Below, one piece after another: positions 1-64,000 of a DNA stretch of 64,000 bases (position 1 is the stretch's first letter; every line of letters starts with the position of its first letter). Position numbers and translations under genes: made by a program. The DNA is from Peronospora farinosa (Eukaryota; Oomycota; Peronosporomycetes; Peronosporales; Peronosporaceae): positions 248,001 through 312,000 of the forward strand of contig CANTFK010000986.1 in the NCBI GenBank assembly GCA_947646735.1, read 5' to 3'. Under the pieces are notes generated by a model. That model did not search any database and was not told where the DNA came from. It was given only the letters and a program-made list of their open reading frames with translations.

Positions 1-604
1 GTGATAGATCCTGGACTACAGATAGGCAGAATTGTAGGTTTCGAGTTTTGATTGGTTAACACTAAACAGAGCTCAATTTTACTTCTAATACACGTGTCGA
101 CTTCTCTTCCGGGCTGGATTCTTTGGCCACCCGAGGTCTCGAGGAAGCCTACACACTACGCAAGTCATATCCCTGGATTGTTTGGCCAGGGATTGCAAGA
201 ACTCTCAACACAACTCAACTGCGATCGGACGCAGATAAAACACGTAGGGCAAAGCGAAGCAAGTGCAGGACGGATCAAGTGGTCAGAAGGTTCTGCTCAA
301 GTGGTCAGAAGATTCAAGCTTCGTTTTATTGGATAACCGTGATCGATTGGGAAGATCACACCAAGTACTCGGTTTATCTTGTGAAGATTTCCACAAGATA
401 ACCAAACCTCCTATCCCTAACCCAATTAGGATCAACATCGACTCAAGTCCACCGAGAAGAGAGCAACCCGCCCTACCGACGGGTACACAAGGTGAGGAAG
501 TCTTTATACACGGAATCGGGGTACCCCCTCCGTTAGTCGGTCGTCCGGGAGCCAGTGGAGAGTTGGAATCGCATCAGCAATTTTGCGAATCCCACTCCAC
601 CACA
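1..604 (+). repeat. Gypsy-1 5' LTR, start cut by window edge
   Basis: It matches 10233-10835 base for base apart from substitutions near 72, 159, 252, 304 and 550 and one extra C near 468. It ends in CCACCACA. Judging from the 3' copy, the LTR probably starts TGACACG, nine bases before this window. Confidence 0.95.
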
Positions 605-2898
605 ATGGTGCGCGTGCCCGGATCTTCTGGTGACTCGGGATTTCACCGTGAGTCCCTGAGAGAAGATGTTAAGGTCAAAATTGAACCTGGGATTGAAGCG
701 TCAGCGGCAAAGGGATCACCGCAGACGTGTGAAGAAAAAAGATCCCCGGATCATCAGCGTTTTGGGAGGGGCGCAGATGAAAAGAAAACCAAAGAGGAAG
801 ATCAAGAGATTGATCTAGAAGAAAAACCTCTACCCCCTCCCCAGGTCCTTTCGAGGACCCCTGCGGATCACGTTGCAAAACGCGATCCGCTGGATAAAAA
901 TCCTTCGGTTAAAACCGAAGGAAATTTATCCAAAACCACTCCGAATTCGAAGAAGAAGAAGAAGAATTCGAAGCGATATCGAGTGAAGATGAAGGCGCCT
1001 GAGTCGGATCATGATGATGCCGACATGAAGCTGGCGCATGAGGAAGACAAGGCGAAAGGATGGCAACTGGATCAGTTGGAGTGGTGTTATCATTGGAAGG
1101 AGCTTAAAGATCTGTTGTCAAGCGATCCCGTTCTAAAGATTTTGAAACCGAAGTTAATTGGATCGCTGCGAGGACCAATTTCAGCTCCCATTCCGACACC
1201 GAACCAGTTGGAAGCGATCCGTCGGCTTATGGAGCTGCTCCAAAATGCTGGATTCACCGCTGGAGCTTTTGACGCGCAGGTGCTGCTGGAATGCAATCAT
1301 GATCGCGTGATCCAGGAAGGGCGATCTCTGTTTGCGAATTTAGTTCCGCTACTGGGGAATGCGATCCAGTAGACCAGGCGATCCAACCGATCGTAGATAT
1401 TCCAAAAGTTTATCACATTGGATCGTCACAATATATGTCAGCGGAATCTGAAGGGGAGTCGGATACCTCGATCAACATTCAGCGAATGTCACTTGGACCG
1501 GCTGGTGCAGCACACATTCGTGAACGACTTGTACCGACCAAGGCCGAAGTACAGTCGCCAACTACATCCGCAGCTTAAGATACGAATGTGACTGGATCAG
1601 GGCAGCTGCAGTCCTACTTTGAAGCTGCTATGAGGAAGTATGAACAGGATCAAGCTCGCATGATCGCTAGTCGATCCGCGATCTCCATAAATACCCCAAA
1701 AGTCTGCATTTCGGATGTGGACATGGAATCGGCCGGATCGCGTCAATCGCGATCCAATAATTACGATCCAGACGATTTGGGGTTGGAGGATCTACGACGG
1801 CCACAAGTCGCAAGTGCAGGCACTGTACCCAATGGTGGACTTGTCACCCAGCGAATTCGAATGTCTGCGATCGCAGACCTGAAAGAATTCACAGGACGGG
1901 ACAAGGACGAAGATCGGGCGAGAAGCTGGGTCAACAAGGCCAAGTCTGCATTCTTACGCGATCAAGCCCCGGACGATGAAAAATGTCTAGTATTTGGTGA
2001 CTTACTCACGGGGCCGGCGCGAAATTGGTACATCCAGCTTAGACGATCTACCCGGAATTCATGGAAGTCGTTGCTGGAAACCTTCATGATCCAGTATTGT
2101 GGATATGGTATGTCTGTCGGGAGACAATATTACCATGCGAAGAAGCGATCTGATGAAACTCCATTAAAATATTTGTATCGGCTGAATGTAGCCGCGATCC
2201 GAGCAAAAATCCCCATTCGGGAAGGATCGCCTTCAATTCGCCGAGAACATGTGGAACATTTCATTGGTACGCTCGACGATCGCGATCTGGCTAAGCAATT
2301 GACGTTGTTACGCCTTGGAGATGCCGACGATATGGAAGAGACTCTTCGAACATATCAACGCATGGAAGGGAGACAGTATCCGAGTGCAATGGGGTCAAGC
2401 AAATTTCGTCAGCGATCTGCGTCGGCCTCCACTCCGACACCCTCGAAACCAACTCGTGCTGTGAGAGCAATCCGCCTGGAAGGCAGTAGCAGCGAGTCAG
2501 ACTCGGACCTTAGTGGATCGGACGCCGATACAGATCGACGCAATCTTTGTGTGGCTACAGTACCGGATCGCGTGAAGAAATTCAATGATCAACGTGCTGG
2601 ATGTGAGCATTTGGATCAAGATCGCAGTCCAGATCGCATGGGGAATCAGAAGGCTTGTACCCATTGTGAATCAAAGAAACATGATGATCGTGGATGTTGG
2701 AAGAGGCTAATGTGTCAGAAGTGTGGTCGCAAGGGAAACCCTTCGGATAAGTGTTTTTACATCTGTTCCGCCTGCGGAGATGTTCATAAGAGTGGAAAGT
2801 GTCGAATGGAAGAATTCTACAACATGATACGCAAGTGGTATGTCCCAACCAAGCATGCTGGAATGCTTCCGCCGAAGGCAGAAGAAATGTTAAACTAG
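605..2898 (+). pseudogene. Gypsy-1 gag, with one frameshift and one stop
   Basis: Gag would form the retrotransposon particle. The first segment (605-1372) is lysine-rich and charged. Near 1355-1372 the open frame shifts by one and continues to a TAA at 1576-1578, after which the same frame runs to the TAG at 2896-2898. The part from about 1588 has a capsid-like helical region (around 1860-2370) and then three cysteine-rich knuckles near 2650-2815. Knuckle one is C-X2-C-X4-H-X4-C. Knuckle two has Asn where His is expected. Knuckle three is C-X2-C-X3-H-X4-C. The end overlaps pol in the -1 frame. The single original ORF is my inference from the two small breaks. Confidence 0.8.
606..622 (+). 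other. Gypsy-1 primer-binding site
   Basis: A TGG triplet starts two bases after the LTR terminus and is followed by TGCGCGTGCCCGGA. PBS sequences begin TGG because they pair with the CCA end of a tRNA. Which tRNA is used was not determined. The gag start codon at 605 overlaps this site. Confidence 0.6.
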
Positions 2899-2941
2899 GA
2901 CGCTCGCCAGGTTGGAATCTGGTACGAGCCGAGCGTTCTAG
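2889..2941 (+). promoter_or_regulatory. Probable -1 ribosomal frameshift signal, gag to pol
   Basis: The heptamer G-TTA-AAC (2889-2895) is in the right phase: gag codons are TTA AAC and the -1 codons are GTT AAA. It is followed directly by the gag stop TAG. Bases 2895-2906 can pair with 2930-2941 as a 12-bp stem with one G-U pair, and an inner CCAG/CTGG stem lies in the loop. GTTAAAC is a known slippery sequence in arteriviruses. The short spacer is atypical, since the stem must partly open to leave the usual 5-9 nt. Confidence 0.55.
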
Positions 2942-5900
2942 GCTCTGCATTTATGCATTTGTGGAAAGAAGATCGACTGATCAAGGTGTTAACGCTTGGA
3001 TCGACCCGATTAATACATGTGAGGATTCAAAAAATTTGCGTTTAATATCAAGTGTCGTAAGAGTTGATGAATATGCCCGATCGCCTGCTAAAATGGAGCT
3101 CGACTTAGCACCAGGTGAATCACGAGGATATTGGAAATATCATACCCCTGGAAAATGGTTCAAGCAAGCCAAGGCAACGGGCAAGATCAACAATGAAAAG
3201 GCGATTATGTTGTTTGATTCTGGAGCCGAAGTCTCGATCGTCGACACCACCTTTGCTCGTAAGGTAGGATGTGTCATTGACGAGAGCCAAAGGCAAGAAT
3301 GCGTTGGGATTGGTGAGAACACATACATGACGGATGGTCGTACAAGAATCAAGATTACGCTGAATGGATCATTAGTCTACTATTTTGATGCTTGGGTTGG
3401 AGATCAAGTAGGTCAAGACGCGATCTTGGGTATGGATTTCATGGTACCGGATGGGATACGCTTGGATTTAGCCGATGGAACGCTTTGTTTACCTGAAGAG
3501 GTCAGGATCCTTCTGAATGGACGAAGACCTCCTTATCGGGCTACTATACAAGCGATCACAATTCCAGATCAATTCGTGGTGATTCCCGTGGGTAAATCGA
3601 CCGAAGTGAAGATCGGAGTTAATCCTCCTAAGGCCAAGATCTGGGTGAGGCGTGATCCGAAATGGGTGCCCACAGTGACTACGGGACCTGGTCAGATCAA
3701 GTACTTACAACTGACTAATATCGGCGATGAAGAAGTGACTTTAAGTCATGGATCGCCATTAGGTTGGTGGATGGTCGCTGATATGATACCTCGGTCCCCA
3801 GGATATGTCTCGGTAGGATCGCGTCGGTATAACGAATGGCAGACATTAGCGTTCGAAGCGACAACGGATCGGGAAGAAGAGCCACCGGAAGAATATACCG
3901 GACCGCTAGTGGATCATCCTTCGTACCCTACACCGAAAAGGGTCTTAACACGCTCAAAAGAGGAAGCAGAAAAAAGTACCACGGAAACAGCGAAACTCGC
4001 GTCACGATCAAATGATGAACGCAGTACAATAAGTGACGTCGGTGATAAAGTTGTACAAGACAGGGAGATCAAGGACGAACATCAACGATCAGCACGATCG
4101 CCGTTTAAGATTAATGTGATCAAAGGAACGCCAGAAGTCGATCAAGTAAAAGATGTGCCAGTCAAAGAAGCTCGCACCAACGAAGGCATCGATTCAGAAT
4201 TTATTGATCACTATATGAATCTTGTCAATCATGATTATGGAGATCGCGATCCGACAATTACAGATCGCGATTCAGCAATCATTGAAAGTGTTTCTGTGGA
4301 TCGCGATCCTGCGATTATTGATGGTGTAGATAGCGATCCAGCAATTATGGAAAGTGTTTCTGTGGATCGCGATCCTGCGATTATTGAGGATGTAGATCGC
4401 GATCCAACAATTATTGACAGTATTTCTGTGGATCGTGATCTGGCAATTAAAGATATATGTGCGGATCGCGATCCTGCGATAAAGAATCGCGATCCACAGT
4501 CCCAAAAGATGGAAAATAAGTCCGATGTGGAAAACGAGGGAGAATTTTCGACGAAAGGTGAAGAGGTGAAGCTGGAGAGTACAACATATTATCATGAAAG
4601 TGGTGAGTTGTATGCCGAAGACGTAGATCAACACATGGCAGTTTTGCCAGAAATTGGTCCATCTACAGCCGAAGTCACAATTGATGATATACAAGTGGGC
4701 GATCCGGGAGTTCCCCTAACTGAAGACCAAGAAGGATTACGACAACTGATTTGGAAGAGTCGTCATTTGCTTATCGGCAAAGGAAATGCCTTACCTCCAG
4801 CGGCACGTGGAGCTGTATGTGATATAGATGTTGGTGAAGCACATCCGATCGCACAACGGGTGCGACCAGTCGCGCCTAAATTTCGTGAGAAGTTAGCTGA
4901 CCTAATCAAGGGATTATTATCAGCTAAAATCATTCGACCATCGACTTCACAATGGGCCTCTCCAATTGTTGTGATCATTAAGAAGAATGGTGTCGACATC
5001 CGTTTGTGTATCGACTATCGACGGGTGAACCAACTGACGAGACTAATGGTTTATCCCATGCCTTTGATAAGCGAACTGCTACAAGACATGGACAAGGCGA
5101 TGTGGTATTGCTCTCTGGATATGGCGAGCGGATATTGGGTCGTGGAAATGACGGAGCGGGCAAGAATGATTTCAGCTTTTATTACACCGTCGGGTTTATT
5201 TGAATGGTTGCGAATGCCGTTTGGGCTGAAAAACGCTCCACAGATTTATCAGCGACTTATAAACAATGCGTTGTATGGCTATCTCAAGATCGGCAAGAGT
5301 ACGACTACGATCGGTGCAGAATCAACAGATTCGAGATTCCCAAATACTGGATCGCCAAGATTGATTGACGTGTTTTCAGAGGGAGAACCGGATACCAGCC
5401 AGAATCCCTCTGTGCTTGGTAGAAGATCATATATCGATGACATACTGATTCCCGCTACGTCGTGGACCTCCTTATATGATAAGGTGAAACGATTGCTAGA
5501 GGCATGCAATGAATGGAATCTGTCGATAAGCCTGGCTAAAAGTTTTTGGGGACGACGAAAGGTGGATTACTTGGGACATCAAGTTTCACTCGCTGAAATA
5601 GAGGCACATCCAAAAGATCTAGGATCACTTGAGAATATCCCATTCCCAAAGACATTACGATCGATGCAATCTTTTCTAGAATGTTTGAATTACTATAGCC
5701 GATTTATCGAGGATTTTGCGATTTACGCTTCGGTGTTGTACGAATTACGGGAAGCAGATTTCCATGAAATCCGCCGTTTGGATAAGGTGAATACACTGGC
5801 TAAAAATGTTGGAGGGAGTAACGATGGTGACTGGCAAGAAACGAATCAACCTAATCCAGATCGAGACCCTGATACAGGGGGCGATCCAGATCGAGAAGGT

Positions 5901-8664
5901 CGGACTAGATGGGAAAAATCGATGACCGCGTTCACTATGTTGAAAGCCAAGATCGCAAATACCCCGATTCTCAAGCACTTCGATCCAGATCGACCTCCAG
6001 TTATTGTTGTTTACGCAAGTAAATGGGCGGTTTCAGCAGCTTTGCTGCAGGAATTTGATGGCATATATTGGCCGGTAACATTTTCAAGTCGGATGTTGAA
6101 GCCGAATGAAATAAATTACGGGATGGTCGAGAAAGAAGTTCTGGCACTTCTCCGGATTTTGGATACATGCTATGCTATGCTAGTCTCGCGAGAGATAAAG
6201 GTTTTTACACGTTATTCAACGCTGGCCTGGCTAGTACAATCCTCCGGTCTTAATGGACGACTAGGAAGGTGGGCTGCATTGTTATCGACTTGGACGTTGG
6301 AGATTAAGAAATGCGAGAAAGGAGAGGACGAAATACTTGGAGCTTTGGCGGCAAGTATAACGCCCCGTGAGGAAGTCGATGAGGTACTAATTGCGATCGC
6401 TCCCCGGAAACAGCCAAGAAGGACTATAAGTATGCCTTCTCCTACGGTAGGAAAGACGGAAAGTCTTTTGGTCGTCAGTTTCGATGGATCGGCACGAGTA
6501 AAACGTAAAGGTGGAGCTTATAGTGCTATTGTGTGGCAATTACCAGAGTGGACAATTTTGGAGGCAGTTTCCAAATATTCAACGGATCTAACAGTGAATG
6601 AAGCAGAATACAACGGCATGTTGCTGGGTTTTGAATTACTCACACACCAGGACAGAAGACGAGTTATAATTTGTGGAGACTCGAATTTGGTGATACGGCA
6701 AATGCGTGGTGAAAGTGATGTAAGGCACCAGGTCTGCAATTATTGCGACATAAAGCGTTGAAGAAATTGCGGTCGTGGCCTGCTCATGAGTTTCTACATA
6801 TGAAACGCGATTGGAATCAGAGCGCAGATCGATTAGCTAGTATCGCATTGCAACGAGAAGAGGGGGCGAGTATGATTACGGATGAGGATCGTCGAGATTT
6901 AATTACGCTTAATCGGTTGGATGAATTGCTAAAGCCTCAAGAGACCAAGTCAGTGGTTAAAGTAGCGGCGATAGCTCGATCACCACGAAGAAAACGTCGA
7001 CAACCACAAATTTTGCAGGAAGAAATGGTGCAGCAGATGAGAAGTGATCGCATACAGCGTGCCCAAGACGAAGAACGCTGGATCGCTAATCTGAATGCAT
7101 ATTTGGTCGGAGACATTTCGACATTGACGGTCGAGGAAGCGAAATCATGTGCCAAGATGGCTAACGATTATGAAGTGGATGAAGATAATCTGTTATATTT
7201 TTGCCCGGGCCCCACAACGAAATCGGAAGATCGGGACGAAATCGCTCGTCTGGTGGTGCCCGAAAATCTGCAGCAAGATTTCCTGCATCATTATCATTCT
7301 AGTTTGGAAGGGGGTCACCTGTGTTTGGGAGAACCTACCAGCGGATTAGAGCGCATTTTCACTGGAGGGGTTTGTATCGAAGTGTCCAACGCTATGTGAA
7401 TCAATGCACAGATTGTGAAACTGGAAAGGGACGTCCCGTGATTGATGGAGAATCACCGGGGAATCTACAGTCTACCTATCCTTTCCAAATTATCGCCATG
7501 GATCACATACCGTCTCTGCCTAAATCGTTCAAAGGAAATACCGAATTACTTATCTGGGTTGATTTATTTTCTGGCTACGTGATCGCCAAAGGAAGTTCGT
7601 CGCGAACAGCCCAAACTATCGCTGAAAATTATGAAGAGTGTGTTTTCCGTCGTTTTGGTGCTAGTGAAGCAATACGTCATGACCGAGAGCCCGGGTTTAT
7701 GTCGGATTTTTTCGTGCGTTTAACCGAATTATTGGACAGAAGCAAAGGGCAACGATGGCATATCGACCTCAAGCAAATGGAACTGCTGAGCGTATGGTGC
7801 AAACTCTGACTCGTGCATTAAAGATGTATGTCTCTGATGTGAATCAACAATACTGGGATGAGTATGCCGAACGCCTAACTTTCGCGATCAATACCGCCCA
7901 AGATCGGGTGCGTGGCGAAATGCCATTTTTCTTGATTCATGGTTGGGACCCGCGATCTACGTTGGAAGCTACATTATTATTAGGGAGTACGAGGCGTCGG
8001 GATCGCGATCCACGTAGGTGGCGATATCATGTGCAGCGGCATTATCAGCGGGCGAGAGAAGCAGTAAATGAGAGACTCAGGACTGCGATCCAAACACGTG
8101 CTGATCGCCACAATGAAAATCTCAAGCCTCACGAAATTGAACCAAGGGCGCAAGTCTGGTTATATTTGGATGGGTTAAAGAAGGGTACGCTCAAAAGCTA
8201 GCACATATGTGGCATGGACCTTTTCGAGTAAAGGAAATATGTGGAGATCACGCTGTCCGACTGGAGATTGCTGGTACACCATTCGATTATTTCCTGTCGT
8301 ACATATATCCAAGTTGAAGAGAGTAAAGACGTTCCCCGATCGTCCAAAAAATTTGCTGACGATCGAAGAAGAGTATCGATTCGATTTTGATGAAGCGCTT
8401 TTGCCGGAAGATAGTTTTGAAGGTAATCTGGAAGATGATGAATTCGAAGTGGAAAAGATTGTGGATGTACGGTCTGATAGAAAGACACGTTTTGGACGAG
8501 TACATAGACAGTTTAAAGTCTACTGGAAAGGTTATGCTAACCCATCCTGGGTGGACGAAGCCGACTTAAATTGTGGTGCCCTATTGCGAGATTTTGAACG
8601 TGGCGAGATTAGCCGGAATCGTTTTGAAGCGATGCAATCACATGAAGAGGGATCTGGTGGCTAA
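2895..8664 (+). pseudogene. Gypsy-1 pol: protease, RT, two RNases H, integrase, chromodomain
   Basis: An aspartic protease motif (LFDSGAEVS) lies near 3210-3235. The RT spans about 4850-5600 with a YIDD catalytic motif at 5434-5445. A Gypsy RNase H follows to about 6360. A second RNase H lies at about 6460-6830, with Asp in SFDGSA, Glu in NEAEYNG and Asp in CGDSN. The integrase has an HHCC finger near 7285-7415 and acidic residues in AMDHIP, RHDREP and the segment after 7755. A chromodomain is at about 8440-8600 (FKVYWKGY, then SWVDEADL). Frame changes occur near 6750, 7320-7390, 7755-7800, 8199 and 8280, so this copy cannot make a full polyprotein. The chromodomain would guide insertion to modified chromatin. 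Confidence 0.85.
4255..4500 (+). repeat. In-frame minisatellite between protease and RT of Gypsy-1
   Basis: About eight imperfect copies of a unit containing GATCGCGATCC are translated as repeated DRDPAI-type peptides. The number of codons stays in frame. The same CGCGATCC core forms the noncoding array at 9590-10145. Confidence 0.85.
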
Positions 8665-9589
8665 CGAAGATCGAATGTTGGGGATGGTATAATATGCAAG
8701 AAGGTTGCATAGGAGGGTGGAAAGGAAATTTGTGTGTAATGCGTATGGCGATCGAAGGTCTAAGAGACTGGATCACGGCTGAAAAGGCCTAACAAAAGAA
8801 GACAATTTTGGAGATGATTAACGAAATGGAGAAACAAAATAAAATTGTATTGAACGACTGAGAGGTGTTACTAGTCAACAAACACCCCGACGAAAATTAA
8901 TCGAACAGACGGTGCACAGCCAGATCGACACTGTATACCGTCTACCGGTGCAGGGGACGATTGTGGTAAAGTCGATTTGGAGTTTTGGCTAAGTCCATGT
9001 ATTAATTTTATCGATAAATCCGGAGCCGAAATATCGGGACTTTTCTCGCCAACGGCTGGATCCCTTTCCCATAACGGTTGGATTCCTTTCTCATAACGGT
9101 TGGATCCCTGTCCCGCTTACGGTTGGACCCCTTTCCCATGACGGTTGGATCCCTTTCCACCACTAAGTCACTTACTAAAATGACTTATTGGGTGTGGTGG
9201 AGTCGATCGTAATTTATGGTTGATCGAATGGAAAAGTACCATTGATCGTGGCATGGATCATATTTCCATGTTATATTGGATTATCATGGAATAGATCACC
9301 GCTTGGATATACTTGGTTCCAGTATCGGTTGATCCAACTGGATGTATTAAAATTGCACGGATTTTACTTGAATGTGGAATATTGGAATTTCTCAAAGTGT
9401 GGATCGCGGCCTCAATTAATTGTAATGGACAAATCATGATCCGAGATACATATCGTATCGCTATCGAGTTTGGATAGCACCGCGATCCAAGTCTGGATCG
9501 CACTGCAATCTTAGTATTCAGGTGGATCCGCGATCCGTGATTCGGTTATTTCACTGTGGAGGAGCGAGTAAACAATTTTCGTTAATTGT
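8665..9589 (+). other. Gypsy-1 3' noncoding region
   Basis: Stop codons occur in all frames and no gene was recognised. It holds the short tandem array at 9051-9160 and scattered GATC motifs. It probably belongs to the transcribed 3' part of the element. Confidence 0.6.
9051..9160 (+). repeat. Tandem repeat, about 5 x 24 bp, unit AACGGTTGGATCCCTTTCCC
   Basis: Five adjacent imperfect copies of a unit reading roughly AACGGTTGGATCCCTTTCCC plus AT. The copies differ by single bases and small indels. Confidence 0.8.
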
Positions 9590-10145
9590 AGATCGCGATC
9601 CAAGTTATGTGGATCGCACATCAAGGATCGATCCCGAAACATTGTGCAGAAAACGCGATCCAACTTGGAAAACGCGATCCGACTTAGAATCGCGATCCGA
9701 CTCAAAACCGCGATCCAAAGCTGAGCGCGATCCGACTCAGAATCGCGATCCAAAGCTGAACGCGATCCGACTCAGAACCGCGATCCAAGGCTGAGCGCGA
9801 TCCGACTCAGAACCGCGATCCGAATCAGGACCACAATCCAAGGCTGAACGCGATCCAAGGCAGACCGCGATCCAAGGTAGACCGCGATCCGACTCAGAAG
9901 CGCGATCCAAAGCTGAGCGCGATCCGACTCAGAATCGCGATTCGACTCAGAACCGCGATCCAAGGTATATCGCTATCCGACTCAGAACCGCGATCCGAAT
10001 CAGAACCGCGATCCAAGACTGAGCGCGATCCGACTCAGAACCGCGATCCGACTCAGAACCGCAATCCAAGGCTGAACGCGATCCAAGACGGAGCGCGATC
10101 CAAGGTAAACCGCGATCCGACTCTGAACCGCGATCCAAGGTTAAG
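9590..10145 (+). repeat. CGCGATCC minisatellite before the Gypsy-1 3' LTR
   Basis: Almost thirty copies of the octamer CGCGATCC (or one-base variants) occur every 15-30 bp, separated by short spacers such as GACTCAGAA, AAGGCTGA and AAAGCTGA. The spacers alternate, which gives a higher-order unit of about 32 bp. Confidence 0.9.
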
Positions 10146-10210
10146 GCAAGATCGCCGATGGATCGGGATGGCAAAGGCATTTGGGGTGGACCACATATCG
10201 AGATCTGATT

Positions 10211-10223
10211 TTTCCTGAAAGGG
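10211..10223 (+). other. Gypsy-1 polypurine tract
   Basis: The short purine run GAAAGGG directly precedes TGACACG, the inferred first bases of the 3' LTR. This tract would prime plus-strand DNA synthesis. It is shorter than usual. Confidence 0.45.
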
Positions 10224-10835
10224 TGACACGTGGTGATAGATCCTGGACTACAGATAGGCAGAATTGTAGGTTTCGAGTTTTGATTGGTTAACACTAAACA
10301 GAGTTCAATTTTACTTCTAATACACGTGTCGACTTCTCTTCCGGGCTGGATTCTTTGGCCACCCGAGGTCTCGAGGAAGCCTACACACTAAGCAAGTCAT
10401 ATCCCTGGATTGTTTGGCCAGGGATTGCAAGAACTCTCAACACAACTCAACTGCGATCGGACGCAGATAAAACACGTAGGGCAAGGCGAAGCAAGTGCAG
10501 GACGGATCAAGTGGTCAGAAGGTTCTGCTCAAGTGATCAGAAGATTCAAGCTTCGTTTTATTGGATAACCGTGATCGATTGGGAAGATCACACCAAGTAC
10601 TCGGTTTATCTTGTGAAGATTTCCACAAGATAACCAAACCTCCTATCCCTAACCCAATTAGGATCAACATCGACTCAAGTCCACCGAGAAGAGAGCAACC
10701 GCCCTACCGACGGGTACACAAGGTGAGGAAGTCTTTATACACGGAATCGGGGTACCCCCTCCGTTAGTCGGTCGTCCGGGCGCCAGTGGAGAGTTGGAAT
10801 CGCATCAGCAATTTTGCGAATCCCACTCCACCACA
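10224..10835 (+). repeat. Gypsy-1 3' LTR
   Basis: From 10233 it matches 1-604 at about 99%. The 5' end is placed at TGACACG after the purine tract and the 3' end at CCACCACA. The following bases TTAAC are the interrupted gag of Gypsy-2 copy B. Confidence 0.9.
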
Positions 10836-11208
10836 TTAACAAGGAGTCGTTTTCGACCGCCTTGTACTTGGAGACCTTAATCTTCAAGGACTCGGGTCGA
10901 CGTGTATACGCCGACCCGGCAGCAACAGCACTAGCCTGCTGTTGTCTCAACAGTTCAGACTGTTGAGCGCCTTGTTCTATCAACAGTTCAACCTGTTGAG
11001 AACCTTGCTCCTGTAGCAAGGTGGGTTTCTTTACAACTTTGTCAAGTTCATGTTGTATGAACTTGGCGATGGTTGCATGTTGGTCGTCTCCGCTAAGAGA
11101 GAGCAACATGGCACCAACGGCAGGGTTGCCGATGGTTTCATCCATACGCTGAACCGCATTCCATTCGAGGTCACTCAAGTGGCGGAAATCATCACCCGCT
11201 GATTCCAT
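10836..11208 (-). pseudogene. Gypsy-2 copy B gag, truncated
   Basis: The ATG at 11208 corresponds to that at 16324 in copy A. The predicted protein follows copy A with a few substitutions until residue 124, where Gypsy-1 interrupts it. The open frame then runs into LTR sequence, so the last residues are not gag. Confidence 0.85.
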
Positions 11209-11256
11209 AGCGGATGGTGCGGTGGTCGCTGAACGGACCACGAAGTGCTACCAGGT

Positions 11257-11692
11257 CCTCCGACTATACTGATTACAGTATAGTCTACTTTCACTGATGA
11301 CAGTGAAAGCAGGTGCCTCAATTACCTTACGTACACGTGAGCAGAGGAAGGCAATCAACTAAACAAACGCTTAGTTGAGAAGGAAAAGAAAACTGTATTT
11401 AATATAGTTAACTATCTAATAAAACTAATCTGTTATAACCTATGTTAACTATATTAAACTACAACTATGTATGTAGACAACTTTCCATCCACTCATTGCG
11501 CGCGTCCATCGGTCATTGGTCAGCGCGTTGGTCGATATGATGGCCCATATCAACCAATGAGAGGGCATCTCCAACTTCAAGGAGATCTAGGAACAATATT
11601 ATAAGAAAAGATAATATTGTCAAATATTATTAGTTATAATAATATTTTTATTGACACGTGTCAATATTATGTAACGGGCTCACCCCGTTACA
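11257..11692 (-). repeat. Gypsy-2 copy B 5' LTR
   Basis: It is 436 bp long and differs from the copy A 5' LTR by only about five bases. It starts TGTAACGGGG on the minus strand and ends CGGAGG just before a TGGTAGCACTTCG primer site. Confidence 0.9.
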
Positions 11693-11790
11693 CTGACGAT
11701 TCAAGGGATCATGTCTCCGACTTCATTTCGTATTTCTCCCCCATCATGCAACGACTGGTCCGCAGTGAATTGGATTGTGTTAGTGTAACA

Positions 11791-12701
11791 ATGCACCTTC
11801 GTTTCGGTGTGATATGGTCTGCTGTTGCTGCCATTCTCGTGGGTAATAGTACAAGTGCCGAGCAATCCAAGTCAGCTGGATAAGAATATGCATCCCACTG
11901 ATGTTTTGAAAAGGTTAAAATTATCTCCTGAGAAAGAGATGCTTCTTGTACAGATTCCAACGTTTAGATGGATCTATTACGTGGACCAGTACAATAAAAA
12001 GAACCCCTTGCACCGCATAAATTTGCTTGATACTCTGCAAAACGAAAAATATGATGAAGAAGCTTTAATAAAGTCGGTGTGTTTACCGGATATGGACAAA
12101 GTGGTCATAGCTCAGACAAGTGAAATGGTGCAGCACATCGGCAGCCGAGACAACTTTGATAAGGCTCTGCGACGGTTACAGCAATACGCCAAAACGCAAA
12201 TAACAAATGAGTTGATTAAATTCTGGCTCCATAAAAAGTTTGGTGTAAAAGCTGTCATGGCCCGTCTCGGTCTATCGCCACGAGCCCCAGAAACCGGTTG
12301 CAATTTCTCTCGTTACGATATATTGGTGATGTACGTTGATGCTTGGAATTTTCGTTATAGACCGAAGACCTTTACAGTTGAACAGGTTCATACTTTGATG
12401 GAACAGTGGGGATATACATTGAATAATTTTGAGACATTATATAAGCAGAGTGACCAAAAGTCTGCCCGGTCCCTCGCTCTAGCCCAATGGATCCAGAACC
12501 TAAAAAATGGAAAAGCAAACGCTAACGCAAACGCAAGTGGAAAAAAAGAAAGGATGGAGAATCTTAATTTTGGAGATGCACTTTGCCGGCGACACTTGGT
12601 GTATATGCTATCGAGGCATTAATGGTACGAGTACGAAAAAGCTCTTGTGGACATGCTAGAAGCTCTGGGCAGGTGATGAAAAGTTTCGCAAATGGCTTTG
12701 A
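11791..12701 (+). pseudogene. Broken secreted effector-like gene with a WY-type domain
   Basis: An ATG at 11791 opens a hydrophobic signal-peptide-like stretch of about 23 residues ending near 11860, then a stop at 11881. In the +1 frame, from about 11825, an ORF runs to 12622. Its W, L and Y spacing (FWLHKKFG, then RYDILVMYVDAW) fits the WY fold of Phytophthora effectors. After the stop at 12620-12622 similar helical sequence continues in the same frame, and a last frame change near 12670 leads to a stop at 12699-12701. No clear RXLR motif was seen, and the expected linker between signal peptide and fold is very short, so a deletion is possible. Family assignment is by pattern only. Confidence 0.5.
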
Positions 12702-15700
12702 TCATAACCGTAAGAAAGGAATAGGTTGGGACGTCCGAAATGCGGCTAATGCTGTAAAAAGATCTACTACTGTTCATATCAATGGCTTTATCGTTTGCCA
12801 TTCATTTAGCATACATTGTCATGAACACATATATCTGTCTGTACAACATGTGGTACATTTTCTTATAGCTCGTCCTTCGCAATCCTTTTCTAGAGATGCA
12901 TGGACCAAACGTGTTCCCTGCTGTCACCAAGATGGCCATCAGCCTTTGAGCTTTGGTTTACCACAACGAAATACATGTACTATGTGGTTTGCATCTGCTT
13001 TCCAGCTGCACTTGCCCAGATTCTCAAAGCACTATGTCGGTGAGCACATGACAGGAGTGCTAACCGCCGTTCTTGTCATCAATCAGTATATGCACAGCAT
13101 CAACAAGGTCATCCCCTGAAAGATTAGACTGTGCAGGCTCGAGTTTTGTTAACTCGCGGCCATCACGTGACGCCCCTCGTGTCTTCTGTTAACCGTTGAA
13201 TTTCTGCGAACTGACAAGCCGGGCATCATTTGTGGTGCTACTCCCTCTTGTCGACAGGATTGGTGTCGCCATCGCATGCAGCCCGGGTCATCCTTTAATC
13301 GTCTACGCTACTCTACACCCATTAGCTGAAACGTTCTTCTTGTTACAAAATGGCTACTAGAGCTGGTAGCGTGATATTGAGTTATAGCTCGTAGCCACTC
13401 GATTACAATTGAAAAAGTGCAAAGACAAAAGACTTGTTGAGGATCCCCGGATGTATCAGATTAAGACTTGGATATGTTTGGGATGCGTTGGTTTGGCTAG
13501 GACCCGCTCTCGTGAGAGGATAGTAGAGGTGAAGGTTGATAGGTATTTAAGGCCTCCTACACGCGTCTTGATCGTGGTGCATTACTGTTTACAGTGCGTA
13601 CAATGCAAATCGTTGATATTGTGGAGATTGTGATTGAATTTCCTGGTATTTGGGTCGGGCATTTGTGCAGCTGTCGGATACGGCACCATGCCTCTTGAGC
13701 TCAGCACGGCTTAAGTTTACCAGGTCTACTTCAGATATCTCAATGCTCATCGGGCGGGTCGAATGTACTGGAGGCTTTCGTCCTTATTTCGTGGTGGCGC
13801 ATGCTACAGGTGGTTATCGTGCACAAAAGACAAGGGGCCTCGTTCAGTGAGATTGCATCTCGCAAAGCTCACGACAGGTAGCAAGTAAGATGTTGCGAGT
13901 GAGCCATGAATGTTCGACAACGACGCGAGCGTTTTCGCTGGTCTCGCTCCGGACAGGATGCGTCACAAAACAAACGCCGTGGCTAGAAATGTGTCCCGAC
14001 GCTTGATGCTTTGTCGCAAGCCAAAGTCCTTCTCCATAGCTCGGAATTCCGCATCATGTCTGCACGCTCGCAGTGTAGGCAGCATGTAGACAAAGCAGAG
14101 CACAAGATCCTCAGGGTCACGTTTCGCTTCCGACAGCGACGTGAACACTATCAGCTCCTATTTACTAGGGGCCTTTTCCCTTACTATCTTAGGCAAAGCA
14201 TCTGCTCCACTATATTGGCGATTAACGAGATGAGGTACGAGGGAGATCCAGTCTTGATGCTGGCAATGTACATACTTTCCTGCAAGAAATCGAGCACCTT
14301 CGATGCGAGAACATGTAAAAATATTCATCATACATATCCGTATGGAGCACGAAATTGCTGTGACGTTTAGCAGATTCTTGACCACGTAAAAGTCTTCGTT
14401 CATCCAGCACAAGAGTTGGCGAACAGCATTTCTGAAAAATTAGTAAGCAGTCGTTCCGCTTCACGTTCAAGACGTGGATATTGATGCTGGGTGGTAAAGC
14501 CCTGGTGCCCATCAATACCTCTAGTGGTTTATGTTGCCATTTTAATATAAATCACATCCATGCGCATAGTCTCAATCGCCGATCAACAAGACATTGGAGC
14601 AGGAGCAGACCAATTTGACGCTCGATAAGAAGATGCAGAAGACGCAGCTGATAGGCTCTTAAAGTGTCGCGGTGATCAAGTCACAAGAATTTACGGGAAA
14701 GCAAATGGTGTCGGAAGCACAGACGGAACTACAAGAGGCAGTAGAGAATCCGTGCCATTAATGACAGACTCAATAATCACAAGGAAAGACGAAGGCATTT
14801 CCCACAAATTCGAGGGCTACAGCGGCTGCAATCAACGCTGTGATGGCTGAACAAGTCAATGATGAGATACTTCAATCCAGTCGAGCAACAAAAGATGCAG
14901 CAGAAGAACAAATATTTCAGCACTCGATGGCGTCACCGCATCACAGTTCATCACACGACACACCCTCTTGTCTCACTACTTGACGAAAGACAAAAAGTCT
15001 CCAGCGACTCATTCTTCACAAGAAGTCCCAAGAGAAACGACATTACACGAAAGAGAAATAATACGCGCACATAAGTGACCAAAACGCACCAGTCTCGTGC
15101 CTTGATCTACCGTCTACAAGACTCTGACACCTCAAACTCTGTTAGTAGCCATAGGCTTCAAGTTTGCCGGGGACGTTCAAGCCACTCGTAGTAGCAAAGC
15201 CAGCTACCTCTGTCAAAGTAGCTAGGCACTTGCATTTGTGCTAGACTGAGCAACGTATTAAGCTTCTGATCTTCCACACGTCGCTTCTTTGGCGATCGCC
15301 ACAGAAGCCGTCGCCCCACCTCAAGTCGTCTTTGACCTGGCTTCCTCCACTAAAAAAAAAAGTCCTTAAGCAGCTGAAATTTAACATGTTTCAGGTCCGG
15401 CAGCTCTTGCAGCTTAAGCTCCAGTACCTGTAACTGTTTCTTTGCTGCATCCACAGTATCTCTCTCTTCTTCCTAATTAATTGTCTGCTGTACTTGTTTC
15501 GTCTCGTTTCTGCTCTCTTTAACATCTTATTCCGCCGTGCCTTCACCTCGACGTCTGCAGTGTCGAATGCTGATCAGTTTACGCCAACTTTTCTGCATGC
15601 AACGGCAACGAATTAACTCATTTAGTGTGCTCTCAATTGCTCCATATATAAGTCCAGGAAATGGTCAGACGTGCTGAGAAGACTGTCACAGCGTAAACTG

Positions 15701-15839
15701 GACGTAGCACAAACTAAATAACAAATCAATTGCAGAGGAGCTTCCAGCATCTAGCCACCAAAATCGTCAGAAGACATTGCATTACTCGTCGTTGACGCCC
15801 ACGCCTCTACTTCGGGCAGTGCCAATGACAAAATTAATG
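12702..15839. other. Gene-poor island between inverted Gypsy-2 LTRs
   Basis: No intact gene was found in 3.1 kb. On the minus strand 13963-14515 holds three short open stretches in different frames with balanced amino-acid composition, which could be the remains of one gene. Nothing in them was recognised. The rest has dense stops on both strands. Confidence 0.4.
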
Positions 15840-16275
15840 TGTAACGGGGTGAGCCCGTTACATAATATTGACACGTGTCAATAAAAATATTATTATAACT
15901 AATAATATTTGACAATATTATCTTTTCTTATAATATTGTTCCTAGATCTCCTTGAAGTTGGAGATGCCCTCTCATTGGTTGATATGAGCCATCATATCAG
16001 CCAACGCGCTGACCAATGACCGATGGACGCGCGCAATGAGTGGAGGGAAAGTTGTCTACATACATAGTTGTAGTTTAATATAGTTAACATAGGTTATAAC
16101 AGATTAGTTTTATTAGATAGTTAACCATATTAAATACAGTTTTCTTTTCCTTCTCAACTAAGCGTTTGTTTAGTTGATTGCCTTCCTCTGCTCACGTGTA
16201 CGTAAGGTAATTGAGGCACCTGCTTTCACTGTCATCAGTGAAAGTAGACTATACTGTAATCAGTATAGTCGGAGG
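15840..16275 (+). repeat. Gypsy-2 copy A 5' LTR
   Basis: It begins TGTAACGGGGTGAGCCCGTT, part of an imperfect terminal palindrome, and ends near CGGAGG. It contains the palindrome TTGACACGTGTCAA and, at its 3' end, two perfect hairpins (16223-16244 and 16247-16270). Confidence 0.9.
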
Positions 16276-16278
16276 ACC

Positions 16279-16292
16279 TGGTAGCACTTCGT
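16279..16292 (+). other. Gypsy-2 primer-binding site
   Basis: TGGTAGCACTTCG lies three bases after the inferred LTR end and is also present in copy B. TGG at the start fits pairing with a tRNA CCA end. Confidence 0.5.
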
Positions 16293-16323
16293 GGTCCGTT
16301 CAGCGACCACCGCACCATCCGCT

Positions 16324-17427
16324 ATGGAATCAGCGGGTGATGATTTCCGCCACTTGAGTGACCTCGAATGGAATGCGGTTCAGCGTATGGATGAAACCAT
16401 CGGCAACCCTGCCGTTGGTGCCATGTTGCTCTCTCTTAGCGGAGACGACCAACATGCAACCATCGCCAAGTTCATACAACATGAACTTGACAAAGTTGTA
16501 AAGAAACCCACCTTGCTACAGGAGCAAGGTTCTCAACAGGTTGAACTGTTGATAGAACAAGGCGCTCAACAGTCTGAACTGTTGAGACAACAGCAGGCTA
16601 GTGCTGTTGCTGCCGGGTCGGCGTATACACGTCGACCCGAGTCCTTGAAGATTAATGTCTCCAGGTACAAGGCGGTCGAAAGCGACTCCTTGTTAAGATG
16701 GTTCGTCGAGCTCGACGATGCGATGAAGGTCAAGTTCGCCATGTCGAACTTGGCAGGACGTGCCAAAGCTTGTGCCTTAGGGCTCAAACTGCATGACCCA
16801 TACGTTTACCCAACGTATGACGTCTTCAAGGCGCGGCTCAAACACACGTTTGAACCGGCTCGCGCCCTCGCACCGAATTCAGGGCTCGGCTGAGCTTCTG
16901 GATTTGAATAGGGTAAGCGTGATATACACGCTTACGCCCAACACGTACGATACCTCGTTAGTTGTATCGTACTGAACCCAATCGATGAACACACGCAGGT
17001 TACTGTGTTCATCAAGGGTCTGACAGATGGTCCTGTCAAGACCCACCTGTTCCGCTTGGGACTAGAATCGCTGGATCAAGCGATCTCGGCAGCGGAACAG
17101 GAGGACTTTAGCCTACAACAGGCTCACGTCCACTCGGGGTCCTATCGTCCACCGAGACGACAGGAGAGCGGAGGTCCAGAACCAATGGATCTCTCCTATG
17201 TAGAGAGCGAGCGACCTCGCTCTCCAGGGTACAAGCAATAGCAAAAGTGCAATCGCTGTCAGAAGTTGAGCCACTACGCTTATGAGTGTAGTGCCCCACG
17301 CCCAGTGTCTCGTAACACTGGGAGTGACGATCGATCGTCTGCCAAGAAGGGCCAGAGACGTGGGTCCCACGTTGCTGCAAAATCGCAACAACGTAGTGGA
17401 CCATCAAAAAACGGTCGGGGTCAGTAG
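16324..17427 (+). pseudogene. Gypsy-2 copy A gag
   Basis: The ATG at 16324 starts a capsid-type protein (16324-16893) rich in Gln between residues 60 and 100. A small out-of-frame patch and two stops (16891-16893, 16909-16911) follow. The same frame then resumes through 16912-17241, ends at an in-frame TAG (17239-17241) and continues into a C-X2-C-X4-H-X4-C zinc knuckle (around 17248-17290), which a real gag should include. The frame closes at TAG 17425-17427. The breaks look like decay of one ORF. Confidence 0.8.
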
Positions 17428-17487
17428 GGGCGGAGCGCCCTACTGATCCAGCAACGTCAAGAGAGTTCGCGGGACTCTTGACGAAGG

Positions 17488-20400
17488 TTGCTCCCAACAC
17501 ATCCCAGTGATGAGGTATCCCTCATCACCTTGAAGATCGAAGTGACAAAGAACATGTCACTTCGCGCCCTAGTTTATTGTAGGGCTTCGAACAACTTTGT
17601 TCGACGCCAATCGCTAGATGATCGTAGGCTCATATATGTTAAGCGCGAGACCTCTCCAACGAGGATGACGGTGCGCCTTGCAACGGGCGCATCCGTAACA
17701 GTAGAAAAACGTGTAGTGGGAATTCACTACACGCTTGAAGGCAAAAAGTACGATGATGATTTCATCGTACTTGATCTGGATGACAAATTTGATGTCATCC
17801 TAGGATTACCATGGCTCAGAAGGTACGAGCCATGGGTCAGCTGGCAGCATCGAACCGTAAAGATGCCTACCGCTTGTTCATCTGATGGCCATCTGATGAA
17901 CGTCTTGGAGAGTTCACAAGCGTGTGAGTGTTCTGCGAGTGAGTGTGATAGGCTCCTGTGGCTCGGTCGCTAGCACGACTGCACAAGAACTCAGTGTGAC
18001 AGACAGTCACACTGTGGAGCAAGATGCCGGCGGCTGTGCACAAGCACAGGCAGCGCCGAAGGTCCATCACTCGAGCAAGTCGAGTGGATCGGGACATGAA
18101 TGCTCGCTTAGAGGGCAGCATTCACCGATGAGTAAACTGTTTGCCCAGAAGCGGCAACACGGTAATCCTAGATCAACTGGAGAGTTGAACGTAGAGAATC
18201 TCGCTGTGGTTGCGCCACCACAGCTAGAGGAAGTCGATGGAACAAGTTCCATCGAGCCTGCGGGAATAAGTCCCCAGGAAATAATTACTGAGGGAATAAG
18301 TCCCCAGAAAGTAACCGAGACGTTAAACGTCTTGGTTGATGACGGATCAAACGTAGGCGCTTATACGCTTGATCTGATCGCGCCTCCAAAGTTATATTCG
18401 GAGATACCGGAGTTGCCTACGCTCGATTCTAAAAGGTTCTTGCGTGATCTGCGTAGTGGCAAAGTCAAGCAGATCTGTGTGCTCGTCGCAGAGGACGAGT
18501 ACATGACTGACATTCGGTTTGAAAAAGTATTTGCCGAGAACGAAAATGTTCTCAGCAGCTCAACAATGGACGAAAGTGTCCTTGATGAGAAGACTCGGAT
18601 TAAGCGATGCACATCGCAATCCTGGGAGTCACTGAAGTCATATACTTTGTATAAGGATTTGGTCGAATTCAAGGATGTATTCTCTGTATCCGTTATGTGT
18701 GAGGAAACCTAAGGATAAAGGTACCCGACACGATATCGACCTCGTTCCAGGCACAAAATATTGTGTCATGAAGCAGTGGCCACTGCCACGGGAACAGGTC
18801 GAGGCGATCGACTTGTTCTTGCCAATCGCCTAGCAGCGGGCCATGTGATGGAGTCAACTTCACCTCACAGCTCTCCGACCTTCTGTGTGCGCAAGGCCAC
18901 AGGAGGGTGGCGGATAGTGCACGCGTTCAATAAGTTGAACGCTGCAACGATACCGGCGCAAACGCCGATACCGAGAAAGGACGTAATCATAGATGGTATG
19001 TCTAAGAGTATTATCTTTTCGTCCATCGATCTGATGGATGGTTTCTATCAGATCATAATGCGTAAACGGGACATCCCGTACACAGCAGTGAGCACTCCCA
19101 GTGGTATGCTCTGGAAATGGTTTGTGATGCCGCAAGGGCTCAGTAATGCACCGGTCACATTCAATAGATGTGTTTCACAGCTATTGAGACCGGTGCGCGA
19201 ATTCGCACCGAGTTACTTCGATGATGTGTTCGTCCATAGTCGAGCTATGGACGGGAAAACAGACGTGGAAGTCCATAGACTCCACGTCCGTAAGGTTCTT
19301 ACACTTATGCGCGAGCATAAGTTGTACGCCAACCTTAAGAAGTGTATATTCGCAGCTAGCGAAATACCACTTCTTGGGTGCATCGTCGGAAAGAACGGCG
19401 TACGCCCTGATCCAGAAAAGATCAAGGCGATCACCGTCTGGCCAGTACCAGTCGATGACAAGGGAATAAGGAAGTTCCTTGGGCTAGATGCGTACTTGCA
19501 CAAGTACTCACGAAACTACACCGAGATGACAGTACATCTTTCTTGTTTACTCAAGAAAAATGTTAAGTGGATGGGAACACTGACTGTCAGCGTCCCTTTG
19601 AACGTATCAAGCAAAGCTTGATGCAATCTCCAGTATTGGCGATTGCCGATCAAGACAGACCATTTCATGTGGTCTGTGACGCCAGCAATTTTGCAATCGG
19701 CTTTGCACTGATACAATATGACACAGAAGGCGCAGAGCGCGTCGTCTGCTACCAACCGCGTCAGCTGCAACAAGAAGAGTGCAACTATCCGGTGCATGAC
19801 AAGAAACTCCTTGCCATGAAGTATGCACTGGCTAGTTTTCGTGTATATCGCTTAGGAGATAGACCTTTTATAGTGTATACAGACCATGTATCATTGAGCA
19901 CGGCTGTAAACAGTCCACACCTCTCGCAAATAATGGCGAGATGGTTTTCGTTCTCGCGGACTACAACTTCTCCGTGAAGCATAACCGGGACGACTTAGCG
20001 TCTTCTTCAATGCTCTTTTACGTCGGCCTTACTTTAGGCCGACTGTGCAATCCGACAGTGATGTGAACACCACTGTCGTCGCTGAGTACCAGCGTCTTGT
20101 CTTCGAGTAAACTCGACGACATTAGAAGGGAATGCGCACAAGATAATGATCTTGTACGCCTGATGGAGTACCTAAAGGACCCATGCAAGCAAGCTAAGAA
20201 GCGCTTGCCTGCCATGTATCGATCTTCTCTCGATCGATACACCCAGCGGGACGGCTTACTGTACTACACAGCCGTACGCCTCGTGTCGTTGTACCGCCAC
20301 AACATGATCTCAGGTTACGGATCATGTTTGAATGTCACGATGCACCAATAAGTGGGCATCGTGGCCGTGAGAAGACTTATCTCACGGTCAGTCGCGACTT

Positions 20401-22432
20401 TTACTGGCCACGCCAGTATAAGTTCGTGCGCAAGTACGTGCGTGCTTGCGAGGTGTGTCAACGAGTGAAGCCTAGTCCTTCACTCCGTGCACCATTGCAG
20501 CCTCTACCTGTTCCGGAAGAGTGCTGGAAGTCCGTATCAATGGACTTCGTCTTTGGGTTTCCCAAAGACGCTCACGGGAATAATGGTATTCTCGTGTTTG
20601 TAGACAGGTTCAGCAAGATGGTACATCTTGTTGCTGTACCTGAGTCGATCACAGCAGAGGGATGTGCACGAGTGTTTATCGATACAATCTTTCGATTGCA
20701 CGGTTTACCCCGTGAACTTGTGTCCGATAGGGACCCCCGGTTCACGGCTGAGTTTTGGCGTTCCGTGTTCCACACACTTGGAACACGGCTCACAATGTCT
20801 ACTTCTGACCATTCATAAACTGATGGTCAGACTGAACGCGCCAATCGCGTCCTCGAAGAGATTCTTCGAAGGTACGTCCACTCTTTTACAAGTTGGAGTG
20901 AGTTCTTGTCGATGGTCGAATTCGCCATCAACAACTCCGTGCATGCGTCCACGACGCATACACCGTTCTACGTGAATGGCCTTCGCCATCCACGTGTCCC
21001 CACCTTAGTAGAGGATGACTCTAATTTAAGGGGGGGGACTCGCTCGAGCGAGAACCAATCTGGCTCTAGCTCATCACGCGACGACGTTATGGTCGACGCG
21101 AAAGTAACCGAAATCGTACCATTCGACTTCGGTGAAGAGGAAGAAAGTAAGAGCGATGACGCTCTTACTGATAACGATGCTGATGATATCAGCATCGTTC
21201 GAGGTATCACAAGTGAGAACAGTAATGTTCTTGCTAAGTTAGTAACCGATATCTCTGCAGTGCACTCACAATGCACTGCAGCCAAAAGCAACGAGTCAGC
21301 TGAGGATTTCCTGCTGACTCGTGAAGCGGTAGTCCGTTTCGTGCAAGACTCCATCGCAGAAGCGGTGGATAAGCAAAAGCGAAACGCAGACAATAATAGA
21401 AAGGCAAATGCTCAGACATTTATTGAAGGTGATTTAGTTTTACTGTCAACAGTAAACCTACCTAAACATGTAGTGACTAACGTGGGAAGCAATAAATTGT
21501 TGCCCAGGTACATCGACCCGCTTCGTGTATTGCGCCGCCTAGGCAACGCATACACGATCGAGTTTCCACGCAGGATGCGTACGCATCATACGTTTTACGT
21601 GGGACGTCTTCGTCCGTACGTTCAGTACGCGGCTTCTTCGAACGGCGAAGATAGCCATTACTCTCAAGAATCCCCTTCAGATTCTTGTTGTCAAGAACCA
21701 GATTTGATACCTGGTCGTGTAGAGATGAGATCGTCCCATGATATTGGACGATCTTCTGACGAGCTGTCTCCAGCTCGTTACTTAAAGAATGAAGTCGCCG
21801 TTCATCCTCCATTAGTGCGACAGCATTGTTTTCCCGAGACTTCTCATGGTCAAACCCAAGCTGTCGCACAATGTCCTCTAAGCGGCGACGCTTCTCCCGT
21901 TAGTGGTCAACATCACAACGTAGCTCACGAGTTACACGGGCAAACCCGTCTAACTCAGCAGACAAGTCCGATGAAAGAATCGGACAGGGTTTTCCCTCCA
22001 CCACCGCATCCGCTGGTGGACTTCCATGGTGGGAAGCACTTCCTCGTGGAACGCTTACTATATTACCGTGAGGTGAAGGGACGTCGGACGAGTTATCTCG
22101 TCCGGTGGCGTGGCTATCCGCCTTCGGCGGATAGCTGGGAACCTCGGGCCCAACTGATGGCCGACGTTCCCGGCCTTGTCGAACAGTACGACAAGGGACA
22201 CCCGATGGTGAAGGACCATCGGAAAACGAGCGCCCAGCGCGCTCGTAAAGGGGATTGCAAAGTAGCAATCCCTTCACGCATCTCAGAAGAGATACGAGCT
22301 CTCCACCAGGGCTCAGTAAGGAGGTACGCCTCCTTAGGCACTCTTGACGAGGTGCTCAGGCACCCCGGGCATGGTTCGCCCCAAAAGAGGCATAACAGGC
22401 CTGCCTCTCTAGATAACCGGTGCAAACGATAG
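17488..22432 (+). pseudogene. Gypsy-2 copy A pol: protease-like, RT, RNase H, integrase, chromodomain
   Basis: A retropepsin-like region (17488-17973) has YCRASN where DSGAS or DCGAS is expected, so the catalytic Asp is missing. A variable linker leads to the RT (about 18830-19500) with YFDD near 19213-19224. RNase H (VCDASN) lies at about 19567-19977. The integrase (about 20324-20990) shows a His/Cys finger, Asp in SMDFVFG and Asp in SDRDPRF. A TAA at 20816-20818 then interrupts it just before TDGQTERAN, which holds the catalytic Glu. A long spacer precedes the chromodomain (about 22030-22190; YLVRWRGYPPSADSWEP). Frameshifts occur near 17930, 18710, 19600 and 19975, and further shifts or stops lie between 19980 and 20324. 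Confidence 0.85.
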
Positions 22433-22536
22433 CATGCACCAGACGTACTTCGTTTCTCAAACTTATTGCGGCTAGCATAAAGTTTTTGAAACCAAGCCTC
22501 TTTCCCAACGTTTAAAACGTTGGTGATAAACGCGTT

Positions 22537-23274
22537 CTAAGATTGGAAGAACGCGTCAGACTCACGCTTATTGTGTGGGCCATACCATCGATGTTCAAGA
22601 AACACATCGATGTAATAGTCGTTCTCAGTGCGAAAGTTCTTCGCACTGGCGTCAAGGCCATGAAGCTTTGACGCATCAAACAACGGTATGGGAAACCGTT
22701 CGTGGGTCTTTCCAGACCAACGATCACGCAGATGCTTAGATAGCATCCATGGCTTGCGATCAGGCGCAAGACGCAATACGTTGCGGTCTAAAGCCTCCTA
22801 CGTGGTGTCAACAGAAGTACCGCCACCACGTACATTGATGTCAGTAGAAGCACTGACATCACCCTCACGGTCCCCACCCGAGTCACTATCCTTCGATTCG
22901 TTTGGCGAGTCGTCTGATTCATCAGACGACCCGAACATTTCACGGTACATTGATTCGCTCAATGTACCACGATCCCTCTTCGTAACATTCGACGACGCGT
23001 TATCACCCCGGGGAGAGCCCGGGAGTGGAATAGGTGGCTTTGAGTCGGATGCGTAATCCGACTCACCAGAGTTCTCAACGGCTAACTCTGGGTCAACATC
23101 TTCACGTGGCGAAGCGCCACGTGAACCTGCAACAGGCGTTGCAGGCTGATGTTGACTTCCAGCAGGCACATCAGTGTCTGCTGGCTGAGGCTGCGAAGCC
23201 TCAGTAGCGGCTGCACACAGGCGTGCAGCCGAGCTCTTAGCTGCCTTAGCAGCGACGCGCATTGACTTAGTCAT
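22537..23274 (-). pseudogene. Antisense ORF of Gypsy-2, one in-frame stop
   Basis: An ATG at 23274 on the minus strand opens a frame of 245 codons, broken only by TAG at 22798-22800. The first part is rich in Ala, Ser, Asp and Glu and contains YREMFGSSDESDD. The second part has an aromatic, basic segment (KHLRDRWSGKTHERFPIPLF; EHRWYGPHNKR) and stops at 22537. The position between pol and the 3' LTR on the opposite strand resembles antisense ORFs reported in some plant Gypsy elements. I recall similar proteins annotated as hypothetical in Phytophthora, but the function is unknown to me. Confidence 0.6.
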
Positions 23275-23346
23275 AGCGTAAAATTGTTGGAATAAAAAAA
23301 ACCAACATATGCTCCTTTCCCATAGTCAACTAATGTGACTGTTGGT

Positions 23347-23359
23347 TGAGGGGGGGGGT
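23347..23359 (+). other. Gypsy-2 polypurine tract
   Basis: GAG followed by a run of G lies directly before TGTAACGG of the 3' LTR. Confidence 0.7.
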
Positions 23360-23361
23360 GA

Positions 23362-23804
23362 TGTAACGGACTCACCCCGTTACATAATATTGAGATTTAT
23401 ATGAAGTGTCAATAAAAATATTATTATAACTAATAATATTTGACAATATTATCTTTTCTTATAATATTGTTCCTAGATCTCCTTGAAGTTAGAGATGCCC
23501 TCTCATTGGTTGATATGGGCCATCATATCAACCAACGCGCTGACCAATGACCGATGGACGCGCGCAATGAGTGGAGGGAAGTTGTCAACATACATAGTTG
23601 TAGTTTAATATAGTTAACATAGGTTATAACAGATTAGTTTTATTAGATAGTTAACTATGTTAAATACGTTCTCTTTTCCTCTACTTCTAAGCGTATCGTT
23701 TAGGAGTAAGCTTCCTCTGCCTCTTGTGTAAGAGAGGTTTTGAGGCACCTGCTTTCACTGTCATCAGTGAAAGTAGACTATACTGTAATCAGTATAGTCG
23801 GAGG
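23362..23804 (+). repeat. Gypsy-2 copy A 3' LTR, divergent variant
   Basis: It is 443 bp long. Its first 300 bases resemble the 5' LTR with scattered changes, but it lacks the CACGTG palindrome. About 100 bases (roughly 23655-23745) differ strongly. The twin hairpins at the 3' end are unchanged (23752-23773 and 23776-23799). Confidence 0.9.
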
Positions 23805-23828
23805 GTGCCCCATTACATATTAGATCAA

Positions 23829-24061
23829 TGGTGTGAAGATTTTTCACACGATCACCACCACCACCCCTACCTCAAAGGAGAATTATTATCATAATCGACT
23901 CAAGTCCACTGAAAAGAGTAGCAAACCGCCCAACCGAAGGATACACAAGGTGAGGAAGGCTTTATACACGTAATTCGATTACATCCTCCATTAATCGGTC
24001 GTCCGGATGTCATTGGAGTTTTAGGATCACATCAGCAATTTTGTGGACCCCACTCCTCCAT
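23829..24061 (+). repeat. Decayed partial LTR of the Gypsy-1 family
   Basis: It aligns by eye with 381-604 of the Gypsy-1 LTR (shared blocks include ATCGACTCAAGTCCAC and ACACAAGGTGAGGAAG) with many substitutions and small indels. It is much older than Gypsy-1 and lies 24 bases after the Gypsy-2 3' LTR. Confidence 0.8.
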
Positions 24062-24402
24062 ATTAGCAATGGCACTGGCTATGTTAATGCGATGCACCTC
24101 CATGTCATGCCGTACCATAACAACCTAACGTGCGTGTAGCGGTGTGGAACGACTTCTACGCAAGTTGTCCTATCGCATAGAACCTAAAAGGCGTCGCACA
24201 ACTTAGGCACCGTATTACTATATAACTTTGTGCGCGTGATTTATTTAGCTTGGGTTTCGTCGAATGCAGAAAAACAGTTGAGGGTGAGGAGGTGATAGTG
24301 CCGGCTGCAGGCATACTAGTGCGGAGCATGTGCAGCGTGGATCGTGTAACGTGGGATAGTTTGCAATATTGTGGCATGGCAGGCGCAAGTGTCATTCTTT
24401 CC
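24062..24402. other. Intergenic, nothing recognised
   Basis: There is no ORF of note and no repeat match to the neighbouring elements. It marks the border between the repeat block and the gene island. Confidence 0.5.
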
Positions 24403-24476
24403 TTCCCATATAGTCTAGGCGGTTAGGATAGCTGGCTCTCACCCAGCAGACCCGGGTTCGAGTCCCGGTGGGGAAC
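24403..24476 (+). tRNA. tRNA-Glu (anticodon CTC)
   Basis: The anticodon arm is a perfect 5-bp stem (GCTGG/CCAGC) around loop CTCTCAC, giving anticodon CTC. The T arm CCGGG-TTCGAGT-CCCGG is perfect and carries the B box. The D region TAGTCTAGGCGGTTAGGAT fits eukaryotic tRNA-Glu. The acceptor pairs over five bases (TTCCC/GGGAA), but the inner two pairs do not match and the D-side spacing has one extra base. A TTTT terminator follows at 24480. It is probably functional, possibly slightly degenerate. Confidence 0.8.
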
Positions 24477-24593
24477 ACCTTTTGCTCTTCTTTGCTGCGA
24501 CGTTTTCTTTGATTTGTGTCAAAAGTGATCTTTTGGTGAATCTTCACTTATGTACGTAAAAGATTGACCAACTTTAGTCTTTCAAAACTCGAA

Positions 24594-24662
24594 ATGGTCA
24601 CTAAGAATCATTTTGAGTCTTTGGCTTTCCAGTTGATGGACAAAATCGCCGAGTTACTATGA
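24594..24662 (+). promoter_or_regulatory. Upstream ORF whose stop overlaps the next start codon
   Basis: A 22-codon ORF starts at 24594 (a second in-frame ATG is at 24636) and ends with TGA at 24660-24662. The ATG of the downstream gene is at 24659-24661, giving the overlap ATGA. Such a uORF could limit or couple translation. This assumes that 24594 lies in the mRNA. Confidence 0.4.
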
Positions 24663-26917
24663 AGAATTCCAGCGCATTCAAAGAGAAATCACTGCATTGC
24701 CAGCAATTGCTCGATAACGGGACGACATCTGCCTTGAACGAAGCAGTAAAAGTCGCTTCTACTATTGTATCTCTAGACACAACACAGGCTCGCGGATTTC
24801 TTCTGCTGACTGAAGCACTGTCTCGTCTGCACAGATATGAAGATGCTGTGACATGGTACAAAAAAGGTAAATAGAGTGCAGTCTATAATGCTGAGTATTA
24901 GTACCTCGTCAACTATTTACAATGAGAGCTTCCTTTTGACACTTTTGTATTGTCTACGCTGATGTGATAGGATTAAAAGTACATCCTCAGAATGAGGAGC
25001 TTCAGATGGGACTAAAGCAAGCACGAGTAGCAGTTTTAAACAAGTTATTAGAAGAAGAAGAAGCCGAGAATGAGGACGAAGCTTTAAAGACTGAGGATCA
25101 ACTGGATTTTGACGTCACAGGAACAGCTTATGCGGAAAAAGCATGTGACGCTCAGTCTGTAGATGAACACGGGTCAAATCAGATTACTCAGCGTGCACAG
25201 ACCTATGTTGCATCTGGTCTTAGTAACGTGCTGACTAATGGAACAAAGGAGACCAAAGTGCAGAGTCGTAGACAAAAAGAGGTCACTGTGTTTCAAGCCA
25301 AGATGGAACAAGTTCTGGAACATCTCGATGTCCTGAAGCTGGGGAGACTTGCAGCTGTGTATGTTTTCTCGGAGCTGTTGAACGTGCGACGTGTGACAAT
25401 TGGTCTAGGACTTTTTTTTCTTGGATTGCTAGCTCAAGCGATCATGCATCGACAGAAGATTATGGTGATATCGATGTTGCTGATATGTTTCTATCGGTCT
25501 CAGCTTAAAGAACGAGCCCTACGGTTCGCACAAGATTGGGTGGAGACGTCTACCGACAAGTTGGGTGCTTTTACATCGGCCCCATGGATTATTGCTGTAA
25601 TTCCCGTAGTCATGAAGGTATTTGGACAGCTAAAATTCATGCTTTTCTTGCAACAAGATGTACGTCTGATCTTCATCGTGCTAGCAGTGGTAGGAGTACT
25701 CGTGGCCAACTCTCTGCGTACTGTCGCTGGACAACAGGCCAAGTTGTGGGGTGAAGGACAACGACTCAAGTTTGCTGCATACTTTACGACGATCGTGTAC
25801 TGGGTTTTTTGGCGTGGTCAATGGGCTGATACCATACGGCTGCTCGGACCTGCATTCATTGATGCTGGTGGAATTGTACTGGGCTCTGTGACGTCGTCAG
25901 ACCTGCAGGAAATCTGTCGACGTGCATTCAAGAGGCTTTACAGTGATGTAGCCAGCAATATACAGGCTGATGTTGACTTGGATGCGTGGTTCTTTTTGGG
26001 ACTGGGAAACTGGATCGTAGAATACTGGCAGCAGCCTACAGACTTTTCGCTTGACGTGCTGTCAAAGATGCTGACTGAGTGCTTTGACGCTATGGAGAAG
26101 GCGGCAGTGCGGACATTCAGTCCTGAGCTGCGTCATTTGCGAGATCAAGTCACAAATATGGAAATTACTGACGAACTTCAGTTGCTGGTCGCTTATATGA
26201 AGCAAAGTCTGAAAGCTGTTCCGCCTCGAAAGTCATTTGGTTTGGCAATGTTGTTTATCAAAAGATGTCCATCATTCGTGGTTTTCGGCCTCCTTACCGT
26301 TTTCTTTGGGATCATATCGCTGCCGTTGGTGCCGTTTGTCGTGTCTGAGTACCAAAGTGCAAGGGACCTTTATGATTGCTACCATACCGGAAGTCTACAG
26401 GAAAAGGACGGGCTAGAACTGATGCTGCTAGATTCGCCGCTTGTTCGTGTCTGGGGTAATGTTAAGGGCTGTATCTATTGCCTAGAGGGCAGTATCACGT
26501 TTTCAAAGGCGGTGACCACTGGAACGCACATTGTATCTGCAGCCGCACAGATCAGGTGAGTGATGTACAGTTCAATTACAAGTGTAGATCATTGTCGAGT
26601 GTCTAATGTCGGTGTTGTAGTCGGCTGGCCGTATTTGCGTCTCGAGTGAAGAAAGAAGGTGTTTTTGCTAATGCTCACGATATCCCAGATCATGTAGCAA
26701 ACGTTTTTCTTATTACGAAGAACTCAAGGTTTGATTAAGGAAGGGTCTTGGGCACCTGTTTATTGACAAAGATCACTAACATCTCCCATTACTTGTATAC
26801 AGCTTGATGATTGATGGCGTTCGCTACATCCGCGATAGCGCACAGTTACAAGACTTGAAGGCGTCGATTGCTACTTGGTGGTCGGGGGGACGTGTGAAGG
26901 AAGAAAAACAAGATTGA
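24659..26917 (+). CDS. TPR-containing multi-pass membrane protein, function unknown
   Basis: The exons are 24659-24866, 24971-26555, 26621-26728 and 26803-26917 (671 aa, phase checked). The N-terminus forms a TPR-like pair of helices that is completed only after splicing (YEDAVTWYKK joined to GLKVHPQNEEL). An acidic linker follows (about residues 85-150). Five to six hydrophobic segments then appear (around VTIGLGLFFLGLLAQAIM, MVISMLLICFY, WIIAVIPVVM, LIFIVLAVVGVLVAN, and a late PSFVVFGLLTVFFGIISL). A soluble C-terminal part of about 170 residues ends in a short basic and acidic tail. I do not recognise the family. The TPR suggests a protein-docking role at a membrane. Confidence 0.75.
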
Positions 26918-27127
26918 AGCTGTTTTTTGCTTATTTAAACATGCATTCATGTCATATCATTTCTATATATGTACGGAAGGTGCGTCTGGCGGAGAGGGCG
27001 AATACCCCATGAAATACGTCTATGTTGCGTCCCCAGCAACCGCTGCTTGTTTGTCCGGCTACCGCTCTTATGCTTTATCTCGTTTTTTCGTCTTGCCAGC
27101 AGCCGTCGTTGGAGCTTAAACGTTGAG

Positions 27128-28479
<1,352 letters not shown>

Positions 28480-28959
28480 GAAAGAGCTACGACAAGTACG
28501 TGGCAATTCGTTTTCTCTTCTTGTTGCTAGTGGAAATTTCTTTCTTCTCTCGTCCAGACGACGATAAAACAGCAAGGCACAGACACAAACAAAGACGTGT
28601 CGAGTACGAGAACGAGGTCGTCGGGCCGCTGATTTAAAGGCGACGAGACGCGGTGTAACGACAGAGAGCGTATTTTTTTGTCCGAGTCGGAATTAGGCTG
28701 AGAAAAATACGTCGTTCATTGGCTGAAAACACCTTGCGAATCAACAATTCAGTACAAACGAGACAGATTATAATGCCGTGTATGGCCCATACAAAGGAAA
28801 AGTGACTTTTTTAAGTAACAGCAATAATGGCCACCGAGTTTCTGTAATTGGTAGCGACATAAAAATTGACGCAAGCCACGACATGACGATGTTAATTTTT
28901 AAGCGTCTTGTTGTTGTTGTTGTTATCCACTTGAAGTCAACTCTTTCTTCCGTCCAGGA
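28480..28959. other. Intergenic between TMEM104-like and kinase genes
   Basis: Both flanking genes are on the minus strand. It should hold the kinase 5' UTR and promoter and the end of the TMEM104-like transcript's neighbourhood. A GTT microrepeat at 28910-28924 is the only pattern seen. Confidence 0.4.
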
Positions 28960-31214
28960 TTAGTGCATGCCATGTGTTACAGTAATTAGTACAAGAAATA
29001 ACAGAGAGAGTCCAAGCACCAGATACAGCCACGTCTCGTGCTTGAAAGGACTTGCAAAACGGTTCTTATTCTCGCACGATGCGACAGCATCGGGGCGTAT
29101 CATTTGCATTGGGTGCATCTGATGCCATTCGATTGCCAAACGACGGCGTAAACAAAAGACGAGAAACGTCGGGACAATCCACTGCAACATTAAAGTATAA
29201 CATTCATTACACATGGTCGAGTAGTTGTAAGTACGTACTTGAGAAAACAGACCAAGCCACAAATCGATTCATGACGTACCTGAATACCCAATCCAGCATA
29301 TGCGCCTGTAAAGCTCACGAGCATTGACACATCCTCAGTGAAGATCGCCACCACGAGTGGCGGCAGAAGCGCCACTAACGCGTACAAGTTGGTTTGAAAG
29401 AAGCCGTACAGGCCAGACCGAGGAGGAGTAATGGTGTTTGCTGATGTTGAATTGCTGATACGTGACGCGAGGTGCCGGATGTTTTCACGGAGTGTGATGC
29501 AGATAAGTGGAAAGGTTGAGCTGTGGTTGATCGCTTCATTAGCATTGCATTTCTACTGAAAAAGAACGACAAAACACTTTCTCACCTTAGCGTGAACACC
29601 GGGAAGAAGCTCAGAAAGTATCCAAACGCTTGGATCGGGTAATCCTTGAAATTCAGTGTATACACATCCTACCCAGTAGAAGTATGAATGGTAAAATACA
29701 CAACGAAACATGTATGAGCTCTGGTTAGTAACAACATTGTCACTGCAACCAAACCTCGACGTCCTCTGACCGGAAACGGAAGATTGCTGAGGTACACAGC
29801 ACGAAATAAACACTAAGGACCGCCTACAAGTACACATGTTAGCAACAATCATCAGCATAACCACTACACACGTAGTAGCACTGCATTGGACGGTACAACA
29901 ACGTACTATAAAGGCCGCTGCCAAAATCGTACGGACTTTGGTTTTGTCCGTAATAGGTGCAACAAGACCCGGGATACTGTCAAATAAGCAAAGCAAGTGA
30001 TTCAGATCATTGGATCAACCCCGATCATACGCAACAAATTGGTCGTTTTACATACCTGTGGTGGCACATGAATGAATATATGCACACGCCGAAAAAGGTA
30101 GTGACGTTGCGGGGCTTTTCATAGCTCACGACGTCAGTTACGCTTCGTCCGTGTCCTTGCGCAATGCCAACACTGGCGAGCACAATCATGAGCCCAAACG
30201 ACGCATGGCGGATGACAGTAGAAACGAGCTGGAGTATCCGCGTCTTGTTCACGTGGCCAAATGTGAAGGGACCGAGTAGCAAACCAAAGAGCACAACAAA
30301 AAGGCGGTACAAGTCCGAGCTGTTGAACCTGCTGGAGCACTCCCAGACAACTGCATCAGCAGAGGGACGTGGACAGATAATCTCTCGCAGAGACTTCGGG
30401 ACGGCTGCATTCGAGATATAAACCCACACAAACATCAACAGGTCTTATTAGCATCACGACGAATGTGCGATTGTTACCTCAGACTTGCCAACATACCGAC
30501 AGCATAGATAGCCAAGTCACCATATAGATACACTGTAATACATGCGTAGAATGCAACAATGCCTCGGTGGCTGAACAGCAGCTCGGCCATTTCAGCCAGT
30601 TCCATCTACATCACCACAATACTTAGCTCCTGCATTTCGCAAACTGCACAATCACCTTCCAGGACGTACCTTATTGGAAAGATCATAATGGAGTCTCGGC
30701 TCCCTAGCTTTTAATCGTACATTCCGTTCCAGTGCGTCTTGTGTCTGTACCATCACACATCAATGAGCTACTGGTCCAAGCACAAGGCCCTGAATATCCA
30801 ATAGTACTTCATTGGCGACCACTAACGGCACAAACTCCGTATGCGCGTCGCTGTCATCACTGTCGCTCCGCTCGTCCAACAACCGCTTCTTATCGCTATT
30901 GCTGGCGTCCATTCCGAGCTCACAAGCGCGTCGCTTTAGTGCATTAACGCCCGCAATAGATTCAACCATGAACGTGGCCGTCATATAACTGATAGACGCC
31001 AGGAAAGATAAAGCAATGGATCCATAAATAATTCCAACCTGCACGACGTTAAAATGGTTAAAAGATCGATTATTCTTTGCAGCTACAGGACATAATTTAC
31101 ATTGGCAAAAGCGTGAGGGATAGTGAGTGCACCAGCACCCACAATGAGATTAAAAATGAAGACAAAGCCTGTGAAAGGCGTATAATTGCCGATACTCGGT
31201 CCACTGCCCGCCAT
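28960..31214 (-). CDS. TMEM104: TMEM104-like amino-acid transporter family membrane protein
   Basis: Ten exons: 31214-31101, 31038-30808, 30744-30670, 30605-30497, 30404-30056, 29976-29907, 29823-29755, 29668-29586, 29520-29280 and 29181-28960 (520 aa, phase consistent). Family signatures are FNLIVGAGALTIPHAF at the N-terminus, VYLYGDLAIYA, FFGVCIYSFMCHHS, DVYTLNFKDYPI and SFTGAYAGLGIQWIVP. TMEM104 belongs to the amino acid/auxin permease superfamily. The substrate is not known to me. About ten or eleven hydrophobic helices are visible, with a charged loop after the second. The donor ending exon 2 is less certain than the rest. Confidence 0.88.
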
Positions 31215-31421
31215 ATTGGATCGAATTGTGAGATAATAGAAAATAATCTATATGATTCTGCTTTTAAGTGCGATTTCTAAATCTTACCTCCTATGACGTT
31301 ATAGCGACCTCTTACTAGTAATATAATAGAAACGGGCTGCTCTTCACACTATGATTGCAAGGCATCTGTCTGTATCTCTTCAATTCACTTTTTCCTAAGA
31401 GCTTGTCAACATGCAACTTAC

Positions 31422-33874
31422 TTACGCGTTGCTCTTCTTCATCACGTTCAGTGCGCTGCCATTCTTGAACCACTCAATCTGCTCCTCGTTAAACGTGTGG
31501 TTCACCGTAATGTCGAACGCAGCCTCACCGGAGGCAGGAGTCACACGTAGCGTCAGCGGCTTGCCAGGCGAGAAAGTCTTCAGGCCAAGGATGGCCACCT
31601 TGTCGTTCCCTGTAATCTTGTCGTAGTCCGCTGGGTTCGCAAACGTCAGCGGCAGCATGCCTTGCTTCTTCAAGTTGGTCTCGTGAATACGCGCGAACGA
31701 CTTAACAATTACAGCACGGCCACCAAGGTGACGCGGCTCCAAAGCGGCATGCTCGCGTGAGCTGCCCTCACCGTAGTTCTCGTCACCGATCACGACCCAG
31801 CTAATACCGTCAGCCTTGTACTGGCGGGCCACTTCGGGCACCTTGTCGAATTTGCCCGTCATCTGATTCTTAACACTGTTTGTCTCGCCGGTCTCGGCGT
31901 TCTCAGCACCGATCAACATGTTATTTGAGATGTTGTCCAAGTGCCCACGGTACTTCAGCCACGGGCCAGCCATACTGATGTGGTCAGTCGTGCACTTGCC
32001 CTTTGCCTTGATCAGCACCGGCATATCCACCAGGTCCTCGCCGTTCCACTCGTCGAATGCAGACAAAAGGGCCAGACGCTCACTCTGCGGGTCAACGTGC
32101 ACCGACAAACCTTCACCGCTGGCAGGCGGGGCCTGAAACGTCTCCTCACCGGGGTCGAATCCACGTGGCGGAAGCTCCTTGCCAAACGGAGCAGTGAACT
32201 TGAAATCCTTTCCATCTGGAGTCTTGATCGTGTCCTGAGACGGGTCAAACGTGATAGTGCCCGCGATCGAGCCAACGGTCACCATCTCGGGGGACGTCAC
32301 AAAGCTGTGCGTGGCGGGATTACCGTCAGCACGCTTGGCAAAGTTGCGGTTGTAAGATGTTAAAATTGAGTTCTTCTCACCCATAGCCACGTCAGTACGG
32401 TTCCACTGGCCAATACATGGGCCGCAAGCGTTGGCGAGGACCGTAGCACCAGAGTCGAGGAATGTGTCCAGAATGCCGTCGCGGGCAATGGTGGCGCGTA
32501 CCTGCTCCGAGCCAGGCGTCACGTAGTACGGCACCTTGAACTCGAGGCCTGCGTCTTTAGCCTGCTTCGCCAGGTCAGCGCAGCGAGTCATGTCTTCGTA
32601 ACTAGAGTTGGTGCATGATCCGATCAGACCGGCGCTCAGCTCTGTGGGCCAGCCGTTCTTCTCGCTGGCCTCCTTCATGTCGGCACCAGCAATGTGGCCA
32701 AGGTCAGGCGTGAACGGACCGTTCAGCATCGGCTTCAGCTCGTCAAGGTTAATCTCAAGGATCTGGTCATAGTGGGCGCCCTCATCGGCACGCAAATTGG
32801 CCTGGAACGACTGAGCAGCCGAGGCAATGCCGCTACGCTTGGTGGAGCGCAGGTAGTCGCCCATGCGCTCCGTGAAAGGGAATGTAGAGCACGTGGCACC
32901 GATTTCAGCACCCATGTTACAGATTGTGCCCATACCCGTGCATGAAATGGACTCGACACCGGGGCCAAAGTACTCCACAATGGCACCGGTTCCACCCTTG
33001 ACGGTCAAAATGTCAGCTACCTTAAGAATTACATCCTTCGGGGACGTCCAGCCCGATAACTTTCCTGTCAGTTTCACACCAATGACTTTAGGGGCCTTTA
33101 GTTCCCAGGCCATGCCAGCCATCACATCAACAGCATCAGCACCACCGACGCCGACGGCGCACATTCCCAATCCACCAGCATTGGGGGTGTGCGAGTCCGT
33201 TCCAATCATAAGACCTCCAGGAAAGGCGTAATTTTCCAGAACAATCTGGTGAATGATTCCACTGCCAGGCTTCCAGAACCCCATGCCAAACTTGGCGCCA
33301 GCTGACGACAAAAAGTCGTACACTTCCTTGTTAATAATCTTGGCGTTATCCAGATCAGTATCCGAGCCCTTTTCAGCCGTGATCAAGTGATCACAGTGGA
33401 TCGTCGTAGGCACAGCAGTCTTGGGCAGACCTGATGAAATGAACTGCAACACAGCCATCTGAGCTGTAGCATCTTGCATGGCTACACGGTCAGGACGAAG
33501 CTTTAGATACGTCTCGCCGCGTTTGGCTTTGATAGTAGGATCGTCCAAGTGGCCGTAAATGATCTTCTCAGCGAGCGTCAAGGGCTTGTTCCCTGTGGTT
33601 TTGCGAACCGTATGAAGGTTCTTCTCTATCTTCTCGTAGGTCTGATCAATTGTGGGGCTCCCCTTGGGGTCCAGTACAGACAGAGGCACAGGAACACCAC
33701 AGCTAGACGACATACTGGCCTGTAGAGATGGGCAAAATTCAGTCACTAAAAGGGTTCCATTTGTAGGGGAAGGTTGATGCTGTGTGGCGTCTACTAGAAG
33801 ATTTAGCTTACCTTCATGGCGGTGGAGCGCAGCTGCTGCCGTGTGGCACGTGCGGTCAAAGCGACAGCGTACAT
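31422..33874 (-). CDS. ACO2: Aconitate hydratase, mitochondrial
   Basis: Aconitase converts citrate to isocitrate in the TCA cycle using a [4Fe-4S] cluster. The exons are 33874-33812 and 33719-31422 (786 aa, normal for mitochondrial aconitase). Exon 1 encodes a 21-residue presequence with four Arg, one Lys and no acidic residue, ending in STAMK, so mitochondrial import is likely. Cluster cysteines are visible in GSCTNSS and ACGPCIGQ. Substrate-site motifs include [30 protein letters not shown] and [14 protein letters not shown]. An ATG in exon 2 (33710) could give a form without the presequence. Confidence 0.97.
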
Positions 33875-34971
33875 GGTGCAGAGGCGAGAAAACGTTCGAT
33901 GTCCAGAGGGAAATCCCGAAATGCGAGTGGTCCCAGACGGATCCCCAGAATGTAAATTACCAAATAAATTACGTGATACGCTGACGTCGCCTTGCCTTGT
34001 TTCATAATGTATTCAAGTTGAAATGAACGTGTCAGTTTTTTGTGATTGAATTTGTAAATCGTACACACCCGCGCTATCTTAGCCGCACCCATAACGCAGT
34101 AACAATTCAACGTGCAAAAGGGCCGACTAGCGCTTTGATTCTTTCTGGTGGTGCATTTAGATGCCTACTTGGAGCCGGGATGTGTTTATCCTACATTCGC
34201 ACTTTGCATATGTACGGTCGCGGCCAAACTTGTACCGTATTGAGCTGCGTTTCAAGGCTTATGGTTGAAGTCGTAATTTATTCACCCTCTGATTGGTCAA
34301 ACACTTCGTCTAAAATAGAATTCAGAGGCTGTCGGAGCTAATGCTGCCGGTTCAATGTCTAGTTTCCAGGGACTGCCCGTTTTTTATCCTCCGTTATTTC
34401 TTTCACAAGTACGTCAGCACTGCTAGCTCGGGGTTATTCCGAGGACGGGACGCAATGCACAGCTGAGACGAGTAGATAAAAGACCCGCATTCTAGAAAAG
34501 GTGAAGCACTTACGTGTCTTCATTGGGGAAAGTCTTGTTTCCTAGCAAAGACGTCCTGGTGATTGGTAATTTATTGCGTGAGAGACACGAGGCAGTAAAG
34601 AAAGCGTGTTCCTTGTGTCTGTCTCATCAGTTGTGTAAACGTTCGACACTGCTTCGTCTACGACTTCACTCTCTGTGGGCTCACTCTAGTAGACACGGTG
34701 ATGCCTTGAGGTTGCTAGCTCACCCATCACATCACGACAAAATGCTTCATGTGTTGACGGCAAGTCTAGAAGCGAGACTGGTGAGCTCTAAGAAGGTGTT
34801 TTCTTCGTAATAACCCTGTTGTCCTGCTTGCCACTGATGATAGCAACGCAGGCCGAGACTGATGTCACCGAATGATATTGCGAGTCGAACAATTGTACCA
34901 CAATCTGTCTTGTTTTAGTGCCACGTCAGTAAACGGCGGTTGGTTATCAGGCGTAAACAATAGTGAACCCG
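33875..34971. other. Intergenic region between aconitase and PCIF1 genes
   Basis: This is a 1.1-kb divergent spacer with no supported gene. ATTGG (CCAAT-box) motifs occur at about 34290 and 34560, but their role is unproven. It probably holds both promoters. Confidence 0.4.
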
Positions 34972-36560
34972 ATGGAGGCGATCCTGGCGTCCATGGCGGC
35001 AGCAACAGGCAATGCATCACCGCTCAAGAAAACTGAACCTGTGGCTAAAACAGTTGCAATCTCCAAGCCTGTAAGCAAGAAGCGCGACCGAGGAACTTCT
35101 GCTTCGTCTTTATCGAGCATTTGGAACCCGCACGAGGAGATGTCGCTGGATTCTGCTGCTCTCAATAAACTGATAGATGCCGCCAAGTCATGCACAGTAA
35201 ACCCGGCCATGGAGATTGCGCGGCAGCAAATTGTTCGCGCTCTTTGCAGTAAAATCCATTGCGCCAGTGCAGATTTGGGCATCGGAAAGCTGCCGAACTC
35301 GGTCTACGAGACGTGGCAGTTCACGTCGCAGCTTACCGTAAAAGAGCACGACCCGCTAATTCCTCACGCCGAGAGCGACTACAGTGGATTGTTTGAAGAG
35401 CTGCGCAAAGCTGGAGCCACCAAGTCTGGAGTTACGAAAAAGTGCATGGAGCTCACGAAGGAATCTGAACGGATGCTGCGCAAATTCGGTCAGCAGGACT
35501 TTGTAGCTGGCAAGAAGAAGGTGCAAGTGGCGGTGATGGAGGACGACACGCGCCATTTGACGTACGGGAAATCCATGGTGAAGCTCAGCGCGGCGCACTT
35601 TGCCAAGCTGCGCGAGTTGTATGCTCGGAAGCGGGGATTGGATGGGAACGGATCGAGTATGGCACCGAAGGACCAACGTCAATTTGAGAGTGCACTGTTT
35701 TGCTTGCTGCTGCGTTATGACTCGCTGAGTGGAGGAGGTTTTCAGGTATGAGGTGACTGGTTGTAAAGTCTCATTTGCTGCTGTGAACGGTTTTGACAAG
35801 TTATTGTTTGAGAATAGGCTGCGCTTAACGAAGAGTGCTTTGATGTGCTACTGAAAGAATTCAACTGCAACATGGAATGTTTTGCTTCACCGTTGAACTG
35901 CCGCTACTCGCGCTTTTGCAGCGCTTTTCTCGACACCGATTTTGTCTTTGGAAGTGTCGGTAGCTTCTTTGACTTTTCGCCTCGCTCTGGGTACGTAGTA
36001 ACTTGTTTTGTCTCCTCTTTTGCGGAGATAGAGCTAAATTTTGCTGATTTATCGTCGTTTTCGGGCACAGATGCTATGAAGCGAATCCGCCCTTTATCCC
36101 CAAGGTAATTAAACGCATGGTAGATCATATGACAGTGCTACTCACTGCTGCCGATGGGCCTTTGGCGTTTATCATCATCATCCCGACATGGCAAAAGACT
36201 GAGGTAGGGTTTGCCAAATCGGTCACTTGTTCATGCCAGACTTACTGATAGTGTTCGGATGAGCAGGGATGGCAACAACTAAACGCTAGTCGCTTCAACC
36301 AAAGGCATCTCCTTATCCCACAAAAGCAGCACGGCTACTGTGAAGGCAAGCAGCAGATCCGAAAGACCCGTTGGCGCATCGCATCGTTCGACACGAGTGT
36401 GTTCTTCTGGCAAAACGCTATGGCGTGCAACGAGTGGCCCGTCACGGAGAAGAAGCTTGAGAGTCTGAAACATGCCTTCAAGTCAAAGCAAGTCGAGGAG
36501 CGCGACGCGCTGGGTCTCCGAAAGTCTGGCAAGCGAGTGCGGTCAGCAAAAGGGACTTGA
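34972..36560 (+). CDS. PCIF1: PCIF1/CAPAM-like mRNA cap adenosine N6-methyltransferase
   Basis: PCIF1 methylates N6 of a 2'-O-methyladenosine next to the mRNA cap (m6Am). The exons are 34972-35745, 35818-35990, 36071-36203 and 36267-36560 (457 aa). The catalytic motif is CYEANPPF, encoded across the second splice, followed by helix VIKRMVDHM and a Rossmann strand AFIIIIPTW. An N-terminal helical region (residues 60-110) and the segment FCSAFLDTDFVFGSVGSFF match the helical and pre-catalytic parts of the family. No WW domain is visible, unlike animal PCIF1, so binding to phosphorylated RNA polymerase II is doubtful. Confidence 0.85.
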
Positions 36561-36689
36561 TAGAATAAAAGTTACCCTACCTTTGAGTGGAGGTTCGTTC
36601 GTTGTTTGAAAACTTAAAGATGCTTTGATCAGAGAAAGAAGATAGATCAACGGGCTAGTGTGTAGGAACATGTCCTTTCACATATGTCC

Positions 36690-39600
36690 TTACACTTTCG
36701 ATTCTGCCACACCCTCTTCTTCCGCCATGATATTCGAGATAAAGTCGAGGGACTCGTCTTTCGTCATTGAGTAGACATTGCTGATCTTGTTTTGGTAGCC
36801 AATACCATACCGTTTGTCAGCAATGTTCACCAGCTCAGGGCGAAAGGTCGACGTGATGAACTGTATGCCATCATTTACAACAATCAGCACAAATATAGCT
36901 TTTAAGATAACCAAAATAGTATGCACACCTGAGCCGGGCTCTCCTTCGAGTGTGCTTGTCGATGAATCAACGCCGCAACCGCAGCTCGGTGAGTGGAATC
37001 CAATGCCTGGTCAATCTCGTCAAATAAGTAGAAAGGAGCTGGATCGACCCGTTGAATTGCAAAGATGAAGGCGAGGGCCACCAACGCCTTTTGGCCACCA
37101 GAGAGTTGCTGCATCAAGTAGGAGTCTCCTTCTCCGCGGAAATTCACCTTGATCTGCACACCAGAGTACGTGTCGACGTTCGACTCCTGCGACGGATCGC
37201 CACCATTTATGTTACTGATCTGATTCGTGTCCGCGCCAACAAGAATCATCTTGCCTTCTCCTGTTGGTACCAGCTCGCGAAACACTTCTGAAAAAAAGCC
37301 CGCCACTCCTTTGAATGTGCGGAATATAGCTTCGTCTTTTCGCTTGTCTAAGACGTCAATCAGGTCCTTGATCGAATTGTACGCATCGTCAATCTCCTTC
37401 TTTCTCTCCAAAAGCGTTGCGCGCTGCTCGTTAAAACTCATATATTGATTCAACGCCTTCTTGTTCACGTGGCTGTACTTCTTCAATTTCTCGGTTCGAC
37501 GTTTGAACTGCTTGATCACGTCCTGGTAAGACAGCACCTTGAATTTGTCGAGCTCGGGAATCGGCAAAGTTCCTAGCTCCCGGATATCTCGCGTGGTGTC
37601 GTCACGCTTCTTCAGCAGTCGGCGGCGCTTATTTAAGACTTTCTCCGTTCGCCGGGTTTCCTGCTGGATCTGGTCACTCAATAAGACATCCTGTCCATTC
37701 AATGCATCCAACTGCCTGTTTCCATTTGTGGTTTCCTGCTGCAACGTCTCAATCTTCTGCTCGAGTTCCTTCAGCAATAACGTGTTATCATCTACTAAAC
37801 GCGACGCGTCAAGTAAGTCGATCTGCTTGGCCTTCAAATTCTCTTCTCGCTCATTGATTGCCAGCTCTTCAATTCCTTCGCCAAGTTGCTTCGCCAGCTC
37901 AGTTTCACGTCTGATCAAATTTTCATCCAAAACTGTTCTTATGCCTTCCTTTTGGGAACGTATATCTTCCAGTCGTTGTCTTTGGTCTTGTTCTTCTGCC
38001 TCTAGTAACTTGACCTTGGCTGACAACGAGTGCAGCAATTTCTGCTCGTTAGCTGTCAAAGTGTCTTGCATCGGCGAAAGAAGTTCCGAACGAAGCGACT
38101 CGATCCTTGAGACCAGATCATTAATTTCTCGTTCCTGAAATTCGCAACTTCGTTTTCTCTGCGCCAAATTTTCTTTTTGGGTAGCAATGTGGTTCTTTCG
38201 TTGCGATATCTCGCTGCACAGGCGCTCGTGGGCGGAAATGGCGCGGTGCTTTTCCGCCTCGAGCTTTTGTATCTCACTGATCACTCCGGTAACTTTCTGA
38301 TCAGCTTTTTGAGCTTCAGCCTTTACTCTCCTAGCCTTTTTCATCACGCTTTCAAGGTCCAATTGCGCCTGCTTCACTTCCATCATCGCTCGCGTGCGAG
38401 ATCGCCGTGGATCTTTATAGCCACCGTTTAAAGCACCACGCCGATGGACCATATCACCGTCCAACGTTAAGCAGTCCATGTTTGTCTGCTCTGCATACCG
38501 ACCGCAAGCGTCCAAGTCTCGGCATAGCAGCTTCTTACCAAACGCGGCCATAACACCTTTACGAACTTCTGCAGGATATTCCAGCTTCTCGATTAACGCA
38601 ACAACATCATCATTTCGAGGATAGTCGAAGTGATCCTTCACCTTCAAGCGACTGAGAGGTAGAAAAGTTAGTCGACCCAAATTCTTCTTGTCCAATTCTT
38701 GCATAATTCTTGCAGCAGTGTCATCCGTATCTACGACTACATGAAATAGAGCACCACCAGCGGCCTCATCCGCAGCGATGCAGTAACGCTCGTCGACAGG
38801 TTTCACGAGGTCGATCAAGGGTCCATAGATTCCTCGGATACGATCTTGCATCTCTCGCACTGCCTGTAGACCACGGCGGACGCCATACCCCATTGTACTC
38901 TGCAAAGCATTTTCTCCATCGCTCAACTTTTTCTTGAGCTCGCGCTCGTTATACGATATCTGGTTATCCTCGCGCCACTTTGCTTTTCGTTCTTCATTCA
39001 AGATGTTGCGTTGCTCTTTCAGACGGAGCACTTCTGTCCCGACATCATCCACTCGGACACGATGTTCACGTAACTCTTCAATCTGTTGCTGTAGCGTTCG
39101 TTCCGATCCCTCAATAGACTGCGCCAAGCCCTCAATCGAGTGTTTTATCGATGCTGTGTCAGACTCTTTTCTGCGCACCAATCCCTCAATATCACTGATC
39201 TCACGCTGAAGATAGTCATCACGCTGTTGCTGCGTGTGAAACTGACTTTTTCGACCCTGCTTGGCAATAAGATGCTCCGACAGTGCTCTGCATTCCTGAA
39301 GGTTTCGTGCGACCAGGTCATGTGCTTTCTCTGCCTGTTGTAGTGCAGGTAGAATCTCATTACTCAATTGGGCTTGCTTGGCTTCAATCTCACGTTTCAC
39401 GACTTCCACTTCCTTCGACACAGCAGATCTCTGCTTGCCGTCAGTATGAATCTGTTCTTTGAGCTCGTCCACTTGCATCTCCAATTTGAATCTCGCTTCC
39501 ATCAGTTCTTTTCGTTCTTCCTCTCGACTCTTTTTTTCCTCCATCAATTGCACCACATCTTGCTTTTTACTACGAGAATCACTTTCAATCCGACTGATCT

Positions 39601-40399
39601 CAGCTCGAACATGCATAAGTTTCTCATGCAGTTCCGTCGCTACGGCACTCTCTCTCTGTCTCTCTTTATCAAGGTTCTCAATCTCCTCACGTACATTCTG
39701 CAGCTCCTTCTCATGCATCGTATACTCCAAAGCACGTTGTTCTCTGTCCAGTTGCTGATACTCTTTTAATTCTTCCTTCTCCTCCTCTAGTTCCGACAGT
39801 CTCTCTTCAATATACCTCACAACCTCTTGGATCTTATCTCTCTGTAATTGTGTTTCCTGTAAAATCTTCAATGATTTAACTCTCTGATCTTCATATACTT
39901 TCGTTCCTGCGACTTCCTTCAATAGTTCCAATCTTTCACGTTCCCGCATCACTGCAAGCGCATTCACTTTGCCTTGTTGGACAATATAATAAGGATTTGA
40001 CCGTGAAAACCCGGCACTCTCGAGTAAGTGAACCACATCACTTTTCGTAATATGTTTTCGATTTAAAAAGAATTCATCCTTTTTTACTCCAATCGTTCGT
40101 CTTAGAACCACTTCTTCATCGTCTACAGGTAAACGACCGTCTTTATTATCAAAAAGAATCTCGACATAAGCAGACATGACGTGTTTCCCCGATCCTTCAT
40201 GTAATAAAGCTTGTCGTTCATCTGGTCGTAAGTTTGCAAAACGTGACGTTAATAGACCAAAGCGAATGGCATCAAAGAAATTTGATTTTCCAGTCCCATT
40301 ACGTCCAATGACGACATTATGTTGATCACTAAATGGTTCAACTGCCACTTGATCTTTGTAACTACGGAAACCGCAGACAATCACTTGTTTAATGTGCAT
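36690..40399 (-). CDS. SMC3: Structural maintenance of chromosomes protein 3 (cohesin)
   Basis: SMC3 is the ATPase arm of cohesin and holds sister chromatids together. The exons are 40399-36929 and 36860-36690 (1213 aa, typical). Walker A is GRNGTGKSNFF (residues 32-42; most orthologues have Ser where this has Thr). Two long coiled coils flank a hinge at about residues 510-660. The signature LSGGQKALVAL and Walker B FYLFDEIDQALD are near the C-terminus. The paired lysines 106-107 in GVKKDEFF correspond to the Eco1/ESCO acetylation site. Splicing joins SPAQ to FITSTFRPELV, a conserved segment. Confidence 0.97.
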
Positions 40400-40668
40400 C
40401 TAGTGCGGAAATGAGGCAAGGGAAACGAGCTTGTTTGGTTTCCTTTTGGGGAAATTGCACTTTTAGGAGTGATGGTCGAACTTAACGTCCGATGCGAACT
40501 TAGAAAAGAGTAAACTGTAATATAAATGTGTCATTTGAAAATAGCTGATTCCTGAGGTGTTTCGTTTATTTCCGATCTAGTGGTTGGTTGACAGAGCTCT
40601 TTAAGTCGCAATATTCACGTGGATGCTGGTGCTGCATTTTGAGTTTTGCAGTTACTCTCGTATCAAAT
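40400..40668. promoter_or_regulatory. Shared promoter region of SMC3 (-) and RPL3 (+)
   Basis: The two start codons are 269 bases apart, head to head. A pyrimidine stretch with TTGCAG lies shortly before the RPL3 start and could be a 5' UTR acceptor site. No individual promoter element is assigned. Confidence 0.45.
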
Positions 40669-41838
40669 ATGGGTCACCGTAAATTTGAAGCTCCACGTCA
40701 CGGACATTTGGGGTTCCTTCCTAAGAAGCGTACCAAGCACCACCGTGGTCGCGTTCGCAAGTTCCCCCGTGATGATGCGTCCAAGGCTCCGCATCTTACG
40801 GCCTTTATGGGATTTAAGGCTGGCATGACGCACATTTTGCGTGAAGTGGACCGTCCTGGTTCTAAAGTGCACAAGAAGGAGATTGTCGAGCCTGTGTCAA
40901 TTGTGGAAACGCCTCCTATGGTTGTTATTGGTGTCGTTGGATACTTGGAAACCCCTCGTGGTCTGCGTACACTCACTACGGTGTTTGCTGAGCATCTGAG
41001 CGAGGAAGTGAAGCGTCGTTTCTACAAGAACTGGTACAAGTCGAAGCGTAAAGCTTTTACGAAGTATGCAAAGAAGTACCAGACGGCTCCTGCTGATATT
41101 GAGAATGAGCTGAACCGTATCAAGAAGTACTGCCAAGTTGTGCGTGTGCTTGCCCATACGCAAGTGCGCAAGGTGAAGCTTCGCCAGAAGAAGGCCCATC
41201 TTCTTGAAGTGCAAGTGAACGGTGGCTCGGTGGCTGACAAGGTTGACTTTGCCAAGTCTCTCTTTGAGAAGCAGGTGCCTGTTACGGCCGTGTTCTCTAA
41301 GGACGAGATGATTGACGTCATTGGTGTCACCAAGGGTCACGGTGTTGAGGGTGTCATTACCCGTTGGGGTGTCACCCGTTTGCCGCGTAAGACGCACCGT
41401 GGGTTGCGTAAGGTCGCTTGTATTGGTGCTTGGCACCCGTCTCGCGTTCGCTTCACGGTGCCTCGCGCTGGTCAGCACGGTTACCACCACCGTACGGAGA
41501 TTAACAAGAAAATCTACCGTATTGGTGCTGCCGGCGACAAGAAGTCATGCATGACTGAGCAAGATCTGACCGAGAAGGACATCACCCCACTGGGTGGTTT
41601 CCCTCACTACGGTGTGATCAACGAGGACTGGCTCATGATTAAGGGTCAGATTGTCGGCACGAAAAAGCGTGCTTTGACCCTGCGCAAGTCGCTCTTGGTG
41701 CACACCAAGCGTTCGGCTCTCGAGGAGATTAAGCTTAAGTTTATCGATACCTCGTCCAAGTTTGGCCACGGCCGTTTCCAGACGGTGGAAGAGAAGGCCA
41801 AATGGTTGGGTCCTTTGGCTCGTCAGAATCGTGCTTAA
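40669..41838 (+). CDS. RPL3: 60S ribosomal protein L3 (uL3)
   Basis: uL3 sits near the peptidyl-transferase centre of the large ribosomal subunit. It is a single exon of 389 aa, starting [20 protein letters not shown] as expected. Conserved parts are [18 protein letters not shown] and [20 protein letters not shown], where the His is the residue modified in yeast. The upstream in-frame extension (from 40588) is not family-like and was rejected as a start. Codon use is biased to C- and G-ending codons, as usual in highly expressed genes. Confidence 0.98.
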
Positions 41839-42141
41839 GTCTATTCCATGGCTTTTGTGCAGCTCTTTCTAGGTGGTAAGTGCTATTTGTAGCACGTGTT
41901 GTGTAACGTTAGCGTTACTTCTTGGAGACCTATAATGGAAATCGTAATCGAACGAGGATACTGCTCTACTGCAAACTCATTACTTTCCTTTTTCTTTACA
42001 CGCGTTGTCATGTACCAGCTTCTAGCCATAAAGCAATGATAAATCACAGCAGAAAATCTTGTAAGCATAATAACACATGTCGTATACTCGACGCTTTTTT
42101 CGCATAAGCTTTATGATTGTATCATTCTTAAGCACGGCAAC
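41839..42141. other. Convergent 3' region of RPL3 and OST1
   Basis: It is 303 bp between two stop codons and should hold both polyadenylation sites. No gene or repeat was seen. Confidence 0.4.
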
Positions 42142-43638
42142 TTATTCCGACTTCTTCTTCTGCACAGGCCTCTTAGCGATGCTAATGTCAAGACGGAAGA
42201 GACACATGCAAACGATGAAAAAGGCCAGGAAGGCAGACACCAGCAGCAGCGGCTCGTGCAGCATGAAGTACTGCGGGAAGTCGAAGGTCACTTCGAAGGG
42301 CACATTGTGAGCAGCCACAACGTTCTTCTTGTCTAGGATCACCACAGGTCGACCAACCGCAGGTGTGTCCAAGTACGTCTGGCGCGTGGCCTCGCTTGTG
42401 CGATCCACACTGAACGGCACGCTTACCTGTATATTGGTAGCACCTTCAGGAAGAATCACCTTGACAGTGAGGTCATCCACGGAGGCATCTTGAACAGGCG
42501 TAGAGAAGCTAGCCTTCAGCTTGAACTTGTTACCAACGTGAGTCAGCACCGAGTGCGTAAAGACAGAGTAGCCAAGGTACCACTGGGTCTTCCAGCCGCC
42601 GAACAGAGGGAAGCGCGGATAAAACTCGAGGTCCTGGTACGAGCCCCTGCGGCCGGCAGGTTGCAGGTGCGACGTGGACACGTTGCCAATCTGGTCACGG
42701 TAGTACACGTTGACTGAGTCCTTCGGCAGATGCGCGTGCATTTCGTGGAATGACGCGCTGCGATGGCGCTGCAAGTAGTCAAGACGGGAGAATTCGCCCT
42801 TGAGCTTGGCACCAGTGTGTTTCAGATCGTAGACCTCCTCGAACGACACACGACCCCACATAGACACTTCAATCTCACGTGTGAGTTTGGTGATGGTCAT
42901 GAACGGCGCATGGTTCTTGTAATGCACACTCAAAGGCGCATTCTCCACGCCATCAGCGAATGCAGAGATGTCAGGATACGGTCCAAGGATGAAGACAGAT
43001 CCCTTTCTGGACATGGGCTCAACACCATGAGCACGCTCCACCGAATTAGACGGCAATTTTAACTTGGTAGTCTGCGTTTTAGTCAAGTAGGGAGAAATGA
43101 CGAGGTGGCTCGTATTAAAGAGCACGAGCTGGTCGTCCACCTGCGTGATCTCGGCCGGATAAGGCTTCAGGACGCGAGTAAAGTAGGCCGTCACTTTAAC
43201 AGCTCCCGTCTCTTTTTTAGCCACAGGTTTCTTTAGTAACACCGTGTAAAGTGCCACGTCCTTAGGGGTCTTGGCTGCGTGTTTTTGTGTCGCCGGCACA
43301 ATCTCACATTGCGTCTTGCCACATCGAGCCGAGATATTGGCCAGATGCATTTCCAATGCACGAGGAAAAGCGATAGTATACTTCAATATTTGTGCATTAG
43401 TATCCATGAACCGGAACTCTGTATTTTCCCGGACAACGTGCTGCGTCAAGTCGAACACTCGCTTGATCTAAAGAGAAGAAAATAATGATTTTTAGTGTTA
43501 ATTTGGAACGTTAAAGAGTGTGATTTTCATGACAGATGAGAAAAGACGACGACGTACCGACTGGTTGATCACTTCGCTCTGTACGGAGGCCATTGCCATC
43601 GCCATAACGAGCAGAAGAAGAAGACGATGCATTGTCAT
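42142..43638 (-). CDS. OST1: Oligosaccharyltransferase subunit 1 (ribophorin I)
   Basis: OST1 is part of the ER complex that transfers N-glycans to nascent proteins. The exons are 43638-43558 and 43467-42142 (468 aa, close to yeast Ost1). Residues 1-19 form a signal peptide. Conserved ribophorin I parts include LPKDSVNVYYRDQIGNVSTS and the YPRFPLFGGWKTQWYLGY block. One transmembrane helix (LLLVSAFLAFFIVCMCLF) is near the C-terminus, followed by a basic cytosolic tail ending KKKSE, reminiscent of ER-retention lysines. Confidence 0.95.
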
Positions 43639-43874
43639 GTTATCAAAGCTCGGCACTTTACGGTATCCCCTGACTGACGACACGTAGCATTGGAATCATC
43701 TTGTCTTCATTGGCTAAAATACTCTCATATGAATTATAGCCAATAGATGACAGTCTATCATCTTTGTAGCTTTCTAATTGGATAAAATATTGACTCTTTT
43801 GGTTCGTGGCTATTGAGCGTCGGCATCTCATAGCCGCTCAAGTATTCGATAGACCTCTAGCTCTTTACTAAGAA
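43639..43874. promoter_or_regulatory. Shared promoter region of OST1 (-) and bL12m (+)
   Basis: It is 236 bp between start codons. Four ATTGG/CCAAT motifs occur at about 43689, 43719, 43739 and 43777, alternating in strand. Use as NF-Y sites is an inference. Confidence 0.5.
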
Positions 43875-44493
43875 ATGCTCTCGCGTGTGTCTCGAGTGGC
43901 GCTTCGCGGCGCAGTTGTTCGTCGTACGTGTGTAAACAACATACGTCTAGGTCAAGTGTCTTTTTTCTCAGTCGATGACACTCCCAACGTGCCTACAAGT
44001 GCTGAGGAAGAGCTGGCACTTACGCCCAAAGTACAAACTGTATTGGACCAGATCCTTGAGCTCAATATGATTGAAATTGCGGAGCTATCACATGCTATTC
44101 AGGTACGATGCTATTATTGCAATATTATTGATATATTGCGATGCTGATGTCAAGTTTTCCGCTGTGATACATTTACTACAGACCAAGTTTGGTATTGCTG
44201 AGTCTGCTTTCCAGGTTGGCATGGGCGGCGGTGCTGGTGGTAATGCATCTCCTGCTGCTGAAGAACCTAAAGAGGAAAAGACTGCGTTTGACGTGAAACT
44301 AGCGAGCTTTGATGCTAAGAGCAAGATTAAGGTTATCAAGGAGGTACGAGCCATCACTGGTTTGGGCCTGAAGGAGGCCAAGGAACTTGTGGAAGGCTCC
44401 CCTAGTACATTAAAGAAGGACGTAAAGAAGGAGGAAGCTGATGAACTTATTGAGAAGCTCAAGGCAGTAGGCGCGGTCGTGGAATTGGAATAG
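43875..44493 (+). CDS. MRPL12: Mitochondrial ribosomal protein bL12m
   Basis: L7/L12 forms the ribosomal stalk that recruits translation factors. The exons are 43875-44102 and 44182-44493 (179 aa). The N-terminus is an Arg-rich mitochondrial presequence ([15 protein letters not shown]). The stalk dimerisation helix ([14 protein letters not shown]) spans the intron. A flexible Gly/Ala hinge follows. The C-terminal domain is typical: [20 protein letters not shown], ending AVGAVVELE. Confidence 0.95.
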
Positions 44494-44837
44494 AGTGGGG
44501 GGGTTTGCTTGTGCGGCCAGAGACGTCTCTTTTTGCTGTAAAGTCTTCTACATATAGCAGCGTGTTGGCGTCGCTTTGCGTCGTCACACTACAGACCTTT
44601 ATCATGTATAACGATTCATTGATTAATGTCATATTCATGCAGCTTTGTCCCTTTTTGACATTCAAGACTCAATGTGTCTACGCATCAATCCACTTACAAA
44701 GGTCACTTTATTAGAAGTCAAATGTACGTGATGTTTATACTGCAGTAGCGCTTCGATATTATTAAATCTTCAAGGTTATTATATATAAGTTACGTGTGGT
44801 ACAGAACTGCTGTGTCTTCGCTAGACAGCAGAACGCA
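44494..44837. other. Intergenic between bL12m and ATP23
   Basis: 344 bp, AT-rich. It holds the bL12m 3' end and the ATP23 upstream region. No further feature was recognised. Confidence 0.4.
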
Positions 44838-45805
44838 ATGGAGACGCTCAAGAAAAGCTTCAGTACCACGACAAGGAACCTCAGCGAAGAAGAAGAACGT
44901 CATTATAAATGTGAGAACATGCGTGAGAAAGCACTGAGCAAATGTGAGTAGCATAGAGTCCATTTCCCGATCAATTGTGCTGGTTTTTGACACTCAGGTG
45001 TATTAGGCTCGCGCGTAACGTTTTTGGTTGATGCAATGGAGAAATTGGGCTGCAAAATGGAGACGGGATTCTTCTCTAGTGTCGATTGTGAGGATAAAAT
45101 CAATGGAGGGTTCCATCTGGACGACGAGGGCAAGCCTGGGGTGGGTGGTTTTGCCGTCTAATGGGCTAAACAAATTAAAGCTGATGGGGTTGATGGACGT
45201 AGGTGGTGCTGTGTCAGAACCACATCCCGGACCAGGAATGGATGGACCGCACTATGGCACACGAGCTGATCCACGCATTCGATCATTGTCGCAACAAGAT
45301 CGACTGGAACAAGTGTGAGCACCACGCTTGTAGTGAGGTACGTGCTGGCAGCAGAGACACGAACTGATTGTTTGTGGAGAGAAGTAAACACTTGTTGTGC
45401 ATGTTGGGGATGAACGATCGAGTAAAGGTCCGAGCAGCAGCGTTAAGTGGTGATTGCAATTGGAAGTACGAGCTCTTTCGCAAGAATTACAACATCAACA
45501 AGCAGCATCAGGTACATTTTTTAATGTCTTGTAGTAAGGACAACAGCAACATTATTGGTTCTGACATTGTGTTTGACTACAGCTTTGCACGCGGAGACGA
45601 GCAAAATTGTCCATTGAGCAGAACGAAGCGTGCAACGGCAAGGCATGTACTGTATCACTAATTGATAATTGCTATCACTCCTGCTCTATAAATTGACACA
45701 GATTCTCACTGATCGTGCTTTTTTGCTACACAGGCGGACGAATGCATCGACAAAGTGTTTGACTCTTGCTACCGTGATTGGTCTCCATTCCGTGAGATCC
45801 CCTAG
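44838..45805 (+). CDS. ATP23: Mitochondrial inner membrane protease ATP23
   Basis: ATP23 is an intermembrane-space zinc metallopeptidase. In yeast it processes Atp6 and helps assemble the ATP synthase Fo part. Six exons: 44838-44943, 44998-45140, 45203-45337, 45428-45511, 45583-45642 and 45734-45805 (199 aa, phase checked). The active site is [12 protein letters not shown] with HELIH as zinc ligand motif. Other family parts are [32 protein letters not shown] and the C-terminal [10 protein letters not shown]. The last intron (45643-45733) has a GC donor, needed to keep KADECIDK in frame. Many cysteines are conserved, in line with oxidative folding in the intermembrane space. Confidence 0.93.
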
Positions 45806-46059
45806 TTGAATCAAAGAGCCACAAATTGTTGAAGCCATCACATCCACGCTGTGTTTACCGATGTTACAGCTGGTCGCATTTAGCAAATAGAGTCGACTAA
45901 TAGAGAAACAGCAAGAAATAGAGTCGATTATAACGACTATTCTGATTATCATATAAAAGCTAATCATCCCTCACATTTTTGCTAACCAGCCTCCCCCGAA
46001 CTTTTATCAAGATCTGATTGGTCAAAATGTCTCGCGAAAGTCGTCGATCACAATAATCA

Positions 46060-46848
46060 ATGAACAGCCTTGCACCACCTCCGCCACTTGCTTATGCTTC
46101 TTTAGAACAAGCAAGAGCCGCAGTTAATGCTCATGCACAGCTGGAAGGTTATGCTGTTGTAATTAAACACACAAAAAGGATTGGCAATAAGAAAGACGGT
46201 GATGTCAAAGCTTTAATTCTTGTCTGCTCCCGATCCAACCCCCCAGTTATACGTACAGATGCAGGACCTCGTCAACGTATTCGGTTCAGTCGTAGCACTG
46301 GATGCATGTTTAAGATAAGTATACGGCGACTAGAAGCTGGAGATTGGCAGGTACAAGTTGCCAATGGAGAACACAACCACGAGCCCTTGGCCCACCAATC
46401 TGCACCAATTGGAATTGAGATGGCATTGAAGAGGATCGCAGACGAATACAACAACGCATCAGATGATCGCAAGCGTGTGCTGCTTGACCATGTTTTGGCT
46501 GTCCCAGAGGCCAGTGTTTGCAATCCTGTGCAAGTTCAGACACGTGACCAGCCAACGAATCCAACACAGCGACTTTTATCACAGTTTGAGCATGTTGCCG
46601 CTGTTTCAAAAGCTCCTGTACGACGCCGGCAATGTCGGATTTGCCAGCAGACAGGCCACAATGCCCAAACCTGTCGTCGTCAAGCAGCTTTAGCACCAGC
46701 ACCAGTACCAGCACCAGCACCAGCACCAGCACCAGCACCAGCAGCACCAGCACCAGCACCAAGCAGCACCAGCACCAGCAGAAGCAGCACCAGCACCTGT
46801 AGATTAAGATTAGAAAGTCGAAAATTCATACAAACCGCGACGTTTTAA
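46060..46848 (+). CDS. FAR1/WRKY-GCM1-like DNA-binding protein with zinc knuckle
   Basis: 262 aa, single exon. Residues about 15-110 have the pattern of a FAR1-type (WRKY-GCM1 fold) zinc finger: a Cys near CSRSN, a Cys in GCMFKISI and the HNH of GEHNHEP. A zinc knuckle CRICQQTGHNAQTC is at about 198-211. A Pro-Ala repeat follows and gives way to a Ser/Thr stretch. Such domains come from Mutator-like transposases, but no transposase core (DDE) follows. It may be a domesticated or truncated transposon protein or a genuine transcription factor. An ATTGG motif is at 46016. Confidence 0.6.
   Translation: MNSLAPPPPLAYASLEQARAAVNAHAQLEGYAVVIKHTKRIGNKKDGDVKALILVCSRSNPPVIRTDAGPRQRIRFSRSTGCMFKISIRRLEAGDWQVQVANGEHNHEPLAHQSAPIGIEMALKRIADEYNNASDDRKRVLLDHVLAVPEASVCNPVQVQTRDQPTNPTQRLLSQFEHVAAVSKAPVRRRQCRICQQTGHNAQTCRRQAALAPAPVPAPAPAPAPAPAAPAPAPSSTSTSRSSTSTCRLRLESRKFIQTATF
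46690..46800 (+). repeat. AGCACC-type microsatellite inside the FAR1-like gene
   Basis: Hexamer-like repeats (AGCACC with CAGCACCAGT variants) encode the Pro-Ala tract and then run on as Ser/Thr codons, which suggests a past slippage with frame change in the last third of the protein. Confidence 0.8.
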
Positions 46849-47004
46849 GATTTGTTTTCGTAATTTTAGTGAGATGTTCCAATTGGGACGCCTCCCATTT
46901 TAGGGTACTACCACACAAAATTATTTTTCTGGTCAATGATTGGTCGTCAAAAGAGACCAAACAAAACGAATTTAATTAAACGTCAATAAAACGCAATCAA
47001 ACCC

Positions 47005-48114
47005 ATGACGCTTCAGGCAATAAGCATCACCACCCCGACCGGAATGACGTCTTCCGCTTCGTCTCCAGGTCATGGAACTAAAAAACGACGTGTAGAAAGA
47101 CGTGAACGATTACGTAAAAGTGCTCTATGCAAACACTTTGACAAACCTGGCGGTTGTCCGTTCCCCAATTGCAAATTTGCCCATGGACGGTTCGTCTACA
47201 GTATTTTTTGCTCCGAAGGAATCAAAAAAACGCTTTTCTTAATCATTTGTTGTTTTGTATCGATAGAATTGAAGTAAATGACAAGGATCCACATTCAGTG
47301 GCAGCTCAACGAAAACTTATTCGGGAACAAGCAATTTATCGTGCAGAAGAGCAATTCCAAACGAGAGATGAAGGAGCCGTCACTTCGAAACGTCGAGGCA
47401 CAATGGTGAGGCTAAAAAATGTAATGAAAGACTGAAAAAAGACTGAGTGTTGCTGTATAAATGCTGGTAGATTGAGCGCTACTATACTGAGATGTTTTCG
47501 TGTGACACGATGGGCAAACCAATGGAGGATCAGTACGTGCACATGCATTCAAACCGTCTATGTGTAGTTGGTGTGGCTGAATCCCATCCAGTCATGCAGG
47601 AAGAGGTGGTGAGTATTGAGTTTTCACGGAATGTATTGGACAACCGAGTGACGGGCAAGAAGAAGAAAGGTGGCTGCTTTATGTTGCCAAACACGGTGAT
47701 TGGCGTCCTCAAGTGCAAAAGTGGCCGTGAGTTCAAGCTCTATAGCTGCATTCGAGGCTCGTTGATCGAAGTTAATGAACGTCTGCAAAAGGAGCCAGAA
47801 TTGCTCAAGCAAAAGGTGTGCTAGATGCTCGGGTATAGTGGGAAAACCTGATAGGATTGCGCTGTTACTCTTTCTTACTTGAATGTGTGCTGCAGCATCA
47901 ATCGGACGGATACCTCATCATCATTCAACCCAAGAAAGTGGAAGTCGCAGAAATTCAAGAGTCACTGCTTTCGAAACACGAATACAAGCAGTTCCGCGCC
48001 ATCTCAAAGGCAAATACGGAAGTCATTGAGAAAGGTGCGGAAATAGTCTCCACGGAAGCTGTGCCGCTTGAAAAGGAAGAACAAAATTCCGAGGTTGTAC
48101 TAATGGAAAAGTAG
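47005..48114 (+). CDS. ABITRAM: CCCH zinc finger fused to ABITRAM (FAM206A/Simiate) domain
   Basis: The exons are 47005-47189, 47267-47405, 47471-47815 and 47896-48114 (295 aa, phase checked). A CCCH finger is near residues 42-60 (C-X7-C-X5-C-X3-H in LCKHFDKPGGCPFPNCKFAH). From residue 110 the protein matches the ABITRAM family by eye: ERYYTEMF, HSNRLCVVGVAESHPV, SCIRGSLIEVNE and DGYLIIIQPK. Animal ABITRAM is reported to bind actin and affect transcription, and lacks a CCCH finger. The finger and the domain share one ORF after splicing, so the fusion looks real. Confidence 0.8.
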
Positions 48115-48257
48115 AAGCGGACAGCACATACTAATTGATGCGTTACCTAAGCAAAAGGAAGCAAAAAACAAAAGAAAACCCACGTTTGGAGCTGGCGAAC
48201 CAGACACGTTTCTTGCCTCCAATCATAAGCCATGAAGCTTGCTCTGAATGTCAGCAC

Positions 48258-49543
48258 CTATAGTTTCTTCTTTCTAATGATGACGTCGAGAACTGATCGA
48301 AAGAATTTGGTCACCTCGGACCTGCTGAAACTCAGCTCCTCCTGTAAACACGAACGCCAAACATTAAATAACTCATCTCGATCGTTTCAGTAGATCACTA
48401 ATGACGTACTCGTAGATATGAAGGTACTTGAACGCCAGTCGGTGGTTTCTCGCTAGGAAGATACTCAATTTCACTCGAGACGACGGCAGGGACGGCCAGC
48501 TCGAATTCGAACTGGTTGCCAGTGGCTGAATCGGTAGTTGTGCACACAATTTCAGTGCAATCGTCACTGTCCTGATCATCATCGTCTATCGCTTGAATGA
48601 GGCGAATGTCCGTGCTGGTCACTAAGCGGTACACTTCCAAGAGCTACCAGAAACAGATCCATCCACAAAGAATTGTCACATTACGCAAGAAAAAAAACAC
48701 AGCAGCATGTGTCTTACCTTGTTTGCCTGGTCGAGTTGGATAATAGCTTCACTGTTCTGCATGGCTGATGGACGAAAAGTACACATTCAAGCCTTGCACT
48801 CACAATTTCCATCTCTGCAAAACTCAAACAATAGTCGTACCTGAGGCAGCTGAAACAGCAGCAGGATTCACAGTCACGACATCATTGGGTCCCGTGCTCC
48901 TCTTGAACGATGCAAATTGAGACTCCAGCTCTTTAATATGTTCACGCAGCGCTATTTTCTCCACATCTTTCTCACTTTTACGCTTCTCTTGAGCTTCATA
49001 CTCGCGCATCTTTTCAGCCACGAGTCGATCCATTTCCTTTCTGTTCTTCTTTCGTGCTTCCTCTGTTTGTTTCGACAGTGTTGTAATATCTCTTTTAAGC
49101 TTTTCAATAAGCTTCTCCTGCATTTTTTTCTCCTCCATGGCTAAATCACGTACTTCCTCTAGCACTTGTCCACTATCTTGTTCCATATGCTGGACCCGGT
49201 TCCGGTGTTTCTCCAATAAAACACGATCTTCTTCTTCTTCTTTCAGTCCTTCCTCTTTCGTCACTTCTTTTCTCCCTTTTTTCTTTGTACGTAAAAGTTC
49301 ATTTTCTTGTGTCGTTTCAACTTGATTTTTACGTGGTCGACCGCGTTTTTTCTTGTGTTTTTCTTCGACTTCACTCTCCGAATCTTGAGCTTCAAATTCC
49401 ACGTCCTTGTCGTCATCTTCATAGTCCCATGAATTCTCACGTCGACGTTTCTTCTTGGAGCCTACAGATCCATTTACTTTGAGTAATTGACATACTCGTT
49501 TCTTCTTCTCCTTAGCGTCCGAGACAGACGTATGACGCGCCAT
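48258..49543 (-). CDS. CSM1: Csm1/Pcs1-like kinetochore (monopolin) protein with AT-hook
   Basis: The exons are 49543-48841, 48764-48718, 48643-48410 and 48341-48258 (355 aa, phase checked). The N-terminal third is basic and acidic with an AT-hook-like core (KKRGRPRKNQ, about residues 64-73). A long coiled coil follows (about 105-220). The C-terminal globular domain has LLEVYRLVTSTDIRLI, FEFELAVP, SEIEYLP, VPSYLR and TKFFRSVLDVI, the pattern of the Csm1/Pcs1 domain. In yeasts these proteins clamp microtubule sites at kinetochores. Assignment is by pattern and should be treated as probable. Confidence 0.6.
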
Positions 49544-49796
49544 GACTGGGTGGGTGCTGGATGGTGTTAATTTTTTTACTCAATAAAGACCAAATCACAT
49601 TTTTAGGGGTGTTTATAATGGAATGACAAAAAATGTGATTTTGTTAAACGGATACGGTGGGCTTTAGTTTTGTCGATACAGTACGAAAAAAAATTATGAA
49701 ACGGCGACATTTTACAGTAACTTACGTCAAGTAGAACGACACTTTACAGCTCTGTCTGTTCGATTACCCTCTGTACATGTACGCACAGAGTGACTT

Positions 49797-52769
49797 TTAC
49801 ATGTACGCACTATCGTCTTCGCTCTCGCTGTCATCGTTTCGTCCCAAAGCCTCTAAATAACACTCAATCGCCTCGTCCTTTCGTCCTCGTTCGTGCATAA
49901 TACGTCCTAGCAAGGCCACAGCTGCAGCCGTAGGATGTAACTTTAAACACGTCATGCACGCATCTTCTGCGGCCGCAGGCTGGCTGACCATCAATCGACA
50001 CTCTGCAAGCATGTACCACAGTGTTGCGTTCGAGCGCTCAATGCCAGTGGCGCGCGAGATCTCGAGGATAGCAGCCATATACTCCTTTTGCTTCATGTAC
50101 AATTTTCCAGAGCGAATCGCTCGCGAGACGGCAGCATGTGCTTTTTCGTATCGAGCCACGCGCACCTTTGCCTTCTTTAATCCCTTCTGCGCATTTTGCG
50201 CTCGCTTGGTGGCTTCGCTGTACATATCCAGCAAGTCCAGCAGATCGTTATTGTGCTGAAGTACCACTGCTTCCAGCTCCGATATCTGCTGCATAATCTC
50301 TTGGTCCCTTCTACTCAGCTTGTAATTAGCAGTCGTTGGGGCCTTTTCCTTTGCGTCGAGACTGGCAGGGTCAATACCAGCAATAGCAGCCTTCTTAGCC
50401 CGAAGCTTGGCGGCCAAGTCCTGCTTGCCTCGGTTTGCCACAAACGTGTCATCTTCCTTTTCGTCGTCATCGCTATAGCACTTGTCGTTGCTCAAAGATA
50501 ATTGCGTCATCTGGAACCCATTGTCTTCCGAAATGTGCTTTGGCTTGGAATCTGTATTTTGATCCGATAGCTTTTCTTGCTCCTGGAGCAACTCACCACT
50601 GTCTCGGAAGCTCTCATCGACAGGCTTGCCGCGTTGAAACGGTGGGAGCATGTGGTCTTTGCTTTGTTCTTTACCACGGGACTTGTGATGATGGTGCTTG
50701 CCCTGACTTGGTGGTCTCACATTACGTCTTCTCTCGCTTGTGTGACCTCTTATGTCTGCATAACGTCTGCTCGGCTCTGCGTTCGAGTCGTCGCTTTCGT
50801 TTTCCTCCTCTGTCATCGGCTTTAAACTTGCCTTCTCCATCGCTGCTTTTGCCGGCTTTGGGTTTAGATACTTCTGTGTGATTGCCGACACCTCAAAGTA
50901 TTTGACACTGCTGGAAGAGGCGCTAAAATCCAAATGCTCCTTCTTCTCCATCGGTTCCCGGTTCACACTATGGCTTCGACTCTTTCCCAGCCTATGCGCT
51001 GGGATTTTCTGCACTGCATTCTTCTCTGGCTTAGATTCTGAGTCTGAGTGATCGGACTCGGCCAGACTGAAGATGGAAAAAGTCGAATCTGCAAACGCAC
51101 TTTGAATTTCCTTCTCCTTTCGAGATGACAAGCGCTTCGACTTTGACTTCGGCGACGAAGCTTTTGCTTTATAATCTTCAGTCGCATTTACTGCAGCATA
51201 GAAACTGCTCAGTGTCGAGGATGCGGTGCGGCACGTCGACGATGTCTCTGAACGCTGGTTGCCACTTTCTGAGCCTGAAACTGGACCAAGCAGCTTCATA
51301 CTAGATTGCCTCCTGATCGGTTCCGTATTCAATGAGGGGCGGCGGCGTTCTTTCTGTCCCCAAGAATTGCGCGAAGATTTCTCGCGTGGAGCGGCATCGA
51401 ATAGGTCTCGCTCATGCAGAGCCCTATCACGAGGGCGCTCTCTTTCACGCGGGTCTTTTGATCGATGGTTTCTGTCACGTCGATCGTTCTCAAGCGAGCC
51501 TCGTTCTCGTAGGTCCCTCTTACGTCGCTCTCGTTCGCGTGGGTCCTCTTCGCGTGGGCCACGCTCTCGAGGATCCCTGATACGCCGATCTCTCTCGCGT
51601 GAATCTTTCGCTAGTAAACCTCTTTCTCGTGATTCACTCTCTCCTGAATATCTTGCTTGTAAATCTCTTTCTCGCGGACGTCTCTCGCGTGGATCTCTTG
51701 CTCGTAAATCTCTTTCTCGTAGACCTCTCTCGCGTGGATCTCTTGCTCGTAAATCTCTTTCTCGTAGATCTCTCTCGCACGAATCTCTCTCACGTGGATC
51801 TCTTACTCGTATATCTCTATCGCGTGGATCTCTTGCTCGTAAATCTCTTTCTCGTGGATCTCTCTCGCACGAATCTCTCTCACGTGGATCTCTTACTCGT
51901 ATATCTCTATCGCGTGGATCTCTTGCTCGTAAATCTCTCTCGCGTGGATCTCTTACTCGTAAATCTCTCTCACGTGGATCTCTTGCTCGTAAATCTCTCT
52001 CACGTGGATCTCTTGCTCGTAAATCTCTCTCACGTAAATCTCTCTCACGTGGATCTCTTGCTCGTGGATCTCTTGCACGTAAATCTCTTTCTCGTGGGTC
52101 CCTGTTCCGTCGCTCTTTGTCTCGTGGATCCCTCTTTCTGCGTGGATCCGCCCTATCATTCGAGAGGTCTCTAAAATCCAAATTTCCGTCACGTGCATGT
52201 CGCCCACGCAAAGAAACAACCTCACGAGAATCTCTGCCGCGTGGAGATTGTATACCAGGAGGTCGTAGACGACGAACTCGTGCTGATTGCATATCACGTG
52301 ATTCTTCATCGCTCTTCCACGTCCTGTTACTACCATCGTTCCTATCTCGTCGTGCCTCTTGCGCAGCTCTTCTCACTTCATCAGGAGGGCTACGAATACG
52401 ACGGCCATCGTCACGTCCATCTCGCAACACCAACGTATGTCGTCGTACATCGTCGGCCGGCAAGTCTTGACGTACAGGAGGAGCAGGAGACGCAAGTTCC
52501 ATTGCCATTCCGCTCCGGCATTTCGGGTAGCAACTATCACACACTCGTTGCTGTGCTTTAGACAGTGACGTGGGTACAATCACCCGATTCTTCGAGTGTC
52601 TACCGCATACTGAGAGTCCACAGGACCGACAATGGTGTCGTTTGGTCAAGAGTGAAAACTCAATGCTGCATATACCGCAGCGGTCCTGGACCTGCCACGG
52701 CTTGGGCTTGAACTCATCCATGGGACTATTACCAGAGACTCGCGACGGCAGTGTCTGCGGTTGTGGCAT
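49797..52769 (-). CDS. FYVE zinc-finger protein with charged repeats and C-terminal TPRs
   Basis: 990 aa, single exon. The ATG at 52769 was chosen because the open frame before it has no ATG. A FYVE domain at about residues 24-90 has WQVQD, KRHHCRSCG and CDSCY, so it should bind phosphatidylinositol-3-phosphate on endosomes. Residues about 210-430 are tandem RDPRERD/LRARDP-type repeats of alternating charge. A Ser-rich and Lys-rich region follows. A coiled coil and about three TPR-like helices (EYMAAILEISRATG, AEDACMTCLKLHP, DEAIECYLEALG) end the protein. I do not know a named orthologue. Confidence 0.8.
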   Translation of the reverse strand: MPQPQTLPSRVSGNSPMDEFKPKPWQVQDRCGICSIEFSLLTKRHHCRSCGLSVCGRHSKNRVIVPTSLSKAQQRVCDSCYPKCRSGMAMELASPAPPVRQDLPADDVRRHTLVLRDGRDDGRRIRSPPDEVRRAAQEARRDRNDGSNRTWKSDEESRDMQSARVRRLRPPGIQSPRGRDSREVVSLRGRHARDGNLDFRDLSNDRADPRRKRDPRDKERRNRDPRERDLRARDPRARDPRERDLRERDLRARDPRERDLRARDPRERDLRVRDPRERDLRARDPRDRDIRVRDPRERDSCERDPRERDLRARDPRDRDIRVRDPRERDSCERDLRERDLRARDPRERGLRERDLRARDPRERRPRERDLQARYSGESESRERGLLAKDSRERDRRIRDPRERGPREEDPRERERRKRDLRERGSLENDRRDRNHRSKDPRERERPRDRALHERDLFDAAPREKSSRNSWGQKERRRPSLNTEPIRRQSSMKLLGPVSGSESGNQRSETSSTCRTASSTLSSFYAAVNATEDYKAKASSPKSKSKRLSSRKEKEIQSAFADSTFSIFSLAESDHSDSESKPEKNAVQKIPAHRLGKSRSHSVNREPMEKKEHLDFSASSSSVKYFEVSAITQKYLNPKPAKAAMEKASLKPMTEEENESDDSNAEPSRRYADIRGHTSERRRNVRPPSQGKHHHHKSRGKEQSKDHMLPPFQRGKPVDESFRDSGELLQEQEKLSDQNTDSKPKHISEDNGFQMTQLSLSNDKCYSDDDEKEDDTFVANRGKQDLAAKLRAKKAAIAGIDPASLDAKEKAPTTANYKLSRRDQEIMQQISELEAVVLQHNNDLLDLLDMYSEATKRAQNAQKGLKKAKVRVARYEKAHAAVSRAIRSGKLYMKQKEYMAAILEISRATGIERSNATLWYMLAECRLMVSQPAAAEDACMTCLKLHPTAAAVALLGRIMHERGRKDEAIECYLEALGRNDDSESEDDSAYM
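51600..52140. repeat. Coding minisatellite of the FYVE protein
   Basis: Tandem imperfect units of 15-30 bp (CTCTCGCGTGGATCTCTTGC type, read on the plus strand) encode the charged repeats. The unit length is a multiple of three, so the opposite strand is also open for 414 codons, a by-product and not a second gene. Confidence 0.9.
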
Positions 52770-53254
52770 GTATGAGTCTTCAAAATGTCCGTCCGTCTCT
52801 CCCTCCGTCCGTCCGTTGTCAGTGTGTGGATAAGTCCTGCCTTTCACGATGACAACCAACGTCCAGTACAAACAATCGACTCGTTGCTCGTTTGATAGTC
52901 TCCTCTTTTCTCTCGCTCAATTTGACGCTCTAGTCAGTCAATTCGTTGCCACCTGCCGACAAATTGTCGTCGCTTCTTGGCCCCCTCGATGGACTAGAAA
53001 CGTGTGAACAAGCGCCGGATGACAAAGGCGTATAAAAAAGACATCTAAAGAGCTCTGCGAAGATGGGCATGCAACAGAAAACGGTCAGTAGCTATCGAAG
53101 ACAAGAGACAGGGCACGTACGACCGTTTTTTAGCATCTTCCGCCCATGCAGAAAACATACTGTATGTTCTTGTCCAGTAATTCCGTGCGTCTCGTCTCCT
53201 CTTTTTTAGTCCGTAAAGTGGTCGCAATTCGGGGTTAAATAGTCATCGGTATAT
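52770..53254. promoter_or_regulatory. Divergent promoter region of FYVE gene (-) and PNKP gene (+)
   Basis: 485 bp between start codons. It includes a CCGTC tandem near 52790-52815 that probably lies in the FYVE 5' UTR. No other element was assigned. Confidence 0.4.
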
Positions 53255-55168
53255 ATGGACGCGTTCTTGAAGCGTCAGCTGTTCACGCAGGACGTGATGG
53301 TTCTTCTAGGCCAGTCGAAGGCGCAAATGAATGATGGGTTCACCCATAAGGAATTGCAGATGTTAGTTACGGCACATGGAGGTATTGTAGTTGATCAACA
53401 GAATTGTGACGAGGCTCGAGTGAATATAGTACTGCTAATAGGACACCAACCAGATCACGACATAATGATTATGAATCGTTTTGCTTCGGCCGCAATTCTT
53501 CGTGCACAATGGGTAAAGGACAGTATTGAAAAGAATCAACGACTGGAGATGACGTCCTACCGTGTCCTGGGACTGCAAGACAGGCCAGCTAAAAAGAAGC
53601 AGAAGGTTGCAATTGCAGGATCCACGGCACTTTGTGGTGCTCAAAACGAGTTGCTGGGAGACTTGGAAGCGAAGCCACACTTTACGACGATCTTAGGATC
53701 GCTCTATGTCTTGGATGCTCGGGCTCGAAAGCAGGATGGACAACAAGAGAGAGATCAACGCTATAAGATTGCAGGTTTTGACCTGGATGGGACGCTGATT
53801 GTTACCAAGAGCGGAAAAAAGTTTGCAAAGGATCAAAACGACTGGAAGTGGTTTCATCCGACACTTGTTAAGGACAAACTGGAAGAATTGGTTCGTGATG
53901 GCTACACGCTGACCATCTTCTCGAACCAGAACGGAGTTGCCAAAGGACACATCACGACGGCGCAAGTGCAGGTGTCGAGTACAATATTGCTATGTGGCTG
54001 CTACTGTTGGCTAACATTTGACTGCTGCTCTTCCCGTGTCTGCTGCGTAGAACAAGCTCGAGACTATTGTAAAGCAGCTGAGCCTTCCTATGCTGGTCTT
54101 TTTGGCTACAGAGAACGATGTTATGCGCAAACCTCGTCTCGGTGCTTGGAAGGAGCTGGCGAATGTACTGAGTACAAAGGGTGAAGAAGCTATTGATAAG
54201 GAGGCCAGCTTCTATTGTGGAGATGCTGCAGGACGACCGAAAATTGCAGGGCGCTCGAAAGATTTTGCTGCGTCGGATTACAAGTTTGCGCTCAATGCAG
54301 GGATCCGCTTTTTCACACCTGAAGCCTTATTCTTGAACACGAAACAGCGAATTCATACGCGTCCTGACTCGTGGGAGCTTGGCTTTGACCCCAAGTCCAT
54401 CGCTCTTAATGAGTCTGCTGGTAATGTGTGCATTTGACGTAATTGCTTAGCAATTGATGTACCTAACTACCGGACTGGCGTACTTGGATTTTTGTTGTAG
54501 AACCTTTGCTAAAGCCCGCGTCTGCACAAGTTGTGAAGGAAGAACAGGAAGTGATTGTTCTCGTTGGTCCACCAGCTTCGGGCAAATCGTTCTTTGCAAA
54601 CACGTATCTGAGCTCCTACGTCCTTGTGAGTCAAGATGAGCTGCGAACAGCTGCTACTTGCAAGAAGAAGTTCTTAGAAGCGATTGCGCAGAAGAAAAGT
54701 GTAGTTGTTGACAACACTAATCGTGATCCCCGCGCAAGAAAGGAGTGGGTTGCACTTGCAAAGGAAAAGGTTTGTACAGTAGTGGATAAGTTACGATGCC
54801 GTTGTATCAGCATCTACGACATGCTTACTAACGATTGTGTTGATTTGCTGTGCTGCAATGTTAGAACCTACCGATTCGTTGCTTTGAAATGGACGTCGAC
54901 AAACCGTTGTCGATGCATCTAAATACGTTCAGGTCGCTGACCCAGCAGAAACGAATCCCGGACGTTGCCATTCACGGATTTTACAAGAACTTTGTGCCAC
55001 CAACGGTTCGTTGTCTAATGGGTGCAAGTAATGCGAATGTGATACTGACGACGCCTATTGTGTATCTGTTAGGTCAAAGAGGGGTTTACAGAGGTGGTGA
55101 AGGTCCCATTTCAAGTCGACAAAAACGTTTCTGCAGTTGATCAAGCATTGTTGCGATCGTATATATGA
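53255..55168 (+). CDS. PNKP: Polynucleotide kinase 3'-phosphatase with N-terminal BRCT domain
   Basis: PNKP restores 5'-phosphate and 3'-hydroxyl ends at DNA breaks. The exons are 53255-53971, 54051-54420, 54501-54769, 54865-55005 and 55073-55168 (530 aa, phase checked). Residues about 1-110 look like a BRCT domain (HGGIVV and WVKDSI positions). The phosphatase (HAD) has FDLDGTLI (about residue 174), FSNQNG and YCGDAAGR. The kinase has P-loop GPPASGKS (about residue 384), VSQDEL and VVDNTNRDPRARKEW. The C-terminus ends with the typical EGFTEVVKVPFQVD strand. Animal PNKP has an FHA domain at the N-terminus, so a BRCT there is unusual. Confidence 0.92.
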
Positions 55169-56538
55169 AAACTTGCGGTCTGTGAAGAGACTTGCTCATG
55201 GCAACTGTTACAGCAAGCCACTTGAGCTTATCAAACCTGCTGGCAAAGAAGAAGAAAAGTAAACATACATGACTTGAGGTGCTTGACAACCGACGCATCG
55301 ACATCCTTCTAAACACTGCCAGAGAGCATCAGTGACCTCACGATATCGATACAACGACATAATCATCATCATCGCAAGAAAAAGAACATCGCAGGTACCC
55401 GTCTCACCTCGTATCGATCCTCAACAACTTGACCACACGTGTGACATCGTGTGGCGCAGAAGACGAGACGGACGATCTCGTCGTGAAGCTCAGAAATTGC
55501 ACCTCTGTGTGCGGTTCATTACAAAGACGGCGTGTGAATTGTGCAGCTAATAGAAGTGTAACCTGAATGCAGATATACGAAGAATCATTGGCGTTTATAA
55601 CATGCTTGCAGAGTTTTTGCTTGGTGCGACTTAATGGATCACTTGCTTTACATTGGCAGTGACTAAGGACCAAGACATTATGCAGTCCCTATAGTACGTA
55701 AGCTTGAAAACATTCTAGTCTTTTGTTTCTGCCATCAACATGACGTAAGCAAATCAGACACGCATAGAATGCCGTAGTTTTTTTGGGTTGTGACAAGATG
55801 AAAAGCGACAAATGATGGACGTATCAACCTCTCTATAGAAACGTTTTGAGTGGCTTCAAGCACTTTTTTATCGTGCTAGAGAATCACTAAAATGATCTTC
55901 TTGGATTAATCTCACTACATAGAGAATCATCATATCGGAATGCATCGTGGTCATAGTAGAACTATAGTACTTTAGTATATATACTAGAGAGACATTGTCT
56001 CTTATGGTATTAGGTCTATAGTATGAGCGACCTCAGACTGTCTGTCTGTCAATTGAATGGTATAATCGTCGCGGCTGTCGTAGCCCAGTTGCAACTTACT
56101 CTTAACTAAACTATGGACCGACCTAAAACCCGCAAATCCCGCTGTTTGCATGTACCGTATCAACTTTATACTACTTCATTTTATTTTGACAAATTCTCAC
56201 AATACATTAATTCTATCTCATCCATACACTGTACTTATCTACCAAATAAACAAAATCAGCTTTATCCATTTCATCAATGTATTCATTTCGAAAGTGTTTA
56301 ACTATCCATCTACTCCTGTACTCGCCTGATTCAATTTGGATCATCCATTCGGTGTTTTCCATTTTCATAAAGACTCGAATCGGGTGCAGCAGCAGCAACA
56401 GCAGCAGCTTTTTTTTCCCTTCTACCTGTCGATCGTCCTGCGTGTTTACAACCACACGATCGTCTTTATTCCATTAAAAACAACAACCAAGTAACGTAAA
56501 GAGAGAGAGAACTACGTCCATTTATCTCAATACTTCCA
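55169..56538. other. Intergenic region, nothing recognised
   Basis: 1.37 kb with stops in all frames. A CAG-rich microrepeat (about 56385-56405) followed by a T run lies shortly before the kinase start and may be in its 5' UTR. Confidence 0.4.
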
Positions 56539-59505
56539 ATGGGCGCTGAACTCAGTCGTCCCGCTGGTTCCGATATTACAAACCTTAAAGAAGACGCAGC
56601 TCGTCGACGTGTGGGCAGTGGCAGCTCTTTGGATACAAATTGTCAACCACCGAATTCCTTTGCCATGTCAGCTAGTACGACATCATTATCTTCGATGGCA
56701 AAGACAAATCCATGCACTCAAACCAGTCGTAGCAGTAGTGCTAATGCCAAGTCGAAATTACTTGAAAGTGGTCTCTTTTCAAGCATGAGACGATCTAGAA
56801 ATGACAGTAAAAGTCACACACCACCATCTAGTAGTTTGGGTGATCAAGCTGTTGAAAGTCTCGACTTGCCAATGGTTGAATGGGAAGGATATGTGACGAA
56901 AAGAGGACACTTGGTACGCAATTGGAAAATGCGTTTCTTTACACTTGAAGGCAATTTGGTTTCCTGTAAGTAGACAAGAAAAGATGGACAATTTGAGGTT
57001 ATGATAGAGGAAGAGGAGGAGAAAGATAATTACTTACAGGACTAATGATATTTGTGTGTTGTTGCTATTGCTACTGCTACAGACTATGAGAATAAAGTGG
57101 ATGCTCGTAATCGGAGTCATCTTAAAGGTCGTGTGAATGTGGCATCTGTTAAGATGGATAAAGTGGCCAAGAATGGGCATGGGTTTGATTTTTCCTTTGA
57201 GACAATTGAAGGAAAAGTTTTTCATTGTAGTGTACCTACTCACTTTGATCAGTTAGCTTGGGTTTATTTCCTAGAAGCTGGAGTGGATACGGTGAGCATG
57301 AGACAGAATAACAAACGGGTGTACAATACGTACCGGCATGGTGCGTTGCCGGATATGCGGACGGACAAGGGCTATGAAGCTTATCGACGAATGCTCGGTG
57401 GTGATGCAGCCGTAGTGACGGAGCTATTGGCTTACTTTAACAAGGACCTTGTCTTTTCGTCGTCGTATCCAACGAACACGCCCTTCAGTGGTGATTATTT
57501 TGGCCGTGAAGGGCTCCTGCACTTTTTTGGGGCATTTCAGAGCAATGTGGATCTCGTTGAGATTGCAGTAAACGACTGTGAATTAAATGCGAATGGAAAG
57601 AGCTTGACGGTGAGAGGCACCGAGACACTCAAGAGCAAACACTCAGGAGCAAGCATCACACAGTCGTGGTCGCACCGTGTGCGCTTTGGACCGAACGGAC
57701 GCATTTTGCGTTTCCGAGTTGATGTGGATTTAAAGAGCGTGACAGGGAACTGGAAGTCGTTTGGGGTCAAGAACCCGTACTCAGAAATGTCCGATGCGTC
57801 GATCCGATCCAACAGATCATTGAGTATATCTATGAAGGACTTTACAGTGTACAATGTAATTGGTAAAGGTGGTTTTGGTACGGTCGTGAACGCAGTGAAG
57901 AAAAGTGACGGACAGATTTACGCACTAAAGATTTTAGAGAAGGAAAAGATGACCAAGTACGATGTGGAGAGCTCGTTTACGGAAATGCGAGTAGCCCAAA
58001 ATATTCACCACCCGTTTATTGCTGGTCTGCGCATCGCATTTCAGAGTCGAACGAAGCTGTTTCTTGGCATGAACTACTATGGTGGCGGTGATCTTTTCCA
58101 TCACATGAGCAAGGGCCCGACTTGCCGGATATCATCAGACCGTGCGCATTTTTACACGGCTGAATTGGTGCTTGGTATTCACCACCTGCACAAACACGAC
58201 ATTCTGTACCGTGACATTAAGCCTGAAAACGTGATGATTGATGCGGACGGTCACGTTGCACTTGTAGACTTTGGCCTTGCCAAACTGCATGTGTCGGAGT
58301 ACAAGGGTGCAAAGACTATGGCTGGATCACCTCAGTACACAGCGCCGGAGTTGCTCCTGCCCAAGGCAAAGCGATCGTACGGTAAAGCAGCAGATTGGTG
58401 GAGCCTTGGTATCTTGCTTTACGAGATGAGCGTGGGGAAATCTCCATTCTACGACAACAACATTGAAAAGATGTACCACAAAATTCAGAATGACCCTTTG
58501 GTCTTCCCTTCCAAACCAATGCTTACGGATGAGCTCAAGTCGATTCTTCGAAGCTTCCTCCAGAAGGACCCTACGAAGCGTCTTGGAACTAAAATCAGCG
58601 ACATTTTAGAGCATCCGTACTTTCGCGGTATCGATTGGGATTTGCTGCTGAAGAAGCAAATCACCCCTCCGTGGAAACCCAAGCTTACGTCACTTCTCGA
58701 CGTGGAATACGTCGATGCGGAGTTTACAGATTTGAATGTGCACAACGAAGTCACTTCACCGACAGATAAGACGGCAGCCAAGTCGAAGGGTTTCTTGTCG
58801 CTCGTGTCGAGCCGCAGCAATCGTGAAAAGGTAGCTCCTCCGGTTCAGGATCCCACGTTTAAGGACTTTACCTACTTTTGCGAAGACCCGGATGCTCTCG
58901 TGGAGGTCACAAACCTGGTGTCTGAATTGCGGCCGCCCCCGCCGCCCCCGTGTCTTCTTGTTCACGAAGAGGACTCGGACGAGTGTGATCGATTAGAGGG
59001 CCAGGATCGCTCTATTATTTCTGAGTGTGGGGGCACGCCGCTATCATCATTTGTTGAGAATGGACAATTAAACCCGATGCCAATTTCACCGAACCAATTC
59101 CACGAAGACTTGAAGAAGTTGGAGGCATCCATGACCGAACAATTTGAGCGTGTGGAGGTAACGATCTCCCGTGGGCGGCCGCCAATAAAACGATCAAGTT
59201 CGCATTCAAGTAGCGAGGAAGTGGAGCACGATCACGTTCACGTGGAAAAGCTGGTGATCTCGCACGGACCGTCGAACTCGATGGATACCACAGGCATTGC
59301 ACCAGCTCACTCGACTCAATCAAGCCAACACTCTCGCGGCTTATCTTCTGCTAGCCCCAACGCCGACTCTCACGTATTCTCTGGAGCAAATAATGCTGCT
59401 AGCCATGGCATGAACTCGCGGGACCACTTGGCCGCAAGCCAGGCTCAATCTGCTGTGATCCCCACACCTGTTGACACGCGGTCCATAGTGGAGGCGGAAT
59501 TTTAG
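56539..59505 (+). CDS. AGC-family protein kinase with PH and NTF2-like domains
   Basis: The exons are 56539-56965 and 57083-59505 (949 aa). The start MGAELS fits N-myristoylation (Gly2, Ser6). A Ser-rich linker leads to a PH domain (about residues 115-212; EGYVTKRGHLVRNWKMRFF). Residues about 245-362 resemble an NTF2/SnoaL-like fold. The kinase domain (about 393-655) has IGKGGFGTVV, lysine in YALKIL, YRDIKPEN, VDFGLAK, SPQYTAPE and the RLG motif, with an AGC C-tail (about 655-690). The long C-terminal part is acidic and Ser-rich with a Pro run. The kinase is probably membrane-directed and related to AKT/SGK/PKA-type kinases. A named orthologue is not known to me. Confidence 0.85.
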
Positions 59506-60814
59506 CAAAAAAACAGTGACTGTATTTCAGGGATCGCGTCCAGTGGGGGGAGGAGGAAGATATTCACGCATCAAGGTTTAAAGGTGAAGTACCTGCTATC
59601 AATGTGGCGTCTCGATGTTTTCTCTCGCGTGCATGTTAGACTGACTAAGAAGAGAATCATCAAATGCACCCGACCTTTGAATAAAAAAATTCCACGATTT
59701 CAAGGAACTACTCGAGACTTTCAAAGGTATTGTTCAATATGGATAAAAAAGCAGTGATTTCATTGACTTTGACTGTACTAGAAGATTGTTGAATTTTACT
59801 CTTGTTCATTTTCACTAGAGTTTAAATATCTACCTACTTTTCTCTTTCTTGAATCTCTCGTGGAAATACTTTTTTTAACAAGTGTTGAATGCGTTGTTCG
59901 CTTCATTCACAAAGAAATTTTTACATTCTCGTTTTTCGAGATCAATCATTTTTAAGCTTCATAAAGGTCGAAGATTTCTCGGTCACAATTTAAGCACATA
60001 CAGTTTGCTAGGGTGACACCAGCTGAAGGAAGATGTATATATATATACATATAGATTGGTCTCTTAACGGTAAAAAGTATTTGACTTAAGCCGCGTATGA
60101 CAAAATACTTTATTTATTTCGTATAACCAATTGATGATACAAAGTTAGCGAGCATGTACTGGTATACCGGTATCTGTACCGATTACACATATCGAACGTC
60201 GAAATTATCAGGTTTTGCCTCGACGAGTCAGATCAGATTAAACAGGTTTCTAAATAGTTGCACATTGAGAGGAACTGCAACTTGAAGATACTTCTTCAGT
60301 CGATATCGGATAAAAAACATGCTGTTTCATACAAACATTACAAATATGAATTGTCGAGCAACTCCATTCATTCAACCTACACGAAGCTCTCTAAAATCAG
60401 TACTCTATCCTCTCAATATATATATATTCATATGATGAATCTCAGATCGCCTGAACAAAATCTGATTCGTAAACGAAATAATAATCATGTATGAAAATTA
60501 TCAGATCTTGCTTGAAGGACACCATGCAAACGAGATTGTCCGACGTAGCAACGAAAAGTTCACTCAACGAGAAAGGTTTTGACCATTTCGGTGATAATTG
60601 AGATCAACACGTGACCATTTCAATAAAAATCTGATTCGAAATTCTTGAAACGAACGAAAAAATGGCTGATTCCAAGAGAAATCGACCTCATGAGCTTGCG
60701 ACTTTAACGACTTTTTCATCCAGACTCACTTTTTTAATCTCCTTCGTCACCTCAAGGAAAGTTTCCAAACAAGTGGTTGCACTTTCCAAGACTTTTTCAC
60801 GGAAAAAAAAGATC
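59506..60814. other. Intergenic region before the GH3 gene
   Basis: 1.3 kb, AT-rich, with TA microrepeats near 60033-60050 and 60418-60426. No gene supported. An in-frame ATG at 60662 would extend the GH3 protein by 51 residues. Confidence 0.4.
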
Positions 60815-63240
60815 ATGACACGGTTGAAATGCTTGATTTGCACAAGTTTTGTCTTTTTCATGGGACAAGTTGTTGCCATGGAAGAGTCTTTGGGTCCAAA
60901 TATCCAGAATCAAGTAGACAAGCTCCTGTCGTCCATGGTAAATGAAGTCATCGACCAAATCTTGCTCCCTCTTTGACTCAATTTGAAAAAATTCCATTTC
61001 ACTGACAATTTCTCCTGCTTTTTTCTTTCCAGGACTTGAACGCCATGCTTGGACAAATGACGCAGCTAGATGTAAGCACGATTCTGCATCCGAACCGGAC
61101 ATTGAACCAAGCTATTGTACACGAACATGCAAAACTCAATGTCGGCTCGTACTTGAATACGCCTGGTGCTGAGTTGAATGACTCGAACGTAAACTCCACC
61201 CATAACTTTTCTCCCAGAGAATGGCGAGAGTTAATCACGGAAATCCAAGCCATTTACGCTAGTCATGGCAGTCACCCAATCATCTATGGAATCGATTCGG
61301 TACATGGGGCCAACTACGTTCGTGGAGCTGTACTGTTTGGCCAACAGCTCAATGCTGCTGCTACGTTTAACCCCAAATTGGTATACGAAATGGGCCGAAT
61401 CACGGCTCGAGACACTGGTGCAGCTGGAATCCCGTGGGTATTTGCTCCGATCCTTGAGATCTCGCAAAATCCACTTTGGGCACGAACGTTTGAGACTTTT
61501 GGAGAAGATCCCCATCTGGTCTCTGTCATGGCTGACGCGATCATTCGTGGTATCCAAAGCAATGGCACTATTGCTTCATGCATGAAGCATATCATTGCGT
61601 ACTCAAAGACACCCACCGGTCACGATCGTGCAGGTGTCACGATTTCCGATTTTGATCTACTCAACCGCTTCGCTCCTTCGTTCATAGCTGCCATCAAAGC
61701 AGGTGCTATGACCGCCATGGAAAGCTACATTTCCATCAACGGGGTCCCCGTCGTTGCCAGCACTAAAATCTTGAGAGATTTAGTACGCCATGACATGGAC
61801 TTTCAAGGTCTCATCGTCACGGATTACGCTGAGATCCACAATCTTCACGCGTGGCACCGAGTTGCCAAGACAGATCAAGATGCAGTTCGAATGGCACTGA
61901 CGAACGCTCCGCTAGACATGAGCATGGTGCCGCTCAACACTTCTTTCATCGACATGGCTCGCTTGAGTGTTCAAGAGAACCCTGAGCTGCTGAGTCGAGT
62001 GAAGGATTCGGTCCGCAGAATTCTAACAACCAAAGTCAAACTTGGTTTGTTTGAAAACGCTCTTCCAGGTACTGAAGACGACATCGCTCTTGTTGGCCAA
62101 AACGAGAGTCGGCAGGCAGCACTGGACCTTGCACGTGAGTCAATCATTCTTCTCAAAAACGAGGACGACATTCTTCCTCTAGATGCAAACAGCCAAGTGT
62201 TCCTGACCGGGCACTCAGCAGACAACGTGGGGTTGCTGTGTGGAGGATGGACGCTTCGCTGGCAAGGCGTGTCGGGCAACAAACTCATACCGAACGGCAT
62301 CTCGCTTCGACAAGGTATCACAAATGTGCTGAATACAAGTACCCTTCACTATGCCAACGGCCTGCACCCCAATGGTTCTTACTCTTCGGTCGATCTTGAG
62401 GAAGCGAAGCACCTGGCCAAGAAATCATCTTACACGATTGTTGCCATTGGCGAGGACGTGTATGCGGAGAAGCCTGGTGATCTGGACGATCTGAACCTGC
62501 CACTGGGTCAAATCGAGTACGTTCGTGAGATTGCTGCCACTGGTACGAAGGTGATTCTCGTTTTAGCTCAAGGCCGTCCTCGATTGCTTCAGGGTCTCGC
62601 TGAAATTGTCAATGCTGTTGTGTACGCTATGCTCCCGGGTGAACTGGGTGGCCAAGCACTGGCCGAAATTCTATTCGGACGCGTAAATCCAAGTGGCCGA
62701 CTTCCCATCACGTACCCGAAGACTTCAGCCAACATCGCGATTCCTTACAATCACCTCGTAAGTACACGCTGCCGTGATGACGGGCCGTGCAAGATGGAGT
62801 GGAATTTCGGACACGGGTTGAGCTATTCTGCGTTCAAGTATGGCGAGTTGACACTGAGCAAGACCTCTATCTCGAACAGCGATGATGCTTCGCTCGAGAT
62901 CAGCGTGTCAGTCACGAATGCTGGCTCGATGGCAGGCAAGGAGACAGTGATGTTGTTCCTCATTCAACCATTCCGCGCGATCTCTGTACCGGAGGCCAAG
63001 CAGCTGAAAAAGTTTGCCAAAATTTACCTTCAACCAGGCGAGACTCGAGTGGTGTCGTTTACTCTTACTCACGAAGACTGGGGAGTGTTCAACCCGCAAA
63101 TCGGCTCTGGATTTCTCCGCGTTGTTGAAGCGGGTAAGTACTTCATCGCTATGAAACCTGAGACGGACTGCAACGTCTACGACGAAAGCGGTGCAACGTC
63201 CGATCCCTTGTGTGCGCAGTTCACGATCCAAGACAACTAA
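60815..63240 (+). CDS. Secreted glycoside hydrolase family 3 beta-glucosidase
   Basis: GH3 beta-glucosidases release glucose from beta-glucosides. The exons are 60815-60937 and 61033-63240 (776 aa). The chosen start gives a signal peptide (RLKCLICTSFVFFMGQVVA). The upstream ATG at 60662 hides it behind a basic extension, but cannot be excluded. The (beta/alpha)8 domain has GIDSVHGANYV, FETFGEDP, CMKHIIAYS and the nucleophile Asp in LIVTDYAEI. The second domain starts near residue 390, and an FnIII-like domain ends the protein (SVTNAGSMAGKETVMLF). It could act on plant cell-wall sugars or on the organism's own beta-glucans. Confidence 0.9.
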
Positions 63241-63369
63241 CAAGGCAGCACTTGATCGGCTAAGTCGAAGTCTTGCTTTACGACGCTGACTCACAAAGCT
63301 CGAATACAATCAAAGCTTTGCATCTTCTATCCACGACTTCGATCCACCTAGCTCTTCTGATCCGTAGTC

Positions 63370-64000
63370 TCAATTCATTTTTTCTGCGTTCTCCTCCTTC
63401 GGAGATGTCTTTGGATCATCTAAAGAAGCTGGCGGTGCGAGCTCTAAAAACTCCAAAAGTAGTGGTAATGCACGTGTGTTCGCACATCTTTTGCATACCT
63501 CGTTGAGATAGCCGTGAAGTGCGACAGCCTTCTGCTTTAAATAGTTAGGCTCAAACTTGTTCCACATTCTTGTACCAGGTAGTGCAGGAATCTGCTCGTG
63601 TTGAAACATTTTGCGCAGCTGGTGGTGCAGTTTGGCGAACTCGGAGTACCGCCGTTGAACGACGCTGTTGCCTGCAGTTGACGATGCAACTTGGATAACG
63701 AAAGCAACATATTCCTGGTCACTCTCATCCAGCTTGATTTGGTATCCTTCGATCTTCGTTTTGAGCCATTCGCCAGCTTGGCCTGCGTTTTGGGCTTCAC
63801 CAAAGCTCTCTCTCGAGTTTTCAGACATGATAAGCACTGAAGACGGACTGTTCTCCAACAAATCTTCATGACGGATAATTTCCACCGTGGGAATTCTTGC
63901 AAGCACTTCTACCCAACGGTCAAACGATTCTTGGTTCTGCACTCGCATTTCGCATGCAGCTCCGCGACGAGCTACCACACGGATAAGATATTCGCGCTCA
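63370..64000 (-). CDS. PH-PX domain protein, 5' part beyond the window
   Basis: The frame is open to the window end, so only the C-terminal 210 or so residues are seen. The visible N-terminal part (SFDRWVEVLARI) looks like the last helix of a PH domain. A PX domain follows (about 63440-63760) with RRYSEFAKLHHQLRK, the PxxP-like IPALPGTRMW and a C-terminal helix. PX domains bind phosphoinositides, so an endosomal sorting role is likely. The tail is charged and ends at a TAA-type stop at 63370. Confidence 0.8.
   Translation of the reverse strand, partial: EREYLIRVVARRGAACEMRVQNQESFDRWVEVLARIPTVEIIRHEDLLENSPSSVLIMSENSRESFGEAQNAGQAGEWLKTKIEGYQIKLDESDQEYVAFVIQVASSTAGNSVVQRRYSEFAKLHHQLRKMFQHEQIPALPGTRMWNKFEPNYLKQKAVALHGYLNEVCKRCANTRALPLLLEFLELAPPASLDDPKTSPKEENAEKMN

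Follow-up and report, generated by a model that had tools for sequence, protein, structure and literature searches.

Anatomy of the element

The stretch of DNA that was analysed, hereafter the window, comprises 64,000 nucleotides of the Peronospora farinosa genome and carries a hairpin-rich element whose sequence identifies it as an LTR retrotransposon of the Ty3/gypsy type, specifically of the chromovirus type (Metaviridae). Its parts lie on the forward strand between two LTRs with TG...CA ends. The 5' LTR (15840..16275; 9 hairpins) begins TGTAACGGGG and is without its final 12 nt or so (GTGCCCCATTACA), which other copies have; the motif TGGTAGC, located 2 bases past the LTR in most of the other copies displayed, is a candidate primer-binding position. 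The adjoining gag-like region (16276..17400; 13 hairpins, 11.6 per kb) has interrupted frames, open at 16285-16893 and 16912-17241, and a Pfam search of 16285-16890 gave no match.

Pfam matches in the window copy follow the order protease, reverse transcriptase (RT), RNase H, integrase and chromodomain. The aspartyl protease (17482..17970) matches RVP_2 at about 17551-17868 (E 6.1e-08), and the RT (18719..19618) matches RVT_1 at about 18887-19384, with 5 hairpins in 18719-19566 (5.9 per kb). RNase H (19567..19974; RT_RNaseH / RT_RNaseH_2) has the fewest hairpins (1) and is followed by the zinc-binding domain and core of the integrase (20198..20815; Integrase_H2C2 and rve) and by its C-terminal part (20819..22429), which includes a Tf2-1-like SH3 domain and the chromodomain (about 22043-22195), 15 hairpins being located in 21001-22432. 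The Chromo match at the integrase C-terminus scored 48.4 bits in the window copy and 23.2 bits, under the 25.1 cut-off, in the sister family L079. A 3' noncoding region (22433..23361; 13 hairpins, 14.0 per kb) leads to the 3' LTR (23362..23817), which extends past position 23804, where the element had previously been taken to end. Since the two LTRs are only 92.8% identical, the window copy may be a recombinant; no target-site duplication was seen at it. A partial second copy on the reverse strand (LTR and gag start, 10836..11693) is 99% identical to 15839-16696, and its hairpins match.

Hairpin excess

Unless stated otherwise, a hairpin is defined here as a perfect inverted repeat with arms of at least 8 bp and a loop of at most 15 nt. 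The window copy (15840-23817) contains 86 hairpins, with about 1.5 expected from base composition, and 49 with arms of at least 9 bp, for which composition predicts 0.4. The preliminary description of this DNA had listed 17 hairpins, all of which were located exactly as given; its total of about thirty was an undercount. As it also held, coding and noncoding parts are hit alike, including the LTRs, the gag-like region, RT, integrase and the 3' noncoding region. Hairpins number 35 and 45 in the 4-kb bins at 16-20 and 20-24 kb, 10 in all at positions 1-10200, and 7 in the 39.9 kb between 24.1 and 64 kb. The Gypsy-1 element of the window is mildly above chance, with 5 hairpins in 7.3 kb, including two where the element has 66-bp tandem repeats.

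A codon-preserving shuffle, which had been suggested as a test, did not reproduce the excess. In the window copy, each of seven open stretches holds 1-15 hairpins, where synonymous shuffles average 0.07-0.5, the weakest being RNase H (1 against 0.07). A 1762-aa open frame of a sister family holds 19, whereas 200 shuffles gave 1.6 on average and never more than 6. Together, synonymous shuffles and base composition rule out a coding or compositional artefact, and the hairpin excess is real and stronger than first described.

Copies and related families

Counting the window copy, 91 RT matches with at least 77% identity were found in the P. farinosa genome, and 40 pieces from 20 other copies on 18 contigs were sampled for comparison. 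Hairpin density exceeded the 10.8 per kb of the window copy in 27 of the 40 pieces, which include some flank, and one other copy held 104 hairpins in 7.5 kb. The hairpin tiling is thus common to many dispersed copies, at loads of up to about a hundred per copy, or dozens of times chance; in copy c03, represented by two pieces, 2511 of 7502 nt (about 33%) lie inside perfect short hairpins. High density together with private differences in 20 other copies on 18 contigs makes an assembly artefact unlikely.

Equal density in other Gypsy families, which would have spoken against anything peculiar to this element, was not observed. Two related families are milder (3.5 and 2.3 hairpins per kb), and L082, a related family whose RT is of the same kind, shows none in the 889 nt sampled; load among related families ranges from about 14 per kb down to none in 0.9 kb. 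Another 29 RT loci (L009-L037) hold 0-3 hairpins per 3.7 kb; the nine of their proteins that were scanned showed RVT_1 without integrase or RNase H, and four of the nine an endonuclease match. These loci were dropped as Gypsy controls and serve as RT-element controls, leaving Gypsy-1 and L082 as the only Gypsy controls. Relatives were also sought in viral and genomic contig collections, and none was confirmed. At the protein level, RTs with 75-86% identity occur in P. matthiolae, P. effusa and Pythium oligandrum.

Hairpin shape and folding

Arm lengths peak at 8-10 bp and loops at 4 nt. The preliminary description had also offered selection for self-silencing hairpins; the arms, at 8-13 bp, fall short of the duplex length that Dicer-type enzymes are known to require. 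The stems differ in sequence from one another, as do the loops, which weighs against the idea that the hairpins are inserted modules, either small mobile inverted repeats or hairpin elements. Close packing would fit such insertion, but no repeat family of at least 60 nt connects the hairpins, and many stems sit within codons that align gap-free to the sister family. The aligned codons refute insertion for the coding hairpins, and as a general account we consider it highly improbable.

The main rival explanation is selection for a folded single strand, either genomic RNA or first-strand cDNA, in which stems would have arisen by point mutation within codon constraint and been kept for a benefit such as packaging or resistance to antisense RNA or nucleases. 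Several observations favor it. The median folding z of c03 is about -4.5 per 120 nt, whereas a single stretch of host DNA and two further RT loci gave about 0. Stems with arms of at least 8 bp scarcely overlap in four copies (0 overlapping pairs in c03, 0 in c02, 1 in c11 and 4 in c04, with 28-33 at random), although at lower thresholds c03 has 9 overlapping pairs (at least 7 bp) and 28 (at least 6 bp). They are also closely spaced, with 47 gaps of at most 15 nt in c03 against 27.7 in a non-overlapping null, and arm lengths saturate at 8-11 bp. Pairing registers are uneven (21:16:7), which codon constraint could explain. At codon position 2, arms are conserved to the same degree as other sequence (0.698 v 0.707), as expected under step-by-step change. 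Lastly, arms show lower amino-acid identity to the sister family (0.45 v 0.567), and this cost has to be offset by something.

The usual marks of a selected RNA fold, however, do not accompany these features. G-T stem mismatches are no commoner than A-C ones in the main family (15 v 21 in c03), compared with 4 v 0 in an E. coli rRNA control, where counts are small; the sister families L079 and L038 gave 6 v 4 and 1 v 3. Stems are not enriched in G+C (48.8% vs 51%), no loop motif was found, and loop strand bias is not significant. Related families differ greatly in hairpin load, and folding in the sister families is barely better than in dinucleotide shuffles (z -0.67 and -0.64). Hairpin sites common to the main family and one sister family are not beyond chance, and no covariation between the two was seen, the 33 double changes being fewer than the 38-59 of slid controls. 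An apparent excess of conserved stem pairs between families (159/392) sits in unchanged bases and was set aside. The earlier suggestion of selection for a folded RNA is thus weakened: folding below shuffles in the main family supports it, while G-U preference, G+C enrichment, a loop motif and an excess of paired changes are all missing. We regard selection for a folded strand as a possible but rather doubtful origin.

Two strand comparisons were rejected. Sense and antisense strands fold equally well, and this does not discriminate for or against sense-RNA selection, since MS2 is nearly symmetric as well. A sense-strand bias of GT/TG over AC/CA stem pairs (157 v 106 when counted per cell) was gone when distinct private events were counted (93 v 83, p 0.50).

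Changes between copies

For comparison between copies, 18 of 21 were kept in the 5' alignment (c01, c08 and c20 left out) and 16 of 21 in the 3' alignment (c01, c05, c06, c07 and c14 left out), those excluded being truncated or rearranged. Arm-pair covariation between copies, proposed as a check in the preliminary description, was scarce, which counts against template switching as the origin of the stems: only 8 of 985 stem pairs have two Watson-Crick types, and 6 of the 8 are owed to the window copy alone. In its LTR hairpin at 16154..16177 (forward strand), three T-A/A-T pairs are changed in both arms by comparison with other copies, and pairing is kept; these double changes, which are unpolarised, are consistent with arm homogenisation. 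A loop-less palindrome at 15866..15883, on the same strand, corresponds to a longer hairpin with a loop in c03, i.e., to loop loss.

No significant sign of re-perfecting of arms was observed in the copies. Private changes made the first unpaired pair outside the stem pair in 13 of 25 cases (10.0+-2.3 expected, not significant) and the first unpaired pair inside it in 6 of 18 (6.1 expected). Against the sister family, a distant outgroup for this purpose (54% nt identity), the left and right arms of the main family were about equally conserved (0.558 and 0.521), giving no significant indication that one arm overwrites the other; within hairpins of the sister family, left arms led 11 v 4, and the difference of 0.095 was not significant (null 0.011+-0.058).

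All 21 copies were scanned for loop inversions. Hits from c07 in its 3' piece were set aside, as a second, inverted copy there makes hairpins appear loop-inverted by construction. Eight loops are inverted in individual copies, seven exactly and one a base off. The exact cases are AAC to GTT in c14, ATAAG to CTTAT in c15, CCT to AGG in c12, CTTA to TAAG in c20, ATTA to TAAT in c17, and ATAC to GTAT in both c16 and c20; their 10-nt flanks are identical in six of the seven, one base differing in c12. The inexact case is the hairpin at the start of the window 3' LTR (23361..23385, forward strand), in which the central 7 nt are, but for one base, an inversion of what the 5' LTR and other copies have there. 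Among nine equal-length loop variants with at least 3 changes, five were exact inversions, two were one base off (the window 3' LTR and TTAG in c12, which is ambiguous and not counted among the eight) and two were non-inversions. Across 97 distinct clusters of at least 3 changes, a nearby reverse complement fitted 5, plain reversal none, and plain complement 1, itself among those 5. Exact-pattern searches of the whole genome found the ATAC loop in 34 places and GTAT in 19 (flipped in 19 of 53), and ATAAG in 85 and CTTAT in 2.

Inversion of the spacer between arms is a signature of template switching, which PMC8604942 describes as homogenising arms and inverting spacers, recurrently in several genes. 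The eight loop inversions and the loop flipped at 19 of 53 places show that template switching acts on these hairpins. The flips may nevertheless be host-made, because inverted repeats in yeast chromosomes are reported to undergo spacer inversion too (PMC8604942), and this counts against assigning them to the element's replication.

Template switching on host DNA after insertion, with the element merely supplying many targets, would accord with inversions in individual copies, with the yeast events, and with the finding of PMC3820800 that near-palindrome mutations increase under strong transcription in yeast lacking RNase H2. It would also accord with deletions that end in hairpins: relative to c03, deletions of 4-60 nt have both ends in hairpins in 3 of 24 cases, one end in 11 and neither in 10. 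The sampled rest of the genome, however, shows little excess (see the counts above for 24.1-64 kb and for L009-L037), and arm extension in copies is not above chance. Moreover, the decayed window copy is less dense than most sampled pieces, so that hairpins seem to be gradually eroded after insertion. We therefore consider host switching improbable as their source.

Origin of the hairpins

PMC8794818 presents as debated whether the origin of perfect stems lies in compensating point mutations or in one-step template switching; there, rRNA histories were enriched in loop-only inversions and the hoped-for combination of loop inversion and compensatory change proved rare. For the present element we favor template switching in its own replication, filtered by protein constraint, with a probability of about 0.5. 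While a single strand of the element is being copied, the new strand would pair with itself at a near-palindrome and use its own first arm as the template, so that imperfect inverted repeats become perfect and the loop is occasionally flipped. Switching would occur mainly in the reverse-transcription phase rather than after insertion, and switches harming proteins would be weeded out, as the equal conservation of codon position 2 in arms suggests.

Local loops peaking at 4 nt, as in strands that physically fold, support template switching. Against it, the almost overlap-free tiling also suits selection for one coherent fold, L082, with its similar RT, has no hairpins in the 889 nt sampled, and the combined events hoped for in rRNA histories were rare. 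A template-switching origin of the stems themselves is our inference rather than a demonstrated result, since re-perfecting of arms was not significant in the copies. Of the preliminary proposal of repeated template switching in reverse transcription, the action on hairpins thus stands, while the origin of the stems and the reverse-transcription phase are not established. A bolder and somewhat less probable reading, which we hold tentatively, is that replication drives the whole genome of the element toward a chain of perfect hairpins; in every round of reverse transcription the new strand would be folded back, arm copied onto arm and loops flipped, so that self-templated copying would dominate its evolution and the proteins would evolve under that pressure.

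With up to about a hundred stems per copy, many close copies and sparser related families in the same genome, the element offers a natural experiment with replicates. If template switching wrote the hairpins, the element would show how extensively such a mutational process can remodel an entire genome, and if the element's polymerase is responsible, this would be a mutational drive on a whole coding genome. If selection did so, it would be a structured retrotransposon genome without the usual hallmarks of RNA structure. Hairpin density may also be expected to disturb the sequencing and alignment of such repeats.

Comparison with known systems

The element resembles Ty3/gypsy chromoviruses in its domain order and TG...CA LTRs and differs from them in that about a third of c03 is perfect short hairpin. 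No hairpin-tiled retrotransposon was described in the titles and abstract openings surveyed, those of the best-ranked papers in the literature searches, subscription journals being largely outside that scope. RNA viruses and phages have genome-scale ordered RNA structure, with local stem-loops along the coding genome. The element is similar in having stem-loops all along and folding below shuffled controls, but its G-U use is not beyond the A-C control, and MS2, taken as a yardstick, has 3 perfect arms of at least 8 bp in 3.6 kb, compared with the 104 in 7.5 kb of one copy of the element.

Template-switch mutations at inverted repeats, as outlined by Monttinen and Loytynoja (2022) and Abraham and Hazkani-Covo (2021), share with the element perfect arms, short loops, exact loop inversions and apparently recurrent flips at one hairpin. 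The published cases, as far as those accounts extend, are single sites scattered over genes and include arm homogenisation, whereas here about a hundred hairpins occupy one 8-kb element, in which arm homogenisation was not directly observed. A parallel within a Ty3-type element is the genomic RNA of Ty3 itself, for which the accessible part of PMC11381356 names six short palindromes in the 5' part, one of them for dimerisation; the P. farinosa element carries its palindromes throughout.

Hairpin load of the window copy

Perfect inverted repeats with arms of at least 8 nt and loops of up to 15 nt (hereafter hairpins) were listed across the window. The element at 15840-23817 (the window copy) holds 86 of them, 49 with arms of at least 9 nt, where base composition alone predicts ~1.5 and ~0.4, respectively. 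The excess claimed in the preliminary description was thereby borne out, and all 17 of its example hairpins proved exact. Densities of 9.7-20.6 hairpins per kb were observed across both LTRs, gag, protease, integrase, the C-terminal part and the 3' noncoding region, with lower values in RT (5.9 per kb) and RNase H (2.5 per kb), and some stems overlap one another. Across part of the hairpin-rich 3' noncoding region (22798-23325), the minus strand is open for 175 codons. The rest of the window yielded 7 hairpins in the 39.9 kb after the element and 10 in positions 1-10200, several of these within repeats of Gypsy-1, the other Gypsy element.

Shuffling of synonymous codons, with protein and codon usage preserved, did not reproduce the excess. 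In the window copy, seven open stretches contain 1-15 hairpins, against means of 0.07-0.5 (100 shuffles per stretch), and the longest open frames in four pieces from two other copies contain 14-21, against 0.4-0.9. Elsewhere in the genome, hairpins number 0-3 per ~3.7 kb at the RT loci L009-L037, those scanned being non-LTR-like. Gypsy-1 had been described as not showing this density; it has far fewer than the window copy, yet 5 hairpins occur along its 7.3 kb, including two that sit at its 66-bp tandem repeats.

These three 66-bp repeats (4262-4459) are GATCGCGATC-rich and lie within the Gypsy-1 polyprotein frame. A 604-bp repeat stands on both sides of Gypsy-1 (1-604 and 10233-10835, 99% identity), and part of it recurs just behind the hairpin element (23881-24069, ~81%); these are probably the LTRs of Gypsy-1 plus an older fragment. 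Positions 9647-10145, just before the second terminal repeat, contain tandem repeats with 35-bp and 53-bp periods. Elsewhere, a degenerate 15-bp tandem repeat of ~735 bp (51440-52174) lies in a long minus-strand frame (49797-52871), and the plus strand is also open across this region (51226-52470).

Identity and relatives of the element

Pfam domains for an aspartyl protease, RVT_1, RNase H, an integrase zinc finger and core, a Tf2-1-like SH3 and a chromodomain identify the window copy as a chromovirus-type Ty3/gypsy element with broken frames. The LTR starts with TGTAACGGGG and ends, in other copies, with CCCC(A/G)TTACA; in the window copy ~12 nt are missing from the end of the 5' LTR, and the 3' LTR extends to 23817. 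A target-site duplication was not found at 15840-23817. The two LTRs are 92.8% identical, compared with 95.5-99.75% in 14 other copies, whose insertions are therefore young; the window copy is probably a recombinant or strongly decayed one.

Among the best 120 of 1190 listed protein relatives of the RT (18719-19618), identities were 75-86% for P. matthiolae, 85% for P. effusa, 84% for Pythium oligandrum and 60-74% for Phytophthora. The RT is thus nearer to the P. oligandrum protein than to the listed Phytophthora ones, the opposite order to that of the host SMC3 (Phytophthora up to 87%, P. oligandrum 65%). Such an order may reflect horizontal transfer of the element or its patchy spread.

Hairpins across the family and its relatives

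A protein search of the genome scored 150 matches to the window RT; identity to it is 77% or more in 91 of them (including the window copy) and 66-68% in 59. From the 39 other copies listed, 20 were sampled by their 5' and 3' pieces. Of these 40 pieces, which include flanks and range from 3 to 16 hairpins per kb, 32 reach at least 10 and 27 surpass the 10.8 per kb of the window copy. The 3' piece of one copy (c07) contains a second, inverted copy, so that the element forms a large inverted repeat there.

Over the 7,502 nt of the reference copy, c03, there are 104 hairpins instead of the expected 1.4, and they cover about a third of this length (2511 nt). Arm lengths are hump-shaped (8 nt, 32; 9, 34; 10, 25; 11, 8; 12, 4; 13, 1), and loops peak at 4 nt (28) and are rarely longer than 12 nt. 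Stem pairs of at least 8 bp with loops of up to 12 nt overlap 0, 0, 1 and 4 times in c03, c02, c11 and c04, compared with ~28-33 under random placement; weaker stems in c03 do overlap (9 pairs at 7 bp or more, 28 at 6 or more). The c03 stems are also clustered, with 47 gaps of up to 15 nt versus 27.7 under a non-overlapping null, to which the scarcity of hairpins in RT and RNase H no doubt contributes.

In a comparison with related Gypsy families, a check raised by the preliminary description, none equalled the main family. A milder excess was found in the sister family L079, whose RT belongs to the 66-68% group (19 hairpins in 5.45 kb, or 3.5 per kb, in a 1762-aa open frame; shuffle mean 1.6, maximum 6, n=200), and in L038 (RT 64%; 8 in 3.5 kb). 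L082, with 69% amino-acid identity over 295 residues to both the main family and L079, has zero hairpins with arms of at least 8 nt in 889 nt, where same-size windows hold 7-16 in the main family and 1-5 in L079. L079 and main-family hairpin centres fall within 3 nt of each other in 4 of 25 cases, which is not beyond chance (null mean 1.8, P 0.10). Hairpin loads and places therefore change between families. The array is a genuine, lineage-specific feature that belongs to one Gypsy family; two relatives show it mildly, and it was not seen in the short L082 sample.

A possible rival: selection for folding

The main rival explanation, that selection for a folded strand built the hairpins, is a tentative one, and several observations speak against it. 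Near-perfect stems in c03, beside 122 perfect stems of at least 7 bp, have 15 G-T and 21 A-C mismatches and thus no G-T preference. The corresponding counts are 6 and 4 beside 30 perfect stems in L079 and 1 and 3 beside 15 in L038; the structured-RNA controls, with small counts, gave 4 and 0 beside 5 (E. coli rRNA) and 7 and 5 beside 7 (MS2). Additionally, main-family arms are not G+C-rich (48.8% versus 51% elsewhere), the tetraloops have no common motif, and the bias of loops towards A over T is not significant. Both strands fold alike, a weak comparison because MS2 is also nearly symmetric. In L079 the arms do exceed the rest in G+C (65% versus 54%), and since only its stems are G+C-rich, the hairpins of the two families may have different causes.

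Loop inversions and template switching

Clusters of at least three changes relative to c03 were explained by a nearby reverse complement in 5 of 97 cases, compared with none for plain reversal and one, itself among the five, for plain complement. Loops enclosed by identical 8-bp arms were also read across the 21 sequences, with an artefact piece of c07 discarded. Eight inversions were identified, in c12, c14, c15, c16, c17, c20 (two) and the window 3' LTR (one base off); an ambiguous c12 loop, TTAG, one base off inversion, was left out of this count. Nine equal-length loop variants with at least three changes comprised 5 exact inversions, 2 one base off and 2 unrelated, and two-change variants added 2 inversions versus 18 non-inversions. 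The 10-nt flanks were intact in 6 of 7 displayed inversions, with one base changed in c12. Exact-pattern counts over the whole genome gave 34 normal and 19 flipped instances for one hairpin and 85 and 2 for another. One flip is common to c16 and c20, yet this pair is absent from the 15 listed pairs sharing two-copy alleles (a comparison of the 5' tail of 12 copies, a part that in c20 is without the flipped hairpin itself), which makes recurrence or exchange of this flip probable. These loop flips show that the hairpins undergo template switching.

The preliminary description had proposed template switching as a possible cause; its action on the hairpins is established by the flips, and its building of the stems remains a reading, against which several arm-level results count. 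Private changes beside stems created pairs no more often than chance allows (13 of 25, expected 10.0; 6 of 18, expected 6.1). Overwriting of arms was not apparent in the main family, whose left and right arms are about equally conserved against L079; in the hairpins of L079 itself the left arm leans ahead, not significantly. Relative to L079, codon position 2 is untouched in arms (0.698 versus 0.707) and amino-acid identity is reduced (0.45 versus 0.567), a conservation pattern of the kind left by an accumulation of small accepted changes, not by the replacement of entire arms. This pattern would be compatible with template switching if only switches mending a few mismatches survived protein selection.

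Between copies, few stem pairs differ in both partners (8 of 985), and many private changes affect one side of a pair only (93 G-T, 83 A-C and 149 other distinct events), so hairpins are mostly lost in copies. We infer from this that the replicating lineage must have generated or maintained them through something that is absent from inserted copies. Altogether, the reading with the best support, at a probability of roughly 0.5, is that template switching built the hairpins while the element was replicating itself.

Inversions of this kind have been described in other systems. In yeast coding sequence, PMC8604942 reports ten spacer inversions, recurrent in four genes and attributed to template switching. 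In rRNA histories, loop-only inversions are enriched according to PMC8794818, where inversions coupled to compensatory change are considered the strongest possible support, yet extremely rare.
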